Of a stretch of DNA of 64,000 nucleotides, positions 1-64,000 are shown piece by piece. The translations under genes were made by a program, and so were the position numbers. Each line of letters opens with the position of its first letter. The first letter of the stretch is position 1. This DNA comes from Amphibalanus amphitrite (lineage: Eukaryota > Arthropoda > Thecostraca > Balanomorpha > Balanidae): the NCBI RefSeq assembly GCF_019059575.1, contig NW_024881709.1, positions 496,001-560,000 on the forward strand, given 5' to 3'. The notes under the pieces were generated by a model that searched no databases, was not told where the DNA came from, and saw only the letters and a program-made list of their open reading frames with translations.

Positions 1-234
1 ATTGCTTGGTAATGCACTGCAATGGCGAAAAAGAATCAACAAGAACGGTTTAGTTATCTATGTTTCATTAAGATAATAACAGCATTTGCTTGAACTCACG
101 TTAACCCTAACCAATGACTTCCCAGAACATAACTTGAATAGTCGTATTTGTTAGTATTACCACGTATTGCACCCAGCGGCAACATCTGTTCTACCGCATG
201 TCATCGCTTAGTTAGTAGGGCTCCATGCTGAACG
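1..234. other. no gene seen; left flank of retrotransposon
   Basis: AT-rich sequence with no coding signal that I can support. The non-LTR element begins at about 230, where its endonuclease reading frame becomes recognisable. Confidence 0.4.
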
Positions 235-1090
235 ATGACTACGTCCGCCCTCGAGAGTCTCTGGCTGCGGCTCACACTCAAGTCACCGATCGTCGTCGGC
301 GCAGTCTACCGGCCACCATCGAGTCCGATGACACCCGCCCTCGATGACATGCACAACCAGCTGACGAGCGTACTCGGCCGTGACCTGCCAGTCTACTTGC
401 TCGGAGACACCAACATCGATGTCTCTCGGCCGGAGAAGCAGGGTGTGACGTCATACCTGCAGCAGCTGAGTGACCTGTCGCTGACACAGCTCATCACCGC
501 ACCAACTCGCCCCGGACAGAATCCTACGCTGATAGACCACTTCATCACGAACAAGCCAGAACTAACTTCAAACGCGCGAGTCGTGTCGTGCAACATCAGC
601 GACCACGACCTCATCGCCGCGACGGTCTCTGTCGTCAAGACGCGCCACGTGGTGAACACCATCAACGTGCGGTCCACCAGGCGCGTCAACACAGACGCCC
701 TGTGTCTGGACCTGCTCCAAGCAGACTGGTCACCGCTGTACGGCGCCAACTCCACGTCTGACAAGTGGAGCTGCTTCTTGAGCACATGGAGCCCCATTAT
801 CGACGCCCATATGCCGATGCGTGTAATCAAGCTGAAGCACAGACCGTACCCGTGGTTGCAAGACGACGACGTCAGAGAGGCGATGGCTGCGCGTGACCAG
901 GCGCGTGTGGACCGCCAGCTGACTCCATGTGACGCCACCGAGGCCGAGTTTCGGTTACGCCGAAACGCCGTCAAGTTGGTACTAAACCGGGCGTGCGCTT
1001 CATACTTCCAGACATCATTCAGGAATTCGAGATCGAAGACATGGCGTGATATCCGTCAATTTCTCGTCTCGTCAGGGAAGGCAGCGCCCC
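235..1090 (+). pseudogene. retrotransposon endonuclease domain remnant (EEP family)
   Basis: The frame shows the C-terminal two thirds of an apurinic-type endonuclease (endonuclease/exonuclease/phosphatase family): a VYRPPS-type motif at residues 24-29, LGDTN at 56-60, DHF at 101-103 and SDHDL at 122-126, which carries the family's terminal catalytic Asp-His. The N-terminal segment with the first catalytic Asn and Glu is absent, so nicking activity is not expected. The frame runs open to 1275, but after about 1090 it no longer reads as family sequence. Confidence 0.8.
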
Positions 1091-1209
1091 GGGCAAGCAC
1101 CGAATCGGGCAAGGACTCGGTTCTTCGCGTCAGTGGGGGGAGACGTGGCGAGGTCGCTGGCGGCCGCCGACACCGGGGAGCCGCTGCCGCCGCGCCCGCC
1201 GCGGGTTTT

Positions 1210-2699
1210 GCAGTGACGCGTTCTCGCCGCGGCCTGCCCAGCTACCGGAACTGTCTGCCGCGCTGCGACAGATGAGCTCGTCCCGCGCGAGTGGCCCCGA
1301 CGGCATAACTGTCGATATGCTGAGGAAGACGTTTGCTGTTGTGGGGCCCCATCTGCTACACCTGATTAACTCTTGCGTCACTAAATGCGACATGCCTGAC
1401 CAGTGGAAGTCTGCCGTCATCATCCCACTGTATAAGAAGGGCGACCGGCAGGACCCGAGCAACTACCGGCCGATATCTATCATTCCTGTTGTTGCCAAGT
1501 TGTGTGAGCGCGTGGTATGTTCCCAGTTGACGTCGTACCTAGACCGCAACGCTCTGCTCTGCCCGCAGCAGTATGGCTTCAGGCCCGGCATGTCCACGGG
1601 GGCGGCTATGCTTGACGTTGTCACGTATGTCACTGACAATATCGACAAAGGCCTCGTGACGTCACTCGTGACAGCCGATACGTCCAAGGCGTTCGACAGC
1701 GTCGAGCATGGCCGCCTCCTGGACAAGCTGGGCTGGTACGGGATTCGAACTGACTGGTTTTCTGACTGGTTGAGTGGGCGCAGTCAGGCTATCGGGTCGT
1801 GTCCGCTGAGCGTGACGCACGGCGTGATACAGGGGTCCATTTTGGGACCGAGCCTGTATTTGCTTTTCACCAACGACCTGGCTCAACATCTGTCAAATGT
1901 CAAACTAGTGATGTACGCTGATGATGTCCAGATCCTTGACGCTGACACTCCCAGTAACGTCTTGGCTATCAAAAACCGCTTCGAAAGTGACCTATCTCTA
2001 CTCGTGCAGTGGTTCACTCAGAACCGGCTGAAAATTAACCCATCCAAAACTGAAATGACCATTTTGAAATCCAGTCGTCAAAAAACTAACACCAGTTTCT
2101 CGATCCACTTTGGCGGTGACGTAGTTTCACCTTCACCGAGCGTCAAGGTTCTGGGCATCACCATCGACTCTCACCTGACGTGGGATTCACATGTCACGTC
2201 TGTCGTCCAGCGCTGCAACATGATACTTGTTAGCCTAGCGAGAATGCGGAACAGGCTGCCGACGGAGACTAAGCGCCTGCTTATCGAAGCGTTAGTGTTT
2301 CCGCACATACAATACTGTATAAGCGTATGGGGTGCCTGCTGCATCGCTCAGAGGAAACGCATCCAAAAGGTGCTGAATTTCGGCGCACGTGTCGTGTCTG
2401 GCCTCAGCCGAAGAGATCACGTGACTCCTGTGCTTAACGAGCTGGGTTGGAAGTGTGTGGACGACTTGATTCGTGACAGTGACGTAGCTGTGGTTAGTCG
2501 CATACTTACTTCGGACAGTGCACCACAAATCCTGCGGAGCAAGTTGGTGCTCAGCTCCGACGAGTCAGCTCGCACCACGCGTGCGACCGAGCGGGGACAG
2601 CTGCGTCTGCCCCGGGTCCGAACCGAGTTCGGCCGTCGTGGATTTTTGTTTCGCGCCAGCCAGCACTGGAACGAGTCCTCAGGAGCGCGTCAACAGTAG
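1210..2699 (+). pseudogene. retrotransposon reverse transcriptase domain
   Basis: Counting from the Met at 1272, the frame is open for 475 codons and carries the standard non-LTR reverse transcriptase blocks: SGPDGI (7-12), NYRPISI (64-70), QYGFRPG (100-106), DTSKAFD (136-142, first catalytic Asp), GVIQGSILGP (184-193) and YADD (215-218, the catalytic Asp pair). The thumb region follows, and then the usual C-terminal segment ending in FRASQHWN. The expected downstream residues continue in another frame after about 2670. The Met is not the natural start because family-like sequence extends upstream to about 1210 in the same frame. All catalytic Asp residues remain, so decay is by frameshift rather than active-site loss. 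Confidence 0.85.
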
Positions 2700-2899
2700 G
2701 TGTGGTCGACTGGTTAGTGTACCGGAAGATGTCTTAGATGTGTATTTTACTCTGTGGTTTCACTTCTATCCGGTTTTACTGCAGTGTTTTATCCAGATGT
2801 GTTTTCGCATGTATACGACGTGGTCACCACAAAACCCATGTAATGGAGGGACCTAATAAAATTGTATTGTATTGTATTGTATTACAATTAACCTACAGT

Positions 2900-5800
2900 C
2901 GACTAGTCGATTGGAGGCCCACCCAGGGGTGCATTGGACTCGGCTGTCACCGATGGTGATTTTTGAACGTTTGTGACTAATATGGTACGTGTCAGACACC
3001 AGTCACGTGCCTGCTTACAGCGATCACCACAGTGCAGTGTTAGATTATATCGGTGCTTCGGTACATGACAGGCCACGTTCGACGTTCAGTGAGACGCTCA
3101 GTGTTATCAGTTCAACGCGAGACAACGGATGCCATTTTCCTATAGTATAGGCATAAATAAAGTAGCCGAGCGAGGGCATATAATGCGTGTACATACTGTA
3201 CAACGTGTGTAGGTGATCTGTAAAAAGGGCGGCATTTACAGTAGAGTTCGTAACAGTCTTCAGCCACTTGCGTATGCTAGTGCTACACCGATGCGTGCAG
3301 CTGAAGGACTGCAGTGGCTCTCCTCATAGTTCAGCTGATTTCTATCAGTTTCCCTTATTAATAAAGTTTGTCGTCTGAACATATAATAGCTTGGGCTTTG
3401 GATAATGACATTTCATACATCCATGTTCGCAGAGACCATCGCAGAGAGATCATAAACGTTTACTGTGCTGACGCCTGACATATTCAATAATTCTAATCCA
3501 ACAGGTAGGTATAGGGGCCAGCATCCACAGATTGAACTGTTTCCGATGGCTGCGGCGCCGTTCCGATCACACAGCTGTCCCTCTGCGCCGCACTCGCCAC
3601 CGCTGCGCCAGTTTCGCACCGAGCGCGTCGCGATCGTCATTAGCCGAATGGCAGCGCCGTCGGCCCGCCCGGTGTCCGTTAGGCCAATTTGGCGTCTTCC
3701 TGGCGGTAGACGGCCGGAGGTGGGCGGCGTCTCAGCGGGGCGGGGCGCGGGCGTGGACCGGTTGAATGGGAGCGGCCAGTGCGTGCGACTAGTTTTACGT
3801 GAGACGTGAGACTCGCAAAAATGGTGACTCGGTTGGTGCTAATACATGAGGTGTCGGTGTTAAACCCAATCATTGTTATACACCGATTCATGTTGCCTGT
3901 AATATATCTTGTAATGACTATGACATGGAAGCATTTACTTGGAAATGCACTAAAATCGACTTAAAACGCCAATTTTTCAATTGCCTACTACGTTTCCGCT
4001 TTCCAGGCATAAAGTTATGACTTTTAAATAAATAGTATCAATAAGACTGAACTGAGCCAACATTTTCCGCCACAAACGCCGAACCTCAGTTCGGACCTGG
4101 GCTTGCCGTATCCTATATATCTCTTTCAGTTGTCTGCTACGCTCGGGCTGCTGCTACCCTCCGGTCCCATCACACGTCCCTTCTATCCGCTCCCATCACC
4201 AGCCCATCCCTCCCACCGTCCCACCGTCACCTGGTAGCCTCTCCCGTCGTCCCACCGATGAAGTTGGAACGTCGCCGCTGGACGTGTTCTCACGTTTTAC
4301 CGCCGCGACATTAGGGCTGGCCCGCGACAGACGGTGGTGCCACAGCTCTGAATAATTCGCCGAGAAGGTGATTTGGCCTGGGAATCGCCCACAGGTGGAC
4401 AGGGAATCTCCAGTTCAAGCTGAAGGTGTCATTCTGCTTTTCGCAGTTTAAACAAGACAGCTATCGGTATTTTGGAAGTGATCCTCATGGGTTCGATTCT
4501 GTCTGTCATCACAAACCATTGATTCAGTGAGCAATCGGGGTAATCGGAAGCGGAGGCATGACTTGCGTTGAGCATCTGAGAGTTGCCAGCAGCGGTTTCA
4601 GTTGAGTGCGGCATACCTTACAGGGTCAGTTTGCTGAGCAGCGAAGAATGAAGGTGATGCCATAACAGAATGACAAAATGAAGAATGTATGACAGAACGA
4701 ACGTGGTGCCAGCGGGCGAGAACTATCCAAATTATTCGTGAAGCACTGGCTTCCAGTAGCGTGCCGTGTCTGACATTGCCGTAAGCAGCATCAGGTCCAA
4801 TCAGTGACACTATAGAAGCTCTCATTTTAGGCGTTTTGGACTTTGCTGGCAGCTTCTGAGCTCACACCGCCCGGTCGTTTGTACGCGCCCCGATTGTTTC
4901 CTGGGACATCCATCAGGCTATAACGGCTCGCGGCGCAGCTGTTACCTGGGAATGGTCGTCCGGCGCGCAGGGCGATGGTTCCCGGCGGGGGGCGGTGCGA
5001 ACTGCGCGCCTCCATGATACCAGCTAAGTGTTGAAGGAAAGGAGGGTGATTGACATCAGCTTGATTTAGGACAAACACTGGATCCACGTCGGCAGATGTT
5101 GCCGAATGTCTACCCTAGGCGTTGACGGATGTCGAATTAAGTGTTGAGAAGACGTGAGTGGATGTCGGTTAGGACGTTGACAGCTCTTGGGTAACTTGAG
5201 TATGCATCGAACAGCTAAGAACATACGTAAGCGTTGCCGAGCCGTCGGTGAATGTCTTGAAACGTCTGACAGATGTTGGTGGACGCCAGCCGACTTTGAG
5301 CCGCAGTGTCGAGCCGCAGAGGGCCGTTAGTGGCGCAATGGTCGGAAGTTAGCGGCGCCACGGTAGGATGTAAGACCGCGGTGTGAAGCCGCGCGGCTCC
5401 CGTGGCCGGAAGTGCGCGCGCCGGGTGCGCCTCTGACCGCAGCCGGCCGCCGCCCGCAGGAAGCCAAATGGTCGGAGCCTCACCGGCTGCCGGCTGCCGC
5501 CCTTTGAAGCTGCCATAGTGTTTCCGGCTGGGTCCGGTGTTGGCGGGGAACACATAAATTGCAGCTAACGAGGACTGAAAATCAGCGGCTGGTGGCTTAA
5601 AAATCCGTAAAGTTGTCCTATAATCCCTGGAATTCTCTGTAGATGTCGGTTTTTACTTATTTTCGATGAGACTACCTCTGGTTTTCTGTTCCACTTCTGT
5701 TTCTCTATGATTGATGGATTCATTACAGCGTCATCATGGTTTCGATTATATTTAGCTGTCGGTATCCGAATCGGGAACAAGCCGTCACACAGCTGGTGTT

Positions 5801-7560
5801 CCCAAATGTGGGCAGTCCGAAGGCGCCGACCAGACAAATGGCCAGTGCCGAAACCAATCACAGGCTCAGTTCGACTTTTCACGACGTCAGTTTGCTGGTA
5901 GGCGTGGTGCGTGATGCTGAAATGAATTATGTAGACGTACCGGGAGGAAGAGAAAATGTAAAAACTGACGCATTGGGCTTGTTTTAACCGCAACAGTGAG
6001 CAAACTGTTGTCATCTCCTTTGCTAGCTGCCTGCGCTTGACATTTGAGTGTTTTTTTTTTATTTAAGAACGGTTGATTCAGGCTGTCCTAAACCACATAC
6101 ACCTTTTCTCATTTGCTCATTCGTGTACAATTTAATTCACTCGCAATCGCTCCGCCCCGGAGCTAACGGTCATGATCATCTTTACTGATTTGTTTCGACA
6201 CTGCCGGTCACCGTTCTTAGCCTTCTATAGCCGTCCTGGAGCCACCGTCGGTCGCCGTTTCTAGCCATCCTGAGACCGTCAGTCACGTTGACGTCACCAT
6301 TCACGGCTCGGCTGAGGCACCACCGGAATGCGCCCTCGGTCGACTCCGATGGTAATATGCGTGCGTGCGTGTGAGTATTTGGGCTATGAGGGCGGCGTGC
6401 CGGTCAGTGGCCGCCACGGTGGGTGACGGGCAGTGAACAGCGGGCGGAGTCTGACGTTCTTTCTAGATTCCCACGACGCAGGCCGTCTCTCCGTTGTCGC
6501 CGCCGCAGCTGCCGGTTTCAGGAAGCTATGCGCACACTACGTTTGAGCGAGGCACCATCTGTCCCTGCTCGTTGTCGCGTGCCGCGAAATTCGTGTGCTT
6601 CGACGCTGTGTGACCGGTTAGAAGCGCTGCTGGTCTCTGCGGCGCGTGCGGATGTCCCATGCCGGCGTGTGTTAGCGGCACGACTGTACGGAAACGGTTC
6701 GGGTTACTCTCTTGTGCGAGCCACGAGCTGCAGTCTCTGGAGACTGCGATGCCGGGAGAAGCTGGTACTATCTAGCGTTCATCCTGCATCCAACATGAGG
6801 TCATCAGCGGGCACTACCGCTGGGAATACGATCCCTTCAAAACGACTGGTGCTAGAGGAAGTCGCTCCAATACGACTGATGAAGGCGCAGCGGCTGATGG
6901 AATCTGACCTTTGGCCGGGGGATGGGGTAGTCAATGGGCAACAATTAGACGGTATCGAGCAGACTCCGTATATATCGGAGCCCCACAGGCAGGCACGGTG
7001 GCAAGGCTAATTAATTCTTAGACAAAGAAAGTGTCAAAGTGTGAAGTGGAAGGGCAAGTTGATGACACAACTGACAGTGCGATTAGTAATTTTTCGAAGC
7101 TCGCCTGACTTTCAAAGCTACCCACAGTAAAATGGCCGAATTCATGTCGTGACACTGTCGAGCTGCGCAGATCATTGATAACTGTTCGTGCGTACCGATG
7201 GGTTTGGTTTTAACTACCGATTGTTCGGAGGTGAAGCTCCAGCTTTATCACGGAGCCACCACACAATCAGCGGCCCAGCCTGCTGACGTGTGTCGCCACA
7301 CGACGGCCTGGTGACACGCGACTCGGCACTCACGACCCGAGCGTGATAAACGAATCAGAGCGACATCGCGCCCCCTGTGTATCACTGCGAACTTCCTGGC
7401 TACTGATCACCACAGTGATCAGAAGGCGATACCAGCGGGCTGCCGCCACCTACCGCCCCATTCAGAGGTCAAACCATTCTGTGCTATGGCACATGACAGC
7501 AACAACAATTATTTGCTTTTAGTTCACTGTTTCATTAGGAGACGAATCAACATGCCTATT
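2900..7560. other. no recognisable gene
   Basis: Mixed-composition sequence with scattered short open frames and GC-rich patches (3540-3790, 5280-5540, 6420-6760). The longest frame (6423-7010, 195 codons) is Arg/Ser-rich and resembles no family I know. No exon with paired splice sites could be supported. Confidence 0.4.
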
Positions 7561-7639
7561 GGCTAATCGTGAGAATAATCCCAGAAAAATATCTCTCAGT
7601 CGGCGAAAACTGCCGCCAATCCGCCAGTCTGACCACCAC

Positions 7640-7690
7640 ACTGGATGACAGGCATATTTATGTCTGGACAACGAGTTGCGTTGGAGAGGC
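7640..7690 (+). repeat. dispersed repeat fragment, copy 1
   Basis: A core of about 28 bases around CATATTTATGTCTGGACAAC recurs in inverted orientation at 10131-10165. Flanking similarity is weaker. This is probably a remnant of an interspersed element of unknown type. Confidence 0.45.
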
Positions 7691-7699
7691 CGGAAATAG

Positions 7700-13171
<5,472 letters not shown>

Positions 13172-13250
13172 GAACGGATGGGGTGTAACAGAGCCTTTGG
13201 TATGGTTTAATAAAATACTGACTCAAACCACTTCATTGCATAAAACATAA

Positions 13251-13256
13251 TTTATT
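13251..13256 (-). other. polyadenylation signal of the CUB-trypsin gene
   Basis: TTTATT on the plus strand reads AATAAA on the minus strand, about 175 nt after the stop codon of the protease. It is the nearest canonical signal on that strand. Confidence 0.55.
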
Positions 13257-13427
13257 TCAACCAAGGTTTCCCGCAAACTATATTAGAAGGGACCCCACTC
13301 AGAAGTAAAAAGTAATGTTTAGAAGTGACGCCAAAACTGTCTGAACGATAGAAAACCCTAAAGCGCCAATCATCCATAGAAGGTCCTTGATTCAGGTCAT
13401 TAGCAGGTCATTTCCTATAAGAGGTGA

Positions 13428-14711
13428 TTAGCAGAGGCTGGCATCGGCGGTTTTCTGCTGGATCCAGCTGGTGACCTCGGTCACGCGCGCGTAGACGCCC
13501 GGGAAGCCGACGTCGCCGCAGCCGTAGCCCCACGACACCACGCCGATGAGCGTGTAGCGTCCGCTGACGTCGGTCACCAGCGGGCCGCCGCTGTCGCCCT
13601 GGCAGGAGTCCTTGCCGCCGTCATCGTCACCGGCGCACAGCATGCTGCTGTTGATGGTCGAGCCGTACGCCCGACGGCACTGGTCGTTGGTCATGGTCTG
13701 CACGGTGACCTCCCGCAGCACGGTGGCCTGAGAGCCGCCCGAAGAGGTGGTTCCCCAGCCGCTGACGATGGCGCTCACGTTGGCGAACTCTCCGCCGGTC
13801 GGCAGGCACGCCGGGGCCACCTTGTTGTCCAGTGACGAGAAGTCGATGGTGGACGACAGCTTCAGCAGCGAGAAGTCGTAGCCGGACCCGGAGGCGTTCG
13901 TGTACGACGAGTGGTTGATGATCTGCGCCACGTTGTAGCGCATCTCGCCGTCCGAGGTGCCGATGCGGTGCTCACGCAGCAGGACCTGGATTTCGCTGGC
14001 CGACTGCAGGTCGGCGGTGCAGTGGGCCGCCGTCAGCACGTAGCGGTTGTTGATGACGGTGCCGCCGCACCAGGTGCGGCTGCCGCCCGTGCTGACCAGA
14101 CCTGCCTGCCACGGGTACTCGTTGACCTCGGTCTGCACGCCGCCGACGATGCGGGAGGCGCGGTTGGCGACGCCGCAGCACTGGTCGCCGGAGGGGCTGC
14201 CGGTGGCTGCGGTGGTGCCCTCGGTGGTGGCCGCCGTGCTGCCGCTACCGCTGCCTGTCGGCACTGTGATGGTACACTTGTAACCCGTCCTCCTGACGGC
14301 CTCATCCGATTTGAAGACGATATCCAGGACAGTGCCGCTCAAGTTGGGCCCGGTGGAGCCGCAGAAGCGCTGGCCGTTGACGGAGAGGTAGTCGTACTTG
14401 CAGGAGATAGCGCTCTCGATGTTGAAATTCTCGCAAGAGATAGAGATTATCTGATTGTCGTTTCCCCGCACCGTAATGGTCACGTTGGCATTGTTTGGGT
14501 ATCTGTAGGGATAGTTGGGAGATTTGAGGGAGTAAGTGTCAGGATCTAGTGTGTACATGGTCCTCGTTTGGCCATTTCGCCTCGGCAGCGGCTGTGCCTC
14601 GTAGCTCGGCTCACGTGGAGAGATCTCCGGGACTTTGCCAGAGACCGCACCCGGCGACGGCTTGGCGAGGCCGGCGCCCAGCAGCAGACAGGAGAGCACC
14701 AGGCGGAACAT
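13428..14711 (-). CDS. secreted CUB-domain trypsin-like serine protease
   Basis: An intact 427-residue intronless gene. A hydrophobic signal peptide (about 1-16) is followed by a short basic linker, a CUB domain (about 60-150; Cys93, 104, 117 and 146 form the four-cysteine CUB pattern) and a Gly/Ser/Thr-rich hinge (153-174). A chymotrypsin-fold (S1) protease domain then starts at the activation site R187/IVGG. The catalytic triad is His230 (TAAHC), Asp279 (YDFSLLKL) and Ser374 (GDSGGP). Asp368, six residues before the catalytic Ser, is the S1-pocket Asp that gives trypsin-like Arg/Lys cleavage. Several N-X-S/T sites (76, 266, 272, 311, 354) fit secretion. This architecture is common among crustacean digestive and haemolymph proteases; which of these roles applies is not visible. 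The start at 14711 is supported by the TATA and initiator just upstream. Confidence 0.95.
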
Positions 14712-14722
14712 GTTGCTGTCGT

Positions 14723-14752
14723 ACTGATGTTCCGCAGAGTGCGGCTTTTATA
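14723..14752 (-). promoter_or_regulatory. core promoter of the protease: TATA box plus TCAGT initiator
   Basis: On the minus strand, TATAAAA (14752-14746) is followed about 27 nt later by ATCAGTA (initiator TCAGT at 14727-14723), the arthropod initiator consensus. This gives a 5' leader of only about 14 nt before the ATG at 14711. Spacing and order match a focused TATA/Inr promoter, typical of strongly expressed secreted-enzyme genes. Confidence 0.7.
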
Positions 14753-14759
14753 CCGCCCG

Positions 14760-15363
14760 GGCGCGCGCACAGATGTTCCGACTAACGCCAACTCGTTGCC
14801 GCCGATGACGCGCTCGTCACTCTCTGGAGACGGGCGTGGTGTGACAACCGCCTGTGGATGCCACTCAGGGGCCGGAGGAGATGGACAGACGCCACTCGGT
14901 ATCGTGATGAAGCGGTGCAGCACAAGTGGTCCAGTCGTCCGGGTCGGTGACAGCTCGATTGGTGCAGACACACGGCAGACAGACCATCCGCCAAGGAACA
15001 ATACCGCAACATCTGCGCAATGTCGCACTAGTGTCAGTTGCACTGAGTGCTGGCGTCATGTGCTGTCATGGCGCGCTGAACGCTGGCAGCATATTGCATG
15101 CTATAAGGCTTAGTGAAAACTCAACATACTATGAAAAGCACTTTTTCTCTGAAAATGTTTAACTCAAAAATCGAATGATGCTTTTTGTGACACTTATCCC
15201 TGATGGAATACAGTCGGTATGGTGATGTGACGTCATCACCATACCGACCGTACTGGCGACATTTTCGTACTGGCACATTTTCGTCTGAACCGTTGAAGCA
15301 CTGTTTTAGTCGGATAGATAACGATACCAAAACAATGCGCGGTGTGTACCTACCTAAAACACA
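14760..15363. other. intergenic, upstream of protease
   Basis: Apart from the palindrome at 15213-15248 and a GC-rich patch at 14800-14990, I see no gene here. Minus-strand frames over 14782-15059 give no recognisable product. Confidence 0.4.
15213..15248. repeat. 36-bp near-perfect palindrome with a TGACGTCA core
   Basis: Perfect 15-base arms (15213-15227 and 15234-15248) flank TGACGT, and the centre contains the CREB/ATF-type octamer TGACGTCA (15228-15235). Two direct copies of a GTACTGGC...ACATTTTCGT motif follow at 15250-15287. It lies about 460 bp upstream of the protease promoter and could be regulatory or a transposon end. Confidence 0.75.
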
Positions 15364-15365
15364 TA

Positions 15366-16354
15366 CAGGGTGTCCATGTCAAAAGTGTACCCAGACTTTT
15401 CTCCATATTTTATCTTAAAAACATCACACTCACGAACAATAGCCCTCGTTTGAGAGCCAAGGCCATAGCAAAACATTTGCTATGCTTTTCAACTGTGTTC
15501 GGCACTCTGATGACCAGCGCGTGCCGTCTAGAGCAACTGCTCTATATGAGCCCCTTTGCGTCGGGCCACCGCCGGCAGATGGACCGTCTGGAGGTGGGTG
15601 ATCGCCTGGTCAACCATGTGGGAAGGAAGGCGACGGATCTCGTCGATGATGACGTCTTTCAGCTCCTGGGTCGACCCTGGATTGCCAGCGTATGCACAAG
15701 TCCTTGAGAAAGCCCCACAAGAAGAAATCTAGAGGGCTGAGGTCGGGCGAGTGGGGAGCCCATTCCACCGCGCTTTTCAAGCTGATGTGGCGGTCAGGAA
15801 AGCGCTCCTCCAGGAATTCCAGCGACCGTTTGGCGGTGTGAGGCGGCGCCCCGTCTTGTTGAAACCATTCTTCATGGCGACGGATCCCGCGTCTCCGCTT
15901 CAGCTCTCGCCGGAATGGTTCCAGTGCCTCCGAGGCGTAGCGTTCTAGCGTTACGGTATTGTGTTTGTCTCTCCCCTGTCGTCTTCGAAAAAGAAAGGGC
16001 CGATAATGCACGCCCCCTCCATGCCTCATTGCTACCCAAACCGATACTTTCTTGCTGTGCAGAGGCATGGTCTGAGCTTTTTCTAGGCAATTGGATCCCC
16101 AGTGCACGGGGCATTGTGGGATTTCACATGCCACGGTCCGTCTGCCGGCGGTGGCCCGACGCAAAGCGGCTCATATAGAGCAGTTGCTCTAGACGGCACG
16201 CGCTGGTCATCAGAGTGCCGAACACAGTTGAAAAGCATAACAAATGTTTTGCCATTGCCTTGGCTCTCAAACGAGGGCAATTGTTTGTGAGTGTGTTGTT
16301 TTTAAGATAAAATACGGAGAAAAGTCTGGGTACACTTTGACGTGGACACCCGGT
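15366..16354 (-). mobile_element. mariner-superfamily DNA transposon with 222-bp terminal inverted repeats, internally deleted
   Basis: The left end (15366-15587) and right end (16133-16354) are inverted copies that start CAGGGTGTCC / CCGGGTGTCC and stay similar for about 222 bp. The element is flanked by TA on both sides (15364-15365 and 16355-16356), the usual mariner target duplication. The 545-bp interior holds the C-terminal half of a transposase on the minus strand. The repeats are far longer than those of a typical mariner (about 30 bp). The copy cannot encode a full transposase. Confidence 0.9.
15610..16100 (-). pseudogene. mariner-type transposase, C-terminal fragment, frameshifted
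   Basis: The minus-strand frame carries QQDGAPPHTA, with the second catalytic Asp, and SPDLSPLDFFLWGFLKD, with the third. I count 41 residues between them, a DD41D-type spacing rather than the DD34D of classic mariner. A frameshift follows shortly after the LKD motif (about 15685), because the expected downstream residues continue in another frame. The N-terminal DNA-binding helices and the first catalytic Asp are missing. Confidence 0.85.
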
Positions 16355-16744
16355 ATAGCCTTGCTGATATATTTATTGTTCAAATATGCTTTCCACAGGG
16401 AACGTTTTTTTTTTTCAATAAAAACGGGTTCATGCTTTGCCTTCCCTTTCCTCTGATTGACACTGTGCGTTGCAACATACTCGTACAGTTTAAGTGCATC
16501 AAGGGCCAAGGCCCGTTTTTCGACCTCCGATCAAATTCCTTCATGCCAGTAATAAAACGATGAAAGGAATATATTTTCATTTCATCCAGAATGCACTGCA
16601 TTTTGTTTGCTGCAAAGCATAACATAAAAGACAGAAAGAAGCATCATTCGTGCATTTAACAATGATTAGCGGATGGTCACACTCCGTAGTCCAGCGTCGT
16701 CTGGTGTCCACGCATTGTCACACTCAGCAATGGGGCAGCGTCGT

Positions 16745-17308
16745 CTAATACGGATCGGGACACTCTATAGTGGGGCAGCAGTCTGGGAACGTGTCGCCCT
16801 TGCCGTCGACCACGTCGCAGCCGGAGGGGATCCAGTCGAGTTCGCATTGCTCGTCGTTGACCACCATATCGGTGCCGATGCAGACCAGGTGCCTGCAGCC
16901 GGGGTCGGTCCACGAGCTGCCGATCTCGAACAGTTTCTGCAGGCCGCGCGAGAAGCAGGCGCCCGGGCAGCGCGGTACCGGGCAGCACTGGGGGTACTCG
17001 GCGCCGGCGGATGGAGAGACCAGCTCACAGTCGGGCCTCGGCAGAGCCCGGAGTCCGCACGGCAGCATGCCGATCTGGTCAGTGCCGGTGCAGAACGCTC
17101 GGGTGCAGCCCTCCTCGGTCCACTCGTCGCCCTTGGAGAACCAGCGGCCCAGACTCTCGGAGAAGCAGCGGTCTGGACAGCGCAGTGTGGGACAGCAGGC
17201 GGGATACTCTGCCGACGTCGGTCCGTCGACCAGCTCGCAGTCCGGGAACGGAGGAGCCGCCAGCGGGCACGGCACAGCGCTCATTGTCGCTGACCCACGC
17301 TCGTCCAA
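16745..17308 (-). CDS. SVWC multidomain protein, exon 4 (C-terminal, domains 9b-11)
   Basis: The last coding exon starts after the acceptor TTTTCAG/TTGGAC (AG at 17310-17309) and ends with TAG at 16747-16745. It begins at a codon boundary (phase 0), matching the donors of the upstream exons. It completes SVWC domain 9 and adds two full domains: 10 (CFSESLGRWF ... CCPVPRC) and 11 (CFSRGLQKLF ... CCPTIEC). Each follows the family pattern: one Cys, a Trp followed by GC, then C, C, C, CC and C. Its 5' half is nearly identical to the starts of exons 2 and 3, so it belongs to the same duplication series. The final residues PDPY give a natural end. Confidence 0.85.
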   Translation of the reverse strand: MDERGSATMSAVPCPLAAPPFPDCELVDGPTSAEYPACCPTLRCPDRCFSESLGRWFSKGDEWTEEGCTRAFCTGTDQIGMLPCGLRALPRPDCELVSPSAGAEYPQCCPVPRCPGACFSRGLQKLFEIGSSWTDPGCRHLVCIGTDMVVNDEQCELDWIPSGCDVVDGKGDTFPDCCPTIECPDPY

Positions 17309-18054
17309 CTGAAAACATAGCGGTTTAGTCGCCTGCTTAGTCAGGAGGTAAATGACAAAAACAGTACAAAGTGGTTATTGATAGATCTGTGAACTGAGAC
17401 TGAGTTATATGTGCCTTCGTGACAATCCAAAGAAAGGACCCTTGTAAATGCTGATGAAGAAATAAGGTTTTGTGAAGGCAAATAGCCATTAAATTGCAAT
17501 GATCATAGAGTGGCTAAAGGTGGTGATCACTGATCACTTAGCAGTTATCGCTCCCTACCTTTACGGGTATGACCGTTTTGGCTTTAAGATCGATGCCGGC
17601 TGATGAGTTCAGACCTAAATTGGTAGCTGTCTAGCTGACAAATGTACGTAGATCGAAAGCATCTCAAGTCTCAATATAATCACCTTCTCGCAAACCACTT
17701 CTGCCCATGTTGTAGGCATCGCGGCAATAAAAATATGACAAGAGGTGGCGCCATGACTGAGCCCTGATGAACCCTTCCTATAAACTTATGTTTACAACCA
17801 AGAATTTCAACTACTTAGCATAACTCAACTTTAAGCTTAAGTAGTGCTAAATTACCCTGTAAACGAGTCATCTATTGGATGTAGTAATTATCCATTTGTA
17901 TATTTTTTTTTTGAATCAGTAATAATTCTTCATATGAATTTATATCAAATGTGATACTAATATGGTCATTTTTCAATTTTCGGCTCAGTTCCCGCAATTG
18001 TAACTTGCTTGTGCAGATGATGCCTGTTGAGTAGAAAGGAAATATTTTACTTAC
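17309..18054 (-). other. intron 3 of the SVWC gene
   Basis: Bounded by donor ACC/GTAAGT (18054-18049, read on the minus strand) and acceptor TTTTCAG (AG 17310-17309). No gene or recognisable repeat lies inside. Confidence 0.75.
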
Positions 18055-18705
18055 GGTACATTTAGTCTTGATGCAGCCAGGTTCCGTCCACGTTTTCCCG
18101 GGAGCGAAGAAACGGTCGAGGGCTTTGGAGTGGCACTCTCGGCAAGTGACCTTCGGACAACACTCGGGGTACTCCAAACTGTCATCACCGTCATCAACAG
18201 AGCAGGGGTAGCCGGGAGGAATTCTAATCAGACCGCATCCTTTACCGGATACAGCCCCTCCCTGTTCACAGGTGGCCTGACCACACCCGGGCAGCGTCCA
18301 GGTCTCCCCGACGGCAAAGTGTCGATCGAGCTCCTCCACATAGCAGGGCCTGTCGGTCTCGCACTCGACAGAGACGCAGCAGGCGGGGTAGTCGGCCGAG
18401 GCGTTGCCCGGTACCACACGACAGTTGGGCCCGTCGGCGGCCACCAGTCCACATGGCAGCAAGACCACCTGGTCAGTGTCCACACAGCGGGCTCGGGTGC
18501 AGCCCTCCTCGGTCCACTCGTCGCCCTTGGAGAACCAGCGGCCCAAACTCTCGGAGAAACAGCGGTCTGGACAGCGCAGTGTGGGGCAGCAGGCGGGGTA
18601 CTCTGCCGACGTCGGTCCGTCGACCAGCTCGCAGTCCGGGAACGGAGGGGCCGCCAGCGGGCACGGCACAGCGCTGAGAACTACCGTGTTGGTCGCACTG
18701 TCCAC
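18055..18705 (-). CDS. SVWC multidomain protein, exon 3 (domains 6b-9a)
   Basis: This exon has exactly 651 nt (217 codons, phase 0 at both ends), between acceptor TTTCCAG/GTGGAC and donor ACC/GTAAGT. It completes domain 6, encodes two whole SVWC domains (7: CFSESLGRWF...; 8: CYVEELDRHF...) and opens domain 9 up to its third cysteine. The intron therefore always interrupts the domain after Cys3. Its first two thirds are almost identical to exon 2, but its last third (CHSKALDRFFAPGKTWTEPGC) has diverged from it. Confidence 0.85.
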
Positions 18706-18793
18706 CTGGAAACGATATAAGATGGGACACATATACAATGCCAGAACATCGCACAGGGTACAGGGATAACATCAAATATGAATCTAGCTTTTA

Positions 18794-19952
18794 CCCTGCG
18801 CCCCGCTGGGGGTCCTGGAGTTTCACGTCCTGCTGGGGGTATTTTTGAACACCCCGTTTCTAACTCGGCTCGTGGGCCAGCCACGTAGCAAGACGACGTA
18901 GGCGTCGTTCGAAAGAGCGTCAAAAAAATGAAATAACTTCGGTCAATTTTTAGGTCAGGGCAAAGGTCAGGTTCAAAATGCAAGTTCCTACAGTATCGGC
19001 CTTGCACCGTAGTTGCCGAAGAATGGACTGAGACTGATTGTCCAAAACGTGTTCTTAGCCTACCAAAACAATATTCGTTGCATACAATGTCATTCAAAGG
19101 TCAAGGTCAAGGTCAGGTCAGGTCAGGTCAGGTCACCAAAAACAAAATATAGAAAAGGGCATGTGCGACACATGTTTTATGGGTCATTTTACTCATAGAA
19201 TTCAATAGGCACACTCAATAAGTGATATGGACTACCTCTGGATGAATTTCAGGTTGAGGTCAGGTCAAGGTCAGGTCAAGTGAGGTCAAATTTTGAAGTT
19301 GGTTGTTAAGGCCTAAAAAGGTGTCTATCTGATGCAGTTTTTCACGACGAATCGAATGGTGCTTTTTTTGTTTCCGTACGAGGTCTAGAACTTAAAAAAA
19401 AATCATTTTTCAAAATTTTTGTTTGTCGTGACGTCATAAAAATTTGAATAACTCCCACATTTTTGAACCGATTCTTCTAAAAATTGGTATGTAGGTGCAA
19501 ATAGACCACTTCTTTGACATATATTCCGGTTTTTTCGATACACTCAAAATTTTGGATTTTATAAATATTTTCCCAAAAAAAGTCAGTTTTTTGAAAGAAA
19601 AAAATTGGGCCCAAATCCAAAGTTTTCAAAAAACCGAGATAGCCATTTGATAGACAAAGTAAAATCACGTATAACCTTTTTTGTTACGTCTTGATTCCTT
19701 AAAAAATGAAGATGTTAGCGGCGTTTGAAATTTTGCCGTTTTTAAGGCGAAAATGGCGAACATGACGTCACTAAAACGTCAATTTCTCAAAAATTTTCCG
19801 ACGGATTTCGATCAAATTTTCAGGAAACGTGTCAAATTGATGTATGATAAGGTACTGAAAGTTTGACGTGGCTGGCGTAACGCGTTTAGAAGTTATTGGC
19901 GAAAAACGGGAGGGGGGCAGATTCTGCCCCCCCCCCCCCAGCGGGGCGCGGG
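18794..19952. mobile_element. non-autonomous DNA element with G-rich inverted ends
   Basis: The left end CCCTGCGCCCCGCTGGGGG and the inverted right end CCCGCGCCCCGCTGGGGG share a perfect 15-base GCGCCCCGCTGGGGG. Just inside the right end is a G-run/C-run hairpin (GGGGGCAGATTCTGCCCCC). The flanking bases (TTTA / ATAA) are a degraded TTAA-like site. There is no coding potential. The interior contains overlapping AGGTCA arrays. Confidence 0.55.
19094..19134 (+). repeat. AGGTCA array
   Basis: Seven overlapping AAGGTCA/AGGTC units lie head to tail. AGGTCA is the nuclear-receptor half-site. A second, looser cluster lies at 19255-19290. The same motif recurs inside repeats at 37.7, 38.2, 43.3-43.5, 54.9 and 55.1 kb. 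Confidence 0.8.
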
Positions 19953-20277
19953 ATAACTCCCTATCAAATTGAGCTAGCGAGTCGGGAAAGCCACCAATGG
20001 ACTCAAGAAGACCTGCCAAATCGAATAATATGCGACATGACCTACTTCAACCAAGTTCGTGACATGGAGGTGCGTGACCTGAGGTCAACACCCTAAGTTG
20101 ACCTCACTCAAATAAAAATTATATCATTTGGCGCGCCTGAGCGAGGCGAACACGATGCTGCCAAAATCGCGGCTCTGCGGCCATTTTTTTGCGAAGTTAT
20201 TCTCCAAAAACGGAACCGTACCTTGGGGCACTTGACCTGACCTCAGAGGTCACCGGTTGACTTAGGACCTTAAAATC

Positions 20278-22224
20278 GGGTAGGGAAGGGTGGGGTAATT
20301 TGAACATGTGGGGCAAACATAGTGTGAAAAACACAAAATTACGGAAAATCCATAAGTGGCATGACAATAAGACCAATGAGGGAAATTATCGTAACTAAAA
20401 GGGCTATCATATGAACGGGGTTTAACCCGGCGGCCGCTGGGCCTCCGCGCCACCCGCCGGCCGCTGGGGGGGGGGGCATAAAGTTGCCCCCCCTTTACTT
20501 CTGCGACGATATCGTCGCAACGCAAAGAGATAGAGAAGCGAAACTTTGCACACATCTTCCTGAATACCTAGCCGAGGTTGTGTCCAAATTTGGTGTCGAT
20601 CCCATTTGAAATGACGTCACAGTGACGTCATAAGTGAAATTATAGATTTGCGACTCTCATATTCCTCACGATACATCACATATATTGGACCGAATATAAA
20701 GGGCCGATTATTGGTCAGAAACTAGATGGAAGTGTAGTAATATGTTTTAGGATGACAGCAGGTGCTGTCTAGTTCATTTACAGTCGAGTTTCATGCTCAG
20801 CGTCATCAGAAACGGTCCATATCGGAAAACGACAAAACTTTATGACGTCACTGTGACGTCATCTTAGGTGCTACAACCACCAAACTTTCCTCAAACATTG
20901 CCTAGGTATTCATTTGAAGCTATGCCAAGTTTCACGTTCGTAGCTCATCAGGTTTCGGAGATATTTCACAAAACGTAAAGGGGGGCAACTTTATGCCCCC
21001 CCCCCCAGCGGCTCGTGGGTTAAAGTTTCAGGGAATGAAGATGTTGACGCACACTGTAAAAAATCAATTTCGCAAGTAAAAACGCCTAAAAACACGTCAT
21101 TGCAACTTCATTGCAGCGCAAAATCTTGCATTGCTAGCGCCTATTACGCAACGGCTTTTGTTGTACAATGACCTAATCAGTGCCTTCAATCCAAGAAATT
21201 TGCTTTTGAAACTGTTTTTAAATATGTCAAAATAACTTTTAGCGTGGGGTAATTTGAACATAGTGTAAGAATTTCAGTGAAAACAGGGATAGCTCCGAAA
21301 AAACAACGTTCCCAGTTTTTTTTGCCAATATTTTCGACCCAAAGCAGTAGCAGATTAGTGATACCAGTTTTATAAAATTTACGTCTAATATCCGTCTAGT
21401 GTCCGGTATTTTCGTTGATTTCCGTTCAAAAATGTTAAAGTCAGCCATTTGTCCAAATATGTCCGAAAATTGCGCATTAATCAACACTCAAAAATGTCAT
21501 TTGAATTGCTTATGATGTAATTTTACCAGCCGAAAAATGTTTATTATATTGAGAGCTTAACAAGCTTTCCGTTCGCGGTCGCCAATCAATGCTATGCACG
21601 ATTACTTTATAAAAAGCGCTGAAGTGTAGCAAGCCATCGTCCAATGTTGTCCAGTCTGCTACCTTTGTCCAACCAATTCCGAATTGTACATTGGACAAAA
21701 TCAGAACTCCAAATGTCCAGGTTTCTATTGGCACCTGACCACTATAACAGATGCAGTAAGGTTGGGAGAGGTTTTATCGGACAAAAATGATAGACGTTCT
21801 GTTAATTGAAGAGAGGCGAATTCTTTCAACTGACCGGAGTGCAGCGTGCAGATATTGATACTCTGCAACTGTTATTTTTGTTGTTGTGTTGATTTTTCAA
21901 GTGAAGGTATGTTTAGAATTGTTCTGCCTATTTGTTTATGGGTCAACCAACATCGGTGCTGGCGAGACTATCGTTTTTATGACAGGTAAAGGCAGTATGT
22001 TCAAATTACCCCACGGTGGGGCAATTTGAACACACCGTGACTTGGTGGAGAAAAGAGGCTATGCTATTCAAGGTATGCTCGGCTCGTCCAAAAATGAGGC
22101 TTGCTTGGTGAAAGCAAGTGACACTTGCGCTACTGAATCAGTTTTTCTTCATCCAGGGTTGAGCTGGAATTTGGTACAACGGATAAGACGTAAAAATATG
22201 TTCAAATTACCCCACACTACCCTA
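20278..22224. mobile_element. DNA element bounded by inverted GGGGTAATTTGAACAT ends
   Basis: The left end (20278-20307) and inverted right end (22197-22224) share GGGTAG and GTGGGGTAATTTGAACAT. Further copies of the motif at 21243, about 21997 (inverted) and 22014 suggest a nested or compound structure. Another element (20426-21019) sits inside it. No transposase is readable. Confidence 0.55.
20426..21019. mobile_element. TTAA-flanked non-autonomous (piggyBac-like) element
   Basis: The element is flanked by TTAA at 20422-20425 and 21020-21023 and starts with CCC at both ends. A shared inverted block GCCGCTGGGG...GCATAAAGTTGCCCCCC near each end forms a G-run/C-run hairpin. The interior has two TGACGTCA-containing stretches (about 20612-20632 and 20842-20861). 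It is about 594 bp with no coding capacity. Confidence 0.65.
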
Positions 22225-22259
22225 TCAATCTCTGCGTCTCGTAACGACGCACACGCTCG

Positions 22260-22375
22260 TTTTTTTCCGCGAAGCGCTAGCTCCACCTGGGGCGAAACGG
22301 CGAAGGGGGAGGGTCGTACCCGCCCCCCCCCCCTCGGCCAGCGCGTATGTAGAAAACCAATAGGTCTGGCGAGGG
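22260..22375. mobile_element. end of another TTAA-type element
   Basis: A G-run/C-run hairpin at about 22305-22335 is followed by an end reading, on the minus strand, TTAACCCTCGCCAGACC (TTAA at 22376-22379), very close to the right end of the element at 54782-55723. I could not place the partner end. Confidence 0.45.
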
Positions 22376-22720
22376 TTAACTGACTTCAACTTACCTCAGA
22401 TTGATTATCTATGGGACGATTTGTTCCATAATGCAAAGATGAATAAAAATTACCTTTTTTAACTCCATTGACCTTGGGACCTGACCTTGAATGCTAGAAA
22501 AGACCAATAAACTTATCTTATTGTTTGACAATTTTCGACTCCGCTCACCGCTTGTTCCTATACGGGATTCAGCAGCCAAGTGGTGTAAATCGTACAGAGC
22601 CCCCCCCCCCTTCCCCCGGACAGGACGTGGTGCGGAAGCTATGGAGTCGTGACGATGCGCTGTATAAACGAAATCGGTACATCTCATTTCGATATCCACC
22701 GTCCCAGAGTAGGTACTTAC

Positions 22721-23371
22721 CCCACACTTGACCTTTGTGCAGCCTGGGCCTGTCCAGGTATCTCCAGGCCCGAAGAAGCGGTCGAGGATCTCGGAGTAGC
22801 ACTCAGGGCATGTGACTCTTGGACAACACTCGGGGTACTCCAAACTGTCATCACCGTCGTTCAGGGAGCAGGGATAGCCGGGAGGAATCCCAATCAGACC
22901 GCATCCTTTACCGGAGACAGCCCCTCCCTGTTCACAGGTGGCCTGACCACACCCGGGCAGCGTCCAGGTCTCCCCGACGGCAAAATGTCGATCGAGCTCC
23001 TCCACATAGCAGGGCCTGTCGATCTCGCACTCGACAGAGACGCAGCAGGCGGGGTAGTCGGCCGAGGCGTTGCCGGGTACCACACGACAGTTGGGCCCGT
23101 CGGCGGCCACCAGTCCACACGGCAGCAAGGCCACCTGGTCAGTGTCCACACAGCGGGCTCGGGTGCAGCCCTCCTCGGTCCACTCGTCGCCCTTGGAGAA
23201 CCAGCGGCCCAGACTCTCGGAGAAACAGCGGTCTGGACAGCGCAGTATGGGGCAGCAGGCGGGGTACTCTGCCGACGTCGGTCCGTCGACCAGCTCGCAG
23301 TCCGGGAACGGAGGGGCCGCCAGCGGGCACGGCACAGCGCTGAGAACTACCGTGTTGGTCGCACTGTCCAC
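22721..23371 (-). CDS. SVWC multidomain protein, exon 2 (domains 3b-6a), recombinant exon
   Basis: This exon has 651 nt with the same phase-0 boundaries as exon 3 (acceptor TTTCCAG/GTGGAC, donor GGG/GTAAGT). It completes domain 3, encodes domains 4 and 5 and opens domain 6. Upstream of about 22895 (the exon's 5' part), the exon and its upstream intron match exon 3. Downstream of that point, the exon and its downstream intron match exon 1. The exon is therefore a junction between an exon-3-type and an exon-1-type sequence, as expected from unequal crossing-over. All eight cysteines of each domain are kept. Confidence 0.85.
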
Positions 23372-23661
23372 CTGGAAACGATATAAGATGGGACACATAT
23401 ACAATGCCAGAACATCGCACAGGGTACAGGGATAACATCAAAAATGAATCTAGCTTTTACCCTGCGCCCCGCTGGGGGTCCTGGAGTTTCACGTCCTGCT
23501 GGGGAGTATTTTTGAACACCCCGCTTTTAACTCGGCTCGTGGGCCCTTTCCCCCGGACAGGACGTGGTTGCGGAAGTTATGGAGTCGTGACGATGATGCG
23601 CTGTATAAACGAAATCGGTACCTACATCTCATTTTGATATCCACCGTTCCAGAGTACTTAC
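23372..23661 (-). other. intron 1 of the SVWC gene (290 bp)
   Basis: Its upstream end resembles 22600-22720 and its downstream end resembles 18706-18880. The two parts meet at about 23545, inside the end of a dispersed repeat (GGCTCGTGGGCC). It is a short version of intron 2. Confidence 0.75.
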
Positions 23662-24246
23662 CCCACACTTCACCTTTGTGCAGCCTGGGCCTGTCCAGGT
23701 ATCTCCAGGCCCGAAGAAGCGGTCGAGGATCTCGGAGTAACACTCAGGGCATGTGACTCTTGGACAACACTCGGGATACTCCAAACTGTCATCACCGTCG
23801 TTCAGGGAGCAGGGATAGCCGGGAGGAATCCCAACCAGGCCGCATCCCTTACCGGAGACGGCCCCTCCCTCCCTGCATGTGCCCTGGCCGCACCCGGGCA
23901 GCGTCCAGGTCTCCCCGACGGATACGTGTCGATCGAGTTCCTCCACATAGCAGGTCTGGTCGGGCTGGTGACACTCGAGTTAGGGGCAGCAGTCGGGGAA
24001 GGGCGCGTCGCTCTGGCCGGCGGCGGGGTGGCAGTCGGGCGGCAGCGGATCGACCAGAGGCGGGCAGTCGTCCAGCACCACCCTGCCGCGCAGGCAGCGG
24101 CCGCGCCGGCAGGTCGGCTCTGTCCACTGGGAACCCTCCTGGAAGTAGCGCTCCAGACCCTGCGAGAAACAGCGCCGCTGGATGCGCGCCTGGCTGCCGA
24201 GGGCCGCCAGCGTCAGCAGCAGAGCGGCCCGACGTCCGGCGGACAT
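23662..24246 (-). CDS. SVWC multidomain protein, exon 1 (signal peptide, domains 1-3a), interrupted by TAA
   Basis: The chosen ATG at 24246 starts a signal peptide (AALLLTLAALG core, cleavage around residue 20), followed by domain 1 (CFSQGLERYF ... DCCP), domain 2 (CYVEELDRHV ... CCPRVTC) and the first part of domain 3. The exon has 195 codons and ends phase 0 at GGG/GTAAGT. An in-frame TAA (23982-23980, codon 89) falls between CCP and LEC, at a site where other domains have a residue such as Lys, Arg or Thr; the frame then continues perfectly for 106 codons. SVWC (single von Willebrand factor C) domains are known from arthropod secreted proteins, including Drosophila Vago, linked to immune and nutritional responses. 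Here 11 domains would be chained (816 codons in all). It may be a new pseudogene, a null allele or a base error. Confidence 0.75.
23980..23982 (-). other. in-frame TAA inside SVWC domain 1
   Basis: TTA on the plus strand reads TAA on the minus strand, at codon 89 of exon 1. Reading stops one step before the eighth cysteine of domain 1. The distance to the next same-frame landmark (ATG at 23946) is an exact multiple of three, so no frameshift is involved. Confidence 0.9.
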
Positions 24247-24329
24247 GGTGCGCCGTCGGGAGACAACTGTCTGTCCCGGCTGCCCGAACATGTCTGCCCG
24301 GACCCAGACAGCACTGCACTCTGTCAACT

Positions 24330-26560
24330 CTGTGTGTATACTCGTATAAACACCGACAGGGTAAACCTACTTGATATTGCCCTGCTGCAATCTTCGAGAA
24401 AAAAAAAAAAACGGGCCTAATGTAAACGACAAGCGTGTGTGATACCTCAAACGTACTGAAATATGTAAACATATAGGTTCTGGTGCAGAATCTGAGGCAT
24501 CAATGTCTCATATTCTAGGTATCATTATATTTTAGTCTTTGGCCACTGTCCATGGTCGGCAGGAGATTCTTTGTGAATGGTCTGCCAAGGAGCTGGTACA
24601 AATTCCTACCTTCCCACTTTACATTATCAGGGATGTTGATATAATCTAAAAGTATTTTGTTTCGGGGCCCGCGTTCTACATACATACCTATGCACCCATA
24701 TTGCGGGCTACACGGCCTTTTATAGCCCGCGCCCATAGAACGGGTTAGGGTCGTGCCCCAGCATGTGTACCTAAGGGATGCGATCCTGGAGAAGAGGTAT
24801 GCAGTCTGACTGGCTAGTCCCCAGCTCGGCCTGCATGATAGTTGGAGTCGCCAACTTTGCGGATTGTCGGCGACTTTCAGCGACTTCTGCTACCCTTAGT
24901 TGCAGCTGCTGTTGGTCGTGGCTCGTGATGGTGCTTCTAGCAGTAGATGCCCGCGGTCGATCGGTCAGCAAGCTTCAAAACTGTGCTAAGCAGCGGCGTT
25001 AACGGTCGTAATCCTATATATGTACCTATCCTACATAGCCCGGCCGTATAGGTACGGCCTATCGCTCCGAAATTCGTAGCTGCCTATCACTTGTCAGATA
25101 CAACTACCATAGGTAGGTATGTTTGTATGTATGTATGTAATTATGTGTGTATGTTTGTATAGGTAGGTATTGACATCAAAAGCCTTCCATATATGGCGTA
25201 TACCCTTGATCTACTTATGAACAGTTGTAAAATAGTTTGCAACTTATAAGACGAAAAAAAAATCGTTTTTGAATAATCTTTGGTTGTTAATGATCAAAAT
25301 AAGAACATAAACAGGCTAAATTGGCGACCGACATTTCTCTATATGCGCCAAATGAGCCCTGCAGGGCTCGTAGGAGTCAAACTCATTCTCGTAGGTACCC
25401 ACTCGGGCCACTATTCACTAATATTAAAAAACGGTGAATACTGACTCATAAATGTGGCGAAACGTTCTGATTTTTAAAATTAATTAAAATCTAGAAAATT
25501 ATTAGCAAAGCAATGGTAGGAAGTAGGAACTAGGAAATAAATGAGCTCACAACAAAAAGTTTGTTCATTTCAGAACCACCGTGCTATTATCATTTTGTAG
25601 CCTTTTGTCTATTATTTTGATCATCTATCGAATCACCTGCGCCATAACTGTATATATTGTCTCCACTGTACAAATAATTAATAAATGCAAACGCTTTTAG
25701 TCAGAGGGATCGGTTTTGAGATAAGTAAGTTTAAATTAAGTATTGATGGCTTTCCTTATATATGTTTTTCAAATACGTTACTGTTCTTATCTTAAGCCAT
25801 TGCAGTCTTCCTTTCATTTCACCTGTTAGGAGGCTTTCCTTCTTATGTGATTCAATGTGGTGATTTCAATTTCAATTTCGGTCCCTTCTCTGGTTTAAAG
25901 TTCAAGTTGACCGTTGAGGTGCTTATTCATGTCATATTCTACATCGAATTTTTAAATAATTACATGCGTTGAATCAACCATTTTCGGTCAGACTATTGGG
26001 AGGATCTCATCCAGCCCTCAACAATTTTCTTTCAAAACACCAATCCATTTATTGAATGGGCAGCTGATTGTGACGCCTAGAACTTGCAGAAGAAAAGCCG
26101 TTTTCCTATCGCCATTTTCGAGTCAATTCTTCGCCCAATTTAATCAAATCACACTAATTCCTAGTGGAAAATGGAAGCCTTTTCTCTCTGATAGGTTGAA
26201 GCGATACCATACCGCAAGTACCGGCTTGTTATACCGTTTTTCACCCTTAGTAGCGGGTCTGCATTTATGCCCATATATGGTCATCAAAGGTCCATTTATT
26301 TACCAATCATTTTTTTATCTTCGCCTCATAGTTTCCCCAACTGATATGTGATAATTGATATGCATTCATTGAATATTATTCTATCCTGATCCTGGCTTTC
26401 AAGAAAAGCTGCAAAAACAGTATCTTGTAGACCTAATTCTATGCATTTTAACATCAATGACCATATCAATATGATCAACTTCAAATATCTAGTTTAGAAA
26501 AACACTAGAGGTAAACCACACGCCAACTTGCCATTGACCTAACCATCCTGCGGCCTCCCC
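24330..26560. other. intergenic, divergent SVWC / BTB promoter interval
   Basis: AT-rich sequence without a recognisable gene. It includes a short TATG/TAGG-rich microsatellite (25110-25172). Minus-strand TATA-like bases around 24341-24346 could serve the SVWC gene, but no clear initiator follows. Confidence 0.4.
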
Positions 26561-26566
26561 TCTTCC

Positions 26567-26569
26567 AGG
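26567..26569 (+). other. 3' splice site before the BTB start codon
   Basis: A pyrimidine-rich CCCCTCTTCCAG/G lies directly before ATG (26570). The first coding exon therefore follows at least one non-coding 5' exon, not identified here. Confidence 0.65.
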
Positions 26570-26755
26570 ATGTCTGAGAGCCAGGAATTTTGTCTGCGCT
26601 GGAATGACTTCCACAGCAGCTTCCACATGTCGCTGGAGGCGCTGCGTGGTGACGACTCATTCACAGATGTCACTCTCTCGTGCGGCGGGCACCTGTTCAA
26701 GGCACATAGGGTCATACTCTCAGCTTGTTCAGCACACTTCAAGGACATACTCAAG
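26570..26755 (+). CDS. BTB-BED transcription factor, common exon 1 (BTB N-terminal half)
   Basis: 62 codons, starting MSESQEFCLRWNDFHSSF, the signature N-terminus of the arthropod lola/tramtrack/Broad/mod(mdg4) BTB group, and running through SFTDVTLSCGG and FKAHRVILSACS to FKDILK. It ends phase 0 at AAG/GTGAGC. The BTB domain dimerises or oligomerises and positions linked DNA-binding domains on chromatin. It is the common 5' exon of at least four predicted isoforms whose ends lie at 30.0, 32.2, 33.6 and 44.5 kb. I cannot assign an orthologue: the BTB half resembles the whole group, and the BED ends do not match lola (C2H2) or mod(mdg4) (FLYWCH). Confidence 0.92.
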
Positions 26756-27624
26756 GTGAGCGAGTGTTATGCCTGTTGCCACTGGTTTTTGTTGTTGTCA
26801 TCTTCCAACCTTCTGAAGCTGTATTCAGCGGCCCAGACACCTGTTCATACTCCGTATGAAAATTTCGGGCCTCTGGATGGATTCGGTCGCTAGCTGTGCA
26901 CACCACCATGAATGATTACCGACCATGGGGTGTTAAAGTTCCAACTATTAGCAGCTTGAGTGTTAGTTGTTTGATGTAAGTGGCTCGGAACTGTTGTGGT
27001 GCACCCCGTGCTATGGGCGTGTCCGTGAATGCCAAACCTCTTCAGCCGTTGTTCTTCTTCCCATTTATCATCACGTCTCACATAGTTTTTGTTGAGACAT
27101 ACCTCCGCCATCTAACCGCCTATCACCGTGTTGGGTCCGTTCCAACAGGAGTTACATGCCCCTACCGATTATCACCCGCCCGGTGCGTTCCAACAGGAGT
27201 TCCATGCCCCTGCCGAGTATCACCCGCCCGGTGCGTTCCAACAGGAGTTCCCTGTCCCTACCGAGTATCACCCGCCCGGTGCGTTCCAACAGGAGTTCCC
27301 TGCCCCTACCGATTATCACCCGCCCGGTGCGTTCCAACAGGAGTTCCATGCCCCTGCCGAGTATCACCCGCCCGATGCGTTCCAACAGGAGTTCCCTGCC
27401 TCTGCCGAGTATCACCCGCCCGGTGCGTTCCAACAGGAGTTCCCTGCCCCTGCCATCACACGCCCGGTGCGTTCCGACAGGAATTCCCTGCCCCTACCGA
27501 TTATCACCCGCCCGGTGCGTTCCAACAGGAGTTCCCTGCCCCTACCGAGTATCACCCGCCCGGTGCGTTCCAACAGGAGTTCCCTGCCCCTGCCGAGTAT
27601 CACCCGCCCGGTGCGTTCCGACAG
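26756..27624 (+). other. intron 1 of the BTB-BED gene
   Basis: Donor GTGAGC at 26756 and acceptor CGACAG/GAG at 27623-27624. The last 490 bp are a 48-bp minisatellite. An acceptor further inside (CCGCAG at about 27636) would also stay open but would drop residues normally present between the two BTB halves. Confidence 0.75.
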
Positions 27625-27628
27625 GAGG
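27138..27628 (+). repeat. 48-bp minisatellite, about 10 units, carrying the 3' splice site
   Basis: The GTTCCRACAGGAG motif recurs at about 27138, 27186, 27234, 27282, 27330, 27378, 27426, 27470, 27518, 27566 and 27614, that is every 48 bp except one 44-bp step (27426 to 27470). The last copy is the acceptor of BTB exon 2. In frame, the unit reads as a 16-residue repeat like EFPAPTEYHPPGAFQQ, so it looks coding but more likely is intronic. Confidence 0.9.
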
Positions 27629-27819
27629 TGCCGCCGCAGCAGCACCCGGTGATCGTCCTGCCCACCGTGGAGCGGGACGTGATGCGTGCCGTCCTCGAGT
27701 TCATTTACCGTGGCCAGGTGAACGTGCGCCAGGCGCGACTGGGCGCCTTCCTGCAGGTGGCCGAGACGTTCGCCATCCAGGGACTGGCCGACGAACAGAC
27801 CAAACGCAACTCGGCGAAG
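27625..27819 (+). CDS. BTB-BED transcription factor, common exon 2 (BTB C-terminal half)
   Basis: 65 codons, phase 0 at both ends (acceptor CGACAG/GAG, donor AAG/GTGGGT). It reads EVPPQQHPVIVLP, then AVLEFIYRGQVNV and LGAFLQVAETFAIQGLAD, the conserved second half of the arthropod BTB domain. Joined to exon 1 it gives an unbroken BTB fold of normal length (about 115 residues). It ends in a basic NSAK stretch. Confidence 0.9.
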
Positions 27820-28211
27820 GTGGGTGGTGTCGCACGGTGGGAGATGTACTCGCGTTAGTGTCGGTGCTGATTGGGGGAGGGGAGAGACTGGGGTGGTTAT
27901 TGAGGAAGATGGTCGTGCAGTAAATGGTGCATGGTGGTCAAAGTGGACAAGATAACGCTTGTCAGAAAAAAAAAATGTTTGTTTTCGGTAATAGGAACAT
28001 TGAAGTTTATATGTGTGTAAAGTTGTTAAGGTTGAAGCAACGTTAGGTATTTGTTGTTTTTAGAACACTCGATGGAACAATGAAAAACTTGTTTTCGCAC
28101 GTTGACCGTCATGTGTCGCTGTATTATATTTTTGTTTCGCTAACATCGATTCCGTACTGTGACCTCTTCATGAGCCTGACCTAATCGTAACCCCACCCTG
28201 ACCTGTTGCAG

Positions 28212-28482
28212 ACCCCGGAGAGGTCCCGATCCTCGGACGCCCCGTCTCACCAGCCCTCCTCCAAGCGGCGGCGCGCCGAGCCGCAGCCAGACCCTGGGCC
28301 GATGGGCGGTGCCGGTCCTCCGCCTCCTCCCCCGCCGCCGGCGCCGCAGCAGCAGCGCAGCGCCGACAGGACGATGGGCCTGGACCTACCTGTGAAGCCG
28401 GAGCCGGAGTCGATGCTGGACGAGCTGGAGGAGATGCTGGAGCCGCAGCCGGACCAGGCCGGACTGGAGGCGCTCTCGGAGG
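28212..28482 (+). CDS. BTB-BED transcription factor, common exon 3 (linker, NLS, acidic segment)
   Basis: Acceptor CTGTTGCAG/ACC (phase 0) and donor GAGG/GTGAGA (phase 1), about 90 codons. It encodes a Ser-rich start, a basic cluster SSKRRRAEP that fits a nuclear localisation signal, poly-Pro and Gln stretches, a VKPEPE sequence matching the SUMO consensus (hydrophobic-K-x-E), and an acidic, helix-prone segment MLDELEEMLE. This is the linker expected between a BTB domain and a DNA-binding end. The phase change here sets the phase-1 entry used by all terminal exons. Confidence 0.8.
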
Positions 28483-28821
28483 GTGAGAGAGCGGGGCAGA
28501 GGGCTGGGAGGGACTGGAACAGGGTGTTGGGAGGGGCTGAGATAAAATGTGCTGGTATGGGCGGGGTAGAATAGAATAGAAAACAAATAGCATAGAACTT
28601 GAAAGAATGAGAAGAATGGAACGGTGGTGATCATCGTTATGGGCAAGGTTTGGTACTTTCGTCTGTTTGGCGTCGTTGTGCAAATGTGTCTAGTGCCCAC
28701 TTACCCTCGTTAAATGTAAAACGCACCTGTACAGACCAGGCAATATGCCGATATGTGTCGCGTGCCATGTAACTATGTGAGATATATCGCCTGACCTGGC
28801 GTAATGGCGTATTGGTTTCAG

Positions 28822-28872
28822 CGCATGGCCTGATGGCGGTCACACAAGAGGACAGCGGAGGATCACAAGCCA
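28822..28872 (+). CDS. BTB-BED transcription factor, probable common exon 4 (17 codons)
   Basis: A 51-nt symmetrical exon (phase 1 in, phase 1 out) between GGTTTCAG and A/GTGAGT. It encodes AHGLMAVTQEDSGGSQA. Because it is symmetrical it may be constitutive or skipped without changing frame. Support comes from the paired splice sites and matching phases; it is too short for a domain. Confidence 0.6.
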
Positions 28873-29941
28873 GTGAGTACAATGACGCCCTCCGCTCGGT
28901 CTCCGGTGCACCAGAGTGCACCATTTCCCTGCCTCTCTAGCACAGCCTTCTATCCTTCCAGTGAAGCCTTCTACCTGTTTATTTTCTCATAGGTTTCCAA
29001 TGGGTCACTAGTTCATTTTCTCAAAGCTTTCCTTTTTCTTTTATATTTCCTTGTTTATCTAGTTTGTCCCTGTATCTTGCCTTCATTTCGATCTCTCCTC
29101 TGTGCATAGACTTCCGGTTTTCCTGTCCGTCCACACTCTTCGGACAGCTAGGATGCTTGCATGCAATGACCGGACCCACATCGGGAGCAACTACCTGAAA
29201 AAAACAACATAAGAATATTTTATCTTGGCGCACGTCCTTTCTAGGTTGTATTTCCTTTTCTATGTATTGGACGTGATTTCTACGTAGGCTGAATTCTCAG
29301 AGCTCACGCTGCAAGCCAGCCGCGGGGGCGTAAGGTTTTGTTTATGTTCCAACTCGCGGTATGACGAGCGGGTCGGGTTTATCTGGGCACGGCCTGCCTG
29401 TCTGCGATGGACTTTTTGGTGGACCGGCCGCCTTCTCAAAGTTTTGTGTATATTTGCTAGCCGCTTGGGGATCTTAGACACTTGATATAGTTTGAGCATT
29501 GCACGGGGATGATTTTTTGATAGAGAAAGGCCATAACTTGTGGCAAGCGCGACAAAATGTGACAGACGCATTTAATGCAGATGCTTGGAATGGAACGAGA
29601 CTGGACATCAATGGCGAATAGCTGTGGCGAGAGTGATGGGAGACATGCGGTAGAGGAGGAGAATGTCTTCCTGATCGCTTGGAACAGTGTGATACCGTTA
29701 GCACTTGATCCACTGAACATGGTGCTTATTGAATTATCCATCCTGCCCTGGGATAAAATTGCCAGCCTAAGGCGTTCTTTCATTTATAGTCTGCCGAATC
29801 GGAGAGCGAACACGGATGCGATAGTCTTCGCTGTCGTTTATTGATTGGGATGCCGTCGTGATGATGACGCGCAGCTCGGTTCCTGTTGTGGTACCGGCTG
29901 TGCTGGCGGGCGGGGCTCAGCTCCCCGTTCCCGGCCCGGTG

Positions 29942-29971
29942 CCTCCGCCGCCGCCGCCGCCGCCGCCGTCG
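29942..29971 (+). repeat. short (CCG)n tract before BED exon A
   Basis: About nine CCG triplets lie 40 nt upstream of the acceptor of the first BED exon. They would be non-coding if splicing is as proposed. Confidence 0.8.
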
Positions 29972-30012
29972 CCGTCCGGGCCGCTCTGACTCGCTGCTCG
30001 CCCGTGTTGCAG

Positions 30013-30374
30013 GCACGGACGGCCTGGCGGCGGCGATGGTGGCGGCGGTGGTGGCGCCGGCCGCCGGCCGGCCCGGCCTTCCGCCGCGCTCCCTGGTCAG
30101 AGAGTACTTCACCGGCAGCGGCCAGGACCGGCTGTGTCGGCTCTGCGGCCACGTCCTGCGGCTGAACCGGCAGCTCTCCACGTCGGGCATGTGGCGCCAC
30201 ATGCGCGTGCGCCACCCGGAGCTGGTGCAGCAGGCGGAGCCGGCGCCGTGTCGCTCGGAGTCGGCGGGCAGCCTGTGGGGCGCGCCGCCGACAGAGGCCA
30301 GCACCGGCCCCGTGGCGCAGCGGGTCGGGGACAGCGCTGCCGTCCCCGACACCGACTGGTTCTTCAAGTCGTAG
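30013..30374 (+). CDS. BTB-BED transcription factor, terminal exon A (BED finger 1)
   Basis: The acceptor GTGTTGCAG/GC gives phase-1 entry, and TAG is at 30372-30374. About 120 codons: an Ala/Pro-rich lead, then the BED finger with its aromatic start LVREYF, the zinc ligands CRLC and HMRVRH (C-x2-C ... H-x4-H) and the family-typical MWRHMRVRHPEL helix. A Ser/Pro-rich tail ends DTDWFFKS. BED fingers bind DNA in insulator and promoter factors such as BEAF-32 and DREF. As the first of four interchangeable ends, it would give an isoform of about 355 residues. Confidence 0.85.
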
Positions 30375-32166
30375 CGGCTCTCGGTTCGGACTGAACGTGA
30401 AGCGAAATGTTTATCATGTTTTATATGCAAAGAAGCACTACGATCATTTGTACTAATTAGTGGTAGCAGCTAAGCATGGAAGCTCGATGCTAGCTGGCTA
30501 TACGGCGGCAGAGAATGGGTCTTTCTACCGAATCATGTATTTGTGTATTATCGGCGTTTGTGGAGATGAAGCGCAGTTGATTCTCAGGGTAATTAAGATC
30601 CAGCTTATCCGCGAGATATTTGGAAGGATGAGTTGGCCAGGATATGACAACGTTGGCTGTCGATGCTCGGCGTGGCATTTGTTGGAAAATTTACGTATTT
30701 CTGGCCAGTGACCAGCTTGTTCAGATTCGCAGTTATTGTGTCCCTGGACAAGCCCCCTTCAACTGACTGAAAAGCGAGCTACCAAAGAATGTGATTTATG
30801 CAGGACTCAAATTCAAATGGAATACACAACCTATGCTTATGACGTATGAGTTTCTGTTAGCGTAACCATCATCCAAGTATTTTACACGTAGTCTTGTATT
30901 ACAATTGTACTTTCGATCACATTAATGTTTTTATTGTTGAGCAAGTTTCGCATAGCCTGTTCAATGATATCGGTTCCAGATAACCCTGACACGCTTATTA
31001 AAGTTTGGTTCACGCATGTTTACAAAACAGATTGTAACTTATGCCTTTTGCTTGTCACTTATTGTCAGATGTGGTTCACAGTAGGACCCTGTACCATTTT
31101 GGAAGAGTTGCTGCTTGAATCTGATAATTATCAGACGGCCGTTTACCTGTTATATCCGTGCCTTGGATGCGTACGGTGCGATATGTCCTGTATACTCTGG
31201 CATTGCGTGTGCTGTCAATCGTCTCAATGGAAATCGTTGCCATATTCTAAGCCCCCCCCACACACACACACACACAACTCCTAATGGCGAAACTACGATC
31301 TATCATTTGATGGCAACTGTACAGACGCAGGTAGTCGTTCTGTGTGGTAGTTGTTGATCGTTTTACGTGCCTGAGGACGCATGAACCGTTCATATTGAGC
31401 CTGGAATACATGCGTGAAGTGCTGATTAAGAATTGATTTCGCATTGGTACGGGGGTGATAAGCTGCATATGCATTCTCTTTAGCTTGGATAGGTACTTTT
31501 CTCCTCCTCCATTCAGGGACATTCTTATCTTAATTTTCATTTCGCCTTCCCTCGTTAAGCGCCTTCCTCCCCGCTCTCTTGCTTTCCCACTCACCACATT
31601 TCCACACTGCGTTGTGCGAGTCATAAGACCCGTATCTGTGCCCCGAGAGAGTCCGTGCAGTAATTCGTACATCCCTGTCGCCCTATGCGCCTCCCCAGCT
31701 GGGAGTTCGCATTGGATGTCGGCTGGAGACCAAGGAGTTCGATTTCAGCAGTTGCGGGCTCCGTTGGTAATGGGCGACGATGGGAGTGATTACTGATTAG
31801 GCAGGTTGGGCGAGGCCGATGGTTGTTGACTGGGCACTGAGCAGTGGCAGGGTCAGATAGGGCGGTTTGGGCTAAGCATTGGTGATGGTCGGCGGGGTCA
31901 GTTCTGATCGGAGCGGGTAATGTGGATGATGACTGCTTTATGCTAGATTTGAGTCGGAGAGTTGGGGACTGTTGTTATCGTTGGCTTGCGTAGGTCAGTC
32001 GGGCGGATGGAGACTGGTGCCGAGTTGTGTAGCTCAGTGTGGCAGAATGGGACTGGTGATATTGTTGGACTTGTCGGCCAGTCGGTGCGGGTGGCCGGTG
32101 CCGGGCCCGGTGCCGGTCGGCGGTCCGCGGCGGCGTCTGAGCTCAGTGCGGTCGGCCGTGTTTCAG

Positions 32167-32657
32167 ACGCAGTGCCAGCGCCGCCGCGGCCGGCCCGGCC
32201 CGGCGCCCGGCCGCCCGTCTGGATGTACTACGTGCGTCTCTCGGACACCACCGCCTCGTGTCGGTTCTGCGGACGCGTCATCCGCGGCGCGCCCACCTCC
32301 AGCGGCAACTTCTGGGTGCACCTGAAGCGGCTGCACGCCGCCGACATTGCGGCGCTCGGCGGGCAGCACGCGGCGCTGGCGGGCTCCTGGCGAGAGGCGG
32401 CCGGCCGCCGGCGCCCCGCGCCCGCTGACGAGCACAGGCTGGCCGCGCAGCGACGGAGCGCGGACGGTGACGGTGCCGTGTGGATGGGGCAGCCGGAGCA
32501 GCCCGGCGCGGCGGAGACGCCCTGGATGTCGCCACCGGAGCTGCCGCCTCCGGCACTGCCGCCGCCACCGGCTCTGCTCCCCCCGCCTGTGTCTCAGGAG
32601 GTTTCGCCACCGCTGACTCAAGAGGCTGCGCCGGCCTCCTCTCAGGCCCTGACGTGA
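32167..32657 (+). CDS. BTB-BED transcription factor, terminal exon B (BED finger 2)
   Basis: The acceptor CGTGTTTCAG/AC gives phase-1 entry, and TGA is at 32655-32657. After a Pro/Ala/Arg lead, the BED finger reads WMYYVRLS, CRFC (C-x2-C) and FWVHLKRLH (H-x4-H). A long Pro-rich tail with QEV/QEAAP-like repeats follows, giving an isoform of about 397 residues, the longest of the four. The finger differs from exon A at most non-ligand positions, so the target site is likely different. Confidence 0.85.
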
Positions 32658-33638
32658 TCCGAGCGAAAACTGACGGTGTCTGAGATCCGCTCCTTTTCTG
32701 CCCGGTCAGTGGCAGTAGCGAGAACTCTCTGGTTGTAGAGCGATACAGCCCCTATCGGATGCACTGCCGATGTGGATGACGGTGCGGCAGCTTCAGTCAG
32801 TCACTCTGTGTGTGTTTGGCTGGTCCTCCTACTCTCGTGCCCCTGTCGCTGCATGAAGGGTGCTTTGTTCGCACCCTGGCCGAGGCCTGATGGCTTCTTG
32901 CCCACCGAACCCACCGTGTAGATAGCTGGTTGCTTCGTGCTTGTGTTGTCGCTGAACTTCTGGTACTGAGCCGCCCACTCGTTTAATCTCTTCCCTGCCA
33001 TTGTCAGGTCAGACAGTTGTTTTTTCCGAGGTCGTGTATCATTGCTGTAGGATGCTAGTCATCCATAGCTCAGGGAAACTCCGCTCCCTCTTCTGTCAAG
33101 GGAGTGGCTTCGCCTGACCTATTTAGAGAGCTTTGCCAAGGCTGGTGCCAGCTTTGTGTTTTCCATCATCGATTTTTTTTTATAGCTTTCGTGGTTGCAC
33201 ATCCACATGCCATAACTTGCATCCTTTGGATTGTATTTAACTATGCATTGATGACTGGTACTGTATTGAGGCCGACGTGCGGGACAAGGTATGTAAATAG
33301 AAAGAGCGTGAACCTTGTTTGGTGTCTGGTAGCTGTAGTTGAGGTCACGCTCGCGAGTGAACACTTTTTAACTCAGTTGTTGGCTAGCAGTTAAATGCGT
33401 GAGATATAACTTATGCTCGAATTTGAACAGAGGTGATCAATTCATAGTCGCAATAACTTTTCTCAGAATGATCAGTTTCAACGTCTCAAGTCACTATTTC
33501 GTACCCTTTGACCTTTACAATGTGTAATAGGTCCGTAGATTTTGGTTCAAAGGTTTGCTCCCTCTCGCTCCGCCAGATGTCACTGCTGTAGGGTTTCCGT
33601 GGCACCCACCAGATGTCTCTGGCCTCGCTCTGTTGCAG

Positions 33639-33913
33639 TGGGTTTTCCGCCGCCGGTGCGTCAGCGCTCCCAGGTGTGGTCCTACTTCAACCCCCGAGCC
33701 GAGGGCCGACTCCAGTGCCAGATGTGCGCTGCCATCGTCGCCTACTCCAACAACTCAACGAGCAATCTGTGGGGACACCTGGGGCGCTACCACCAAGAGC
33801 TCTTCGCCACTCTCAAGTCCGAACGCTCCCGACAGGAGCGTCAGGAGCACGCTCCTGTCGGGAGCGTTCTCCTGACGCTCCTGTCGGGAGAACGACAGAA
33901 CGCCCCTGTCTGA
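33639..33913 (+). CDS. BTB-BED transcription factor, terminal exon C (BED finger 3)
   Basis: The acceptor TCTGTTGCAG/TG gives phase-1 entry, and TGA is at 33911-33913. The finger begins VWSYFNP and has CQMC and LWGHLGRYH (H-x4-H), with a Ser/Asn-rich loop. The tail after ELFATL is encoded by a strongly self-complementary DNA segment (33826-33890). Just upstream, a CTGCTGTAG/GGTTTCC stretch resembles a decayed duplicate of the acceptor and exon start. Confidence 0.85.
33826..33890. repeat. 22-bp perfect inverted repeat inside BED exon C
   Basis: CTCCCGACAGGAGCGTCAGGAG (33826-33847, split here only as arm limits) is exactly mirrored by 33869-33890. The 21-nt spacer contains a third copy of the CTCCTGTCGGGAG core, so either arm can pair with it. 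The segment is in frame and encodes the C-terminal tail. Confidence 0.92.
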
Positions 33914-34546
33914 GATCGGCGGCCTCTAATCCTACCGATACCTAGGGCGAGGTGCACCCGGTGTACTCTGCCGCGGCCGCGGGCGAGGCGCGCCTGGTGT
34001 ACCCGGTCGGAGTCGTCCGGTCCACTGCTGCCTCCATGAGGCTATACCATTGGTGATGGATAGCATCGGGAATGGAGGAAATCTCCCTAATGTGAGCTGC
34101 TTGAGAGAATGATTTCCGAATCTCCGGAGAGATGGCGGCTCGTTGCGGTTCATTCACTGCGCCAGTTTAGTTGATGATGTGACGGCGGGGGCCAAGACTC
34201 ATGAGTGCAAGCGATTGGAAAGTGGACTTCCCCCGGAGCTGAGTATTCTCTATTTTCGCCGGCTCTCATGCCGACCTCTGGTTTGAAAGCATTTGCACGA
34301 ATGGTGAATTCGTTGGCTAATTATATTTTGTTGATATGATAGCATATATTGTCTTATTTTTATTGGTTTTTAGGCATACATACATAATCGAATCTTCTCA
34401 TGTTTTATCAGGTCATGGCATCCTGATGAGTGATGCAAGATTTACGAATGTGCATTTAGAATAAGGCCGAACTGACTGTTGATATTTTTCTTCGATGTAT
34501 CATGCATAATACAGCATGTGTCTCCTAGTTTCGACCATGTCTAAGT

Positions 34547-34552
34547 AATAAA
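34547..34552 (+). other. possible polyadenylation signal for terminal exon C
   Basis: AATAAA about 635 nt after the exon C stop codon, the first canonical signal I see on this strand after it. Confidence 0.35.
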
Positions 34553-34559
34553 TCTACAT

Positions 34560-36325
34560 TGCGAAGACGGAACCAAACCCGATAGTCTGTGAGTACCTAT
34601 TTTGGTCACCAGCTGGGGGAAAGGCAGGATGTGGTGGGAACTATTCGAAGGGCTTTTTATCTAGGAACGAATGCGGCAAATGTGTCAAAGCATCTAATAT
34701 CTGTTCTACATACAGCGGGAGGTGCCTCGGTGCTCAGGTCGATTAAATATACGTATGGGGTGGTGGAGACAGATAACTGTGAGCTTATTGCTCCTCCTTA
34801 GCTAGCCAGTTGGATGAAACCACCTGGGAACCATCGCCCATTACATCACTGCGCAATGGTTTTACGTAGGTGCCTATCCCGAGACAGCCAATACCAGTCC
34901 CGATCTCTACCCCTCTCCAAGGCTGCCCGACAGTGCCATTCAGGTGACCTCGGGAGCCATCAGTGATTTCGCACGTGCTGCCCCGGCGGGTCAGTGCCTC
35001 CGTGACGCTGCATGCAAACGGCAGCTGAACGAATTTCGGCCTGCCACCGATCCGTTCAGGTCCAAAATCGAACATAATCGCAGTCTGGCAATTTGCCAAT
35101 TGGCGCTTGCTGAATATCAATGTGGACGCTCTGGGAACGTGGCTAGGCTGAATTTCATCGGCACCGGTCCCGATCGCTCAGTCAGCATACGAGATGGGCG
35201 CTGGAGGGGTTAGGGCGGGTCGCTGGGAGAGACAGGGTGAGGGATCAGGGCCGCGCCTGACTGTAAATGCTCATTACTTGCAGATATCTCCCCAGTGAGC
35301 ACTGAGTCGCCCTTATACCAGACAATAATACCAGACAACCGTGTTGTCAATGGAGCTCTGATACGCGTGCCAATTACGTAACGTTCCCACTTCCAGCGAG
35401 TTTGTCAATGCGAATACAACTGCTGGTCTCTATCACATCTGCGCAGTTTTCTCCGGTCAATGATCAATGCTACTCGTAATATGGGTTTAACAAGAGATCG
35501 CCAACCTTCTCTCCTACCGGATAAACTACGCACTGCATCCCAAGGGTAGAGATGAAAGAAACCCAGATACCCACCGCGGACAAACAGGTTACGTTTAGTA
35601 GAACTTGTAATGTATACCGCATCACATATGTCGCCGCCATCTGAAGAAAAGTAGCGCGGCTCAACTGCGGCCTTTGATGGGCTTTGATGTGCTCGTTGGG
35701 AGCAGATGCCATCAGCGGATTGGGACCGGGACGGTGGCTGACGGTAATGGGGAGCGAGGGTGGTGGGGAGAGGGCCGGTGGTGGGACTGGTGGGATATGG
35801 GAGACGCTTTGATGCCGCGTCTGATAAACGACGCAGAGTCGTGTGAGGATGGCGAGGTAGGATGACATTGATCGTGGGAAAGTGAGTAAACGGCGGTAAA
35901 AGGGAATATATGAAATGCTTACCTCGGCATGCGATATGACAAGTACCTACGAGTATTCAGAGAATCGTCATCGATGATAGACAAATGGGTGAGAAAAAAA
36001 ACTCATGCCACAAATTGAATGGGAGTGGGAGTGAACTGGAGCCTAGAGGTAATGGTGCTTTTATACATACGTGAGATCAAGGTATATAAAAACACTCGTG
36101 AGATAACATTAGCTTACTAAAGAAGCTCTAGCATGTAAATTGTAAGCATGGCATTTGTAGCATGGCACTTCATTAGTAATTCCATGGATGCTAATTCCAT
36201 GGTAATTCCAAGGCATTAGTGCCTTTGATCGCGTGCTGCCAGTGTCTGACTTAATTCCGTAATTCATGTGTAATATGGAGTACCGGTGCGTGTGATCCCG
36301 GAAATTGTCCCTTGGTTCTTGGCTA
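34560..36325. other. intron/intergenic between BED exons C and D, no gene seen
   Basis: Short open frames only, with no splice-flanked cysteine-rich exon recognised. It lies within the predicted span of the longest isoform. Confidence 0.4.
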
Positions 36326-36330
36326 GGACC

Positions 36331-36636
36331 GGTGATTCCTCTCAGGAAATGGCTCGTGTCTCCGTGTCTCTTGTCCACTGGCGTATGTCTCCCCGGAGAT
36401 CATCTTTATCTCTGCGAACGCCGCGCCGGTGTCTCTCGGAAGGATGTCCTTCAGGCGGTAATTCTGCGATCCTTGGTATCTCCCTGTAGAGCCTTCTTCC
36501 GTCAGTAATTATATAACGGCTGGTGTCTCCCGGAAGAATGGCCTCCGGTCAGTTATTCTATAACCACATGGTGTCATCCGGAAGAGCGCCCTGGGGCTGT
36601 AATTCTATGGCAGCTGGTATCTCTGGGGACCGGTTT
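36331..36636 (+). repeat. degenerate ~47-bp minisatellite
   Basis: Six or so units of 46-49 bp, each starting GGTGTCTCYCGGAAG or a variant and ending in a TAATTCTATAAC-like stretch. Confidence 0.75.
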
Positions 36637-36640
36637 CTCG

Positions 36641-36752
36641 GTCCGTGAACCCTCCGTGAACCGTCCGTGAGCCGCCGTGAACCGTCCGTGAACCGTCCGT
36701 GAACCGTCCGTGAACCCTCCGTGAGCCCTCCGCGAGCCGCCCGTGAACTGTC
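36641..36752 (+). repeat. ~10-bp minisatellite (GAACCGTCCGT)
   Basis: About ten tandem units of a 10-11-bp motif CCGTCCGTGAA with CCCTCCGTGA(G) variants, directly after the 47-bp repeat. Confidence 0.8.
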
Positions 36753-36811
36753 CGGGTCGTACCGAGAGTCATCTCATAAGCAGGGCCGAGTTTCAGCCGG
36801 GCGTGATCCAA

Positions 36812-36986
<175 letters not shown>

Positions 36987-37539
36987 CGGCCGCCGGGCTC
37001 CTCCCGTCGCACACTGGGCCGATCGCCAGGTCTAGCACGACAAGGGTAAAAAAATCGAACTTTGTGGATGTGCAATGAAACCTATACCAATTTGTTCAAA
37101 AATGATCATACTACATTGCTGTGGTCTTTGTTTTCCAACACAATTGCTATTTCATGGCGAAAACTCAGCTTAAACACGAACTTCGGAATCGTTTGGACCG
37201 AACTCGTCCCCCGCACTCTTCGACAACGTATCTTTGATCCACGAAAACAATCACAATTTGAGGAGGAATTCCACATTTATATACATCAAACGATAGCTCC
37301 GGGTCTGCAGAAAACACATAACCACATGAAAATGGCGAACTCTTATTTGGTTATGATGTATTGGCACCGCAAAGATTTAAAGACGAAAATATAATTTCAC
37401 ATAATTGATGTCACACACAAATAGACTTTTAAAAAAAGTACCGCGGAGTACCGCTTCGAAAATCTCGCTACATGTCAATGATTCATTGCACTACAAGATC
37501 CAACAGTCATTTTTTGCGACTTTTTGCGACTTTGGATGT

Positions 37540-37770
37540 AGCAGCCAAACATCAACCCGCGCCGGACCGGTGCTCGGCGTCAAACGCGCCGGGCCGGGAG
37601 ATGTTGATTGAACACTCCCCTTCTAACTCGGCTCTTGGGCCACATAGCGACACGTAGTAAGTGGCATTCGAAAGAACGCCCGAAATTCCAGATGACGTAA
37701 TTAGTCATTTCTAGGTCAGGTCAAAGGTCACGTCACCAGAGGTCATCAAAGGTAAAATGTTGCATATATC
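37540..37770 (+). repeat. dispersed repeat related to 18850-18990
   Basis: It shares the order CTAACTCGGCTC, TGGGCC, CACGTAGYAAG, GTTCGAAAGA/ATTCGAAAGA and then AGGTCA-rich sequence with the interval beginning near 18860, so it is a second copy of that repeat family. Confidence 0.6.
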
Positions 37771-37924
37771 AACATTTCTCGAAAACCGGCCCTTACCTCG
37801 GGGACCAAAAGAGCTACATCGTCGCGGAAAAATGCATTCAATTGCTCTTTTGGCGGTCTTTCTGAAATAAGCCCTCACATTTGGCTTAATCCTCGCCCCT
37901 AGTGGTGTTTTTCCAGCCGCGAAC

Positions 37925-38710
37925 GTATAGAAGGGGTCCGTTGGACCCCCCCGCCGTTTCGCCCCTGATCGAGCTAGAGCTTCGCGGAAAAGACGAGCGT
38001 GTTGCCCGTGACAAGAGGAAGCTGATGATAACCAATTGTAAGGTTCTAGGTCATCGGTTGACCTTCCAGGTCAGGTCAATGACCCAAAAGTCGGGAAAAT
38101 CGAGACCTGTTAGAACGTCGTAAGGGGTGGCTGCTATGGGTTTTTTGGGTGCTGATCACGAATATAATGTTATTTACGATCATAGATGATGTCTTCATAC
38201 ATTTAGGCCAGGTCGGGTCAGGTCAGGTCGGGTCAACCAGTAAGGGTTTTGCCGGGTATTTGCAGTAGGTGGCAACCGCCTCTGACAGCTTTGTAACATG
38301 TTAAGAAGGCACCAAAGCTACATAGTAAATGCTCAAATGATTGCTAGATTCGAATTCAGCTCCAAAAACTAGCCTAGAAACATGTAAAACTCGAAAAAGT
38401 GAACCAAGGTCATTTACCTGACCTTCTGGTGACCTTGACACCCACCCTAATGCATGGGGGCAACATAATATACCATGTTTGAACGCTTTAAACCAAGAAA
38501 AGACTGCAAACCCGCGGCTAATGCGAGCCGACATACGCTGAATCGCGATTCCGGTCAAACATGGTCTCGAAAGAAGGTCACAGGTCAAAGATCATTAAGG
38601 TCAGGGTCATGACATTTTCAGGTTAACTGTAAAAGTAGTTATCGCGAGGGCACTGAAAGTTTCGTTGCGATCGGCCGCTTTTTACGCGAATTACTTGCGA
38701 AAAACCAAGG
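37925..38710 (+). repeat. ~800-bp dispersed repeat, copy 1
   Basis: Its left end carries a GGGGTCCGTTGGACCCC hairpin. The interior has AGGTCA-rich segments (38065-38080, 38207-38238, 38410-38445), then a block ending CGGCCGCTTTTTACGCGAATTA. The whole is repeated in inverted orientation at 42975-43800. Confidence 0.75.
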
Positions 38711-38719
38711 GTTCCGTTC

Positions 38720-39900
38720 GAAGATTCAGGCCCCGTCGCGCTAGAATGGCATATCGGCCCACTGTGCGTCGCTCCCTCACTCCTGCTGCTGGCTGTTGTC
38801 AGGCTACCGGCTGTGGAAGGCTCGAAACTCGAAAACACTGCATTGTAAGCATATCCTCCACAGGGACTTACCGCCCAACCTCATTAGCAAATGGCCTGCT
38901 GTGTCGCCGCAAGCCGCTGTAGTAGGATGTAAAATTAGAGCTCTCGACACCGGCTTTTGCCTGTTTTGTCGCTGACTTTTAAGAAGGCGGTGGCGGTGTT
39001 TCTCAGATGTGTAAATCGTTAGGAGTCTGGTTCACGGCGAAATGTCGCTGTTGAAGGTGTCTGGCGGGGTGCTGCTGCCGCGGCCGCCGGGCGTGATTAC
39101 ACGTGCTTCAGTCTCAAGCAATTATTGTCCTATTAAAAACCACTCTGCTTTATGTATGTAGTAGTTATCATATCTCGTTTTTCTACTACTACTCGTTTTT
39201 CAAAGAACATATAAGGTGCAAACATTTTGCATTTTCTTTCAGATGTAAAAGGAACACATAACATGAGCTTATCATACAATTTAAATATTATACTGCATTT
39301 AATTAAGTTCTTGACTTAATGCTTCAGGCACCTACTAAACACTTAAAATGTTTGCTGAAGTCAGCGGTGTGGTTTCTATTATTGCACCAATAAATGGATG
39401 GTCACAAACACTGGCTGCTGTTTGTGATAGTGTACAATAAATAACACCGTTCTGGCTATCGCAGAGACGACTGTAAGCGGACACGGCGGTTCGGTGCAAT
39501 CTTTATTGGATGTCAACCGTTAGTGAGCGCCCGGAAAACTATTTGTGACACCCCCCTCTCCCTCTCCCCCCCCCCCCCGATGGCCGCGGGCGGAGGCCGA
39601 AGAAAATGTGGTCCAAAGCCTCCACAATAACTAAAACGGGCCTGGTATTAAAAATCAATTATTTTTCTGTAAGAAATGTTGTATTGACCAATGAACAAAG
39701 TTGATGTAACATTGTGTAGGAATATTGTGCCTATCCACTTTTCTTTTCTTTTTGCGGCAGAAGGAATGCTTTTTTGAACCTCTTCTCAGTGGTTGATGGT
39801 TGTTTATTCACTATTGTCCATTCACCATGACGCATAACTGGTAGCATAGCACTCTCTCCAGAAGAATTTTGGATTATGGCACGCACAGGATTTATACTTT
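38720..39900. other. no gene seen; contains a C-run
   Basis: Mixed sequence with a poly-C tract at about 39555-39580. No exon is supported. Confidence 0.35.
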
Positions 39901-39914
39901 TTACTCTCTCCCTC

Positions 39915-40019
<105 letters not shown>

Positions 40020-40029
40020 ACTTATCTCC

Positions 40030-42940
40030 TCTCCCCCCAAGCTGACCTGTGTCTGATATTCTCATGACAAATGATGGATGGCGTACTCCAGCCATCTCAT
40101 GAAATCACCATGTTCAAAAATACAGCCAACTTCTTTTCACGAGTAATGCCAACACGGAGCTAGAGTGATGGATGTACAAGTTAATCTGGTGTGACTGCGC
40201 CGCTATCTCGTAATTACTGAGTGCAGGGAACCGCTGCAATATTACTGTCGTCATTAAATTCAGTGAGCTGTGCCAAGCAATTTGCGTTTGTATTCATGCA
40301 TTGACCTATCGGTCCCAAGTTGATTTGTGCATTGTAACTGCCTCATAATTTGGTCGTCACGTCTCCGCTATATCAGAAAGCCGTCATGTGTGAAGCTCTA
40401 GGAGTCCTGCGGCTGCAGGGGAGGCCGAGGATCCTGAAAGCGCTGTTGGGTGTGAGGGACGACCGTTGGCTGGTCGGACTGGTCAGCAGCGGTGGGGGGT
40501 CGACCTCTGAGAACGGGTCGTCCCCTGGGCGATGGGGACTGGTCGTCCTCTCAGTGGTTATTTCTGCCGACATTCACTGGACTGATGTGTTCATTAGCGG
40601 ACGAGCGGACGGGCCGCGGCAGCCGTGTGTGGTCGCATACAGGTGCCTTGGACACGACTGGCTTCCCGAGCTGTCAGCCACTGCCCATTGCTGTAAGGCA
40701 CAGACTGTCACACCTGTCACACCTGTCACGGCTGTCATTCCTGCGAGGTAAAGACTGCCACTGCTGTGTCACTGCCGCGCATTGAAGGCTGCTTTGTGCT
40801 TACAGCACTCACAGGATAGACACTTAACCTGATATCGCACATATTGACTGCCAGGGCCCCCTAACTGAAGTACTTGCAGCACAGCAAACAGCTAAGCTGC
40901 AACTGCTTTAGCATCTCGATTAACAGCTTTATTATTGTGCTTTACGGCCTGAGCCTTGTTCATATTGCTGCTCACCTGCCCGCACGAGGTCCAGCGCTGA
41001 GGTTTACTGCCGCTACCAAGCGGTGCTCTGCACGGTTTAACGGTTTACTGCCAACTTAGGGGCACCTTCGGCTTATATTTAGCGGCCCTGTCAGCTGCTG
41101 GCTGGGTCGAACGACAGCGTGTGGGCGATGGCCGCGTCACCCCTCGTCTCCTTTCACCTTTGTCCCGGCCGTTGCTCAGGACCTGCCTGCTCCGTGTGGC
41201 GTTGAGAGGTCTGGTTTGGTCATACAAAGGCCGACAATAGATGCGGCGTGGACACCGGTCTGTCTCTCGCACCGGGTTGGGAACAGGTCGAGGCCCTAGG
41301 GGCGCGCCGACTACTATCCTAACTCCGCAAGATAGACACAGGAACCAGCCTCCCGTCTACATACCCCATATGCTCCGGTAGAGCAATGCAGAGCAGACAG
41401 ACATAAACACCAGTTGTTGTCTACCGGTGCAGTGGCTTGAAGCGGATAGAGCAACACAGGGCAGACAGACGGAGACATCTTTCTCTGTCCTCCAATGGCT
41501 CTTAGACACAGCCAGAACGATGAACAGAGGGACAAAGTCCGGTAGCGGAGACGAACTAATAATTGGACATCGGCTGTCAATCCCGGCAATCCTGCCCCTG
41601 GCGTGTGCAGAAAAAGAGCATACAGACCGTACTGAGAAACACCAATAAGGAAGAAATACCAGCTACTAATCTCCTCAAAGAATATCCCTGCCATGACGAC
41701 AATATGAGCATGGAGCATTGAGTGGTACGTCTTACGGGTGGTTTTGTCAGTTCCAGGATTTGGAAATCTGCCAACGGCCAATATTTGTCTTTATCGCTAA
41801 GCTTACCCAATACCCATCGATCAGTGGTTGAGACATTCACACACCGGTGCTATCGTCAGTATTCAGCCGACAGCAATAACGGTCTCATATCGGCCAAACT
41901 TGATTACCTTGTCCTCTGAGCTACCATCCGTCTTGGTTATCGTAGACATTGTCGTGGACACATGTGTGCTCCTCTGTAACCTTGGTCGGTCTTTTATACT
42001 GACTCGTACATGCAGGGTACTACGGCCTTAGCTCCTTCGCTGTATTAAAGTGGGCTTCAATCGATATAATCATCTAATAGCGAATAGAAATAACCGCTTT
42101 GCTTCGCGGCCGGTAGTTTATCATCCCACCAATAGATGTCGCGGTGATCGAACGCCTGGATGGCTATGCTGCGCCGCATTACTCCTCAGCTTCCATTTCT
42201 CTCCATAGCACAGTGGGGATTTTTCCGATCTAGCGCCTATTAATTCAAAAAATATTTTTTGGATTTTTGTTTATTTTTTGTGTCAGTAGGGCTAAGAAAT
42301 GTCTGAATTTTTCATATATGGCATTGTTTTATCTGTATGTCCACAGCAAAACTAGGAAAAATGCGCCCAAAGTTCACACTCATGCGTGATTACTCAATGG
42401 GCTCAGCAAGGCCCGAAAGTATAGCCATGTATAGCTCAATTTCATTGTCCTGTCCTGTTGGTTTTAACCTTGCGAGGTCTTAAAGTTGCATATCGTCTGA
42501 AAGGCACCTTTATTAGGAATGGAATGGCAAACAGAAAGTATGCCACAACCTTACTAAGGTCACAAAAATGCCCTTTACAAAAAAAACCCTTACAGACACC
42601 ATATTGAAGGAATGGTATTCTAAATAAATGTAGGAAATCAACAATGTTCTCCACACTTTTCCACTCCGAAATATATCATATCGAATTCGCCACTTTCTTC
42701 TGCACAAGACAACGCCTAGTTTGGCTGCCGAAACTTGCCTGAACACGGAATATTCTCATTAGAGTATCTTAACACCCCACTCGAGGAGCGCTAGGGCAAA
42801 CAGCACGATATAGGAATGTTCCGGACATAGGCGAATAATTTTACTTCGTGATTTATATGATGCATATTTTCTGAGACACATTCATTAGGAAAAGGATGAC
42901 AAGCGTAAATTATACATACCGTAACCTTATTAACCATCGC
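40030..42940. other. no gene seen
   Basis: The longest frame (40350-40751) shows no domain or cysteine pattern. A short direct repeat around AGAGCAA...GCAGACAGAC occurs at 41380 and 41447. This stretch lies in the intron before BED exon D. Confidence 0.35.
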
Positions 42941-42945
42941 ACTTG

Positions 42946-42976
42946 TGGGGAGGGGGAGGGGGAGGGGGAAGGGGTC
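42946..42976 (+). repeat. G-quadruplex-type G-tracts
   Basis: Five G-runs of four to five bases separated by single A or short spacers (GGGGAGGGGGAGGGGG...), abutting the end of the inverted repeat copy. Confidence 0.85.
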
Positions 42977-43800
42977 GGATAAAACCCCATGGTTTTCCGC
43001 AAATTACTCGCGCAAAAAGCGGCCGATCGCGCCGAAACTTTCGGTGCCCTCGAGATCATCAATTTTACATCTAACCTAAAAATTTCATGACTCTGATCCA
43101 GCTGACCTTTGACCTGTGGCATATTTCTCGAGACCATGTTTGGCCGGAATCGCGATTCGGCGTATGCTAGCTCACATTATCCGCGGTTTCCAGTCTTTTT
43201 GTGGTTTTAAACGTTCAAATATGTGAAATGATGTTGGTGCCATGCATAATGGTGGGTGTCAAGGTCACGTGAAGGTCAAGTCAAGGTCATTGACCTTTTG
43301 ATGACCTTGGTTCACTTTTTCGAGTTTTACTTGTTTCTAGGGTAATTTTTGGTGCTGATTTCGAATTTAGCAGCCATTTGAATATTTACGAAGTAGTTCT
43401 GGTGCCTTCGTTCCATGTTACGAAGCTATCAGTAGTAGGTGACACTTCTATGGATGGCCGGCAGGACGCCTACTAGTTGATCTAACCTGACCTGACCCGA
43501 CCTGGCCTAAATGCATAAAGACATCGTCTGTGATCAAAACTAACATGAAATTCGTGATCAGCACCCCAACATACCCCGTAACACCCTAACTTTGCGAAGT
43601 TTCAAGAGGTCTCGATTTCCCAACTTTAGTTGGGTCATTAAACTGACTTGGAAAGTCAGCTTATGACCTTGGACTTTGAAATTGGATATATTCGGCCTCA
43701 TTTCGTCATAGGCAGCACGCTTGACTTTTCCGCGAAGCTCTAGCTTGATTAGGGGCCAAACGGCTGAGCAGGGGGTCCAATCGCACCCCCCTATACTATG
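42975..43800 (-). repeat. ~800-bp dispersed repeat, copy 2 (inverted)
   Basis: Read on the minus strand it follows the same order of blocks as 37925-38710, including the GGGGG...CCCCC hairpin end (43770-43798), the TAGAGCTTCGCGGAAAAG-like block and the block near the other end. Spacing between copies is about 4.3 kb. Confidence 0.75.
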
Positions 43801-43809
43801 TTGATTATG

Positions 43810-44529
43810 CACATTTACAGGTAAAATTCTCACCAGGACACACCAGCCAACATCTGTGCACAATCTGGCTACAATTCTACCTATGGTTTGCCCTCTACGA
43901 ATAAATACGTGCTAGATCGGAAAAATCCCCACTGTGCATAGATGTCGTGCGAGGAGCGCCTGAATAGGTATGCTGTGCCGCATCGCACGCACACCGCTGA
44001 CGCTGGCGCAGTTCGGTGTGGGAATATTCGGAGCGTAGTAGTTTGGCGCGGGCAATCCTTTGTAGACAAGAATTGGCTTCTATGCATTTCAGGTTACCTA
44101 CGAACAGTGGTGTATGTAAGATTTCAATATAATAACTATGCTTTTAAAGATATCTGGCTGGTTATTCTGTCACTTCGCTTCCCGATACCGCTCTCATTAA
44201 TCCCTACCCGACAGCAATTATATTATGTGTTTTATCCCACGGCTTTACAACATCCGGTGGCTTCTCTACCGCTGTTATGCTTGTCAGTGGTACAGGGAAT
44301 CTATTATCCAGTATCCACGTCAGTGATAATTTGCACTAATCGGCTTTGTTTCTGTCACTCTGAAATGCTGCCCTGCTACATACTGCGGCTAATGCATCGC
44401 AATGTATAATCCTGTCAGGCTTACAATGATGGTCGTGTAAGCGCGGTATACTGCCACCAGCGTCAATAAACCACGCCGCACAAACACGGCAATATCACTC
44501 CCCCTCCCTCCCTCCTCCCCGTGTTGCAG
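43810..44529. other. no gene seen; intron upstream of BED exon D
   Basis: AT-rich sequence ending in a CCTCCC-rich pyrimidine tract (44495-44520) that serves as the polypyrimidine tract of exon D. Confidence 0.45.
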
Positions 44530-44837
44530 ACTTTAAGCGCCGCTGCCGCAGCCTGGTCTGGGAGTATTTCGAGCGCATCACACCGTTCGACGCTCGCTGT
44601 TTGGTGTGTGGCCGCGTGTTCCGTCAAGGTGCCTCTGGTAACACGACCAACCTGCGTGTTCATTTGCACACGCATGACGTGTACCTGCGTCCGCTGGCGG
44701 CGGGTGGTGGGCTGGTCGGCGGACCGACAGGCAGCGGGGTGGGGAGGGCCAGTCTGTCTGCCGCACAGAGTCAGCTGATACAGATACAGATAGAGGACGT
44801 GAGTCAGGGGACCCTCAAAGCGGATGGTAGCGAGTAG
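44530..44837 (+). CDS. BTB-BED transcription factor, terminal exon D (BED finger 4)
   Basis: The acceptor CCGTGTTGCAG/AC gives phase-1 entry, and TAG is at 44835-44837; about 102 codons. The BED finger reads RSLVWEYFERI, CLVC (C-x2-C) and LRVHLHTH (H-x3-H). The Gly-rich tail carries SQLIQIQIEDVSQ, which differs from the Pro-rich tails of A-C. It lies 10.6 kb beyond exon C with repeats between. A polyadenylation-type AATAAA at about 45504 lies 670 nt downstream. Confidence 0.85.
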
Positions 44838-44839
44838 CG

Positions 44840-45990
44840 ACGGCGACGTTTGGCAGGTTTAGGGCGGTGGAGTTGTGACTGTCAAAGAGGGCCAAACACA
44901 GCTTGATGTAAGGCCGTGTGTGGGAAGCGGGGACGACAGATGTGAATGGATCGGAAGGACTTTGGTCGTATGGGTTATTGTATGTTCCAGAGATGGATAA
45001 GAAAAGACAGTGTAGAGCGTGGCAGAAGTCTGCGAGACTTGGAAACATTTATGAAGGGTGGGAAACAATGTTTCCTTACTCGATAATGTTAGGCCGCTGG
45101 AGCCAACGCAAGATGTTGCAGATGCAGATCATGATTTAAATGTTTTTTTTTTTGTAAATATTAGGCCTGTACATGTGTTAAGGACCAATAGATTTGGTTG
45201 TGCTTTTTTTCTTTTTTTCTAGCTTTCATGGGCGATCGGCAAATGTGATCCGCCAATCCATGTTGATTGAGTGCTGAAATAGACATCACTGATTGCTGAA
45301 CTTGTGTATTGTTGTGTTGATATAGGTCAATGTAGTGTCTGACTCTTGAGCTGGTGAGTCAAATCTGCTGCCGTGCTCGCCATTTGCTTCTGTGGTGGAT
45401 GACCTCCAGTCAGCCGGGCAGTGATTGTGTCGCATCAGGGAGAGCATGTAAAGTCAGTTTGAGTGGGGTGGATTGAATCCGCTTACGCCCCGATGCGTTA
45501 CGCAATAAAATTAATTAATTATGCCGCCAATGAGAAATTACTGGTCAGTCGATGAAGCCTACAGATGAAAGCTTACAGAACGTGGGTTAGGCCTCTGAAG
45601 CCAGCCTCTATTCGAAACTTCTTTGGTATTATTTCCTGGAATGCCATTATTGTGTGATGATTTAATAATAATTAAATAATTTAAATTGAGTAAGTAAAAG
45701 TAATTTTCGATAGTAGTTAGTTGACAGTTTAGGCTTGGAAATGCTTATAATTTGTCAGTTGCTATCACCATTCCAGCTATCATATTTGACATGAACCAGT
45801 TGTATGGTTGTCTTTACCGCAAATGCAAATTTTACAACGATGACCATATTCGGGTTGCCCAAACGTATTGAAGCAAACACCATGCAACATTGTTTAAAAA
45901 ACTAAAACAAAAAAAAAAAACACCATATTACTTCCTCAGTGGCACATGCATATTACCATTGGCTAGTGTGACCTTATCACATCTTCGCAA
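44840..45990. other. 3' flank of BED exon D, no further gene seen
   Basis: AT-rich beyond 45.1 kb. It likely includes the 3' untranslated region of isoform D. Confidence 0.4.
45504..45509 (+). other. possible polyadenylation signal for terminal exon D
   Basis: The first AATAAA after the exon D stop, about 670 nt downstream. Confidence 0.4.
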
Positions 45991-45992
45991 TG

Positions 45993-46672
45993 TGATACGG
46001 AGCGAGCGAAGCGAGCGTAGTTTTTCCTTAGATTAACGGAAATTTCTGAGTATGAGCGGCCGGCCGGCCGGCCGGCCGTATACGGACGCTTTTGCGAGGC
46101 TTATATCTCAGCAACCACTTGACCGATTTACATGCGGTAATTTTTGTAGGGTAGCTTCTTTCCTTCTACCAAGTATTGGACTATTCCCGTCGTCCCGATG
46201 CATGTGGGTGACCCCTTATGCACGTGCCACGTGCAAAACGAAGAGGTGTCAGTTTCCTACTTGTTGCAATATCTCGGTAACTACTTGGCCGACTGCGCTA
46301 AAATTTGGCATGTAGGTAGGCACCCACTAGCCACTGCATATCCATGTGCCAGAGTTGGGCTACTGCTGCACGTGCGCACGTGCAGGGGTCGTTTCCAGAT
46401 CTCGAGAACGGCTCGACCGATTGCGCTCAAATTTGGTACACAGTTGGGGACCGGTTAGTAGGGTGCCGTGCAAAAGTCAGTCGGGAGCCATTTTGCACGT
46501 GCGCACGTGCAGGGTGCCGCTTCCAGATCTCGAGAACGGCTGGGCCGATTGTGCTCAAATTTGGCACATCGCTAGAGACCGGTTAGTAGGGTGCCGTGCA
46601 CAAGTCAGTTGGAGGTACCCCCTCGCAAGTTCGCACGTGCAAGGCCCGTCCTCTCGCTCGCTCCGTTAGTCG
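45993..46672. mobile_element. possible non-autonomous element with ACGGAGCGAGCGA inverted ends
   Basis: ACGGAGCGAGCGA at 45993-46005 is mirrored by TCGCTCGCTCCGT at about 46660-46672. The interior begins with a (GGCC)n run (46057-46078) and is filled by a tandem repeat. No coding is seen. Confidence 0.5.
46100..46650 (+). repeat. ~115-bp tandem repeat with CACGTG sites
   Basis: Four degenerate units share a core like ATCTCGAGAACGGCT..CCGATTG.GCTCAAATTTGG. At their junctions lie GCACGTGCGCACGTGC or single CACGTG palindromes (E-box type). The last two units are the most alike. Frames across it read as repeats such as DLENGWADCAQIW and are not taken as genes. Confidence 0.85.
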
Positions 46673-46689
46673 CCCCAAAAGGCGTTATA

Positions 46690-49600
46690 CTGGTATACGT
46701 GTCGGACGTGAGCACATATTTGTGCGCGCGTGCCTCCACTAACCTCCACCTCCACTAACATGAATCACATTTGGCTCGGTGATCTGCTTTTGTCACGTCG
46801 CAGAAATGCTATCGTCATGTGAACCTTTACTAATGTTCTTGTGTGGTGTTCACTAAGGTCAAGGAAACCTTTTTTCGTCAATCTGTTTGACTTTATACGC
46901 ATTTGCAGGTTTGTATGCCTTTATTTTGAGACAGTAAAATCAGCGCAGTGCGTAGTGCTCATTGGGCATATCTGTGTCTTTATTCCTCAATCGGCACAAA
47001 TGAACGCATTTTCCTTGCAAGAACATGGGGACGCCAAACGAGTCAAGATATAACCTTTCTTCAGGCTATAATAGTAATAATGATGAAATGAATGGAATGG
47101 TTCGAGTTTCTGCTTCTGCTGTTTTCTTTCTGGTATAAATATTCCATGTAGCTTTGTAGGTTTCAGAACTTAGTTACAGAAAACCCAGCAAATCACGTCG
47201 GTTACATAACGGCCCCCAACGGTCACTGCACCCGAATACCCATCAAAAGAAAAATGATCGTGTACCAAATATATTACAGTATATCCTCTACCCTTTCAGC
47301 TTTCACGTGCAAGCAGCATGGTAGCTTTCACTTATGCGATAACTGGAACTTGACTACGACGCTAGCCTATAGGCCAACATGCTCTTATGCAGTTACGTAT
47401 GCCTAGGTAAGTACTTGCCTTTCAAAGCGTGCATGATGTCCTCTTAATGGCTGCGAAAACATCATTTACGTCGGTATGATGCGTGACGTGTTTTTCCATG
47501 CCATACAGACTGGACTGAACACAACTAAAATATGGGGCACCGCAAAATCCGCGAGCTAATAGCTTATGTCACATGCCTCACCGGGATCCATACCGGCAAG
47601 GCATGCCTCTACAGACTATATGTAATAACTTTTTTAAACCAACTATATTGCCCCACAGTCACTGCCGGATGCAGGCAGATGGTAGATGCAGCCACCGTAG
47701 CACCTTCTTTAGGTTGCTTACTAGTTACTAGGGTGTCTTCACTGGTTCAGATGGCTTTGACGTCAATACACAGTGTAATGTAATAAATCTGAACGCTTTC
47801 ATCTGCCATTTTCTGCTATGATGGAATTTAGTTCAAATACTTTTATTCATTAAAATAACTGTTATAGCAGAATGTTTCGCCCGAGTCCTCGACTATATAC
47901 ACCCTGTCCAAAATATGCATGAATTCAGTTATAACCTCTGGTAAGAATGCAATAACGGGTCTTGTTTCAGCGGAAGGTGAACTCAGATGGGGGAACACGG
48001 TGCTGGATAATCTAATAAACGGCTGCCTGCTGAAAGGAATTTCTTAGATGCGCTCAACATATGATCCAATTAAATTTCCCAGGACCGTCGTGTCCAGAAG
48101 TCCAACTATTTGTAAATATCGTGCATACTTTAGGCTTGCATATAGTTCACGCTCCCTATGGCATTAGCTTTTGCTCATTGTTCAATAGCATGAATAACCC
48201 AGACTATTCCCCAAATGCGCTCATCAGTCTTTTTTTTAGGTAGATACGCAAAAGCCATTTTACGACAGCCATCTTTTTAAATTGACTTAATTATCTAATT
48301 TAGTTGACCTTGTGTATTTCATCAAATGTTAGGTACTGGTGTGGCTCAGCATTGTACCTATTGCCGGGACTCTGGGGCATTAACTCAAAAAAAAAAAAAA
48401 TGAAAGCATGTCGTTGTAACAGATGTGTGAGCTACCGTTTGAACAGTTTGGGATTTTGCCCGGTTTCCGCAGTTTGTCGCTAATGAATACGGATGGTGTG
48501 ATGTCTGGGGCCCACTTGGCAGCCGGGGGGTCCCCATCAGTAACGCTCCGCTGACTTGTGGGTGGTTCGCGGAGATCGACTTCTTCGCAGCACCGGAAGA
48601 GTTCTCCAACTGACCAGGTCACTGCTGAGTGCTGGTCACACCCACGGTCACTGTTTACCAGCGTCACTGTCACCAGTGATTGTGATATGTCACTTGATTG
48701 TCACTGAGAGACATTAGTGAAAGAGTTCAGCGGTCACTGGAATTAAGAATATACGCTGTTGTGCTGACCGGCCCCAACGCGCCGGGTCGGCCGCCGCCGC
48801 GCCAGCCGGCTCGGCAGTTCGCGGCGAAACGACGACGACGGCGCCGGCGTCGCACGATTCGATTGACGTGCATTGTGTGACGAATAATCAAGAAATAGAC
48901 ATTCATCAAAGAACTCTTTTGGTCCTCCGATTCATGAAACGATTGGATTAGATACGCAGACTCCGAGGGGATGACCACGAATCACACGAACATTTTGGTC
49001 CTCCGGGTGACGAGTTGGAATAAGTGCAACCGCTATATGTGACGTAATGCAATGAGCTATAGGCATCGGTGATTGTTGAAATTCACTTAGTCAATAGTGA
49101 CGACTAGCAGTCACTGGCCATTGTTGAGGATTTGGTCTCCGGTGCACGAACTCAGCATTGCTGTATCGATGATCAGTCGGCTCGCAGTCGTAGCGGGGGC
49201 CAGCTCTGGGCTAGTGCTCGCTTGGGACAGGAAGACAGACCTTTATGTTGACCTACAAATGCATGTCACACTGGACTGCTTAGTGGATGTCAAATTGTTC
49301 AATTCCAGCTGATTTGATGGCGCTGACGGCTCAACTTAACTCATTCAGCCGCAACTGCTCTATTCTTGGAAGTCCAAAGAGCACTATTAAGCTCAGTCCA
49401 TCATCTGAAATGCAAATTAATAGGAGGACGGATTCTTGGAACGTTTCCTGAAACTGTTCCATTGTGCAAAGCGGCTTTAATGGTTTGCGCGGCTACGAAT
49501 TCCTGAAAACAGTTTCTCAACAGCGCGGCGATAGAGCTAATGCATAGAACTATGCCGATTCCCCTTCCATGTGTTTGACGGCTGAAATACTGTTTCTTAC

Positions 49601-51200
49601 AGTGGATGAATGCTGTGTATTTAGCCCACCAGACTTCGAAATGTGCTTAATGTTCTCCGACTCACGGCGTTCGATAGAACATAGACTTTTGGGGTAGTTC
49701 TGAGCTTTGAAGTTCTGTAACTGAATCTCGATAACCCAGATTTGTGAGTCTGAACTGATCAGTATGCATGACCCAGCCTTTCGATTCTCCCGGAGTGTTC
49801 CCGAACGTCTGGAACTCGCTCGTGATGCACCCGATTATAGACTCGATGACTTCCGGCGCATCGGAACAGCCGGAAACACATACGTTAGTATCTGATCTCT
49901 CATTCTCATCATTATCTAGCGTGCGAGAAAAGATTGTTTGATACGCAGAGCCGGTGCGGTACAGTAAACCGAGAAACAGTGTGTTGTGTTTGTTCCTATC
50001 AAAATGGAATCTTTTACGTGCCTTGCATGCTTGAAAAAAAACAACATGGTTAAATCAGTCGACGGCCCATATCCAGTTACGATATGCTACTATGCGTCCG
50101 ATGTGAATTATTGTTTGTGTAACTCAGATAAGCTTGTTCTGCGCTTGATTTTACACTTGGTGAGTTTTGTTACGCCTCGGATTATGAAATACATGCTATT
50201 CGGACCAGTTGCGGGTGATTTAACTGTGAATTCAACACTGATGCACTTAATAAAACAAATAAATTAGACTATAGAAGGAAAGATAACGGTTCAAGTGCAC
50301 TCAGCTTCAAAGGTCTCTGCTGTAATCGCCTTTGGCAATCAAATTGGTGATCAATGGGTTGATGCGCTTGCGCCATCCGCCACGATTCTTGCCTGGCATC
50401 CGCTCGTGACACTGCTGACTGCCTTTCTTATCATCTCTCTATTCCGTACCGACCGTGCTTCACTGACGGTCGCTGACGGGGTTCGATGAGCGCAGTGGGG
50501 CGAACAATGTGCTGCAAAGTTCTTGAACCGGAAGAAGAAACTTTTGCTGATTGCCTCGACGCTGCAACAGGTGTTAGCCATTGCATGCAGTTTTATCAGA
50601 GTTGAGATAGAGGGTTGCATGTTTTCGGGACTATCGTTGACTTGGATAGGTGTCGAGAAGTTGTGGCCCAATAGAGCAGTCAGTTAACATTTAAAGCTGA
50701 CTGGTTAGATTCTTTTCGCCAGCACATTTCGCCTTTTTGCACCTGACCTGTATATTCTGGTTGGTTTAAAAGAGAACCTTAGGCTGGAAGAATTACAAAC
50801 GAAATGACATTTTGTTCTTGTTTCACTTAGCCTGTGGTCGAAGGTTTCCTGAGCTGACAAAGTAACTCGCAGCACACTCGTGCGCAATAGATGCTACTCG
50901 TTATTTTTCGCAAATGGTGTTGATATCTTAGTTACAGCTGTGCTCAGATTAGGTGCGCAGCTGATCTCTTTTGACTTTTTCAACTGATGAACATTTGTTT
51001 CTCTAAAACTCAAAACATGTATGTCTCCCCTCTCCTAGGTGTAATTGAATTACATAATTGCTTATTCGCTGCCTTTTCACAATTTTAATCATGCCTTTCT
51101 GGCCTCTTGCAGCAAATATAACTTGATATTCAAAACAGAATACCCAGAATCACTTTCATGAGTCGGATTTTCGTTTTTGCGGGCCTCTGCGCCGTAAACA
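46690..51200. other. no gene seen
   Basis: Short frames only. A GC-rich Arg-coding patch at 48770-48860 and a frame at 49986-50267 show no family features. Confidence 0.35.
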
Positions 51201-51204
51201 GAAC

Positions 51205-51210
51205 GTCAAT

Positions 51211-51241
<31 letters not shown>

Positions 51242-51977
51242 CGTTTATTAAGGAACAAAAGATACACGAAAAATAAAGCATGATCAATGAAACATATGGC
51301 ACAATGTAGCAACATAAAAGTGATAGCAGAGTGGTGCAAAAGCGCAATCGCTTAACTCGAGGCACCACTCTAGAACAAAAATAAAACATGTGAACCAACC
51401 GCCGCCGCCGCTGACCAGTCGCTCATGAGCGGTAAATTTTGGTGTTCCATCAGCCGCTCAGCTCTCGGGATTGCAAATTTTGAAAACCTTGAATGAATTT
51501 ATTTGTTACTACGAAAATATATTTGTTTTTGTCAAAAACTTTTGAAAGGCGTAAGCCATTTCTCGACTGCCCTCGCCACTCAAGCGATCTCCGTGGATAA
51601 GAATGTTCAATTTTTGGTCGGGTGAGTAATTTGCAAAATTTTCTCCCAGTATACGAGAAGCGTTATCAAATAGTGTTTTCCTTTGGGCATCATAATTTCG
51701 ACAGAATATTACGTAGTGGCGGACATCTTCCTTGAAGTGGCCGCAAGAACATTCAGGCGAATCTGCTTTGTTGATTTGAAAACGATGAGAATTTAGACAA
51801 AACATTTCAGTTCTTAGTCGGGTATGTAGAATATTTCCAGTTTTTGAGCCAATTTTGTAGTAGTCTGGGGGTTTGGGCATCCCTAGTCGCTGGTTAATTT
51901 CTTTTTTGAAGGATGTATGGGGCAAGGATCTTAATGATTCTGGGAGGTGGTTCCATAGTTTGGCAGTTGATAGGAAA
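51205..51977 (-). mobile_element. non-LTR retrotransposon 3' fragment (minus)
   Basis: The minus-strand frame from about 51977 to 51509 encodes the C-terminal end of a non-LTR polyprotein: STAKLWNHLPESL, then a Cys/His motif (CSCGHFKEDVRHYVIFC). A 3' non-coding tail runs to an AATAAA (near 51243) and ends in (TG)n at 51238-51211. The 11-base GTAAACAGAAC flanks it on both sides (51194-51204 and 51979-51989), fitting a target-site duplication of a 5'-truncated insertion. Confidence 0.8.
51211..51238. repeat. (CA)n microsatellite forming the 3' tail of the minus-strand element
   Basis: 14 CA units directly after the element's 3' non-coding region. CR1/L2-type elements often end in such simple repeats. 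Confidence 0.9.
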
Positions 51978-51978
51978 G

Positions 51979-52476
51979 GTAAACAGAACCATGAGCCCAT
52001 TGTACTCCATTGCTCCATACATCCCCCGAGAAATTTTAGATCAAATTTACAAAACATACACGAGACCACATTTTGACTTTTACGACACAGTTTATGACGG
52101 ACATATTACGCTCCAGGACACACAGAGACTTGAAGTTTTACAAAACAGAGCGGCTCGGCTTGTGACTGGCACTTTATTTAGAACACCAACTGACAAATTG
52201 TTAAAAGACCTAGGATGGAACAAGTTAAAAACAAGAAGAGAGATGCACAAAATAACACTATATCATACAATCAATAGCCACATGCAAAAAACTCCCAACT
52301 ACATCAAATCAATCATACCGGACACCCGCTCACAAAGAACAGGAAGGACCCTGCGAAATCACAGGAACCATACACTCCAACCACATCGCACCACATCCTA
52401 TCAGTCATCGTTTTTCCTATCAACTGCCAAACTATGGAACCACCTCCCAGAATCATTAAGATCCTTGCCCCATACG
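51979..52476 (+). mobile_element. non-LTR retrotransposon internal fragment (plus), reverse transcriptase thumb
   Basis: The plus frame reads VNRTMSPLYSIAPYIPREIL, YTRPHFDFYD, RLEVLQNRAARLVTGT and then STAKLWNHLPESLRSLPHT: the thumb and connection region of a non-LTR reverse transcriptase. It stops abruptly at 52476. Its last 62 bp duplicate, in opposite orientation, the first 62 bp of the minus-strand fragment, so the two fragments are adjacent parts of the same element type lying head to head. Confidence 0.8.
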
Positions 52477-52479
52477 CCA

Positions 52480-53214
52480 AAATATCTCTCCTTTCGCGAC
52501 AATTGTGTGACAGTGTTTATGCATTTGCCGCCTTTTATCGATGACACAATATGGAGGTAGCCAGTGGGATTTTCTCGCTGGGTCCAGAGATGTATGGTCC
52601 GGACGGAGAGTCGGCGTATTATGTGCGCCATCGACCCAGCGGAGCAGCCGGAAGACGGGCAGGAAGACCGCCAGCTGCTAGGTGTCGGCTCCAAACAACA
52701 GACTGCGTCGTCAACAGGGCGGGAGAAAAGGCCCGGATAACCAGCGCGCCGGCCTCGCAGACGCTCCATTACGCGGGTTGGCCGGCGCAGTGGAGGTTAT
52801 GGGAGAGATTCAATGCATTTTAGCGGTGATAATTGACTTGCATACATTTTCTGATGTGTTTCCATAAATGCAACCGTTGATCGTGATAATTTAGGTGTAG
52901 TTTCTTTTTCCAGCCTAAACGTATTTTATGACCCTTTATATATCATTTGGTTATTTAGACAGTATTTTTCTTTCTGTATAGAAATGTTCCACTAACGGTC
53001 TGGAGATAACAATTAATCCCAACTGATCCCTTATTTATCTGGTTTTAATGTCGCGTCCTCCGGTAATACCAGGCCGTTTTATCATCCGGCCAGTGAAAGA
53101 TTACGGCGCAATGTCACATTGTTCCGTCGTTCTCGCAGCGGCGGCCAATAGCGCGGCGCCTGCGGGCCACATTTCAGCGGCCGTCGAATACGGCGGCCGC
53201 CTCCGTGGCCCGCG
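52480..53214. other. no gene seen; GC-rich approach to a possible promoter
   Basis: From about 53100 the sequence becomes CpG-rich and contains GGCCAATAGCG (CCAAT-box type), compatible with a promoter for the following exon. Confidence 0.35.
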
Positions 53215-53302
53215 GTGATCGGCGCGTCGGTCCCGACGACAGACGAGCGCCGGCCGCGCCGAGGGCAGGTCGACTCCCGGCGGCGGCGGCGGCGGCGGAG
53301 CT

Positions 53303-53439
53303 ATGTTAGTGTCGACCCACCACCAGGGGCACCACGCCACCAACGGCACCATGACCGGAGAGGAGGCGCTCGGCCTGGCCATCGTGCTGGGCAGCAGCTT
53401 CAGTATCGTGGGCGTCGTGTTCAGCTTCATCACCTACAG
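53303..53439 (+). CDS. possible first coding exon with one transmembrane helix
   Basis: The frame from ATG 53303 has an N-glycosylation site (NGT), then a hydrophobic stretch GLAIVLGSSFSIVGVVFSFI ending in TYR, and a donor ACAG/GTGGGT (phase 2). The helix resembles the first membrane segment of secretin/adhesion-type receptors (small residues, ...SIVG..., TYR end), but one helix cannot establish a family. The ATG at 53351 is an alternative start. No downstream exon was found in the window. Upstream CpG-rich DNA with a CCAAT element supports a gene start. Confidence 0.35.
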
Positions 53440-53589
53440 GTGGGTCAGGCCGCCGCGCCGGTCTGTCGCTGGTTCTGGGGGCATGGTGTTGTGGCTGGGT
53501 GATGTGAGTTGGTCTATGTGTCTGTCCATGGACCTCGGGCTGAGAGGGCTAGATTCAGTCTGGTTTGAAGGCTTTAGGTATGATGACTG

Positions 53590-54777
53590 ACAGATCTATT
53601 GAGACTGGCCTTTTGTTCGGTGTTACAAATGTGAATGCTTCGATTTGACTGCTTTTCATAATCGACTTGGTGCAGTTGTTTTCAGCTCGACACCACTATC
53701 TCTGCTTCTCGTGTCATTTTTAATGTTGTCAGATTCTGAATATTTCAATTTAGAACTGAGTTTCCAGCTCTGGAAAGCCAAGTTTATCATAGCTTGGTGA
53801 GCACTGCAGCTGGCTCAAGTTCTTAAAAATAATTGCTTAACTTCTGCTAACAGAACCGCGATAGTGCCACGTTCGCAATAAGAAATTCATGGGATTTTCT
53901 AAGCGAGATCCCCGCGAGCTGGTTGAGCAGTTCCCATGGGGAGGTGCGAGCCTAAAAGTTGAGACTCTGACTTGAGCGACTGGTGCAACTTTGGCACCAG
54001 CTGTCGCCACTCAGCCAAACCGCCTGTGATCAGATGGCAGCCGTCACTACTTGTGCAGTAACACTGAACGAGCGGGCCTGCCGGGGGAATTATGTAGAGA
54101 GGCCGAGAAAGTTAAGCTGATTCCACAGCAGTCCGTTACTTCTGGGGTCGTGCCTTCGCATCCGGGAGGGTGGGTATGTTACAGACTATAGTGACTATAG
54201 TGTATACTATAGTGTATAACATGTCTTGGTATTGGTGTATATAATTCTTAGCCGGAATTTTTAGGGACCATCGATTGCTGACATTGCATTGACCCTCTCT
54301 ATTTACCTCTCGTTGTCTCCTCTTTGCTTGAGACCGGGCACCCACCGGCGTCTGAATGTGAAGACTGAGACGTGGGTGAAGTGTGAATCGTCTCGCTAAT
54401 ATTAACCATTTTGTGAGCCTTCCTTCGGGGTAAAACTCCCATGAAATTGAGGTGATTAATGAACTGGGGATGGTCTGGGCTTAGCTCATCATCGCGTTCC
54501 TTACAAATGTCACAAGCCGGTCCGTTTTCATTTTTCAAGCCATTCGCCGCAACACGTCACTTGCGACTGTGGCGGTTCTCTACTGGAAGGGTAGACTGAC
54601 CCGCAGCGCAGCGGTGTATTGCGGCACAGCCTATACGTTCCTTGCGCAGCAATCAGCATACACTCTGAAGGCGTGCCACGCACAGCTCAAGCTACTGTCG
54701 GAAGTCGCTGAAACTTTTTGCCGCGGCCTAAACACAAATAAAAGATGACGCGTTTCTATATCATCTGACAATCATCT
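53590..54777. other. no gene seen
   Basis: If the 53303 exon is real, this is its first intron. It includes a short TATAGTG repeat at 54185-54215. Confidence 0.35.
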
Positions 54778-54781
54778 TTAA

Positions 54782-55723
54782 CCCTAGAACGCCTAGGGGG
54801 GTTGTATCAACCCCCCCCCCCTGAGGTTTTTCGAAGTGCACGCTAAACGGCTTGTCGTAGCGGGCTGAAATTTTCAATAGCCTCTGGGGCAACCTTTGCG
54901 CATCTTTTGCCGAAAAAAATTGATCGGGTCATGTCAGGTCACGGAGTTATGACGTCATAAGAGGTACAGCCTCCGGCCGACAGTTACCAAACGTGTGCGC
55001 CGAATCCCTAGGTTTTCTGCCGGTGATACCCACATTGTTTGATGGATCATGATGAAACTTCCCATGCATGCTGGGGCAAGCATTGGCTATCGTGTGGTGC
55101 AAGAAAATTGACCGGGTCAGGTCAGGTCACGGAGCTATGACGTCACAAGAGGAACAGCGTCCGGTACTATTTTTGAAAAGCGCCCGAACCACTATTTTGC
55201 TAATTCTTGTCACCTCAATGGGAATATGCAGCAATATTAGCTTCTATAGGGAGCAAATGGACCTCCCAAATCCAAAAATACAATCAGATTTCAAAAATTT
55301 AAATTTTGATTTTTCGAATTTCTGCCGCCGACTGTGACCTTGCCGACTTCCGGCGCTTCCAACGCGCCATTTTTAGAGCTAGGGAAACGAAATACATACC
55401 AAACGATAGAGAATTGATCAAGGAACACGATAGTGAAGGTTTCAAGTCGATATCTCCCACCGTTTTGCCGCAATCGCCGCGGAAAGTTGAAAAAGTTTGA
55501 TTTTTTCGGAAAATTTGACCTTTGACCGGTCATAAGTAGGTCAAATGTTGACCTAGGACCAAAAAAATATACCACCAATCGCGAGATCTCGTTGAGAGCA
55601 ATCCGTTGGTTTTTCCGCTAAGCTCTACGACCTTCCGTTTCGAAACGCCAGGGGGGGGGGGTCGTAACAACCCCCCCCCCCCTGGTCGTTCGTGTTATGA
55701 GAAATGGCCTGGTCGTGCGAGGG
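54782..55723. mobile_element. TTAA-flanked piggyBac-like non-autonomous element
   Basis: TTAA at 54778-54781 and 55724-55727. The terminal inverted repeats CCCTAGAACGCCTAGG and CCCTCGCACGACCAGG match at 12 of 16 positions, and the left end begins like the classical piggyBac end (CCCTAGAA). Each subterminal region forms a hairpin of a G-run and a C-run around GTTGTATCAAC or TCGTAACAA. The interior holds a ~186-bp tandem duplication, each copy with AGGTCA motifs followed by TATGACGTCA. No transposase. Confidence 0.8.
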
Positions 55724-55729
55724 TTAAAG

Positions 55730-58700
55730 TGGCTCTCGAAAGCCGAAATTCAAACGAGGCTGTGACTTTAGGTTATTGAAGAGGTGAAGATGCAAGCATG
55801 TATTCCAAAGGGAGTATTGCATATGATCGTCATATATCCTCAGTCATTATGAAAGTAGGCACATAAAGGTAAATCGTTGTCTGCGTGCTCATTACCTATA
55901 TAATCACTCTTCCTAGATTTTTGACAACTTCATCAAAGCGGATGTAAATGAGGCATGCACATATCAGATTATTCAATCACTCGCTGTCCACTGTACCCGC
56001 CCATGTTCCAATTAGTCTCTCATTTCTAACCCACTGGACTGACTTCTTATAGCATCCATGCTACAGCAACGCTTTTCATTCATCTCCGATAAGGACGGCG
56101 GTACCGGTGCCGGCCAAATTGGAGACCTCTCCGGGGTGATGCTTTTGTCGGTGGCTCCGAGTGCTCGCCCATGCCGCCGGTCGTTCCTGACAGACCGTGC
56201 CGGCAGCGAACTACCTCGGAGCTCCGCAGTTGCCCACTTTGGCTCGACTCGCAGCACTAACGAACCGGCCGCCATTGACCAAGTACAAAAGTTGTTCGGT
56301 GGTCGGCAGCTGTCGCCCGTCGTCACGTCGTCGTCACGTTATCAGCAGAGCGGCGCCTCTGGAGTGGTCGCCGGTCGCTGATCAATGGGCCAGCGCTGCA
56401 TTAAACATGTCCGAGAGTTGAGGCACTGCCACTGAGGCCGAGGGGCCGCGCCGCCGCGCCGCCTGTCTATCCGTCATGGGTTGACGCCTTTGGAGGTCGC
56501 AGGCCCGCCACTCCGTATAGAGACGCGACGGGTCGGAGCGGGGTAAAGTGCAGGTGGCTATTCCATGGTGGCAGGGAGATTGGTAAATGGAAGCCGTGAT
56601 CAGCAACTCAAAGGTAAGCCAGGTAAAAGCAGGAATGTGGTGATATTAGAGGGGATCCAACCAACAGTAGCATCGGCAAATCGTTCATGTCGAGAGATTA
56701 ACACCCACGGGTAGACACAGATAGAAAGACTAGAATTGATTTGAACATATACCTAAACGCAGTCTTACACCTGTGCCGCATTGCGAATCAATTTGAGTAA
56801 TGAGCGCAACCTTCGATTAGGTATGTAAGCTAACCCCTCATTCAATAGCACAGCTGCGAACGACGAATAGCATCAATTAACTTATCTTACGTGCTGTCAT
56901 ACGAACTTTGCTCACCGGACCGATCCGATTTAGGCCGTCTTGACATGTAAATGAGACACGATTCCCAGTCAGCGAGAGTGTCCCTGACCTTTGGCGAAAT
57001 GCCAGTGGCCAAAGTGCGGGCGGGCACCGGAGCGCCCAGCCAGGTATTGGGAAGGTCGTCATATATCCCGGGCTACGAAATTTCCGGCAAACTGCGGCCA
57101 TTCGCTAAAGAAATTGGCGCGGTCTGTTGCAAATCATGCCATACTGTTCGCTTGAACTTTATATCTGCCGTAAAACTTCGGTATTGGGATCGGTATTGAG
57201 CTGCAGGTCCTCAGAGTTTTGTTGGCACCGGTATCATCAATATTGATTGATGGATAATACCGGCCGCTGAATAGCCTCACACCGCCAAATATTATTGTTA
57301 GTGGATGTGGTCTAATTAACGTGTTGGTTTTGGTGGCAGTAAAACATATAAAATGTTATTAGACACTAGAACAGTTGTGATACTTCACTGGCAAAAAATA
57401 ACTGTCTCTTTGGTACAATATGTTCACCCTGGTGCTGTTTTTATTCAAATTATTACTCATGGAAACACGAAATCCAAAGATGAACAACAGGTATTACTCG
57501 GCATAAAGCTACTGTAGATATTACGTAATGTTTGTGCGTATCCTTTTCTAAAAATAATTGCTCACTCCATCATTCATAGTGTATTTGGTATCTAGCGCAA
57601 ATTATAGCGTAAAGGGCTATTGCCTACGATTTTACCGCATTTCAGAGGTGAATAAAACTCAAAAGCTGTCACCTACGCGATGTCTAGCTGTCACCAATTT
57701 TTTACAAGTAATCTTGAAATAGAAGGTACTTTTTTGGCGTTTTGTCATCACCTTTTAGGCCTAAAAAAATGAAAATGAGACTAGAATGGGAAAAACTGAC
57801 CTTTCAAATTTTGGACTCTGGGGCCTTTCAAACTTCAGACCTTTCAGATTTTGGACAACGCATCACCACATTTCAGTGACACAACACACCAAAAATAAAT
57901 CACTACCACCCAACTTACCTTATAGGTCTGATCGACGTCCTAGCTCATCCTGGCTTCCTGATCCAGTTCGATCAGAATTCAGAACTCACGAAAGGATTGC
58001 CAGTTGTCACTGATTCACTTGCCTTTGCTTCAGTAGTCAGAGCCAATTATCAAAGCTCCTACCAACACCAAGTTTCTGGGACCGATGGTCATGGACCTCA
58101 CCCCAGTTGTGGCCCAGATGTGACTTCCCCCGTCCCAGTCGCCCGGTCCTTCCCTACTCCGGCGGCGGCCAAGGCCGCGCCGGCCGCCCCGGTCCCCGCC
58201 ACCGTTCAACCGGCGACGAGCGGGGACGAGCTGTCGCGCTGTCGCCGTTTTTCCTGCGTTGTCTATGGCGCTTCACAACGCACCGGCTGTCACACCGCCG
58301 GGATTTTTCAGCCCCAGCTGTCTACAAAGAGACGACGCTGTTAAATTTTTGTGCCGTGGTCCATAGTGGCCGTCTATGGGAAAACAGCTCTGATTTTAGC
58401 GGAAACGGACTAGTAATCTATTTTAAATGCATCAACTGAGATGCTCGAATCTGTCTCGTTATGCCTATTGGCTGTCACCTACGCACGCAGGCGAGTAGCA
58501 TGGTTTTTTCACCTCTGCCGCATTTATTTATACAAATGACATCCACCTGGCTTGCCATCACGGAAAAATCACCATTAACTGCGCCAATCCCTGTGTCATC
58601 GCTGCAGCCTTGCCCTGACACACAGCTTTTGCTGCTTTGAGGGGGTTGGTATGATGACTTCATTAATCATTCACCGCTCCACGCGCCGGGCGGGCGTGCC

Positions 58701-60060
58701 TCCGTCCCGTGGGGTTGAGACCCTCACCGCCTCCGCCGCGGCTGTCAGCGGCTCGTACCGCAGTCACCTGTGGTAGTGAGGCCCGGTTCAGACGACCCTC
58801 CCTCCGCCTCTACCCCAGACTGTGGCACACTCCGCCGGTGCTGAGGTTGCGGTCAGGTCACGTGATAACGGATAACCACCGCCATATGTCATGTGATTTG
58901 ATTGTAGTTTACGTGACATAAGGTGTCATTTAATCAATTATCTCAGTTTATGTTCGTTTTTTTCGGACTTTGGAGAGCAAGTCTTGCTTGTGATTTATTT
59001 TACGTTTCACATGCGTGTCTTGCAGATGAAGAGTACCAGTAAATCACAGTATCTATTGGCATGCCGATACCCACTTATGCATCATGGCCTATCACGGCTA
59101 CCTATGTATCAGATTTCGAGCTGAAGTCGCCAATTTTATCTATTTGTATCCTAACACACCGGAAAACTGTTATTTCCTTGAGCCATAATTGACCATCGAT
59201 GATTCCGAAAACCTCTTCCCAGAAGTTATGGGAACAATTTAACTGCTGCTGCTGGATCTGGTGCCATCGTTTATTGGTAATTGGCTTTAACAGCGGCCAC
59301 CAGCCAGCCAGATGTGCAGGCGTTTGAGATTTCTACCGCAATAGATAAATATTTTCGTCATATTGCTGTGTGGAGCGGTAGTTCGACTTTTACAGCCCAG
59401 TCGGTGGTCAGATTCAATTTCCAGAAGTAGTGGAAATATTGGCTATCGGCGGCTTTACATATTTGTGATCGGCGTGGCGGACTGGACGGAGCTGCAAACC
59501 AAATTTCATTCCATCATGTTGTTGGCTTATCATAGTTAAGCTTCAAACCAGTTTGGTATATCGATAGTATTATCCGGTAGCAAAACAACACCCATTTTTA
59601 TACGTTTGTTACACAGATACATTTACCTAACAGCAGACTTTGTTTAAGTTGCTCAAATCAAATAGTAAGCTAATGCATTTTTGGTAGCGTGATAACGACC
59701 TGACATGAAGGCATTAATGTTTCACCGGGATATTCCACTAATGGGGCAATAACAGTCTCAATCTGTAAAATGGCCAGCACGATCCAGCTATTAACTATAC
59801 GAGTACATACGTACAGCAGAAAGCCGTCCGTTTACATTCAGTTAAGATTGCAGCTGAATCACCGTTTTACACAACACACAATGGCTGAAGTCATGTTCGG
59901 CGTTAAGACTTGCTCTTTCCCTCTCTTCAACGTCACATACTTCTTGTCATCATTAACTCTGTATGACACTTTTAATGCATTTCGTACCAATTATCCATAG
60001 CAAATTGCTATGGTTTTGACACTTCTTCGTGCTAATGTTCGGCCGGCAATATTGATTCCT
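55730..60060. other. no gene seen
   Basis: GC-rich patches at 56080-56470 and 58130-58330 have frames without domain signatures. The rest is AT-rich. Confidence 0.35.
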
Positions 60061-60065
60061 GTCTC

Positions 60066-60368
<303 letters not shown>

Positions 60369-60369
60369 C

Positions 60370-63300
60370 TGTTGCCTGTTCCTCATCCCACATCTGATGT
60401 GATAACACCGTCAAATATTAAAATGCATCAGCATGCGAGAACCATTTATCTTGCCCAACGTATGCGGTGTCTAAGATTGATCGTTGAGCAACAATGTTCT
60501 TGTGAGACAGTAAACGGTGCTTTGAAGAAAAAGAAGATCGGTCTGACGTGCATCACAGTGCCAGAGGCGAGGCGACACGTCGAGACGTTATACACTTATC
60601 GAACCGGTCCGTAAAATAGGTGATAGCTTTGTGTACGAGTGTTTGTGTGACAACCTCATTAGGGCCTACATAATACAGACTATTGAGTTTTCATTATTCC
60701 ACTTTGGAATGATAATTAGGACTAATTCAACATCAATGTGCTAACACTCGTGCTAACTTATGTTTGGCTTTGAATGGGTGCGCGAAGTTTGCTCAGGCTG
60801 TGTTAATCAGCGTGATACAATGGAACAACGAGCAAACCTAATTTGTCAAACTTCCGAAATGAGCAAGTCATTATTCGAAGGCAGTCTCTCGGCAACTATT
60901 CGAGCATCGCAGAAATTCAGCTGTCCGGATTGCATCCACCTTGTTTGTAACGTTGCAGTCGTCAATCAGAATACACGACGGATTTTGTCCAGCTGGGTCC
61001 AATATCGCATAAAAGTAAACACGTTTCAGAACTTCGAGTGAAAGCCATCGTCCAATTTCACAAAACTACAGCAATTTCTTTTCTTTTGCTAGTGTTTTAC
61101 CGGTCCTTATTGACATAAACATACACTGCGATCGAAATCACATACTTTTTCATTTACCAAATGTATGTCTTTTGATATCTCAGTCTGTTAACCAACGGAA
61201 AACTTTTGCTTCGACTGGGAATCGATCATGCAGCAGCGTTTGTAACTAACTGGAAAACTTGACCCACACGGGTATTTTCTGATCAGCATGATGCGCTCAC
61301 GACCGTCGTGGAATGTGGATTATTGTGGAGTATTCATGACTATGGGAGAGAAGACCAAGCTTGCGGTATAGTTACTACCACTGGACCCCCGGCTCTCTCA
61401 GCCATCTTGTCTTCTCGTCTTCTTCCAACTTTCTCCTTCGTCCCAAACGACTGCTACTCATCACCACGGCTCTCCAAATCCCACCTCAGTCCTCCAACAC
61501 TCCACGCCCATCCACCTCAGCGTACTATGACTGACACCTGCACCACGGGGGACCGACCGAGCCGGTGTGCGACAGAAAACTCCACTCACACCTCCCTGTC
61601 CTCGAAAATCGGCCGGTTCCCAGCGCCGTCCAGTGCTGATCGTTCCAATGGTCGGCAGTTGAGCCTGACGAGACGGCGACCGCCAGCGGTCAGCGCGCCA
61701 CTAAAGAGACCATCTAAATCCCGCTCGCGTGCTCCCTCCCATTCAGAGAGAAGGGCTCCGCGCCCAGGATTCTCTTGTCTGGCTAACGTATGTGCTTAGG
61801 CACGATTCATCTTGATGCGGTTCAAAGGACTGGCGTTGGGCAAACGCCCTCCCGCATTTCTTTAGTAATTAGATATAAACGGGTTCCCTGGCTTAATAAA
61901 AATAACAGATTTGACATTCTTTTGCTTACGTAACTAAGCTTGGGGTAAGATCAGGCGATAATGGGCAGAATGTATAGACATTTCTTGCTTCTTCTTCCTG
62001 CGTTAATCGAGTTGGTTTGTAGGTATTATTTTTTACGAAAGCGCTTTGTATGGTGCGTTGTTAGCACGCGGCGATAGCCGACGAAAGGTGTCAACCTCGA
62101 GCCCTCGGAACGGTGCATACGTATGTGGCGGCGTCACCATTGACCGCAGCCCCTCGCCGCCCCCGCCCCGCCCCGCCCGTCCGTGGAGGTCGCCGGTACC
62201 GGTGGGTATCGACGAATGCCGTGACGGGCCCGTCCCCAGCCACAGCGCCGCGGCCGCCACTGGCTGGGGACGGTGCTCGCCGGGCAGCAAGTAACGAGCT
62301 CGTCGAGCCGCGTCGAACAGCGAGAGGCGCCGCCAATCGTCTGGGCCGACGCGGTCCAACGAGCTAATGAGTGCCGGAGCGCCGCGCCGCGAGCCGCACC
62401 TGAACGATGTCGGCCTTTCAGAGAGGGCCCCTCCACCACCGGCCTCCGCTGTAAGCACCACTGGGCGGGCTGTTAATTAAAACGCAGCATTACACGGGCT
62501 GATGAGCGGCCTTCTTCCTCAGCGAGCACTGGGAAGACACGTGACACCCCACAGCAGTGCCTCTGTCCCGAATGTGATCTGCGGGAACGCTATAGTAGCC
62601 TTCCATTCCTTTTTTTACAATGCATGTTGTTCAAGCTTCCGATTCTTACGAAGGAAGTGACTAATCACTGCGTAACTTGTAACCTGCAAGTCTAGCTGTA
62701 TGAAAAGAATCGCATAGGCACTAACGTGCGAAGAACATGTCGCAATCAATCCACGTCCCGTTTTCGTGCTTCCTCTCTGGTGTCACATAGCACACGCGAC
62801 CTTTATGACCCTCCATTGTGGTACCGAAGTGCGCGAGCATGCGACCCTACTGCCGCCTTCATAGTGAGGACAGGACTTTTTATCCTGTCAGAGTGCAGGG
62901 TATAAATGTAAAAATATGAAATTGATGGTGCTGTTTGCACGATTATTGGGGAGGCGTCGCCCATTTGTCGCGGGCTGTTTACGGAGGATCGATGTTCTAT
63001 ATCGTCGCCGCCGCTGTCTGCACTCGACTGAAGCAGGGGCTCAACTCAATAGAACACCGACGCCAGGTTGTGAAAGGGACTGGAGCGCAAGCTGGCGGCA
63101 TTGTCTAGCGGACTGTGCGATTGGACAAGTCCTTGGCGGATGCTTACAAGTGTCTTCTCGCGTATTAGCGGCTGCCAGGATGATGATGGTTGGACATGGA
63201 TAACGCCCTAAATGGTAAACAAAAACATTTTTGGTCTAAAATTTATATTTTTTCCTATATCAAGCGGCATCAATTCGTCATTTACTCAAAAGCGGTGTCC

Positions 63301-64000
63301 TTTTCAGAGAACCTTTTCCACTTTTGTTTAAAAGTTATGAACTTCTCTTTTTGTTTCAATGTCATGAACTTGCAGCAAAGCCATGATATTAGGTCGTTGT
63401 AAATATCAAGCTATATCATGGCGATGTTAGATGTACCCGTATTGAAGCTTATACGTTCTTGTGTATGCGCCGCCCCGTAATCGATTCTGAAATTATGGAT
63501 GCGAATGCTGATGACAGAACTGGAGCTTGTCTGGCAGATGAAATGCATGTTATCCAATTACTTTTTCCATTTCCGCCGATATAATCGCCACTGATCTAAG
63601 GGCTTGGATCTTCATTGGCTCCAGTTCACCAATATGAAAACGTTTACGTGATATGACGCACCTCAGACTGCAGATCTGTGTGCGGCTGACGGGCCGCGTC
63701 CAGAGCGGCGCTGCTGCTGACTGAACACAGGAACCTGTCCGACCGTGGGATGGAGCTGCCATCGGCACACACGGGCCTGTCTCGGCCGAGTCCGGCTGAC
63801 AGTGGCAGTCGCTGCACCGGTTCGGTGCAGGGCCGGGGTCCGTTGAGGTCCGTAAAACACCGGGTCATACCAGGGCAGTTATATCTAATTATGTAGGTTC
63901 AGCCGCAGCGGGCAGGGGATTATGGGCCTCCCGATGTTCAGTGGGTCTGATACAGCCCCTGTTGAGGTTAGTAGCTGAGCGGACAGCCATCGTTCGATCT
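60370..64000. other. no gene supported; CpG-rich island near 62.1-62.5 kb
   Basis: A Ser/Pro-rich frame (61308-61799) and GC-rich sequence (62090-62470) could belong to a promoter or untranslated exon, but no splice-paired coding exon or domain is visible. Confidence 0.35.

Follow-up and report, generated by a model that had tools for sequence, protein, structure and literature searches.

We describe a locus of the barnacle Amphibalanus amphitrite in which one BTB module is followed by four alternative terminal exons, each encoding a single BED zinc finger. It is very probably one transcription unit that splices a constant BTB half to one of four mutually exclusive BED ends. The locus covers 18.3 kb of the window (the 64-kb stretch of DNA analyzed here), and all four BED ends follow the BTB module on its own strand (Table 1). 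Constant 5' BTB exons combined with several in-phase terminal exons that have their own stops place it among loci of the lola, mod(mdg4) and broad kind.

Table 1. Coding exons of the BTB-BED locus and a possible polyadenylation signal (positions in the window; values after domain names and Pfam are E-values)
Feature	Position	Strand	Description
Coding exon 1	26570..26755	+	ATG, TTK motif FCLRWN, first BTB half; 62 codons, ends in phase 0; BTB 2.6e-10
Coding exon 2	27625..27819	+	Second BTB half; 65 codons, phase 0; BTB 5.1e-8
Coding exon 3, linker	28212..28482	+	Basic KRRR stretch and acidic segment; ends in phase 1
Coding exon 4	28822..28872	+	17 codons, symmetric, phase 1-1
Alternative terminal exon BED1	30013..30374	+	Pfam 1.5e-5; equals P0001, isoform X1
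Alternative terminal exon BED2	32167..32657	+	Pfam 1.1e-7; P0005, isoform X2, other contig
Alternative terminal exon BED3	33639..33913	+	Pfam 3.1e-9; equals P0003, isoform X3
Alternative terminal exon BED4	44530..44837	+	Pfam 3.1e-8; equals P0004, isoform X2
AATAAA, possible polyA signal	45504..45509	+	667 nt past the BED4 stop

Exon anatomy and processing signals

A preliminary description of this DNA had proposed one BTB module, a linker, a 17-codon exon and four BED exons, each of the latter with a phase-1 acceptor, a complete finger and its own stop. This anatomy is confirmed: coordinates and frames are correct, GT/AG borders occur at each exon junction that it named, and the phases and Pfam matches agree. 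All four BED exons have a phase-1 acceptor, start mid-codon, and contain one BED finger and their own stop; in silico joins to each of them, with or without the 17-codon exon, give a single open frame with one terminal stop. All five public models (P0001-P0005) from this locus and from its second copy include the 17-codon exon. Immediately 5' of the exon 1 ATG lies an acceptor-like ..TTCCAG|G, which suggests a 5' non-coding exon upstream of exon 1. The tail of the BED3 exon holds a 30-nt inverted repeat, and 10.6 kb separate BED3 from BED4.

The acceptors of the four BED exons and of exon 3 all read TGTT[G/T]CAG, a pattern picked after the sites had been seen, which has eight occurrences on the + strand and three on the - strand of the window. 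A crude pyrimidine count was not decisive, with 1-20% of all 3531 AGs scoring at least as high as the BED acceptors. AATAAA or ATTAAA hexamers lie 623, 634 and 667 nt past the BED1, BED3 and BED4 stops, respectively; because the + strand of the window contains 50 of these hexamers, we regard them as weak evidence and did not accept them as proof of separate 3' ends. Between the BED2 stop and BED3 there is no AATAAA or ATTAAA, the first being 1890 nt on, beyond BED3.

The constant half carries a TTK-type BTB domain

When joined, exons 1 and 2 match the Pfam BTB model with an E-value of 3e-22. TTK-type BTB domains are defined by an FxLRWN motif in an N-terminal β strand that precedes the BTB core (PMC11426971), and here FCLRWN occupies residues 7-12, with a modeled strand at residues 6-10, N-terminal to the core. 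In AlphaFold models of the BED1 and BED4 isoforms, block means in the BTB domain were 73-94 pLDDT, while the linker had low pLDDT in both. The BTB segment H69-P70-V71-I72-V73, with a predicted strand at 71-73 (AlphaFold), may correspond to the hydrophobic strand of the dimer-dimer (hexamer) interface in LOLA, I70/I72. The TTK hexamer CG6765 (8rc6_A) ranked fifth in a Foldseek comparison with the BED4 isoform. Among the matches listed, the nearest named BTB domains outside A. amphitrite were tramtrack/bric-a-brac-like proteins of Daphnia (43%) and Artemia (38%).

Each terminal exon encodes one BED finger

All four ends scored above the Pfam zf-BED cut-off (gathering score, 20.6 bits). TTK-type BTB factors usually carry a C2H2, HTH/PSQ or FLYWCH DNA-binding domain; in the four ends, only BED exceeded the Pfam cut-off. 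The finger spacing is C-x2-C ... H-x4-H in BED1-3, and BED4 has H-L-H-T-H, that is, H-x3-H, in keeping with the C-x2-C...H-x3/4-H pattern first described for the array. BED1 had the weakest Pfam score, its match spanning model positions 19-44 only, and carries R at the position where BED2, BED3 and BED4 carry W.

Comparison by sequence with solved structures covered BED3 and BED4. The only relatives listed for BED3 were ZBED1 (2ct5, E 0.0041) and the Hermes transposase BED (E 0.79). For BED4, C2H2 fingers came first (Gfi-1, 0.0038) and ZBED1 followed at 1.1, a result that counts against the BED reading, whereas Pfam preferred BED (3.1e-8) over C2H2 (0.41) for the same end. AlphaFold modeled BED1 at 72-87 pLDDT, and BED4 at 83-92 for residues 241-280, falling to 67 at residues 281-290. 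No BED entry was seen among the best 50 of 453 Foldseek matches to the BED4 isoform, so the BED fold is unconfirmed by structure comparison.

The array appears complete within the window: no fifth BED was found in 1306 six-frame reading frames (at least 30 aa, 64 kb), the next match after the four having an E-value of 0.042 with a profile that was built from the four BEDs plus two paralogue BEDs and so speaks to completeness, not significance. A C2H2 pattern scan of the window gave one match only, at 24263-24337, which we considered as a further end of the locus and read as unrelated.

Predicted isoforms and a second copy of the locus

In silico joins to BED1, BED3 and BED4 equal the NCBI models X1, X3 and X2 of A. 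amphitrite letter for letter. These three models (P0001, P0003 and P0004) belong to one contig and have a common 234-residue prefix, corresponding to every whole codon of the 703-nt module, after which they diverge. On a second contig, P0002 and P0005 show the same design, and in P0005 the same module is joined to BED2, with an identical BED and a different tail; among the proteins listed, none is a BED2 model on the 820-kb contig. The preliminary description was to be abandoned if no transcript linked BTB to BED exons or if the BED exons proved to be independent genes, and the predicted models, on two contigs, do join BTB to all four BEDs. The NCBI models are predictions that probably rest on RNA reads. 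Their names (fruitless-like, broad-like, bric-a-brac-like and ZBTB14-like) hide isoforms of one BTB-BED gene and can now be corrected.

The second copy also bears on whether every end is used. Its BED1 and BED2 fingers are identical to those of this locus though the tails vary: no residue differs among the 209 of the BTB and BED1/BED2 cores, whereas 9 differ among the 300 outside them (Fisher p 0.012). This conservation, and the existence of public models for both BED1 and BED2, make it unlikely that only some ends are used, with BED2 (or BED1) decaying or mere noise, even though BED1 is the weakest end in Pfam and, for BED2, no model is listed on the 820-kb contig and no polyA hexamer lies close by.

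A paralogous locus of the same design

A paralogous locus, on a 536,745-base contig, has a BTB module 82% identical to the one described here and at least two more BED ends. Its models, P0006 and P0007, have a common 243-residue prefix followed by two further BED ends, both above the Pfam zf-BED cut-off. The BED ends of the two loci are only 26-42% identical to each other, versus 82% for the BTB modules. We looked for one-to-one BED pairing between the loci and rejected it, the best identities being only 39-42%, with no clear pairs. The barnacle has two lola/mod(mdg4)-type loci whose exchangeable ends are BED fingers.

Proposed mechanism

The constant half would contribute a TTK-type BTB domain, able to form homo- or hetero-multimers, and a flexible linker. 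The donor after 28872 would then be joined to one of the four mutually exclusive terminal exons, each adding one distinct BED zinc finger and a stop. At least four factors with common partners and regulation could result from the choice of an acceptor and its matching 3' end, and these factors should recognize different DNA sites. A single finger would bind weakly, which BTB multimers may offset by bringing together several fingers from one isoform or from more than one.

The same isoforms could also arise by trans-splicing, either between alleles or between independent pre-mRNAs that have promoters of their own 5' of the BED exons. The locus logic is shared with mod(mdg4) and lola, which trans-splice in Drosophila (inter-allelically in lola; PMC4667647), and the 10.6-kb gap 5' of BED4 has room for a promoter. 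Cis-splicing suffices here because the module and the four ends that follow it share one strand and fit within 18.3 kb, and cis-splicing has been described for a mod(mdg4)-like gene of Daphnia (PMC4667647); we consider trans-splicing quite improbable. Another reading, in which gene prediction has joined to BTB what are really independent BED genes, or remnants of tandem BED genes or hAT transposons, is highly improbable: it would suit the distance of BED4 from BED3 and the resemblance of BED3 to ZBED1 and the Hermes transposase, but it runs against the common phase and mid-codon start of the four BED exons, the public models that join the same module to all four BEDs on two contigs, the second locus of the same design, and the finding of no transposase by Pfam in 20 chosen inter-exon reading frames (101-183 aa). 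Those frames gave two sub-cut-off matches only, YlbE (0.022) and Pox_A30L_A26L (0.0028), which we took as chance.

We offer an evolutionary account tentatively. A BTB switch family of the barnacle lineage, with at least two loci, may have recruited a BED exon, perhaps from a hAT-type transposon, whose multiplication gave an array of interchangeable ends; these would have diversified faster than the module. On this view the mod(mdg4)/lola logic would have been invented separately, using another DNA-binding class. The ZBED family derives from hAT transposons (PMC7786948).

Comparison with known systems

A switch that combines one BTB half with many tails is already known; BED as its finger class was not reported in the literature searched. 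The preliminary description knew of no precedent for alternative BED ends at a BTB locus, and in the accessible literature that we searched for BTB together with BED, we likewise found none. Among the protein matches listed, those with BTB and BED in one protein were all from A. amphitrite, with no other named species, and the accessible text of a crab transcriptome study gives ZBTB and zf-BED only as separate factor classes (PMC9754153). These observations suggest that the switch is open to fingers other than C2H2 and FLYWCH, arthropods being able to plug in another class. The two loci in one barnacle, whose ends are far less alike than their BTB modules, form a natural set for studying how new DNA targets arise among alternative ends.

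The likeness to lola and mod(mdg4) that had been proposed for this locus fits one BTB module with alternative ends in predicted isoform models. The crustacean origin supposed in the preliminary description is also correct, the source being a barnacle. The TTK-type BTB factors broad, tramtrack and fruitless of insects also have alternative DNA-binding ends, which are C2H2 and are not known to include BED; several barnacle isoforms bear the names of broad and fruitless at NCBI. In Drosophila, lola splices a TTK-type BTB, whose FxLRWN motif is FCLRWN in the barnacle, to alternative zinc-finger ends, which are C2H2, unlike the BED ends found here. We know of no alternative BED-exon array in BEAF-32, Ibf1, Ibf2 or ZBED1, the last of which provides the best solved relative of BED3 (2ct5). 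BEAF-32, Ibf1 and Ibf2 are listed with a single BED finger as DNA-binding module (PMC5094011); each barnacle end likewise has one. No BTB is listed for any of these four proteins. In mod(mdg4) of Drosophila and other insects, constant N-terminal BTB exon(s) are combined with many alternative 3' ends, mostly of one zinc-binding finger, encoded by tandemly repeated end exons (PMC4667647), an arrangement that the barnacle locus resembles in its constant BTB, one-finger ends and tandem end exons. The ends of the at least 31 mod(mdg4) isoforms are mostly FLYWCH, some of them on the opposite strand and joined via trans-splicing (PMC4667647), whereas the barnacle locus has four BED ends on one strand.

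Organization of the window locus

Direct sequence reading, which covered 26400-34400 and 44300-45600, revealed canonical GT/AG borders at all four exons of the constant module and all four alternative terminal exons. Joined in silico to the module, each BED end yielded a protein ending at its final stop with none internally (4 of 4), and the frame was preserved when the 17-codon exon was skipped. The open joins and splice borders bear out the exon coordinates proposed in the preliminary description.

Coding exons of the window locus and the products of their in silico joins
Feature	Position	Strand	Role or product
Module exon 1	26570-26755	+	part of in silico join
Module exon 2	27625-27819	+	part of in silico join
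Module exon 3	28212-28482	+	part of in silico join
Module exon 4 (17 codons)	28822-28872	+	part of in silico join
Terminal exon BED1	30013-30374	+	354-residue protein
Terminal exon BED2	32167-32657	+	397-residue protein
Terminal exon BED3	33639-33913	+	325-residue protein
Terminal exon BED4	44530-44837	+	336-residue protein

Pfam identified a BTB domain in the module (E 3e-22), and each of the four ends exceeds the curated cut-off for zf-BED (BED1, 1.5e-5; BED2, 1.1e-7; BED3, 3.1e-9; BED4, 3.1e-8), confirming the earlier claim of one BED finger per terminal exon. Scanning both strands of the entire window gave no fifth BED. The G+C content of the BED exons is 0.62-0.76, compared with 0.49 for the window.

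A 48-bp minisatellite (~10 copies, 27134-27627) abuts the exon 2 acceptor. A CAG|GAG acceptor-like site recurs in every unit (10 such sites upstream of exon 2); the three closest (27481, 27529 and 27577) are open and in frame with exon 2, and their use would add 16-residue units to the BTB. All five public models described below (P0001-P0005) start exon 2 at 27625. Were the exon 4 donor left unused, translation (read by eye) would continue from 28873 for ~20 codons to a stop, making a BED-less BTB isoform possible. Inverted repeats inside the BED3 coding tail, shortly 5' of the stop (33821-33890; arms of 30 nt, 97%, and 21 nt, 100%), could form an RNA hairpin. Elsewhere in the window, three adjoining minus-strand reading frames (22409-24366) encode single-domain von Willebrand factor type C (SVWC) domains and look like a gene or exon set duplicated in tandem; the hexamer TCTATC is present in ~145 copies (12212-13079).

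One gene under several public names

The top matches in a protein search with the BED1 isoform were Amphibalanus amphitrite proteins. Three predicted gene models on an 820,026-base contig match our joins letter for letter: P0001 (sex determination protein fruitless-like isoform X1; BED1), P0003 (broad-complex core protein-like isoform X3; BED3) and P0004 (broad-complex core protein-like isoform X2; BED4). As predicted joins, these support the earlier proposal of a single BTB module with interchangeable BED ends. Two further predicted models, on a 1,207,718-base contig, are near-identical to the BED1 version (P0002, bric-a-brac 1-like isoform X4) and the BED2 version (P0005, ZBTB14-like isoform X2), and presumably come either from the alternative haplotype or from a copy that arose by recent duplication. 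Because these exact or near-exact matches carry differing names, the public names conceal one gene.

Between the two copies, none of the 209 residues in the BTB and the BED1 and BED2 cores is changed, compared with 9 of 300 in the remainder (Fisher p 0.012); both indels (2 and 6 residues) also lie outside the BTB/BED cores. This pattern is a sign that the cores are constrained.

A second, paralogous locus

P0006 (isoform X2) and P0007 (isoform X4), on a 536,745-base contig, have a 243-residue prefix in common, and their ends add two BED fingers to the four of the window. Judged from these predicted proteins, A. amphitrite appears to have two loci built on this switch. The BTB modules of the two loci are identical at 104 of 127 positions, while identity among BED ends, whether taken from one locus or from both, is 26-42% over ~46 residues; the ends are therefore far more diverged than the module, and these pairwise identities reveal no clear one-to-one BED partners between the loci.

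An older model on a 573,434-base contig, P0028, contains the linker and BED of P0007. On the same contig, P0008 (longitudinals lacking protein-like) combines the paralogue BTB with a segment that on visual inspection resembles a reverse transcriptase, but in which Pfam found no such domain; the fusion is probably a gene-prediction artefact. P0027 (2095-base contig) carries the paralogue BTB exon 2 nearly unchanged, without a BED.

The acceptors of all four BED exons read TGTT[G/T]CAG, a pattern that occurs eight times on the plus strand of the window (including the exon 3 acceptor) and three times on the minus strand; the nonamer GTGTT[G/T]CAG occurs in the window only at the BED1, BED2 and BED4 acceptors. 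Because the pattern was selected after the sites had been seen, it is a mere hint that the BED exons were duplicated along with their own splice sites.

Fold and proposed mechanism

The predicted model of the BED4 isoform has block-mean pLDDT values of 77-94 in the BTB, 83-92 at BED residues 241-280, 67 at BED residues 281-290 and mostly <60 in the linker; the BED1 isoform is similar (73-93 in BTB, 72-87 in BED). The BTB part of the BED4 model resembles solved BTB structures, with the hexameric TTK-type Drosophila CG6765 (8rc6_A) fifth by E-value; no BED structure is among the best 50 matches listed. The N-terminal FCLRWN of the window protein agrees with FxLRWN, the TTK motif (PMC11426971).

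The module is constant, and most probably the acceptor selected sets the BED finger at the protein end and, presumably, the DNA specificity. Multimerization, which TTK-type BTBs undergo with themselves and with one another (PMC11426971), would allow cooperative and mixed DNA binding by isoforms that carry a single finger apiece. Cis-splicing suffices, as every end lies downstream of the module on the same strand; trans-splicing of the kind seen at mod(mdg4) and lola (PMC4667647) is an unlikely source of the isoforms.

Distribution and comparison with known systems

At least five proteins with both BTB and BED (precomputed Pfam), all from A. amphitrite, are among the 30 distinct matches listed in two protein searches, one of them that with the BED1 isoform, a count that rises to seven if BED1 of P0001 and P0002 is included. 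These searches scored the ~8000 candidates with most shared words, so the absence of BTB-BED proteins elsewhere is weak evidence. The paralogue linker plus BED, searched at E up to 10, returned three proteins from 1476 candidates, all from A. amphitrite.

In vertebrates, the ZBED genes are traced back to hAT transposases and their BED finger (PMC7786948), which offers a precedent for the possible recruitment of a barnacle BED exon from a hAT-type transposon and its multiplication into an array. The whole word BED does not occur in the main text of one background paper cited here. BEAF-32, Ibf1 and Ibf2 carry BED as the window ends do, but no BTB is listed for them in the available text of PMC5094011. 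The switch logic of the locus is already known; in the same text Mod(mdg4) bears FLYWCH, or BEN in one isoform, whereas the window locus uses BED.
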